29,190 nt of DNA from a virus: positions 1-29,190 of IMG/VR virus record IMGVR_UViG_3300009132_000553, one strand, 5' to 3'. Position numbers and translations under genes: made by a program. The notes below the pieces were generated by a model. That model worked only from the letters and a program-made list of their open reading frames with translations. It ran no database searches and had not been told where the DNA came from. Shown piece after piece: positions 1-29,190 of this stretch (position 1 is its first letter; each line of letters begins with the position of its first letter).

Positions 1-1
1 A

Positions 2-43
2 GCACCAGCACCAGCACCAGCACCAGCACCAGCACCAGCACCA
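2..43 (+). repeat. GCACCA hexamer tandem repeat, 7 copies
   Basis: Seven perfect in-frame copies of GCACCA encode Ala-Pro pairs at the visible start of the first protein. A second short direct repeat follows: the 12-mer GCTCCCCGCGCC at 44-55 and again at 62-73. The array may continue to the left of the window. Such tracts code for rigid extended linkers and can change copy number by slippage. Confidence 0.9.
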
Positions 44-715
44 GCTCCCCGCGCCCAGCCAGCTCCCCGCGCCACACCCGCGGATTACGGCCCCGAAGCA
101 CGAAATGCCCTACCCACGCCTAGGTCTGGTAAAGAGTTCCAAGCTCAGCGTCGCGAACAGAGTCAAATGCGTGCTTTGGAAAGAGCTGACGCATCACGCG
201 ACATGGGTAACATAATAGGGCGCATGAACGAAAACGACGCAGCTCGCAACCAACTTTACGATTACAGCGATCTTTACGGCAATAACGATCAAGGAAGCCG
301 GGGGAGAAACTATGTACCTAACCAAACAGGGCGAGACCCCCGCGAAGATTACTTCCTAGGCGATCCCGTAGGGGGAGTACCTGATCCCGGAGCGCAGCCG
401 GACACATCTCGACGAGGTGAAGTCGATCAGATGTTCAGAGACGAGGCCTCCCAGATGTACGGAACCGACCAATGGGGCGGCGACCTAGGCCCCACCTCCG
501 ATGACCCCGGAAGTAGAAGAAATCAGGATTATCCTTTAGAGAACGAGGGCTATGAGATTGACGAAGGAGCCTACGACGACGAAGACATCACGGATCCAGA
601 CTATGACGACGGATACGGCGAGCAGGTCGGCCCCGCATTCGGCGAGGGGGAGGAAGAGTGGTACAGGCGCAGGCGAGCAGAGAATATGCACCGTCAGCAA
701 GCATGGGGACAATAG
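2..715 (+). CDS. Hypothetical acidic protein with (Ala-Pro)n tract, 5' end outside window
   Basis: The reading frame is open from the first full codon to a TAG at 713-715, giving 237 visible residues and no stop, so the gene begins upstream of the window. The left edge encodes seven Ala-Pro pairs from a perfect GCACCA hexamer repeat, followed by two copies of an Ala-Pro-Arg-Ala block. The rest is hydrophilic and probably largely disordered. It is rich in Asp, Glu, Gly, Tyr and Arg, with a strongly acidic stretch (EGYEIDEGAYDDEDITDPD) near the C-terminus and a basic RRRR cluster just before the end. An internal ATG at 167 is a possible start, but the open frame upstream makes a longer protein more likely. 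I recognise no family. By position it belongs to the phage structural/packaging block. Confidence 0.6.
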   Translation, partial: APAPAPAPAPAPAPAPRAQPAPRATPADYGPEARNALPTPRSGKEFQAQRREQSQMRALERADASRDMGNIIGRMNENDAARNQLYDYSDLYGNNDQGSRGRNYVPNQTGRDPREDYFLGDPVGGVPDPGAQPDTSRRGEVDQMFRDEASQMYGTDQWGGDLGPTSDDPGSRRNQDYPLENEGYEIDEGAYDDEDITDPDYDDGYGEQVGPAFGEGEEEWYRRRRAENMHRQQAWGQ

Positions 716-716
716 T

Positions 717-1016
717 GTGAAAAACACCCCTGAAGCCATGAGTCTCCAGGAGTTTCGCCGGAGACAAGCTGAAAAAGAGGCAGATCGTCGCAGAAACGCT
801 ATGCATAAGCTAAGAGTAGCTCTGAATCAGGAAGCAAATCGGTTTAGAGCCGGTCTGGCGAACTTGGACGTCGGCAGCGGCACCGAGGCTCATCAGCGCA
901 TGATGCGAGACAATCCCGATTTGAAGAGGTTCCACCCGGACTACGGTGGGGTACCTGGAAAAGGGGTTCCGAAGAAACAGTGGTACGGAACTGGAAACCA
1001 CCCACTAAAGCGATGA
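717..1016 (+). CDS. Hypothetical small basic protein (99 aa)
   Basis: I chose the GTG at 717, one base after the upstream stop, because GGGGAC (705-710) sits about six bases upstream as a plausible Shine-Dalgarno site. An ATG at 738 in the same frame is the alternative and lacks a good site. The frame is open further upstream (to 552), but that would overlap the previous gene by about 160 bases. The product is basic, with a charged helical N-terminal half (repeated Arg/Glu/Lys) and a C-terminal half rich in Gly, Pro and Lys. No family is recognised. It ends in an ATGA overlap with the next gene, so the two are probably translated together. Confidence 0.6.
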   Translation: MKNTPEAMSLQEFRRRQAEKEADRRRNAMHKLRVALNQEANRFRAGLANLDVGSGTEAHQRMMRDNPDLKRFHPDYGGVPGKGVPKKQWYGTGNHPLKR

Positions 1017-1207
1017 CATTCGAATATGAACAAGAGAGTCCGGCCGAACAGTTCGCAAATGAGCTGATGTCGATATTCATTCGCTGGTACGAGGAATCGG
1101 ACTTAGATGACGACGAGATGGCCGAGGCCGCGGGTCAGGTAATCGACCAATTTTGTGGAACCGGGGTAGACTTCGAATCCGAGATCCCCTTCGACGACGA
1201 CGAGTAA
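1013..1207 (+). CDS. Hypothetical small acidic protein (64 aa)
   Basis: The start is set by the ATGA overlap with the preceding stop (ATG 1013, TGA 1014-1016). An in-frame ATG at 980 would create a long overlap and is less likely. The protein is very acidic, with clusters DLDDDEM and a terminal PFDDDE, and is probably helical in its first 45 residues. No family is recognised. It ends TAATG, sharing one base with the next start. The charge contrasts with the strongly basic 25-residue peptide two genes downstream; pairing of the two is only a guess. Confidence 0.6.
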   Translation: MTFEYEQESPAEQFANELMSIFIRWYEESDLDDDEMAEAAGQVIDQFCGTGVDFESEIPFDDDE

Positions 1208-1323
1208 TGTGGGATCTAGCTACAATCAAGAAGATGAACACGCCTGCGGAGATCCGTAGGCGGGCGGCGTACGCTCGTAAGCTAAATAGAGTCAGTACAA
1301 AAACAAAAACCAAGGAGGAATAG
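1207..1323 (+). CDS. Hypothetical 38-aa basic protein
   Basis: A 38-codon frame starts in a TAATG overlap with the preceding gene and ends at TAG 1321-1323. The product begins MWDLATIKKM, has a central Arg-rich helix (EIRRRAAYARKLNRV) and ends in alternating Lys/Thr (TKTKTKEE). The tight junctions on both sides support a real gene although it is short. The codons for its C-terminus also contain the AAGGAGGAA ribosome site of the next gene. Function unknown. Confidence 0.5.
   Translation: MWDLATIKKMNTPAEIRRRAAYARKLNRVSTKTKTKEE
1312..1320 (+). promoter_or_regulatory. Strong Shine-Dalgarno site for the 25-aa basic peptide
   Basis: AAGGAGGAA contains a full GGAGG core (1314-1318) ending seven bases before the ATG at 1326. 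It is the best-placed ribosome site I found in the left part of the window. It lies inside the end of the 38-residue gene. Confidence 0.7.
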
Positions 1324-1325
1324 AC

Positions 1326-1403
1326 ATGCCAGGATTCGGAAGAGCTTACGGAAAAAAGAAAACGGTTAAGAAAAAGAAAACGACCAAGCGACGCAAGCGA
1401 TGA
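1326..1403 (+). CDS. 25-aa polybasic peptide
   Basis: ATG 1326 is preceded by a near-perfect Shine-Dalgarno site at ideal spacing. The frame ends at TGA 1401-1403, which overlaps the next ATG (1400) as ATGA. The product begins MPGFGRAYG and continues with 16 residues that are nearly all Lys, Arg or Thr (12 basic residues). It carries no acidic residue. It looks like a nucleic-acid-binding or packaging-associated peptide, but I know no named family and cannot exclude a leader that mainly couples translation to the downstream gene. The strong ribosome site argues that the peptide itself is made in quantity. Confidence 0.55.
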   Translation: MPGFGRAYGKKKTVKKKKTTKRRKR

Positions 1404-2137
1404 ACCCATTCATGGAAGAAGAGCTTCGCAAATCGGGTAAGCACCCGGGACGCATTACCAGTTCTAGTGGTAGCGGCAACCAATACTTGCAGCCGTATAA
1501 ACAATACATGGATACTGGGGTAAACAACCCCAACCCGCGAGTATCGGAGCACTACCGCCCAATGTCCGAGGCTGAATTCAAGCAGAACCAGCAGCGCATG
1601 ATAAAGCAGTTCGTGGAAGGCCCCGTGCGCCCGCATGTACAAAATCTAATCGCGAAGGGAAAAGTCCCATTCTCGTCGAATGCTTACGGGCCCGGCCCAC
1701 GAGGGGTAGAGTATAGAACACCCACGCCCGGAGGCAAATTGGGACCAAAGCAATTTCTAGCCACACCTCCCCCTTCCAACTTGAAAGCACCGCCTCCCCC
1801 TCCACTTAAGCCCGGAATGGTTACCGGGATACCTAACGTAAACGTAAAACGGGCTCCTGGGGGGCACCCACCGGCTAAGCCACCCTCCATCCCCCCGGCT
1901 TTGTTGAAGGAGCTCAGGGACAACTTGCCAAATAAGGGTGTTAAAAAACCCTCTGGGGGAAGTCGACTTCCAAGCTCCAGCGGCCTCAAAACGATGCCTG
2001 CGTACAGGGGCTTCGGAGGATGGACGGCCATGTTTATGGAAGGCCCGGAAATGCAAAAGGCAAAGACCGATCCGTACTACGGGATGTCCGACAAAGATAG
2101 AAAGCGCCTAGAATGGGCATTGATTCACGGCACATGA
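1400..2137 (+). CDS. Hypothetical proline-rich protein (245 aa)
   Basis: The start is set by ATGA overlap with the 25-residue peptide gene, and the gene ends in an ATGA overlap with terminase. The first 80 residues are mixed and hydrophilic (Gln, Asn, Ser, Arg). Residues from about 115 to 185 are a disordered proline/lysine region with several polyproline runs. The last 40 residues look folded, with aromatic residues and a charged end (SDKDRKRLEWALIHGT). Its place directly before the terminase large subunit is where a terminase small subunit often lies. I see no helix-turn-helix or other small-terminase feature, and the composition does not fit. Function unknown. Confidence 0.65.
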   Translation: MNPFMEEELRKSGKHPGRITSSSGSGNQYLQPYKQYMDTGVNNPNPRVSEHYRPMSEAEFKQNQQRMIKQFVEGPVRPHVQNLIAKGKVPFSSNAYGPGPRGVEYRTPTPGGKLGPKQFLATPPPSNLKAPPPPPLKPGMVTGIPNVNVKRAPGGHPPAKPPSIPPALLKELRDNLPNKGVKKPSGGSRLPSSSGLKTMPAYRGFGGWTAMFMEGPEMQKAKTDPYYGMSDKDRKRLEWALIHGT

Positions 2138-3882
2138 CCGAACAAGACGAGCAATTGGCTGACTTGATCCGGATCGACCCCGAGGTCTGGTTCGGAACAT
2201 TTGCAATGATCAAGGACAAGCGAGGCAAGAACATCAAGCCCGAGCCCAACGTTTTGCAGAGAAAGATGTTCGCGCACTACCGAAAGTGCCAATTGGAGCA
2301 GAAACCGTGTAAAATGATCATTTTGAAGCCCCGCCAGAAGGGTGCTTCCACGTGCGCGCAGGCGTTGACTTATCACCACATGCGAAAACATGAGAACCTG
2401 AACGGCTCGTTAATGGGTGATATTGCAGGCACGAGCGACAAGGTATTCGAAATATACCGTCGATACGCGGAAAACGACTATTTCCCATGGGACGAGACCG
2501 GAATAAACTTGGAAGACGGTGGAAATCTGGCGGATTTGATCAAATTGTCCAGTAAGAGCGCCTACGGCAAGGAGACCGCAGGATCGAAGAATGCCGGAAG
2601 ATCCGGCACGATTCAGGTTGGCAACATGACGGAGGTGGCTTTTTGGCCTTTAGGCGGTGAAAGAGACCCCGCATTGGGTTATTTGCAGAGTTTGTACGAC
2701 GGTGACAACGTTTCTTTGGTAGTAGCGGACAGCACCCCGAACGGCCCTGCCGGTTGGTTTTACCGAACCTGGGTGCAGGACAACGAATGGGCGAAGATAT
2801 TCGCGGCGTGGTTCGAGTTCGGGGACTCTAAAATACCTTTCAAATCCGAAGACGAGCTCCGAGAATTCAAGGATACCATGACCGACGACGAGAAGTCGGA
2901 ATTGGAGCGATTCGACGTGACTTACGAGAATCTGCAATGGCGTCGGAGAGTGCTACAGGACAAATGTAACGGCGACGTAAGCAAATTTCGGCAGGAATAT
3001 CCGAGCGACCCCGAGGAATGTTTCCTCATGTCGAGTCGCCCGAGGTTCCATATAGAGTGTTTGAACGACATGGCCAAGCACTCCAAGTCCCAGGACTACC
3101 AAGTTGGCATAATGTCAGTGCAGGGGGGCAAAGGATCTTTTAAAAAGGACTTCGGTGGAAATTGGCGGGTGTACGACGAGCCGGAACACGACTCGAAGTA
3201 CCTAGTGTCGGTGGACACATGTACCGGCGAGGATCAACAGATGCAGGGTTTGGCCGCAGATCCGGATTTTCACAGTGTGCAGGTATGGCGAGCCCCCTTC
3301 GAGGACTGGCACGGGGACTGGCATGTCGCCAGATTGGTAGCCGTGCACCACTCCCGTCTTGATATCGGGGTTCTCGCGCAGGAGGTTGAGGGTGCCGCCC
3401 GTTGGTACGGGGGCGCATTCGTCATCCCCGAGGTGAACAACAGTGGATTAGCCTTGTTGAAGTATTTATTGGAGATGGGCTTGAGCGTATACCGCCGGAG
3501 AAAGGTCAACGACTCCAGCGGAATGGTCGAAAAGAGCTTCGGATGGTCTACGGACAAGATCACCCGCAAGACGGTAATCGACCACATGGCGGCTGAATTG
3601 ATGGAAGGAAATTTTGATATACCCGACAAGGATATCTTGCATGAGATGAAGGTGTTCGTGGTAAATGACCGGGGGAAGCCCGAGGCTGCTCCCGGTCACC
3701 ACGACGATCACGTACTCGCCGCCGCCATTGCACTATACAATTTGGATTTAGCTTCTACATACAGGCTACCCAAGAAAAAGAAGATCACCACACGCATGCT
3801 CCGAAAGAACCCCGCCCTTATGTGCCCGGACGGATTCATGCGATTACCGATGGCCCAGATGAGGGCGCACAAGCGGTTGTAG
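2134..3882 (+). CDS. terL: Terminase large subunit (ATPase/nuclease)
   Basis: This is the DNA-packaging motor. It docks on the portal, uses ATP to drive DNA into the capsid, and cuts the concatemer. I chose ATG 2134 (582 aa) because it forms ATGA with the preceding stop; ATG 2113 would add seven residues. The ATPase domain shows a Walker A variant KPRQKGAST (65-73, the RQxGxS/T form of large terminases), a Walker-B-like segment ending MTEVAFW (165-171) and a DSTPNG coupling-type motif (199-204). The nuclease domain shows the three expected acidic positions of an RNase-H-like fold: Asp361 in VSVDTCTG, Glu433 in PEVNN, and Asp524/525 in GHHDDHVLAAA. Length fits the family. The C-terminus is basic. 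No small terminase is recognisable beside it. Confidence 0.93.
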   Translation: MTEQDEQLADLIRIDPEVWFGTFAMIKDKRGKNIKPEPNVLQRKMFAHYRKCQLEQKPCKMIILKPRQKGASTCAQALTYHHMRKHENLNGSLMGDIAGTSDKVFEIYRRYAENDYFPWDETGINLEDGGNLADLIKLSSKSAYGKETAGSKNAGRSGTIQVGNMTEVAFWPLGGERDPALGYLQSLYDGDNVSLVVADSTPNGPAGWFYRTWVQDNEWAKIFAAWFEFGDSKIPFKSEDELREFKDTMTDDEKSELERFDVTYENLQWRRRVLQDKCNGDVSKFRQEYPSDPEECFLMSSRPRFHIECLNDMAKHSKSQDYQVGIMSVQGGKGSFKKDFGGNWRVYDEPEHDSKYLVSVDTCTGEDQQMQGLAADPDFHSVQVWRAPFEDWHGDWHVARLVAVHHSRLDIGVLAQEVEGAARWYGGAFVIPEVNNSGLALLKYLLEMGLSVYRRRKVNDSSGMVEKSFGWSTDKITRKTVIDHMAAELMEGNFDIPDKDILHEMKVFVVNDRGKPEAAPGHHDDHVLAAAIALYNLDLASTYRLPKKKKITTRMLRKNPALMCPDGFMRLPMAQMRAHKRL

Positions 3883-3911
3883 CCGCAACTAACTATAACT
3901 AAGGTATCGAC
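3883..3911 (+). promoter_or_regulatory. Short leader with ATAACTA motif and AAGG ribosome site
   Basis: This 29-base gap is one of the few non-coding stretches. It contains ATAACTA at 3895-3901 followed by AAGG near 3901-3904, about seven bases before the ATG at 3912. The same heptamer recurs before the starts at 20914 and 24278. It could be a -10-like promoter element or only an AT-rich initiation region. Confidence 0.3.
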
Positions 3912-5702
3912 ATGGCAATGCAACAAGTAAACGGAAAATGGTACGATGAGGACATGTCCCCCGAGGACATTATGCAAGCGGAGCGCATCAACGCCAATCG
4001 TCAGGGCTACACGCACGGTGAAAAGACACGCGGCGAGCAATTTAATGAGGACTGGATAGACCCGTGGTCAAAAATCGACGATGACGACAGCTGGCTGGAG
4101 AGGATTGGGAAAACGGCAGCCGACTGGACTATAGCTTCCCCCATGAAGCTCGGCACCGCCATAGGCGACCAGATCGAGGATTGGACGGGGAACAAAGACG
4201 GGAAGGAGAAAGAGTGGCGCGTCAATCCCCTTGATTTCTCGGAGGGCGGCGGCGAAGATTTCTGGAATGCTTTGTTCTCCATCCCGGCATTCAAGGCCGG
4301 CAAGGTCGCGCTAGGAGGCATACCCAATTTAATGAAAGCCTATAAGACTGGCGGAAAACCCGCGCTTGACCGCTACATGAAAGAAGTGGCTGGGGGCTTC
4401 GGGATGAACGCCCCAACAAGCTCAGCAATTACTTCGGGACGGCAAATTAAAAACAAGCTTGGATTGTACCCCGGCGATATCGGTTGGAAGGCGAGGACTA
4501 TGGGCGCCGCCTATCCCGCAAGTATGGTCGGCGTCGGCATGGCGGGCGGGCCCATGGACAATCCCTTCGATGACGGGAAGAAACCGGAGAACGCCACGGT
4601 CGTAGACGCCGGCCAAACACCCCCCGGCCAAATACCCTCCGGCCTCGACCCCAACATCGGCCGCTCGCAGTCCTGGAAGACCGCCAGAGAATTTTTAGAA
4701 GGGGGCATGGCGGATCACCCGAACTTCGATCCTTCCCAGTTCCCCAACGACCCGGCCCACGGTATTGATAAGGTCGCGTTGCGACATGCCGTGCAAGGTG
4801 ACGTAGATGGCTACCAGATTGCCAGATACCACGACAAACTACGGGATTTAGAAAACCGCGGTAGAGTAGTAGATAGCCACCAGGACTTGATCGACGACTG
4901 GAAGGCTTCCAAGGAAAATGAAGACGTGTGGAGCGAGCAAGACAAGATGAAATGGGTCAGGGCCTATAACATGGGCGAACTTGACGACTTCAAGCTCAAA
5001 AGAACCCCGTTCACCGATGCCGGACCCCCTAGTCTAGATAACCCTAGCTCTACGCCCAAACCAGGCCCCGGAATCACTCCTAAGCCTCCGTCAGATGAAT
5101 CAGGCGATGAGAGTCTAGGCTTCGGAGGAAGCGCGTCACCGTGGGCGGAAATCGGACTCACCGGCGGCGCCTTGGCCCTATGGTTGGCGAGCAGGGGCAG
5201 AGCCAGACCCCCCAGAGTTCCGGGACCCCCGGCTCAGTTAGGACTACCTAATAGAATAGGCAATTTCACAATGCCAGGCGGTTCGACACCCATGTCTAAC
5301 GCCCGTCCCTACACCCCACCGAGGCAGTCGGCACCGCAGGGGGAGCTACCCCATTTCGAGAAGATCGGACCCCCGTACCCGGGGCAGCCTACCCTAGGCA
5401 ACAAACCACCTCGCCTGGATAACGCCCGCCCGAACTTTGAAACAGTAGGGGGACCTAGAAATGTGACGCCCGATGTGATCAACGTACCGCCACGACCGGT
5501 ACCCCCCAGACTCGAGAATACTAGAAGTAGTTTTCGCAGAGAACCTCCTCACCTACCTTACGCTCGCCGAGACAACTCCCCAGGCGTTCAGGATTGGATC
5601 CCACCTAATTGGCGGGAATGGACGAAGCCGAAAAGAGGGCGCGCGCCGGATTTAGATGACTTTGGCACAGGCTGGTGGGACGACGCATTGAGACGAGGCT
5701 AA
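3912..5702 (+). CDS. Hypothetical proline-rich, possibly virion-associated protein (596 aa)
   Basis: ATG 3912 follows AAGG at good spacing. The first 100 residues are acidic with Trp-rich charged helices. Residues about 125-220 are Gly/Ala-rich and partly hydrophobic, a feel shared with the start of the giant protein downstream. After a hydrophilic helical middle part, a single likely membrane helix lies near 412-428 (EIGLTGGALALWLASRG) with Arg-rich flank. The remainder is a long proline-rich tail with three diverged copies of a unit like 'NARP' (SNARPYTPP, DNARPNFET, ENTRSSFRR). The last residues (GWWDDALRRG) resemble the first residues of the next protein (MAWWDDTLDLG). No family is recognised. 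By composition and position it may be an internal virion protein partnered with the giant protein. Confidence 0.65.
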   Translation: MAMQQVNGKWYDEDMSPEDIMQAERINANRQGYTHGEKTRGEQFNEDWIDPWSKIDDDDSWLERIGKTAADWTIASPMKLGTAIGDQIEDWTGNKDGKEKEWRVNPLDFSEGGGEDFWNALFSIPAFKAGKVALGGIPNLMKAYKTGGKPALDRYMKEVAGGFGMNAPTSSAITSGRQIKNKLGLYPGDIGWKARTMGAAYPASMVGVGMAGGPMDNPFDDGKKPENATVVDAGQTPPGQIPSGLDPNIGRSQSWKTAREFLEGGMADHPNFDPSQFPNDPAHGIDKVALRHAVQGDVDGYQIARYHDKLRDLENRGRVVDSHQDLIDDWKASKENEDVWSEQDKMKWVRAYNMGELDDFKLKRTPFTDAGPPSLDNPSSTPKPGPGITPKPPSDESGDESLGFGGSASPWAEIGLTGGALALWLASRGRARPPRVPGPPAQLGLPNRIGNFTMPGGSTPMSNARPYTPPRQSAPQGELPHFEKIGPPYPGQPTLGNKPPRLDNARPNFETVGGPRNVTPDVINVPPRPVPPRLENTRSSFRREPPHLPYARRDNSPGVQDWIPPNWREWTKPKRGRAPDLDDFGTGWWDDALRRG

Positions 5703-5732
5703 TCGGAGGTACGCATGGCTTGGTGGGACGAC
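5673..5732 (+). repeat. 12-bp direct repeat encoding Trp-Trp-Asp-Asp at a gene junction
   Basis: TGGTGGGACGAC occurs at 5673-5684, in the last codons of the 596-residue protein, and again at 5721-5732, in codons 3-6 of the giant protein. The copies start 48 bases apart and both are read as Trp-Trp-Asp-Asp followed by Ala/Thr-Leu. A further match continues after the 12-mer. Confidence 0.85.
5704..5710 (+). promoter_or_regulatory. Shine-Dalgarno site of the giant gene
   Basis: CGGAGGT ends four bases before ATG 5715. The core match is strong although the spacing is on the short side. It fixes the start of the 4386-codon gene and lies in the 12-base gap between the two genes. Confidence 0.7.
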
Positions 5733-8700
5733 ACACTTGACCTGGGTGCCAACCGGTATCGCAAGGACGAAGAAGAAGACGGCATAGACAAGTTCTTAGC
5801 GAAACCGTCTCAGCGGCCATACCAGCCGCTTACTCCGCAGCAGCCTGCCCAGCCGCCTGCCCAGCCGCCTGCCCAGCAGCAGTATCCTCAGCCTGCCCAG
5901 CAGCAGTATCCTCAGCAGTACCAATCTCCGCTGGATGAGCTGGATGCTTACGACAGCATGCAGTCCCAACAAGCGGGTATGTCTGCCGACGCCAAGGAAT
6001 TCAACACCTCCGCAGATATATGGGAAAACCGTTACACTAAGTTCAAGGAGGAGAAGCTCGACCCTTTTTATAGTGGGCTGAATTTATTTGGAGAGATAGA
6101 AACGGATGATGATTACATCACGCACATAGACGGGGAATTCGACCGTCTTACCAAGCTCTCAAGCGAGGAGGATGGGTTCTTTTCCTTTGGTCCGTCCGAC
6201 GAGAAGATTTCGGCTAAAGAACGTCTGAAGGCATTCGGGGGCTGGAATGCACCCAACGGCCTCAGGGATCAGTTCCGGAAACTCAAGGAGGAGTCCGAGG
6301 CCCGAAGGTCAAGGGCCGACGAAGCCGACATAAGGAGCTCCAACATGATGGAGGCTCTATTGAACATCCCCCGCACTCAGCGCGAGGCGATGGACAGCCA
6401 GATAAAGGCTCGCAAGAAGAGCACGAGCCAGACCCTGTCAAGCAAGAAGAAAACGGACGATTTGCTAGATTCGTTGCACTGGGAGAAGCCCAAGTACTGG
6501 AAGGGTGCCCTACTGAACCCGGATCGCATAGACCCCCGCACGCAATTGGAATCCACGGGTAAGGAGTGGTGGAACGAGTACAACGCCAACGCATCCAATC
6601 AGAAGCAGAACGAACGTATGGTATCTGCCATGAAAGGCGACTTGGACGGTGTCTTAAATCGTCGTCAGCAGGTCACCAAGGATCGTCGTCTACGCGCGCG
6701 CGGGGCTATGTTCTCTTATGGCAACGGCACGGTCGACGGTCATTATCCGACGGGCTTGAGCAAAAGCGACACTGATTTATTGGACTTGGACAGGATGCGC
6801 AAGGCCGGGATGACTGAATACAAAGGTCAGCCTCTGGAAGCTATGGTATCTCAACTGGGAGGCCCTGAACGTTTGGGGATGGCTAAGATCCTTAGTAGCG
6901 TATACGAGTCCAAAAACAATTGGCAGGATGCCCAGATACAATTTTTAAAGTCCATCGGGAGTTCCCGATCCGATAAGCTCAAGGAATCCATGCAGGCCGC
7001 CGAAGAGCTCATGCACAAGTCGGTCTCCATAGCCGCTCAGCACGGCTTGGACAACGAGTTATTCGAGCAGGCCGAGTCCGTCGGATGGTTGGAGGGCCTA
7101 GGCAATGCAATCACTCGCGGTGGTTTGATGAGCGAGCAGAGTAATTACACCAAGGAGTTTCTCACGAACACTTTGGACTTGGACGACATGCAACGTCTGA
7201 TCGAGATACAGAGTGAGATCGAAGACTTGCCGGGTAGCACCGCCTTGGCGCGGTACCAAAAGATGGACAAGGGTGATAATTTGATTAAGGCGATGGGGAA
7301 GTTGGTTGTCAATGAGCCTCTAGCCGCCGTCGAAATGTTCGTGGAGTCCATGGCCGCCTTACTCCCCACGGCCGTAAAGGTCGGTCTCCCCACGGCTGCG
7401 GGCGGTGCCCTCATAGGTGCCCTGACAAAAGGCAAAGGTGGCGCGGAAATGGGTGGTCGACTTGGGGCAGCCCTCGGAATGGGACTATCATCCTTTTCTC
7501 TGGAGGCCGCCGGGAACGTCATGGAGAGCATGCAGGAGCTCAACATCAACGTCCATGACCCCAAAGTGTTTGCGGCGGCGTGGCACAACGACGTAGTTCG
7601 TAAAAAGATCGTCGACAAGGCGGTCAAGAAGGGTGTGCCCATAGGGTTTATGGATGCGGCTGCCGGCGGAATGGCCGGTCGTGTGTCCGCCAGCCTGATT
7701 CATGCGAACAAAGCCATGTTCAAGGGCGGCAAGTTAATAGACGCTAAAACGTGGGCAAAGTCAGTTGCGGACGTTCCGAGGTTCACCAAATGGCAGCGTC
7801 GCGGGTCAGTTGCGGCCGAGCTCGGGTTTGACGCATTCGGCGGCATGGGCGGGGAATATTTGGGTCAGGCTTGGTCCAAGGAGCCTGGCGAGGCTTGGGA
7901 TTGGGATGCCATAGCAGCGGAAGGCGTGATTGGCATAGGACCCGGCGCAATCGGGGGTGCCATAGATTATTACAACACCAGCAAGGGCCGGGTGGAATTC
8001 GAGAACGCCACCTTCAACTACTCCAATGTGCGCACTGGCCCCGAGGGTGAGAGCGGAACCATAAATCGGGCGGGGTGGATCGAGGATTACAGAACATACA
8101 GTAGTGCCGACGGCATGACGGACGCCCTGCTAAAGGCGGGCAATCTAAATGTTTCGACCGACCCTAACGCCCCGGCGGACAAAGCCATGTGGGTACAGGA
8201 TTGGGTCGCCCGTATGTGGTCAGCCAACCCCGAGAAGATGAGCAATCTCCGGGTGGTCATGAACTCCCAAAGAACCTCTGTCCGCGGTGGCGACAAATTG
8301 GGCGGGGCCTTCGAGCACGACGAGGAAGGCAATCCCGTGCTGTACATAAGCAAGGTAGGTATGGCGGACAACCCCATCGCCCACTTCATGCATGAGTCCG
8401 GGCACTTTGCTCGGGAAATGATCTTCGAGAATCCTCAGGACATGTACGACATGTACGACACCCTGAGCAAGCAAGATCGGCTGGAAGCTTATAGCGCGTA
8501 CCACAACAAAAAGCCCGGTGTATCTTTTCACGATTTAAGCCCTGCCGAACAAAACAAAACCCGAAAGGGCTTCGATAACATGGGCCAGGAAAAGCTCGCC
8601 GAAGAGTGGTTTGCATATCAGTGGGGAGCGCTATTGGCAGGTCAAACCGTTGAAGGTTCCAAGCCGATAGCCGCGCCTCTAAAACAATTTTTAGATGGTC

Positions 8701-11700
8701 ACATTAAACCGTATCTGGAAAAGTGGATAGGCGACCCTGATTTAGGGAACCAGGAAAATTCCATACGACTCCAGCAAAAGGTCTTGGAGTGGATGGGGTA
8801 CGACCCTTACGGCAGGCCCAAGACTAACCGTAAGTCTATGGGCAACTTCGGCACCGAAGTTGATTTCGACGCCCCCAATATGCGATCCCCCGCCGGCGTC
8901 CACGTCATGGATGGGTTGAACGAGCAGGAAGGTCTCAACGCATTGGTCGATAAGCTGCGATCGGTCTACAGATCCAAAGACGGACTTTGGGGGGATGGCC
9001 CAGAAGGTGGGGACATGTCCGTAGAGGGGGTCGTCGATGCCATGGAGGAATACCTAGGCGAAGACATGTCCTCGGTTAGGGCCGCCATCCTGGATGAGCG
9101 CGAAACACAAAACTTAGATGAGGCGGCATCCGGAATAGATCCTGAGGCACCGCCGCCGGCCGAACCGCTCGACCCCGGCAGACCCACGATAAGAACCCCC
9201 TACGATTCGGATGCCGATCCTGAAGACGCCACCGCTGCCGCACCCAGCCCTGCCGAACCAACGACACGAGACAAGGATGCCGCTCGTCGCCGCAAGCTCG
9301 GCGAATATTTCCCACAAACTTTCGTAGATTCCGCCCCCGAGGGAAAGTTCACCGTCACGGAGTCGCTACCCGGATTCCGTTCCGGCGAGCGCGGAGCCAT
9401 TGGAGATCCTTCGGGTGGGGGCAAGGTCACCACCTACGACAGTCGCGAGGAAGCCGAGACGGCAGCCGAAGAGATTCGGACACGTCAACACGCCGACATA
9501 ACCACATCCCACAAGAAGCTTACGGACGCAAAGGAAGTCCTGGAGGACGACGTTAAATTCCAGGCGGCATACGATAAAGCCGCGGAGAAACTTGCCGATG
9601 AGTACGGGGGGGCGGAAAAGGTTCCCGACACCGCAATTGCAGCCGAGATAATCGGCTTGGAGGGCATGCGAGAAGAGTCCTACTGGGGCGACCACCACAT
9701 GGGCCAAAAGCTCGCGGAAGAGGGCCTCGGAAAAACCTTGGATCACCAAGTCCTAGATCAATTGGTACATGAATCCGAAGCGAAGCGCGAAGGAGCTCGA
9801 GACGCCATCCAAGGCGAGATTGACGAGCTGAAGCAGCACATGGAGAAGAACAAGGGGCTGGATCTCACCGGCAAGGATCGCGCAGAAGGACGGAAGCAAA
9901 GAGATGAGTGGACTCGCCGTCTGGATGCCCTCGAGAAATACAAAGATTTGCTGATCCCCGAAGAGTATGGGGTAGACTGGAAAGACACCCCGCATCCGTT
10001 TCTAGAATGGCAATTAGTCGACAAGGATGGGAAGAACATAGGCAAAGAAAGGTTGTATGGCAAAACTGCAGAAACTGGAGAGCGGGGTGGCGCCGTAACC
10101 GGAAAACTCACCTTCGGTGAGATGGCGCAGCAGTCCGGCAAAGTGGGAAGAACGAAAATCGGGGAGATAGCCCTCACCAAAGCCGAGGCCGATAATCTGA
10201 ACACACGCGATGCACAACTTATAAGTCAGGGAAAGATACCTAAATGGAAAGCGGGGGACAAACGAGCCGTTTACCGCGAGATAGGATCGCGGAACAAAGC
10301 AGGTAAATGGGAGGGGAAGGATCAGCACAACCTCCAACAGAAACTACAGGAACTCACGCGCGACCCTTCCGATGGCGGGTATGATCCCAGCAAGCAGGCT
10401 GCTGGCCCCGACGAACCGATCAGCAAAAAGAAAGAAGGCCTGACCCCCAATCAATACAGAAAACTTTTAGATGCCGTCAGAGCGGCGGAACTTTCGCCCA
10501 GTCGGTCCAACATATCCACGAAGCCCCTAGGCAAGATAAAAGTCGGTCCGGACGGTAAGGAAATCCCCGGCGGCGTTCCGGCCGGATTTTCGGCAGACAA
10601 AGGAACCACCCTCTCGGCCCTCGCCTTGGACAAGGTACAGCGACTATCCGACCAGCGAGCTAAAGACGAATTCCATGCAGCTCGCGGCGGCAAGCCCGGC
10701 AAGCCCAAGGCGCCGGTACAGAAGCTTGTCATGCGCTATAAGCCGCACTCCTCGCCGGAAGCGAGGGATGGCTACGGCACGGCACGCGACGGGATGACCG
10801 GGGAGAACACGATGGATTGGATCGAGGCGGGGCAACGTACAGCCACCACGCGACTGAAACAAGCAAAGGACTCGAAGTACAAAGGTATCGAGGGCCTAAA
10901 GGTTGGGGACGTCGTAGAAATGGTGGACGGAGACCGTAAACTTCTTGTGGAAGTCACGAAAGCGCCCTACCCCCCAGAGACCCTATCAGCCGAAGAATGG
11001 AGCAAGCTGGAGGGCTGGGCACCGGAAGAGCACGACAGACATGCCAAAGGATCCTACCTACAATTTCAATATAAGCTCTACGACCCCGCTCCCGGAGCCG
11101 CCGCTCCCAAACGCCCGGGTGAAAAGGTCAACCGCCGTCCACGCACATCCGAAAATACCAAGCTGTCAAATCCCACCACTTACGCTTTATCCCAATACGG
11201 GGGCATGCCATACGAAAAGAGCGGTGGCTTAGTCCAAAGCCGCAAGGAATATTTGCAAGACATGTTGGTCCAACGACGCTTGGATTACGTACAGGGTAAA
11301 ATAGACGAGCACCTAGAGACCGGGGGTCGCACTACGGAGGAATCCCTGAAGACCTTGGAGAATTTGAAAAAGAGATTGGACAGCATTCGCGCTAGACATT
11401 CCGATGGCGAAGGGTTTGGGGACTACGCTTCAGGAGTCGAAGAGGGGCCGGAATTCCCCACCAGAACTCCACAGAAGACCGGCGCGGCCGAATACGACAG
11501 CCAACACAACCTAATGTATGCGGGTGACCCTATAATCCGTTGGGATGAAGCCGTATCGGAATTTGCAGAAGGTAAGCCGAGAGAAGACGCCATAAAAGCG
11601 CTACTGGACATAATCGAGACTGACATCACGAACGACGCCAACAATCGGCGCATGCAAGTCGGCGGCCAGTTCAACGAGGACGAAGCCACTGAGGGAACTC

Positions 11701-14700
11701 TTTCCGATGAAGAGATCGTCGAACAAGAAGAAGCAGCCCGGGGCGACGAGCCCAGACCCAAGGACGCTTCCTCCCTGTTCTCGAGTTTTGAGCACACATC
11801 AAAGGGCACCTTCGCCGACGGTGAAAAGACGATCACGGTAAAGTCCCTCCAAGTACCTCCCGATTTCACACCCGATCAACACGCTGAGCTTACGAAGGAG
11901 CTTGCCGCGGAGGAGGAGGCCCTTAAAGACGCCCAAAAGGCCCGCACGGAGGCCATGGAAGCTGGACGGAGCGATGAGGCGAGAGATGCGCTAACAGCTG
12001 CCGGCGAACATTCGGTTAAGGTCAGCGAACTTAAAAAACAGTTAAACAGGGACGTATACGATTTCAAGCAGGCTGGGGTCGACCCCGGGCATCTCGTAAA
12101 ATCCCGCGTCGGAGTTCACACAGGATTCACGCGAGGAAGCGTGGACGAAGGGGTGAACATCATGGAACTAATCCTAGCTTTACCGGGCGTAAAGAAGGAT
12201 CCTGCGTTAGAGGCAAAAATACGCAATTACGACTTCGGCAAGGTGGAATCCAGCAAGGTCGCCACGGAAATCTACGACGAGAACGGGGAGCTCAAGCCTG
12301 ACTTAATCCCGAATAATAACGAAACCGTCACTGTGGATGTGTCCAAACAGACCGTAGAATTCACGCAGCAAAAAGGGGTGATGGATTCCGAAAGTAGCGG
12401 TCAGACCAGTCTTCTTCAGGATGTACAGGAAGAGGGCACCGTAGAAGTCCCCACGGAGGATGGCGGCACAACGACTGAAACCGTAGGCCTTAGGGAAGAC
12501 AAAACATTTCGCTGGTACAACGGTAGCTGGCGCATAGGGAAGAGTTTCACCAAAGTTACAAACAAAGACCATTTAGCAAAGATAAAGGCCGCGTGGGAGC
12601 AAGAACTCGACAAAAGGTTCACCGGTGCTAGCCGCTCCGCGAATATGGTGACGGCCGCCGATCTGGTCGACTTCTTCATAAACATGAAGGGTAGCGTCCA
12701 TAGATTTGGCGACATCCCCTCGTCGCAGGTCAAGAATAAGACTCTGACCCAAATGCCGGGAGCCCCCGGTGCAGGTCTGTTGCTACCCGTCTGGGATGAA
12801 TTCATCGATGCGATATACGATAAGCTGAACATCACCAGGAAGAGGGTCGCAAGTGGAGGCCGAGGGCCAAAGGCCAAAAGCCAGTTGGCAAGCGCCGTAC
12901 AGGTTATAGTAGACGGCGAACTCATTGGTAACGTGCTTAAAGGAAAGGAACGTCTGGTTTCCTCCATGCATGCGGACTTGGCTCCCATTTTCCAAGCCGT
13001 GATGGACGCCGACCGGGCGAACTTGTATGAGCGGGCAACCTATGAAAAAACAGACGTAGATACCGATGGAACGGTGGTTAAGTATGACCCCCAAGAAAAG
13101 CCGACCTCCGATGCCGACGCTTTAAACGACAAGAGTGGTGTTGAGGCGGAAGGGACGGACGCCTCACCCGCCGATCCCACGAGCCCTGCCGACGAAGACT
13201 TTGCGCGCGGTCCCAATCAGCAGATCCCTAAGGGTTACATGGACAGCAAGTTTCGTGCGGCTGTCGTCAAGGGAGCCAAGGACAAGGCGAAGGCGGATGG
13301 TCTCACGCGAAAAGCAACGACGGAATACGTTTCAAAACTCGAGGGGCAGGCCATAGAAGCCTTCAACAGATTAAAGGGTTCTAAAGTAGGCATACGTCTG
13401 CTAGCGCACGGCGCAAGCCTGACGGCCGGGGGTGGCAACACGTTTAGCCACCGCGATCTTTTACATATATTCCCTCAAAACGAAGGAATTAACGGCGGGC
13501 CGTCCACATCCATAGAGGGGGACAACCCAAACATTTGGCAACTTTTTGACCTTGATACTGTCGCCCCAATCATTTTGGAGCCTTTAGACAGGGAGCATAA
13601 ACCCACGGGGACGTTGGAAAAGACCAAGGCGAAAATACAAGATAGAATAGCCACCCAACGAAAGGTCATGAACACTTACGGGGAGGGTTCGCATGGCGCC
13701 GCACTGGCAGTTAAAGAGATAAACGCGCTCATGGCGAAGGAGAGGGCAATAGACCAGCAGCTAGCACAACAAGACTTGGTCTTAAAGGGTCAGGAAAGAC
13801 GAGCGCAGGGCGCCCCAGGAGCGCCTCCCCTAGCTTCAGAAAAAGCGTACAAAACCCAGATGGATGCCGTGAAGGCATGGCTTGACAAAATAAAGGAACG
13901 CCCGCTTCACCGAGCTTTCTTTGAAATGGTTTACAACCCCGGTCAGGTACTCAGCTCGGGAGTGTCGGACAAAAACAAACCGACCTACCGCGAGATGCTG
14001 ATGAACTTCTTGTTCGGTAAGTTCCGAAAGGCCAAGGTATCCGCACCAGAGCCCGACGCGAAACCCGTCCCATCCCGCAGAAATTTCCTAAAGAGCCTCG
14101 GATTGGGAGCTACCGTCGCGCACACTGGTTTACCCACAGTGGCTAAAGCAGCCGCAGCCAAGGGCACAACGGCCGCCGCCGTAATGACGAAGGCTGTTAG
14201 ATTCCATAAGTTAGCGGAAGCTATACAGGCTCGAAGAGATATTGCTCGCGACGTTAAAGAGATCAATAAAGAAGTTCGTGAATGGGAGCGGGAGATTATC
14301 GATTACAGCACTGGCGGATTCGAGAGCGAAGGCGGCTCGCTGCCGGATTACCCAGATTTCGACGACGACCCTGAACACGCGGATTACGACGCACACCACG
14401 AAATGTATGCGGAAGCACACGAAGAAATGGTCAAGGAGACGGCTTTAGCGGATCAAGGGTTGTCCCAGATATACTCGGAACCGGGGGCTGGCTGGAGATA
14501 TGGCAACATCACTGTTTTCGACCCTTCGAAGGGCCCTAAAGATCCGCGAGTTATGCTCCGCATATTGAAGATTCTCGCTGCACAAGTGGCTACCGAATCC
14601 AGCGCGGTAGCGACCGCAAGGTCTAGAGACACCCAGCGCGAGATGGAGACGCTTATCAATTTAGATGCGGCCAAAGAAAATAAACAAACCCGGTCGTGGG

Positions 14701-17700
14701 AGCACAGCGGTAAAGACTACAACTGGGTGGCAGACCTAAGTAAGGATGAGCTAAAACAGTTGGAGGAGGGAGAATATTGGCACGACATGGGCGGCGGCAT
14801 CAGCAGCACTGAAATACCCCACAAGCGCTATAAGAGATATGAGGAGATGTCCGAAGACGAGTTTATGATCCACGTTTTTGATGCAGAACTGCACGACCCT
14901 CACCAAAAACATGGGCCAGGAGACCGCCTCGATGAGTACAAGGGTCTCATAGGCAACTTGGTCTCGGATTACGTTTTCCAGAAGCTGTCCAATAAGCACC
15001 TGCCGGAGGCAAGGCAAGGGCCCGGGGTACCAAAAGATGATTTCAAGGCCCGATACGAGGCTCTGCACGACGAGTACGAAAATTACGTGATAACGCCCAA
15101 AGACGTAAAAGAAGCGTACGAGGAATACCGGCAGGAGATGACTAAGTATCGAGGAGATGAGGTTGGCCAAAAGGCAGGGGTGAAGCGGGCGATAAAAGAG
15201 CTGAAGAAGGCCATGAAATACGCTAAAACCATACCCGAGCCCCCAGGCGCTGAGACCGACCCCTTGGCTGATCTTACGCTATCCATAAATCAAGCGGTAG
15301 CGACCGTGCAGGGAGCATTGGCGGGCCTAGCGGCCATGGAGAAAAACGTGGGCAAGGCTCTGAATATCGGCGAGATCATAGCCGACAGGGTAGACCGGGT
15401 AACCAAGGAGATGGACAAGACGCCGGCACTGGAAAACAAGGAGGTCAAGGGCGAAGAGATAAACATCATGCCCGAGAAGGAAAAGGTTCCGGTGAAAAAA
15501 AAGGGGTCCAAGGGCGATAGCCCCGGGCCGTTAAGTTCGGGCATGGTACTCACCAGCGGGGTGCCTGACAACGTGGGCAACCTGTCGATGATCGGTAGGC
15601 TGCTGGCGAACAATCAGGACGATCCGGAAGGAGACAACTTCGTCTCTCGGTTTCTAAAGCGGAATATGCTCATGACCGATTACGTGGATCAAGCGAGGCC
15701 CTTGAAAAATTTACACGACAAACTGCTGTCCCAGTTGGGGATTCCGGAAGACCACCCGCTTTTCGATGCCCTGAAGACGCACCGCAAATGGCATGCATAT
15801 TACGGCAAGGGTTTTGACGTGGTGGATCGAGCCGGGAGAGAATACATAGACCCCATCAAGGAAGCCCTGCGTGACCACGGCATAACGCTGGAACAGTTCG
15901 GCGAGTATTTGTTGGCCCGCGCGGCTCCCTCGAGGAACCAGCATCTTCGCGTTCGCGAGGAAGACAATCAAAAGGAGGAATTGGCTAAACTGTACGTCAA
16001 GGACAGGCCCGAGCAAAGCGACAGGTATAAAGCAATGGTGGAGGAGCACAAGAAGCGGGAGATACCCACGTCGGGAATAGAGGATCACGTAGCGCTGGAA
16101 ATAGTGCACAACATGGAGGCCGACGCGAACTTTATGAGGTTCCTCAAGGATGCCCGCCAACCTCTACAAAAATTTTACGCTATGAATCGAGACGCCCTCA
16201 AACAAAAGACTCGCGGGGGTCTCATTCAAGGCGAGGGGGGTCTGAACGAGGAGGCCCGCATGGTTGCGGCGATGTCGCATTTCGACTGGAATATCCAGAA
16301 CCGTTCCAAGATCAAGTTGGGAGACAAATACTCATACGCGCCCATGCAAGGATTCGTCGATGAAATGGATAGGCTCAAGGATCGTGAAGAGGCGTATGAG
16401 CGTCTGGGCAAGTCGGGAACCACTGCCGGCAAGGGTTTCGACCAGCCCAAGCAGAAGTTTCTGTCCAAAGGCGCCTTCGGTCGCGGAACGTTTGAGAAGG
16501 ACGGGGTGAAAGGCTCGTGGGCTCCCGACCCCGAGGTGACGTTCGCAACGGCTGTAGAGCAATATTTTAACGATGCCATACGCTCTCAGAAAAATACGGT
16601 CAGTCAATCTTTCGGAAACGTGTTTAATATCATGAGGGCCGCAGCCGATTCCAAATATATGAAGACGCTGGAAGCATCCAACCCCGAATGGGCCAAGGTC
16701 CTGAAAGGGTTGCCGAAGCAAGCTCTCGAGGACATTAAAAAAGACTTCCATGAAACTTTCGAGATGGAGTTCACTCCGGAGGAAATAATCAGCGAGTATA
16801 AATTGAGCGACGACGAGGTAACGGACGAACACGGCAACCCAATATCTCGATTAAAGACACGTTCAAAGAAGCTGAGCACCGAATTTAAAGACGACCCCCT
16901 AGTCTTCGTATATCGCGAAGCGGGTGCCCCCACGTACATAAAACTCAAGGCTACCAACAAGGGCGCCGAGATGGCATCCACGATGAAAAACTTGAGGTAC
17001 CAGGCCCTCACTGACCCGTTCCTTAAGAAGGCCAATTGGGGTACGCGCATGTTGGCTAAACTCTACACGTCGGTCAACCCGATGTTCATCATCCCCAATT
17101 TCTTCAGGGATTACGGCACCGCGTTCATACACCTGACTGAGGATGAGAAACGGGGCTTGACTAAAGATGCTTTGAGTATGCCCAACATAGCTAAATTCGG
17201 GAAGGCCATATTCCTCGCGGAAAGGATGCGGAAAGAAGGCAAGAATCCGCTAGGGAAGCTCCGGCCGGACTTGGCGAACAAGAAAGCCATGAACAAGATG
17301 GCGGCAGACTTGCTCTCGGAGGGGGATTACATGAAGATGTACGAGTTCGCACAGAGTGCGGGGGCCAAGGTCGGGTACTTCAGGCATGAGTCCATGCTTC
17401 AGCAGATCGAGAGAATCAACAAAGAGTTAAGCAAGCCCATCAAGGGCCTCAATCGCGGCATGGAGCTCGGCAAACAGGTGTTTGGGGTTGTCGACAACAT
17501 GAACACAGCCGTGGAGAATTCCATACGAATGTCCGCTTTTTGGGCAGCCGTCAAGCGTGGGGATTCCGTGGAGAAAGCCACCCACATCGCCCGTAACGTC
17601 ACCGTGGATTTCAATCAGAAGGGCAATTACACACAAACTTTAGGTTCGCTTTACGTATTCTTCGGGGCGGGGATGAATTCCATAGATCGCATGACGCGAT

Positions 17701-18875
17701 CCATACTCAAGAGGTCACCCGAAGACCGGGCTGTTCTGTTCGGATCAATGATCGGCGCATCCATAGTGGTCAACCTGTTCAATCGGATGATGGACCCGGA
17801 GGATGAGGAAGAAGAGCAAGCGGATTACGATACCATAAACCACTATAAGAGAGACACCAATTTAATTGTTCCCATGCCCAGTTGGTTTTATGGCAACACG
17901 GAAAAGTACGCCATGAAAGACACCGGGTATTTTTCACTACCTCTTCCACTGGGGTACAACGCACTTTGGGCCGTCGGCCAGGTTGCGGGCGACCTGATCG
18001 CTCGCCAGACGTTCGGGGCCAACGCCGGCACGAGCGTGGGGAATGCCATAGGCCGGTTGACCGAGTCCTTCGCTAATGCCGTGAACCCTCTGAACACGGA
18101 CAACCTGCTCACCATGATTACCCCTTCCGTCGGCAAGCCTCTGACCCAGCTCGCCATGAACGAGGATTTCATGGGGCGCCCTATAAAGTACGAGCAATCC
18201 CGATGGGAAATACCCAAGCCCGCCCACGAGCTCGACCCGCGCAAGGTACACGACCATTGGACATGGATCTCAAAACAGATCAACAGCTTTTTCGGGGGTT
18301 CCGACACCACCAAAGGCACGTTACTCGGCGATCCCAACATGTCCTCGGAGGAAGCCTCCGTCAGATTCGACATATCCGGAGGCCAATTCATGCACCTCGT
18401 CCACAATTATCTCGGAGGTTGGGGCAAGATGGCCGATGCCGGCATTAGTGTGCTGACCCACCCGCTGGATCTCATGGACAAAGGCGAAAAAATGAAATTC
18501 GATTGGGGCGCCATCCCCATAGCCAGCCGATTTGCCAGAAGCTCCACTTACGGGGTGAACATTCGCAGAGACTTCAGATCCTTGCACCACTGGAGTAAGA
18601 CAATAGAGAGCGAAATAGAGAAGGCAGGCAATGTCGGGCCTAAGTCGGAAGCCGCGGTCCGGCATACATATAGGAAAGCTATGCCGCTGGTGAAGTTTGT
18701 AAAAAACGTTGAAAAAAACAGCAATGCCATTAGCCGTAAGATGAAGAAAGTGGAAAACAACCCTCATTTATCTGAGATGGAGAGGACACAACAGGTAGAC
18801 ACATTGACGGAACAGGAGTTAAAGTCACAGATCCAGGCCATACGAAAAGCGCGTGCACTCGGTGTTGATCTATGA
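5715..18875 (+). CDS. Giant polyvalent virion protein with zincin, ASCH-like and LPD38-like regions (4386 aa)
   Basis: A single uninterrupted frame encodes 4386 residues, likely packed in the capsid and injected with the genome. This is by analogy with large polyvalent proteins of podovirus-like phages; no localisation is visible directly. In order: a Gln/Pro repeat (about 43-70); helical charged region; Gly/Ala-rich hydrophobic segments (about 534-601 and 735-755); zincin motif HESGH (893-897) with Glu963/964 downstream; disordered Pro/Ala/Glu linkers (about 1130-1190); ASCH-like domain (about 1670-1792); charged helical and unknown regions; twin-arginine-like SRRNFLK (2787-2793); an acidic region near 2855-2900; a basic linker near 3255; helical regions; and an LPD38-like region (about 3775-4197) with hydrophobic helices near 4006 and 4081. 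The C-terminal 80 residues are a charged helix. I see no T7/N4-type RNA polymerase motifs. It lies between terminase and portal and overlaps the portal start. Confidence 0.85.
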   Translation: MAWWDDTLDLGANRYRKDEEEDGIDKFLAKPSQRPYQPLTPQQPAQPPAQPPAQQQYPQPAQQQYPQQYQSPLDELDAYDSMQSQQAGMSADAKEFNTSADIWENRYTKFKEEKLDPFYSGLNLFGEIETDDDYITHIDGEFDRLTKLSSEEDGFFSFGPSDEKISAKERLKAFGGWNAPNGLRDQFRKLKEESEARRSRADEADIRSSNMMEALLNIPRTQREAMDSQIKARKKSTSQTLSSKKKTDDLLDSLHWEKPKYWKGALLNPDRIDPRTQLESTGKEWWNEYNANASNQKQNERMVSAMKGDLDGVLNRRQQVTKDRRLRARGAMFSYGNGTVDGHYPTGLSKSDTDLLDLDRMRKAGMTEYKGQPLEAMVSQLGGPERLGMAKILSSVYESKNNWQDAQIQFLKSIGSSRSDKLKESMQAAEELMHKSVSIAAQHGLDNELFEQAESVGWLEGLGNAITRGGLMSEQSNYTKEFLTNTLDLDDMQRLIEIQSEIEDLPGSTALARYQKMDKGDNLIKAMGKLVVNEPLAAVEMFVESMAALLPTAVKVGLPTAAGGALIGALTKGKGGAEMGGRLGAALGMGLSSFSLEAAGNVMESMQELNINVHDPKVFAAAWHNDVVRKKIVDKAVKKGVPIGFMDAAAGGMAGRVSASLIHANKAMFKGGKLIDAKTWAKSVADVPRFTKWQRRGSVAAELGFDAFGGMGGEYLGQAWSKEPGEAWDWDAIAAEGVIGIGPGAIGGAIDYYNTSKGRVEFENATFNYSNVRTGPEGESGTINRAGWIEDYRTYSSADGMTDALLKAGNLNVSTDPNAPADKAMWVQDWVARMWSANPEKMSNLRVVMNSQRTSVRGGDKLGGAFEHDEEGNPVLYISKVGMADNPIAHFMHESGHFAREMIFENPQDMYDMYDTLSKQDRLEAYSAYHNKKPGVSFHDLSPAEQNKTRKGFDNMGQEKLAEEWFAYQWGALLAGQTVEGSKPIAAPLKQFLDGHIKPYLEKWIGDPDLGNQENSIRLQQKVLEWMGYDPYGRPKTNRKSMGNFGTEVDFDAPNMRSPAGVHVMDGLNEQEGLNALVDKLRSVYRSKDGLWGDGPEGGDMSVEGVVDAMEEYLGEDMSSVRAAILDERETQNLDEAASGIDPEAPPPAEPLDPGRPTIRTPYDSDADPEDATAAAPSPAEPTTRDKDAARRRKLGEYFPQTFVDSAPEGKFTVTESLPGFRSGERGAIGDPSGGGKVTTYDSREEAETAAEEIRTRQHADITTSHKKLTDAKEVLEDDVKFQAAYDKAAEKLADEYGGAEKVPDTAIAAEIIGLEGMREESYWGDHHMGQKLAEEGLGKTLDHQVLDQLVHESEAKREGARDAIQGEIDELKQHMEKNKGLDLTGKDRAEGRKQRDEWTRRLDALEKYKDLLIPEEYGVDWKDTPHPFLEWQLVDKDGKNIGKERLYGKTAETGERGGAVTGKLTFGEMAQQSGKVGRTKIGEIALTKAEADNLNTRDAQLISQGKIPKWKAGDKRAVYREIGSRNKAGKWEGKDQHNLQQKLQELTRDPSDGGYDPSKQAAGPDEPISKKKEGLTPNQYRKLLDAVRAAELSPSRSNISTKPLGKIKVGPDGKEIPGGVPAGFSADKGTTLSALALDKVQRLSDQRAKDEFHAARGGKPGKPKAPVQKLVMRYKPHSSPEARDGYGTARDGMTGENTMDWIEAGQRTATTRLKQAKDSKYKGIEGLKVGDVVEMVDGDRKLLVEVTKAPYPPETLSAEEWSKLEGWAPEEHDRHAKGSYLQFQYKLYDPAPGAAAPKRPGEKVNRRPRTSENTKLSNPTTYALSQYGGMPYEKSGGLVQSRKEYLQDMLVQRRLDYVQGKIDEHLETGGRTTEESLKTLENLKKRLDSIRARHSDGEGFGDYASGVEEGPEFPTRTPQKTGAAEYDSQHNLMYAGDPIIRWDEAVSEFAEGKPREDAIKALLDIIETDITNDANNRRMQVGGQFNEDEATEGTLSDEEIVEQEEAARGDEPRPKDASSLFSSFEHTSKGTFADGEKTITVKSLQVPPDFTPDQHAELTKELAAEEEALKDAQKARTEAMEAGRSDEARDALTAAGEHSVKVSELKKQLNRDVYDFKQAGVDPGHLVKSRVGVHTGFTRGSVDEGVNIMELILALPGVKKDPALEAKIRNYDFGKVESSKVATEIYDENGELKPDLIPNNNETVTVDVSKQTVEFTQQKGVMDSESSGQTSLLQDVQEEGTVEVPTEDGGTTTETVGLREDKTFRWYNGSWRIGKSFTKVTNKDHLAKIKAAWEQELDKRFTGASRSANMVTAADLVDFFINMKGSVHRFGDIPSSQVKNKTLTQMPGAPGAGLLLPVWDEFIDAIYDKLNITRKRVASGGRGPKAKSQLASAVQVIVDGELIGNVLKGKERLVSSMHADLAPIFQAVMDADRANLYERATYEKTDVDTDGTVVKYDPQEKPTSDADALNDKSGVEAEGTDASPADPTSPADEDFARGPNQQIPKGYMDSKFRAAVVKGAKDKAKADGLTRKATTEYVSKLEGQAIEAFNRLKGSKVGIRLLAHGASLTAGGGNTFSHRDLLHIFPQNEGINGGPSTSIEGDNPNIWQLFDLDTVAPIILEPLDREHKPTGTLEKTKAKIQDRIATQRKVMNTYGEGSHGAALAVKEINALMAKERAIDQQLAQQDLVLKGQERRAQGAPGAPPLASEKAYKTQMDAVKAWLDKIKERPLHRAFFEMVYNPGQVLSSGVSDKNKPTYREMLMNFLFGKFRKAKVSAPEPDAKPVPSRRNFLKSLGLGATVAHTGLPTVAKAAAAKGTTAAAVMTKAVRFHKLAEAIQARRDIARDVKEINKEVREWEREIIDYSTGGFESEGGSLPDYPDFDDDPEHADYDAHHEMYAEAHEEMVKETALADQGLSQIYSEPGAGWRYGNITVFDPSKGPKDPRVMLRILKILAAQVATESSAVATARSRDTQREMETLINLDAAKENKQTRSWEHSGKDYNWVADLSKDELKQLEEGEYWHDMGGGISSTEIPHKRYKRYEEMSEDEFMIHVFDAELHDPHQKHGPGDRLDEYKGLIGNLVSDYVFQKLSNKHLPEARQGPGVPKDDFKARYEALHDEYENYVITPKDVKEAYEEYRQEMTKYRGDEVGQKAGVKRAIKELKKAMKYAKTIPEPPGAETDPLADLTLSINQAVATVQGALAGLAAMEKNVGKALNIGEIIADRVDRVTKEMDKTPALENKEVKGEEINIMPEKEKVPVKKKGSKGDSPGPLSSGMVLTSGVPDNVGNLSMIGRLLANNQDDPEGDNFVSRFLKRNMLMTDYVDQARPLKNLHDKLLSQLGIPEDHPLFDALKTHRKWHAYYGKGFDVVDRAGREYIDPIKEALRDHGITLEQFGEYLLARAAPSRNQHLRVREEDNQKEELAKLYVKDRPEQSDRYKAMVEEHKKREIPTSGIEDHVALEIVHNMEADANFMRFLKDARQPLQKFYAMNRDALKQKTRGGLIQGEGGLNEEARMVAAMSHFDWNIQNRSKIKLGDKYSYAPMQGFVDEMDRLKDREEAYERLGKSGTTAGKGFDQPKQKFLSKGAFGRGTFEKDGVKGSWAPDPEVTFATAVEQYFNDAIRSQKNTVSQSFGNVFNIMRAAADSKYMKTLEASNPEWAKVLKGLPKQALEDIKKDFHETFEMEFTPEEIISEYKLSDDEVTDEHGNPISRLKTRSKKLSTEFKDDPLVFVYREAGAPTYIKLKATNKGAEMASTMKNLRYQALTDPFLKKANWGTRMLAKLYTSVNPMFIIPNFFRDYGTAFIHLTEDEKRGLTKDALSMPNIAKFGKAIFLAERMRKEGKNPLGKLRPDLANKKAMNKMAADLLSEGDYMKMYEFAQSAGAKVGYFRHESMLQQIERINKELSKPIKGLNRGMELGKQVFGVVDNMNTAVENSIRMSAFWAAVKRGDSVEKATHIARNVTVDFNQKGNYTQTLGSLYVFFGAGMNSIDRMTRSILKRSPEDRAVLFGSMIGASIVVNLFNRMMDPEDEEEEQADYDTINHYKRDTNLIVPMPSWFYGNTEKYAMKDTGYFSLPLPLGYNALWAVGQVAGDLIARQTFGANAGTSVGNAIGRLTESFANAVNPLNTDNLLTMITPSVGKPLTQLAMNEDFMGRPIKYEQSRWEIPKPAHELDPRKVHDHWTWISKQINSFFGGSDTTKGTLLGDPNMSSEEASVRFDISGGQFMHLVHNYLGGWGKMADAGISVLTHPLDLMDKGEKMKFDWGAIPIASRFARSSTYGVNIRRDFRSLHHWSKTIESEIEKAGNVGPKSEAAVRHTYRKAMPLVKFVKNVEKNSNAISRKMKKVENNPHLSEMERTQQVDTLTEQELKSQIQAIRKARALGVDL
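5844..5915 (+). repeat. 12-bp tandem repeats encoding Pro/Ala/Gln/Tyr
   Basis: Six in-frame 12-base units encode the Q/P-rich N-terminal linker. Three begin as CCTGCCCAGCCG or CCTGCCCAGCAG (Pro-Ala-Gln-Pro/Gln). They are followed by CAGTATCCTCAG (Gln-Tyr-Pro-Gln), another CCTGCCCAGCAG and another CAGTATCCTCAG. The array is likely length-variable between relatives. Confidence 0.85.
7314..7517 (+). other. Gly/Ala-rich hydrophobic segments in giant protein (res. ~534-601)
   Basis: The translated stretch has two or three hydrophobic helices rich in Ala and Gly (for example VEMFVESMAALLPTAVKVGL and GRLGAALGMGLSSFSLEAAG). Such segments in ejected virion proteins are candidates for membrane insertion during DNA entry. 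That role is inferred from composition only. Confidence 0.5.
8391..8606 (+). other. Zincin-like metallopeptidase motif in giant protein
   Basis: Residues 893-897 read HESGH, fitting the HExxH zinc-binding and catalytic motif, with a hydrophobic lead-in (NPIAHFMHESGH). Glu963/Glu964 in QEKLAEEWFAY is a plausible third ligand. Its spacing (about 66 residues) suits gluzincin-like families. This supports an active metallopeptidase domain, which could process virion proteins or act on host targets after ejection. I cannot name the peptidase family. Confidence 0.6.
10722..11087 (+). other. ASCH-like (PUA-fold) domain in giant protein
   Basis: Residues about 1670-1792 show ASCH features: an opening strand KLVMRYKP, the signature GQRTATTR (1706-1713, matching the family's GxKTxTxR), then GLKVGDVVEM and LLVEVTKA. 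These are followed by LSAEEWSKLEGW and a closing aromatic strand YLQFQYKLYD, which resemble ASCH-like domains seen in polyvalent proteins. ASCH/PUA-like domains bind RNA or modified nucleotides, so a role in RNA or nucleotide handling in the infected cell is inferred. Confidence 0.6.
14073..14159 (+). other. Internal twin-arginine (Tat) signal-like sequence in giant protein
   Basis: Residues 2787-2793 read SRRNFLK, an exact match to the S/T-RR-x-F-L-K consensus of Tat signals. A mildly hydrophobic Gly/Ala stretch (SLGLGATVAHTGLPTVAKA) follows, with an A-x-A site at 2810-2812. Acidic/Pro/Lys linker precedes it (KAKVSAPEPDAKPVP). True Tat signals are N-terminal, so this one would work only if the protein were cut just upstream or if it is a relic of a fused exported protein. 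Confidence 0.5.
17037..18302 (+). other. LPD38-like region in giant protein
   Basis: Residues about 3775-4197 match what I know of large polyvalent protein-associated domain 38. The region opens with KLYTSVNPMFIIPNFFRD. It has helical segments with ATHIARNVTVDFNQKG, then YVFFGAGMNSIDRMTRSI, a hydrophobic helix (FGSMIGASIVVNLF, near 4006), and YFSLPLPLGYNALWAVGQVA. This region is typical of the C-terminal part of very large phage virion proteins and gives the best clue to the gene's class. Confidence 0.7.
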
Positions 18876-20908
18876 AGCAATCTAATTTACAACTAAACTA
18901 CAAACAGGAAGAGGATCTCCTCGAATACCTCACCAAAAGGGTGGAGCAATTGCAGGAGGACAATCTTGAACGCATACAACAAGACCGACTTTCCTGGATG
19001 CGGTACCACAATACCCGGGAAGACCGGCTGTCCCACGACTCCATATTCGACAAATCCAATGTGAGCGTGCCTTTGACGTCTTTAGTCGTGGATCACTTCA
19101 TGGCTCGAGCCGAGGATGAAATCACGGGCACCTCGCCGTACTTCAAGTTTGACGCACAAGGGGCTGCCGACATAGATGCCGCCGAAGCCTACGACAAATA
19201 TTTCAATTGGAAAATAGAGGATCAAGCCGAGACCCGAGAACGTCTGGAAGAGTCTTACCTTCACATCTTCGTCCAGAGAGCCGTCATCATGAAGGCCGTC
19301 TACGAGGAGGATATATCCACGTGGTATGACCGGGAGCGTAACGCTTTATTCAATACGGAGACTCAGGATTTTGAGCAGATCCCCGGCGAAGGACCCATTC
19401 TAGAGGGCGAGGCACAGTTCCTCCCCGAGCCAAACCCGATGACCGGGGAAACCGAGTTGCGGTTGGCGACGGACCCGACCTTTCAGATGATTCCCGGCGT
19501 CCACCAATTCCAACCGTTTCCAGAAGGTGTCCCCACCCAACAGGTAAAGTACAAGGGTCCAAGGTCAGAGGTCGTGGACAGCGATCGCTTTCTATGCCCA
19601 TCCAACGTGGAGTCGGTGGAGAAGGCCGACATAGTCGTCGAGTTGTACGATAAAGACATACGGTGGGTCAAGGAGATGTTCCTAGACCGAGAGTGGTGCA
19701 GTTACGGGGATTACCTGAACATGGTAAAAAAGGACGCCAACCCCCGCTCGGAAATAGAAAAGAACGAAAACCAAGAGGATCTCACCTTCGACTCCGAGAA
19801 GAATCCCAGCATCCCCATAGTGGAGTGTTGGGTAAAGCGGGATATATTGGGAACGGGAAAACCACAGGATTTCTGTGTGTTTTACGACTCCGAGACAAAA
19901 AAGATTTTATATTACGAATACGTCGCCAAACTAACTCCCGACAACCGCTTGCCTTACAGCATCGTATCTATCGGCAAGGAGAGAAACAAGTGGTGCGGAT
20001 ACAGTCTACCGGAACGTATCACCATCTTTCAGGAATACGTAGACAAGCAGTTCAACGCCCAAAGCTACCGCAACGAGCTCTCGGCCAACCCGATAATCGG
20101 AGTAAACCCGCAGGCCGTCGAGGACGAGCCGGAGGACGTCGAGCTGCATGCCGGGAAGATATTCGAACTCAAGGATCAGTACACGATCGACGATTTCATA
20201 AACTTCGCACAGGTTCCCCAAGTCGACATCAAGACCCAGGAATTGATCGACTTCATATTTGGAATAGTTCAGCTTTGGTTAGGGGTTTCCAACATGGCTC
20301 AGGGAGATTATCAAGCACTGGCCCCCGCCAACACGGCTACGGGCGTAGAGGCCACCTTGAGCGAGGCATCCAAAATAGGGCGTCGTTGGATGCGACGCAT
20401 CGTCAAAGGTTTTGAGGGCCACATCACGAAACTCGTGCAGATTGCCATGGCCACGATGGACGAGGCTGAGGTTTACGAGTACATGGAGGGGGACACTGCG
20501 GCATTTGCCATGATGACTCCGGAAATGGTCGAAAACCTATCGGTAAACGTGAGGGTCATTCTGTCACAGGACCAGGGTCAAAGGGCGATAGAGAAAGCGA
20601 ACCTCGCTCTACAAACACAAGAAAGATTTTTTCAATCTCCTCCCGAAATGCGTCCGTTCATGCGACCCATGCTCAAACGCATCTTGGATGCCATGGGCTA
20701 CGAGAACACGGACGAGCTCTTGCCGCCTGAGGCACCACCCGATCCCAAATCGGAAGCGGAAATCGCCAAGATGCTGGGCGACAACTCAGCACAGGGCGAA
20801 TCCCCCGAACCGGGCGACCGGATTTCCGGGGCCGTGGAAGGCATGGGCAATTCCAACCCGCAGGGAGAAAACCAGTATCAACAACAAGTCCAAACTCAAC
20901 AAGGATAA
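18872..20908 (+). CDS. Portal protein (678 aa)
   Basis: The portal forms the dodecameric ring at one capsid vertex, through which DNA enters and leaves and on which terminase and the neck dock. The start forms ATGA with the stop of the giant gene. The N-terminal part is helical and charged. Residues about 85-150 resemble the portal wing entry (VVDHFMARAEDEITG, then FKFDAQGA). A conserved-looking crown/stem region near 460-510 has GVSNMAQGDYQALAPANTAT, followed by an Arg-rich helix KIGRRWMRRIVKGFEGH. The C-terminus is low-complexity and Gln-rich. Length and this signature suit portals of podovirus-like phages with N4-gp56-type capsids. Overlap with the 13-kb gene suggests translational coupling. 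Confidence 0.85.
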   Translation: MKQSNLQLNYKQEEDLLEYLTKRVEQLQEDNLERIQQDRLSWMRYHNTREDRLSHDSIFDKSNVSVPLTSLVVDHFMARAEDEITGTSPYFKFDAQGAADIDAAEAYDKYFNWKIEDQAETRERLEESYLHIFVQRAVIMKAVYEEDISTWYDRERNALFNTETQDFEQIPGEGPILEGEAQFLPEPNPMTGETELRLATDPTFQMIPGVHQFQPFPEGVPTQQVKYKGPRSEVVDSDRFLCPSNVESVEKADIVVELYDKDIRWVKEMFLDREWCSYGDYLNMVKKDANPRSEIEKNENQEDLTFDSEKNPSIPIVECWVKRDILGTGKPQDFCVFYDSETKKILYYEYVAKLTPDNRLPYSIVSIGKERNKWCGYSLPERITIFQEYVDKQFNAQSYRNELSANPIIGVNPQAVEDEPEDVELHAGKIFELKDQYTIDDFINFAQVPQVDIKTQELIDFIFGIVQLWLGVSNMAQGDYQALAPANTATGVEATLSEASKIGRRWMRRIVKGFEGHITKLVQIAMATMDEAEVYEYMEGDTAAFAMMTPEMVENLSVNVRVILSQDQGQRAIEKANLALQTQERFFQSPPEMRPFMRPMLKRILDAMGYENTDELLPPEAPPDPKSEAEIAKMLGDNSAQGESPEPGDRISGAVEGMGNSNPQGENQYQQQVQTQQG

Positions 20909-20913
20909 CTATC

Positions 20914-21180
20914 ATGGCCACATATACACATACAACACCCGCTCGTTACACAAACGCCAACCCAAGAAACGGTGGCGAGTACACCCGAAGAGCAAAGGGA
21001 TTACTTAGCAGACTTCGCCCGACTTCGGGGTCAAGCGTGAACGCGAAGCGACTATTCGGAACCGCTTTCCCCGCATTCGGGGCTTCGATGGGTACCGGAT
21101 TCACTCATGGCACCGGAGTAGTGACAAGAACTTATCGCGGAGGAACTACAGCCATCGGTGGCAAATCGAGGACCCGATGA
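20914..21180 (+). CDS. Hypothetical basic Thr/Gly/Arg-rich protein (88 aa)
   Basis: ATG 20914 follows AAGGA (20901-20905) at about eight bases, with ATAACTA (20905-20911) in between. The product is basic, rich in Thr, Gly, Arg and Ser, with almost no acidic residues. No clear secondary structure or family is visible. It ends in an ATGA overlap with the next gene. It may be a small virion or DNA-associated protein, which is a guess from composition and place. Confidence 0.6.
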   Translation: MATYTHTTPARYTNANPRNGGEYTRRAKGLLSRLRPTSGSSVNAKRLFGTAFPAFGASMGTGFTHGTGVVTRTYRGGTTAIGGKSRTR

Positions 21181-21458
21181 CCGACATAATAATATTCGAT
21201 CAGTTGGCGGACATCAAGCGTCTCACGGTAGATGAAGCTTTCATCCATCTTGAGAAACGTTTTCAAAAGGAGAGGGGCAGATTCCTCACCAAGATGCTCG
21301 ATCGTTCGACGACCCCCGAGGAGACTGTTGCTCTTAAGGCCGTCGTTAACTCGCTGGAGGGCTTATCGCCGATGGCTCTCGCGGAAACAGTCCTCAGGAT
21401 CGAATCCAAGAACCGAAAAATAGAACATCCGGAGATGTTCAAAGTTAAAAAAGCATGA
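21177..21458 (+). CDS. Hypothetical helical protein (93 aa)
   Basis: The start is set by ATGA overlap, and the gene ends in another ATGA overlap at 21455. The protein looks all-helical, with a charged middle (HLEKRFQKERGRFLTKML), a segment TTPEETVALKAVVNSLEGLS, and a basic C-terminus. No family is recognised. It lies between portal and a beta-rich structural gene. Confidence 0.6.
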   Translation: MTDIIIFDQLADIKRLTVDEAFIHLEKRFQKERGRFLTKMLDRSTTPEETVALKAVVNSLEGLSPMALAETVLRIESKNRKIEHPEMFKVKKA

Positions 21459-21580
21459 GTGCTCAAACCATAGCGCATATCCGATTCGTAAAACTAGACT
21501 CCGACGGAGTACCTGTTGCGCCGGTGAAACATCCTCATCCGTACACCATGCCCACTACACCCCAACCTCTTAAGGCATAA
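21455..21580 (+). CDS. Hypothetical 41-aa protein
   Basis: The short frame starts in ATGA overlap with the previous stop and ends TAATG, sharing one base with the next start. The product begins MSAQTIAHIRFVKLDSDG and ends in a Pro/His-rich tail (VKHPHPYTMPTTPQPLKA). The double coupling is the main support. Function unknown. Confidence 0.5.
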   Translation: MSAQTIAHIRFVKLDSDGVPVAPVKHPHPYTMPTTPQPLKA

Positions 21581-22644
21581 TGGCGTACAGCATCACAACG
21601 GTTCCTCCTCGCGTTCTGACGGAAGTTCCTCGGCCCTCGTTCAGGTTCACGGACGACGCTACGGTCGTTATGGCCACTCGGAGCGCCGAACCCCGATATG
21701 CGGACCCGGCTACGGAAAGAATATCTGGTGGGGATGGGGTCTTCGGGGCCATGAGCGCAGTCACGATCGATACGGATGCTACGGACAGAAAGGTTACTAC
21801 CTTAACCGACTTCAACAGCTCCCACGGGCAAGGCACTATTTCGGCCCGGACGACCATGACCATAGACAACGTTAATTTAACCCCGGATTTCGGCATTCGC
21901 TTGGTCGAAGACGGCACTACACCGTACTGCTGGGTGAACACCTCAGGTTATCCGTGGGCGGATGCCTTAGGTCCTCCAGCGCTGGAGGGGGTATACACCT
22001 ATGCCTCGGGATCGGAGACATACGTAAACACAGGTGTCGGTCACATGGAATACTCGACTATATCTGCGCCCCATATTGCGTGGACTCTGTTGGACAACGG
22101 CCAAGCAGGAAGCGGGGCCGCATATCCCATAGACTATTTTAACGACACCCGGACAAATCCAAGCGGAACGATGCGTAATGGAGTGAAGTCGCAGAGGTAT
22201 GACGGACGAATATCTTACGTGACTACCGTCTCGGCAGGTAACAAAATGCGAGGTACCGGCTGGGAGATCGCGGACTTGGTTCCAACCAACTGGACTTACA
22301 TGCAAGGTGTGTCGGATTATGACTCTCTGGTCGATGGGGACGGTCTCGCCAAACTGGCCAATGTAAGCGGCCCGCAGATAAAATACACGTTCGCGAGCGC
22401 ACTTCCAGCGGGCACATACTCCGTCGACATAACCCGGACGGATTCTAGCAGCTCGACGGCAACCGTAGCGGTAGGTGAGGCCGTGACATGGAGCGGTGGA
22501 ACCTTTGACGGGTCTACGCGGAACGACAATACCATTTCGAGAACGGACACGGTATCTTTTACAAACTCGACGGCTGTGACTTATATCGAGCTGTATTTAC
22601 CGACAACGGGTCCCGTAGTAACGCAGATATCGGTTGTCGGATGA
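21580..22644 (+). CDS. Hypothetical beta-rich structural protein (354 aa)
   Basis: ATG 21580 overlaps the preceding TAA as TAATG. The composition is rich in Thr, Ser, Gly, Val and Tyr, with alternating hydrophobic patterns typical of beta-sandwich phage surface proteins. The C-terminal 100 residues (from about 260) look like a jelly-roll or Ig-like module, with strands such as GTYSVDITRTDSSSSTATVA and TAVTYIELYLPTT. It has no signal peptide or helix of note. Likely roles are capsid decoration, fibre or tail part. No family is named with confidence. It is followed directly by the lysis-type genes in ATGA overlap. Confidence 0.6.
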   Translation: MAYSITTVPPRVLTEVPRPSFRFTDDATVVMATRSAEPRYADPATERISGGDGVFGAMSAVTIDTDATDRKVTTLTDFNSSHGQGTISARTTMTIDNVNLTPDFGIRLVEDGTTPYCWVNTSGYPWADALGPPALEGVYTYASGSETYVNTGVGHMEYSTISAPHIAWTLLDNGQAGSGAAYPIDYFNDTRTNPSGTMRNGVKSQRYDGRISYVTTVSAGNKMRGTGWEIADLVPTNWTYMQGVSDYDSLVDGDGLAKLANVSGPQIKYTFASALPAGTYSVDITRTDSSSSTATVAVGEAVTWSGGTFDGSTRNDNTISRTDTVSFTNSTAVTYIELYLPTTGPVVTQISVVG

Positions 22645-23045
22645 TGTCATGTCGGATCACGCTACTCGCACTAATCCTCGGGTTAAGCTCCTGCGGCCTA
22701 TCGACGTTCGCCCCGACACTTGGCGGCGGGGTCGGAGCCGGCGTAGGCAGTATTGGAGGTCCGGCGGGAGCCGTAGGTGGCGGATTGGCAGGAGCGGCTT
22801 TAGGTCAGGTCTATAAGGAATCAAAGGAAAATTCCAACGTACAGGAAGCTGTACAGGCTCTCACTAAGGACGGCGTGAATGGATTGGTCAAACAGCAATT
22901 AGAGGAGCAGAAGAGTATATTCGATAAAATCATAGAAGGCATTTACCACACGATTTTACTGTGCTGCATTGGGGGAGCCTTATACATATTTATACCAATA
23001 ATTTGGACGAAATACCATGTCCGCAAATACTTAAACAAAAAATGA
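22641..23045 (+). CDS. Lipoprotein with glycine zipper and C-terminal TM helix, u-spanin-like (134 aa)
   Basis: The N-terminus is a lipoprotein signal: short hydrophobic stretch LLALILGL and lipobox LSSC with Cys18 as the likely lipidated residue. A glycine-zipper segment (GGGVGAGVGSIGGPAGAV) follows. Then comes a charged helix (about 58-95), a C-terminal membrane helix (TILLCCIGGALYIFIPIIW) and a basic cytoplasmic tail (TKYHVRKYLNKK). An outer-membrane lipid anchor plus an inner-membrane C-terminal helix in about 130 residues is the layout of unimolecular spanins such as T1 gp11, which fuse the two membranes at lysis. The glycine zipper is unusual for that family. The start may be ATG 22641 or the tandem ATG 22644. 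It overlaps both neighbours by ATGA. Confidence 0.6.
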   Translation: MMSCRITLLALILGLSSCGLSTFAPTLGGGVGAGVGSIGGPAGAVGGGLAGAALGQVYKESKENSNVQEAVQALTKDGVNGLVKQQLEEQKSIFDKIIEGIYHTILLCCIGGALYIFIPIIWTKYHVRKYLNKK

Positions 23046-23191
23046 AAGATGGCTTTTTAGCAATAACTGGAACGGGCGGAACATTCGTCCTAACTGATTT
23101 GAACCCGTATCTCGCATTCACCTGCGGAATCTTAACCTTGATACATGTCTCACTTTCGCTTCGCAAGATGTGGAAAGAGCGTAAAAAATAA
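23042..23191 (+). CDS. Holin-like small membrane protein (49 aa)
   Basis: The start ATG 23042 overlaps the preceding stop as ATGA. The frame is open further upstream but would then lie inside the neighbour. The protein has a weakly hydrophobic N-terminal segment (FLAITGTGGTFVLTD) and one clear membrane helix (YLAFTCGILTLIHVSLSL). It ends in a basic tail (RKMWKERKK). Small size, helix content and positive C-terminus fit class II-type holins, which open the inner membrane at lysis. Pairing with a spanin-like gene supports this. No endolysin is visible next to it. A non-lytic small membrane protein remains possible. Confidence 0.55.
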   Translation: MKDGFLAITGTGGTFVLTDLNPYLAFTCGILTLIHVSLSLRKMWKERKK

Positions 23192-23239
23192 AGTTCACAA
23201 CCGGTTACATTAACCATTCGAACACGCTAATGTGCGAGA

Positions 23240-24229
23240 ATGGAAACCGAAACCGCGGTGGTTGATTCCCCGCAAGAACCAGTAACCAGCATCGAGGACG
23301 TGTCAACAAACGACCTCCGCGAAGCACTAGGAGTAACCGAGGAGGTCTCGCAAGAGACTTCCCCCGAACAAGCTGCCGAACAGCAGCCCGAGGTCGAGGG
23401 CCAACAGCCTGAGGTCGGAGGTGAAAGTGAGGAAGATCGTCTAGCTAAAAGACGAATTCGACCGAGGAACGAGTTAGATCAGCAGGTAATTGACCTATAC
23501 AGGTCGAATGCCTTTGCCGGAACTTTCGAAGATGCCTCTCGAATCATCTATAACCAGACGGGAACAGCTGCCCCTAGCGATTTACCACCGCAGGAAGCCG
23601 AGGCGTCGCCGCCCGACCCTTATGACGGACAGGTAAGTGAACTGCAGGGCCAAATCACCGAACTTGAAGAAAAGGTAGCGACAGCAGCCGAAGACCTTGA
23701 GACGACCGAAGCGCTGAGACTTCAGCGTGAGATCATGCACAAGGAACTCGAGATGCGGTCGTTGACTGATCGGAGAGAACGGGAGATGGAAGCTCTACAG
23801 CAACACGCCTACAACACCCACCAAGGAAAAACGGTGGAGAGTCGAGACAAAGTATACGAACGATTTCCCGAACTGCAGGACAAGAATCACATTATCCGCA
23901 AGCAATTCGACGAATACGTCCGTGTAGCTCACGAAGATCCCGACTACGCATCCGTGTTCGAGTCACCTAAGTGGCCGGAACTGTTGGCAAACGAATTCGC
24001 ATCTCACTTCGCCCCGCCGCCGGGTCCGCAGGCTGAAACGCCGCAGCTCCCGCCGCAGCAAGCCCCCCAGATGGGAACTCAAGCCAGGGTTCTAACCACC
24101 GGCACGGCAGCACAACCTGCTAACGCTCCGCTAACCGCGAACGGCGTGGCTGCGCAACTCCCGAACATGTCTTCCGACGACCTTTATAAGCTCTTAGGAA
24201 CAGCCGGGGGAGCTCAGCCAAACCGATAA
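23240..24229 (+). CDS. Probable capsid scaffold protein (329 aa)
   Basis: This acidic, Gln/Glu/Pro-rich protein lies directly upstream of the major capsid gene, the usual place of a scaffold. Residues 1-70 are disordered and acidic with repeats around QPEVEG and QPEVGG. A coiled coil runs from about 135 to 200 (for example LQGQITELEEKVATAAEDLE and REREMEALQQHA). The C-terminal 80 residues are Pro/Gln/Ala-rich and end in a short helix (MSSDDLYKLLGT) that could contact the capsid protein. Size, charge and coiled coil fit phage scaffolds. No protease motif is visible. The ribosome site before ATG 23240 is weak (GCGAGA). Confidence 0.75.
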   Translation: METETAVVDSPQEPVTSIEDVSTNDLREALGVTEEVSQETSPEQAAEQQPEVEGQQPEVGGESEEDRLAKRRIRPRNELDQQVIDLYRSNAFAGTFEDASRIIYNQTGTAAPSDLPPQEAEASPPDPYDGQVSELQGQITELEEKVATAAEDLETTEALRLQREIMHKELEMRSLTDRREREMEALQQHAYNTHQGKTVESRDKVYERFPELQDKNHIIRKQFDEYVRVAHEDPDYASVFESPKWPELLANEFASHFAPPPGPQAETPQLPPQQAPQMGTQARVLTTGTAAQPANAPLTANGVAAQLPNMSSDDLYKLLGTAGGAQPNR

Positions 24230-24277
24230 GTAATTAGTGGAGTATCAACATCAATGTACTCATAACTATTAAATACC
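24230..24277 (+). promoter_or_regulatory. AT-rich leader of the capsid gene with ATAACTA motif
   Basis: This 48-base leader lacks a Shine-Dalgarno site at normal distance from ATG 24278; the nearest GGAG (about 24239-24242) is some 35 bases away. It contains ATAACTA at 24262-24268, followed by TTAAATA just before the start, and a three-codon frame ATG-TAC-TCA-TAA at 24254-24265. It may hold a late promoter or an unstructured initiation region. Confidence 0.35.
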
Positions 24278-25807
24278 ATGGCTGATAAAGTAATTCCAGC
24301 AAGCCCAGATCCAATTAGCGCCGCGTCAAGCGCGGGCAATATTGATTTGGTACAAGGAAACATAACCTCATATCAAGGACTTCTTGGCAGCGCCGGCGAC
24401 GAGCTGCGCACGAAAATCTGGTCTGAACTCGTAACGAGGGATGCCCGGGAAAAAAACGTGTTCGCAAAATTCATCGGCGGCGAAGGAAGTGACAAACCTA
24501 TAACTGAAAAGCGCGACCTATCTGCAGGCGGTTCCGACCGTGTTGTCTTTACTACGGTAGCCCCGATTCGCGGACAAGGTGTCCGTGGGGAATCCGTTCT
24601 GAAGAACTCTACGGACAACCTCGATTTCGATACGTTCCACATGGAAATCGATCTCGTTCGCCACGCAGTGTCTTGGACGCAAGTCTTGAAGCTCATGCGC
24701 TTCACAGGCAAAACCATCGACCAGCTTTCGGCTGAAGTCATGACTGAATGGATGGCTCGTACCGAGCAAGATCACATCATGCTTGCACTTCGCCAAACCT
24801 GCTTGAATCCCGCTAATATCGGAACCAACCTGATTTCAGCATACGGAGCCGCAGGAGCACTCACGTACGCCGAAGGTTTGTCCACGGACATCATTCAGGA
24901 AGCCAAGCAAGCTCTCATTGCTGGGGGAGGTGAGCCCATGAATACCGGGGGAGACGTTAACCAGGAAATTCCCGGTTATTTGTTCTTCGCGGCCGATGCA
25001 TGTCTTCGTCCTCTACGCAGTGACCCCGACTACTTGGAAGCAATCACGCAAGCTGACGCTCGCGGCGAGAACAACAAGTTGTACACGGGTTCATACGCCA
25101 AATGGGACAACAACGTAATCGCAAACCACAACGTGATCATGGATTCAGCTCGCGGCCGCCAAGGCAGCCCGCTTCTTCCTTCGTTCTCGAACTTTACCGA
25201 TATTGATGACGTGACTGACGCGGCGGAAGGAATCGGCGAAGATGGTGGAGATTACATGGCTAACTTCGTCGGTGCCGATGTAAAAATTCCTGGTGGAGGT
25301 GGCGCCAATGCCGCGCTAGAAACCGGAACCCATTACATCCTCGGAATCGATACCAACGGTCACTTCGCTTGCTACAGCTACGAAAACGCTGATATCGCTG
25401 ATGACTTCAGCAGAATCGGTAACACCACAGCTAGCACGAAAGTAGGTGCTGCCGTGGTCTCACGGGTAGCGATGACTGTCACCTCAGGAACCGAAAAAGG
25501 TGCCGCGGACCACGAATTCAAGGCCGGATCTACGTTCGTGCAGTGCAATTCTATCGGAACTCCGATTGGTTACGCTATGGCCGCCGGAAGAGACGCTCTC
25601 TACTACGCTAAGGGTAGCGTATTTGGAGAACAGATCTTCCACTACGATGACTTCGCCAACTCAGGAAACCAAGCCCACTTGTCGGCTGTAGGTGTTCAGT
25701 CCGTTTACGGAATGGCCGCTCGCAAAGACACTCGTGGCAGGATTCCCGGAGTTCAGCTTGTCGAAGTGGTGCGCCAAGTACCAGGGCTTACGCTTGCTAA
25801 TTCTTAA
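24278..25807 (+). CDS. Major capsid protein, N4-gp56 family (509 aa)
   Basis: This is the shell subunit. Residues about 40-200 match the N4-gp56 pattern: KIWSELVTRDAREKNVFAKF, a glycine-rich loop, PITEKRDLSAGGSDRVVFTT, then IRGQGVRGESVLKNS and a helical segment VRHAVSWTQVLKLMRFTGKT with LSAEVMTEWMARTEQDHIM. The central insertion (about 300-380) is Gly/Asp-rich and may be a surface domain. The C-terminal part (FHYDDFANSGNQAHLSAVGV, then VYGMAARKDTRGRIPGV) is again typical. Codon use differs from neighbours: fewer ATA and AGG/AGA codons and more common-type codons, as expected for a highly expressed capsid gene. Strong stem-loops follow its stop. Confidence 0.88.
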   Translation: MADKVIPASPDPISAASSAGNIDLVQGNITSYQGLLGSAGDELRTKIWSELVTRDAREKNVFAKFIGGEGSDKPITEKRDLSAGGSDRVVFTTVAPIRGQGVRGESVLKNSTDNLDFDTFHMEIDLVRHAVSWTQVLKLMRFTGKTIDQLSAEVMTEWMARTEQDHIMLALRQTCLNPANIGTNLISAYGAAGALTYAEGLSTDIIQEAKQALIAGGGEPMNTGGDVNQEIPGYLFFAADACLRPLRSDPDYLEAITQADARGENNKLYTGSYAKWDNNVIANHNVIMDSARGRQGSPLLPSFSNFTDIDDVTDAAEGIGEDGGDYMANFVGADVKIPGGGGANAALETGTHYILGIDTNGHFACYSYENADIADDFSRIGNTTASTKVGAAVVSRVAMTVTSGTEKGAADHEFKAGSTFVQCNSIGTPIGYAMAAGRDALYYAKGSVFGEQIFHYDDFANSGNQAHLSAVGVQSVYGMAARKDTRGRIPGVQLVEVVRQVPGLTLANS

Positions 25808-25823
25808 CTTCCCACCTAAACCC

Positions 25824-25840
25824 GCGGCTAATATAGCCGC
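25824..25840 (+). terminator. Stem-loop 1 after capsid gene
   Basis: GCGGCTA (25824-25830) and TAGCCGC (25834-25840) form a perfect 7-bp stem with an ATA loop. No T run follows, so it is not a classic intrinsic terminator by itself. It may act together with the next hairpin as a transcript end or as a barrier protecting the capsid mRNA. Confidence 0.5.
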
Positions 25841-25849
25841 TAACCGCCG

Positions 25850-25878
25850 GCCCTCTCCCTGCATAGCGGGGGGAGGGC
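25850..25878 (+). terminator. Stem-loop 2 after capsid gene, burying the next gene's ribosome site
   Basis: GCCCTCTCCC (25850-25859) pairs with GGGGGAGGGC (25869-25878), a 10-bp stem with one G-T pair and a nine-base loop. CCG (25847-25849) and CGG (25881-25883) could extend it past a two-base bulge. There is no following T run. The 3' arm contains GGGGAGGG, the only good Shine-Dalgarno match for the next gene (GTG 25883), so the hairpin may lower its translation. Confidence 0.55.
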
Positions 25879-25882
25879 TTCG

Positions 25883-26254
25883 GTGTACAATGAACATATG
25901 AAAATTATAATACTAGGCAAAAGAGATCAGATGGGCACTACGCCCAACATTCGCGTCAAAGGCGTGTCCCGCATGGGTTATAACTTCTTATGGGATCCGG
26001 AGATTAGGCACTACGCCTACGAACCGAAGAACCAAAAAGAAGCGGACGACCTGTTCCGGGCTCAGGGTAAAGTTTACCGACATATGTATTTCTCAGCTTG
26101 GTTGGATGCGCCTAAAACCAAGGCCGAGGCCAAAGTAGAGGAGCCCAAAGCCAAAGCCGAGGCCAAAGTAGAGGAGCCCAAAGCCAAAGCCAAGGCTAAG
26201 ACGACTACTAAAAAGAAGAGCGCCAAAAAAGCGGTTGTGACAGACAACCGATAG
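25883..26254 (+). CDS. Hypothetical protein with histone-H1-like Lys/Ala tail (up to 123 aa)
   Basis: Two starts are possible: GTG 25883, five to six bases after GGGGAGGG in the hairpin arm, or ATG 25898 (118 aa, MKIIILGKRDQ) with no site. The first 75 residues look folded and aromatic (for example SRMGYNFLWDPEIRHYAYEP). The rest is a disordered tail of two identical 11-residue repeats (KAEAKVEEPKA) and then an Ala/Lys-only region ending KKKSAKKAVVTDNR. Such tails resemble histone H1 and bacterial H1-like proteins and would bind nucleic acid or acidic surfaces. Position after the capsid gene suggests a capsid or head accessory protein. No family is named. Confidence 0.6.
   Translation: MYNEHMKIIILGKRDQMGTTPNIRVKGVSRMGYNFLWDPEIRHYAYEPKNQKEADDLFRAQGKVYRHMYFSAWLDAPKTKAEAKVEEPKAKAEAKVEEPKAKAKAKTTTKKKSAKKAVVTDNR
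26120..26185 (+). repeat. 33-bp tandem repeat, 2 copies, in the Lys/Ala tail
   Basis: Units at 26120-26152 and 26153-26185 encode the same 11 residues (KAEAKVEEPKA) and differ at the first codon (AAG versus AAA). A degenerate AAAGCC/AAGGCT run continues after them. Recent duplication is likely. Confidence 0.85.
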
Positions 26255-26286
26255 GCCTTTACCTTTGATTAGGTCATAGTAACGAT

Positions 26287-27039
26287 ATGGCCGCAATCAC
26301 CTACATAACTTTAAAAGATCAGCTGTCGTCCATGTTGGGCGCTACCGGGGTTGACGACTTACCTTCGGTGGATCAAACCAGAATCGGCGTATTCGTCAAC
26401 CAAGCCTATCGCGAGTGCTACGCTCCCATAGACGGGAGGAGGCCCCAGTGGGCGAGTCGTAAAATAACACTTGACTACGCAGCCGAGCAGGAATCCGCCG
26501 AGCTGGGGACCGACGTAATAGACGTCGACAAAATACCGGAGCTCGACGGCCTCGGACCATTGAGCCCCATGTCGGGCCCCGAGGACGAAATCCGAATCCG
26601 CTCGCATTACAGCTCGGATTTCAAGGCCCCCGGGCTGAGAGGGCTGGGCTTCCCTAATTTCGAAGGGATAGATCCCGAAATCAGCCGGCCCATCTGGTAT
26701 TACGTCGACACCACGGATCAGGGCTCGGACACCAAAGTGGTGCCCCGCTTATTCCTGTATCCGCTGCCGGACAAGGCATATAAGGTAACTCTACGAGCCA
26801 ACATCATGCCCGCCGAACTATCGGCCGACAGTGACGAGCCTAGGCTGCCTGCGGATGTGGTTTGGGATATATTATACCCATTGGCACAGGAAAAGATGCT
26901 ATCGGACCCCCGGTATAACGGGGCAAACAAAGACGTTCTATTAAAGGCTGCGGATGTCGCCAGAAAAAGACTTTCTACACTGGCCTCCGCTCAAAAGCAC
27001 AAGGGCTCCATGCGCCTAGTGAAGCGCGGAGGTTGGTAA
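26287..27039 (+). CDS. Head-tail connector/adaptor-like protein (250 aa)
   Basis: The N-terminal helix pattern (YITLKDQLSSMLGA, then TRIGVFVNQAYRECY) and the later LPADVVWDILYPLAQEKMLS with a closing helical segment KDVLLKAADVARKRLSTLAS resemble neck or connector proteins. These sit under the portal in many phages with N4-gp56-type capsids and seal DNA in the head. A beta-rich middle (about 60-185) includes FLYPLPDKAYKVTLRANIMP, a strand pattern common in this group. The place, after capsid and before a long structural gene, agrees. The ribosome site is weak (AGG about 16 bases upstream). The family call rests on pattern, not on catalytic residues. Confidence 0.5.
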   Translation: MAAITYITLKDQLSSMLGATGVDDLPSVDQTRIGVFVNQAYRECYAPIDGRRPQWASRKITLDYAAEQESAELGTDVIDVDKIPELDGLGPLSPMSGPEDEIRIRSHYSSDFKAPGLRGLGFPNFEGIDPEISRPIWYYVDTTDQGSDTKVVPRLFLYPLPDKAYKVTLRANIMPAELSADSDEPRLPADVVWDILYPLAQEKMLSDPRYNGANKDVLLKAADVARKRLSTLASAQKHKGSMRLVKRGGW

Positions 27040-27040
27040 T

Positions 27041-29190
27041 ATGAGTAAACTTAGAATTACGGGTCGCCCGAAAATCGAGCGCGACACCAACGGTCTTAGA
27101 AAGATCACCCGCACTTACATAGTACAGGGGGATGCGGTAACGGAAGGCACGGTAGAAACCGAGGTATTCCTCCCGTTCGGAAGCGCCGACGTCGAATACG
27201 ACGACGCTATTACACAAGACTTGACTAACGGTGGACTTACGGCCACCGAGGTCACGGGTGCTTATCTGGTGGAGCAATCCCTTGCCCCCGGCCGAAGCAT
27301 GAACGAGGCCATCCTTACGCGAGTATACCAAGAACTCGATGCCACCTCCGAACCAGTTCAAGTCGGAAAGGATGAAGTGTCACTTACAGGTGGCGACAGA
27401 ATTCAGGTAAAGCGTACTTTCATCGTAAAAAACCCATACGCCGATCACTATGCCAAGGGCAGAGTGGGAGTGGAGGTACTGACGTTCGCTCAGCCCACCG
27501 CACTAGACCCAACCGCAACAACTGATTGTACGTTAGGGTCAATCCAGTCGAAGGCCACCGAGGTTTACACGGAATTCGTCGAGGGTTGGTACGAGGACGG
27601 CGTTCTCTCCGAAAGCATCGACTACAAGCATGGGCAAAAGCCCAATCACAAACTTGAAATACGCACCCTGCGGGGCATTGTCCACCCAAGCAAGCCGGCG
27701 AATACGGATGGCCCGACGGATGGCTCAGGTGAAGAGTGGTTCGAGGTGGAGAGTAGAGAAGGCCCGGGGAATGCCGACTACGGTCAGATCGGGAAGACCG
27801 TGTTTACGGCGGTCTTCGCCAAGGGCAAGGGGCTCATCAGCGAAAACTCCGAGGTCAAGGGTCGAGCGCCGAATACCGTAGAGCTGACGACCATAAAGTA
27901 TTTGACGGGGGAGAACGGTACCGTCCCCGCTTCGGCAATCCCAACTTTCACAAGACAAACTTTCGAAGGCGTCGAAGAGCAGTCCGGATATGAGATGCAC
28001 ACCATTCGCGGAGTGGTTGTCAGCAGCGCATCGGGTATCGTCGACGTAAGAGTAGAGCACAAGCACGGAGAAGCCCCCGATCACAAACTCGAGATAGCCC
28101 GGGCGGTCGCATACGGCGTAGCCCCGTCGGCGTCGGATGTAATTACCTATTTATACGCGTCGAGTGACCCGCACTCCGGGCTGGGAGACTATGTGTTGGT
28201 AAGCGAACAGGAGGACACCAAGGGTGACTTCGACATTTTCACCAGCACATTTGCGAGGGGGCTCGGAACGATATCCGAGTCTACTCGCAAGGTGGGGTTG
28301 GCCGAGGTGTCGGATACCGTCAGCATACAGGAGGCGGGCACGGCCTCCGGAGTGTCTTTGGGCGCTAATGAGCTAAGCAGAAAGTTCGCCCTTCAGGACG
28401 GATATGAAATTCTCACCGTGTCGGCCACCACCGGACTAAGCGGCATTGTGGATCAGAAGAGCGACACCAGAAATAACGGTGCGTTGCTAACCACGACCAT
28501 AACTCAATTGGGAACTTGGGATCCGACCAATGCTCCCGCGGGTTATACGGAGATTTCCTCGAGGGATCACAGCTACCAAAATTACGAGGCTGTAACTAAG
28601 GTATTTGCCAAGGGCGACGGCCAAGTGCTGGTGGCCGAGAGGGATGAGCCCCTGTTCAAGCTGGAATCGTTCGTAGAATTGGGCGTTTCCATAGCGACTC
28701 CAGGAACGGCGATCAACGTCAAAACCGCGGAAGAGGACGGATATCAGAAGGTCAGCTACGACATAAAGACACTCCACACCCCCGCCACCGTGGACGAGTC
28801 CATATCGTATCAACCGGGGCTCAGTATAAGCACGACCAAGAAACTGGACGACGCCACCTGGGAAGATGGCAACATGGGCGGGTCCAAGAAGTACATAGAC
28901 AAGGATCATTACATAGGGGAAAAGCGAAGCGGGGCCATCAAGACGTCGTTCGACGAGAACATATCCTACAGCGGTGGCGTAAAGACCACCACAAAGGGCG
29001 AGATGACCACGTCGTCCACTCCCCCCGAGCAGGGCAGCCTGTCAGAGATCGGTGACGGTATATTCAAAAAGGTCAGCATAGACAAGAGCAGCGCTGATTT
29101 CACAGACAAGCAGATTACTTTTTCAGGTGGCATACAATCGGAGCGTCAAACAAAGGTTGGACAAGCCGCCGATGCAGCTAAGCCCGGATA
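27041..29190 (+). CDS. Large repeat-built structural protein, 3' end outside window (716+ aa)
   Basis: ATG 27041 follows GGAGG (27028-27032) at eight bases. The frame runs open to the window edge, so only the first 716 codons are seen. The protein is rich in Thr, Ser, Gly, Glu and Val and appears to be beta-strand throughout. It contains diverged internal modules. One motif, KHGQKPNHKLEI, begins near residue 196 and returns as KHGEAPDHKLEI near 341. Another, VFAKGKGLISE near 258, returns as TFARGLGTISE near 403 and VFAKGDGQVLVAE near 521. The modules are roughly 120-150 residues apart. This looks like a tail, fibre or other elongated virion protein. No receptor-binding or chaperone domain is visible in the part shown. 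Confidence 0.6.
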   Translation, partial: MSKLRITGRPKIERDTNGLRKITRTYIVQGDAVTEGTVETEVFLPFGSADVEYDDAITQDLTNGGLTATEVTGAYLVEQSLAPGRSMNEAILTRVYQELDATSEPVQVGKDEVSLTGGDRIQVKRTFIVKNPYADHYAKGRVGVEVLTFAQPTALDPTATTDCTLGSIQSKATEVYTEFVEGWYEDGVLSESIDYKHGQKPNHKLEIRTLRGIVHPSKPANTDGPTDGSGEEWFEVESREGPGNADYGQIGKTVFTAVFAKGKGLISENSEVKGRAPNTVELTTIKYLTGENGTVPASAIPTFTRQTFEGVEEQSGYEMHTIRGVVVSSASGIVDVRVEHKHGEAPDHKLEIARAVAYGVAPSASDVITYLYASSDPHSGLGDYVLVSEQEDTKGDFDIFTSTFARGLGTISESTRKVGLAEVSDTVSIQEAGTASGVSLGANELSRKFALQDGYEILTVSATTGLSGIVDQKSDTRNNGALLTTTITQLGTWDPTNAPAGYTEISSRDHSYQNYEAVTKVFAKGDGQVLVAERDEPLFKLESFVELGVSIATPGTAINVKTAEEDGYQKVSYDIKTLHTPATVDESISYQPGLSISTTKKLDDATWEDGNMGGSKKYIDKDHYIGEKRSGAIKTSFDENISYSGGVKTTTKGEMTTSSTPPEQGSLSEIGDGIFKKVSIDKSSADFTDKQITFSGGIQSERQTKVGQAADAAKPG

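What the first reader, a model, noticed from the sequence alone, without database searches (positions are those of the whole stretch)
5715..18875. A 13-kb single gene for a multi-domain virion protein
One 4386-residue frame fills about 45% of the window. It joins a membrane-like segment, a zincin motif, an ASCH-like domain, an internal Tat-like sequence and an LPD38-like end. Large polyvalent proteins are known in phages, but this combination and size are unusual. The long regions I could not assign (about 1200-1650, 1800-2750 and 2900-3750) may hide further effector domains that enter the host with the genome.
Basis: partly seen in the sequence, partly recalled or inferred. Interest (0 to 1): 0.8.

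Follow-up and report, generated by a model that had tools for sequence, protein, structure and literature searches.

The report
Giant injected phage protein with cargo slots
An uncultivated, probably marine phage carries one 4,386-residue protein that is very likely packed in the virus particle and pushed into the bacterium with the DNA; proteins of this kind are known, but this family swaps effector modules in and out of its middle, and several members carry an unexpected export signal buried inside.

Summary
In detail: one 4386-codon frame (window 5715-18875), with a ribosome-binding site, coding-type composition and about 60 homologous loci in other uncultivated phages. Gene order terminase, cysteine-free ORF, giant, portal is conserved wherever visible. 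It is a phage-type large polyvalent protein. LPD38 scores E=2.4e-24, the 1,120-residue C-terminal block folds like polyvalent proteins (Foldseek E=3.8e-27), and that block is homologous to proteins of Bcep22-like phages, where the 4,515-residue JC1 gp69 was found in virions by others. Cysteine is almost absent (3 in 136,910 residues), as in N4's injected polymerase.

The family has fixed ends plus two fixed middle modules, and slots that differ even between close relatives. Cargo includes ADP-ribosyltransferase and metallopeptidase-like modules. In one clade the cargo is bracketed by a repeated LNSDA(G) motif.

The Tat-like sequence is real: RRxF[LM]K[ST][LM] occurs in 5 giants against 0.002 expected, patchily on the tree.

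Virion location, cleavage and export are inferred. Novelty: new variant of a known kind.

The parts
5715..18875 (+). giant polyvalent protein gene, 4386 aa, no cysteine
5705..5709 (+). GGAGG Shine-Dalgarno-like site of the giant gene
5715..8084 (+). conserved N-terminal block (aa 1-790), 43-46% identical in relatives
7320..7514 (+). conserved Gly/Ala-rich weakly hydrophobic stretch (aa 536-600), possible membrane-active segment
   Evidence: hydropathy only
8181..8801 (+). zincin-like module (aa 823-1029): HESGH 893-897, candidate third ligand E964 in AEEWF
   Evidence: motif, not fold-confirmed
9741..10754 (+). conserved middle module M1 (aa 1343-1680), function unknown
   Evidence: ASCH label not supported
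12648..13175 (+). conserved middle module M2 (aa 2312-2487), in nearly all members that span it, function unknown
13950..13961 (+). LSSG (aa 2746), possible left bracket of the cargo cassette
   Evidence: weak
13968..15530 (+). slot-3 cargo cassette (aa 2752-3272), Tat-type, function unknown
14073..14150 (+). internal Tat-like signal SRRNFLKSLGLGATVAHTGLPTVAKA (aa 2787-2812)
15531..15542 (+). LSSG (aa 3273), right bracket at the start of the C-terminal block
15513..18872 (+). conserved C-terminal block (aa 3267-4386), fold shared with polyvalent proteins
17820..18521 (+). LPD38 domain (aa 4036-4269)
   Evidence: E=2.4e-24, 86.9 bits, cut-off 27
3912..5702 (+). cysteine-free partner ORF (596 aa), same place in relatives; candidate second ejection protein
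2113..3882 (+). terminase large subunit
18872..20908 (+). portal (SU10_portal, E=5.7e-40)
24278..25807 (+). major capsid protein (phrog_334)

Best explanation
It is a phage-type large polyvalent protein, packed in the capsid and ejected into the host with or ahead of the DNA. Shown here: fixed ends and two fixed middle modules, variable cargo slots, near-total lack of cysteine, conserved place between terminase and portal, C-terminal homology to polyvalent proteins. Inferred: the helical C-terminal LPD38 block and the N-terminal block anchor it in the virion core with the 596-residue cysteine-free neighbour; the chain threads unfolded through the portal and tail; lack of cysteine avoids disulphides during packing and transit through an oxidising periplasm; the zincin-like module cuts the chain after ejection, as proposed for other polyvalent proteins; the slot cargo then acts in the host in the first minutes. 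In this member slot 3 holds a module headed by a Tat-like signal.
For: LPD38 E=2.4e-24; PHROG matches 14770/616/10691 to other giant phage proteins. The AlphaFold model of the C-block matches polyvalent proteins over about 1,100 columns (E=3.8e-27, TM 0.59). C-block homology to Burkholderia DC1 gp67 and BcepIL02; JC1 gp69 (4515 aa, LPD38 at 4195-4401) was found in CsCl-purified virions with 51 unique peptides (PMC9144972). Conserved terminase / Cys-free ORF / giant / portal order and giant next to portal in Bacteroides phage BKO1-TP3. 3 Cys in 136,910 residues against 0.4-1.1% in other ORFs of the same contigs; upstream partner 0 Cys in 16 of 16 genomes. Same trait in N4 gp50/51/52, linked in print to tail and periplasm passage (PMC3715699, PMC3915230). 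Cargo: ART-PolyVal, SprT-like, cpYpsA, DUF4326. HE[SAG][GSA]H in 28 members that span the region, with an invariant downstream [ED]WF.
Against: No proteomics for this phage; virion location rests on synteny, homology and composition. The zincin fold was not confirmed: no Pfam or PDB profile match, an insignificant hhalign match to N4's region, and no PDB fold match. Cleavage is untested. Not every giant of this sort lacks cysteine (BKO1-TP3 8, crAss cr272_1 39, MetMV 3). M1, M2 and the slot-1 and slot-2 regions have no assigned function.
Confidence: 0.82

Rival explanations
1. It is purely structural or an ejection-channel component (like T7 gp16); the middle is spacer without enzymatic cargo.
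For: Mostly helical C-block model; weakly hydrophobic Gly-rich stretch in the N-block; position next to the portal.
Against: Slots carry ADP-ribosyltransferase and metallopeptidase-like modules in close relatives, with near-identical flanks; slot content changes while the core is kept.
Confidence: 0.1
2. It is an N4-like virion RNA polymerase, or a DarB-like antirestriction protein, whose catalytic domain has diverged beyond recognition.
For: Size, no cysteine and HExxH as in N4 gp50; C-block homology to DarB-like proteins.
Against: No RNA polymerase, methylase, helicase or transglycosylase family at E<=1 in the whole protein; none in the middles of 20 members. Fold search covered only aa 800-1840 and 3267-4386.
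Confidence: 0.05
3. The Tat-like stretch is a relic or chance string with no export role, for instance the leftover head of a captured host gene. (This concerns one element only and can be true together with the best explanation.)
For: Patchy on the tree; G010 keeps the following hydrophobic part but has lost RR and F; position is internal, and Tat signals normally work at the N-terminus (own knowledge).
Against: 5 instances against 0.002 expected; none of this motif in 139,731 residues of other ORFs; W and G006 keep the motif (SRR.FLK.LGLGAT) at about 40% overall identity; two pass NCBI's TAT_signal_seq cut-off.
Confidence: 0.5

Closest known systems
Bcep22-like gp75 proteins (JC1 gp69, DC1 gp67, BcepIL02 gp70; 'DarB-like')
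   Same: single 13-14 kb gene, about 4.5 kaa, LPD38 near the C-terminus, C-block homologous, no cysteine in DC1 gp67, found in virions (JC1)
   Different: they carry a lytic transglycosylase, methylase/helicase and LPD3; none of these is in the window protein; gene lies after the tail genes, not between terminase and portal
N4 virion RNA polymerase (gp50)
   Same: giant, cysteine-free, next to cysteine-free ejection partners, HExxH motif, ejected
   Different: no polymerase domain found; no detectable sequence homology
Bacteroides phage BKO1-TP3 gp55
   Same: 5553 aa, C-block homologous (E=7e-19), directly upstream of portal
   Different: 8 cysteines; core modules ZN, M1 and M2 not detected
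Vibrio phage K249 / 252E42.2 and Ruegeria phage 45A6 giants
   Same: C-block homologous (E 3e-31 to 5e-41), 2502-3912 aa, no cysteine
   Different: core modules ZN, M1 and M2 not detected
Polymorphic toxins with a boundary motif such as VENN (analogy only, own knowledge)
   Same: conserved carrier, short boundary motif, exchangeable effector modules
   Different: here the module is internal and bracketed on both sides, in a virion-type protein

Membership tests
Phage-type large polyvalent protein (Iyer et al. 2017, PMC5512222) | several disparate domains in one chain | tested here: met
   fixed modules plus slots holding ART-PolyVal, SprT-like, cpYpsA in relatives; in the window member itself only LPD38 is a curated match
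Phage-type large polyvalent protein (Iyer et al. 2017, PMC5512222) | LPD domain; LPD38 is phage-type only | tested here: met
   fold match; paper passage
Phage-type large polyvalent protein (Iyer et al. 2017, PMC5512222) | encoded among virion or packaging genes | tested here: met
Phage-type large polyvalent protein (Iyer et al. 2017, PMC5512222) | zincin-like metallopeptidase (common, not universal) | tested here: inconclusive
   invariant HExxH and downstream E; no profile or fold match
Phage-type large polyvalent protein (Iyer et al. 2017, PMC5512222) | protein enters the host with the DNA | not testable with these tools
   needs virion and infection proteomics
N4-like virion RNA polymerase | single-subunit RNA polymerase domain | tested here: not met
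   no polymerase family at E<=1 in the whole protein nor at E<=0.01 in 20 middles
N4-like virion RNA polymerase | no cysteine (reported trait) | tested here: met
   N4 control
DarB-like antirestriction protein | methylase/helicase region | tested here: not met
   no such family at E<=1
ASCH domain | match to the ASCH profile or fold | tested here: not met
   no Pfam/NCBIfam ASCH match at E<=10; model below 50 pLDDT over most of the region
Tat signal peptide | twin-arginine motif with weakly hydrophobic stretch | tested here: met
   (window 14.5 bits against cut-off 16.7; G006 19.5, L130 17.7)
Tat signal peptide | at the N-terminus of the chain | tested here: not met
   aa 2787 of 4386; no Shine-Dalgarno before the internal ATGs of G002 and L130

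The most novel reading that the evidence does not exclude
The giant is a virion-delivered polyprotein with a modular cargo bay. Cassettes are exchanged between short repeated bracket motifs (LNSDA(G); LSSG in the window), which may also be release sites. One cassette type carries a masked Tat signal that becomes N-terminal when the chain is cut in the new host, sending a phage module from the cytoplasm into or across the inner membrane, for example to close the entry route or block a second phage.
Probability: 0.15. Interest if true: 0.87.

Novelty: new variant of a known kind. Interest (0 to 1): 0.58.

Why it matters
It adds a large uncultivated phage family to the polyvalent proteins and separates carrier from cargo by comparison. 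The bracket motif gives a way to find injected effectors by position rather than by similarity. A recurrent Tat-type signal inside injected proteins would, if functional, show phages using the host export machinery with proteins delivered from the particle, and it is testable with a small reporter assay.

Tried and rejected
ASCH: no profile or PDB sequence match, weak model. Zincin link to N4 or MetMV by hhalign: not significant. PDB fold search of both models: nothing at E<=0.001. Internal translation start before the Tat-like stretch: ATG in G002 and L130, no Shine-Dalgarno, none close in W, G006 or L113. Fusion or assembly artefact: excluded by homologues in many contigs. LNSDA(G) as a purely DNA-level repeat: spellings differ between clades but are mostly shared within a genome, so recombination arm and peptide function are both open. 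Host by prophage search: one fragment in a Flavobacteriales MAG bin, none in 294 other genomes of its class; the Shine-Dalgarno site is not what I would expect of Bacteroidota (own knowledge), so host unknown. Portal search: no cultured-phage match at 1e-5. Literature search for Tat signals in ejected phage proteins: nothing relevant in the titles and abstracts returned.

Full report
Observation. The frame 5715-18875 is real: ATG start with GGAGG five bases upstream, 4386 codons, no stop, stop codon overlapping the portal start. The record is an unannotated IMG/VR fragment of 29,190 bases. Its neighbours are terminase, portal, capsid and a tail protein. No portal relative was found among 50,697 cultured-phage records at 1e-5.

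Relatives. Scans of IMG/VR with pieces and alignments gave about 60 homologous loci, the nearest 91% identical over its first part but cut at a contig end. Complete giants run from 3313 to 5845 aa. The order terminase, cysteine-free ORF, giant, portal recurs wherever the contig is long enough. The largest contigs are about 69 kb.

Architecture. Iterated profiles and alignments give a fixed core: N-block (aa 1 to about 790), a zincin-like module (823-1029), M1 (1343-1680), M2 (2312-2487) and a C-block (3267-4386) with LPD38 (4036-4269). Between them lie variable slots at about 1030-1340, 1680-2310 and 2490-3270. The C-block model (mean pLDDT 64) has no PDB match but matches predicted structures of polyvalent proteins over its whole length.

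Cysteine. There are 3 cysteines in 136,910 residues of the family, two of them in the last three residues of one fragment (L122), against 0.4-1.1% in other ORFs. The upstream neighbour has none in 16 of 16 genomes. N4 gp50, gp51 and gp52, Burkholderia DC1 gp67, Ruegeria 45A6 and two Vibrio giants have none either. The trait is published for N4-like polymerases and read there as a need of passage through tail and periplasm, and noted for Zobellviridae giants. It is therefore a known trait met here, not a new one. Giants of Bacteroides, crAss-like and methanogen phages do contain cysteine.

Cargo. Middles of relatives hold ART-PolyVal, SprT-like, cpYpsA and DUF4326. In one clade slot 3 is bracketed by LNSDA(G). 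G009, G010 and G022 have near-identical flanks and unrelated cassettes (an ART; three stacked pieces with a SprT-like one; another). G002 and G021 share the junction codon for codon, then differ (Tat module against ART). A DNA pattern for RTLNSDAG hits 9 stretches in 2.9 million viral contigs, 8 of them in this family; the ninth is an unrelated small protein. In the window the C-block begins with LSSG, and a second LSSG stands 40 residues before the Tat-like stretch. This resemblance is weak on its own.

Tat-like stretch. RRxF[LM]K[ST][LM] is found in W (2788), G006, G002, L113 and L130. Composition predicts 0.002 in the family, and 139,731 residues of other ORFs contain no match to it. The motif was chosen after seeing examples, so the odds overstate the case, but G006 and L130 pass the curated TAT_signal_seq cut-off independently. 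A scan of all IMG/VR for the motif returned 26 stretches in total. The carriers are scattered on the C-block tree with non-carrier sisters (G002 placed by its near identity to G004). So the element behaves as cargo. Whether it works as an export signal is unknown, since it is internal and needs cleavage.

LPD38: right. HExxH: present and conserved (28 members), fold unproven. Tat-like: right as a motif. ASCH: not supported; the module is shared with crAss-like phage cr272_1 gp23 (36%, E=1e-6). Membrane segment: weak hydropathy only.

Verdict. This is a new family of phage-type large polyvalent proteins, the nearest virion-proven cousins being the Bcep22-like giants. New here, as far as the tools and papers searched show, are the carrier-and-cargo layout with a bracket motif and the recurrent internal Tat-type signal. 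Injection, cleavage and export are inferences.

Noticed in passing
L106, L073, L077, L032, L051 (slot 3 of G009, G010, G022, G002, G021): Cassettes of unrelated sequence, several ADP-ribosyltransferase or metallopeptidase-like, sit between repeated LNSDA(G) motifs with near-identical flanks; G010 stacks three pieces.
   Followed up: partly
L148, L149, L150, L009, L144 against L151, L145, L008: Giant proteins of proteobacterial phages have no cysteine; those of Bacteroides, crAss-like and methanogen phages do. May follow host envelope redox; few samples.
   Followed up: partly
L151 (Bacteroides phage BKO1-TP3): A cultured phage with a 5553-aa C-block homologue directly upstream of its portal, the same order as the window.
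   Followed up: partly
L145 (crAss-like cr272_1 gp23, C-terminal part) and window 10746-11132: A module of about 130 residues shared between two otherwise unrelated giant phage proteins.
   Followed up: partly
L073 (G010 aa 2222-2246): RQGSTKSTLMGFAAANIKTGAKVAG: 84% identical to the Tat module of G002 but without RR and F, perhaps a decayed copy.
   Followed up: no
window 2-715, 1400-2137 and G001 39360-44625: Further cysteine-free ORFs upstream of the terminase, candidates for more ejection proteins.
   Followed up: no
L141, L142, L143: More distant C-block relatives (23-26% identical), 2534-2550 aa, also without cysteine.
   Followed up: no
L111: C-block fragment (40%) in a contig binned into a Flavobacteriales MAG; weak host hint only.
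   Followed up: partly
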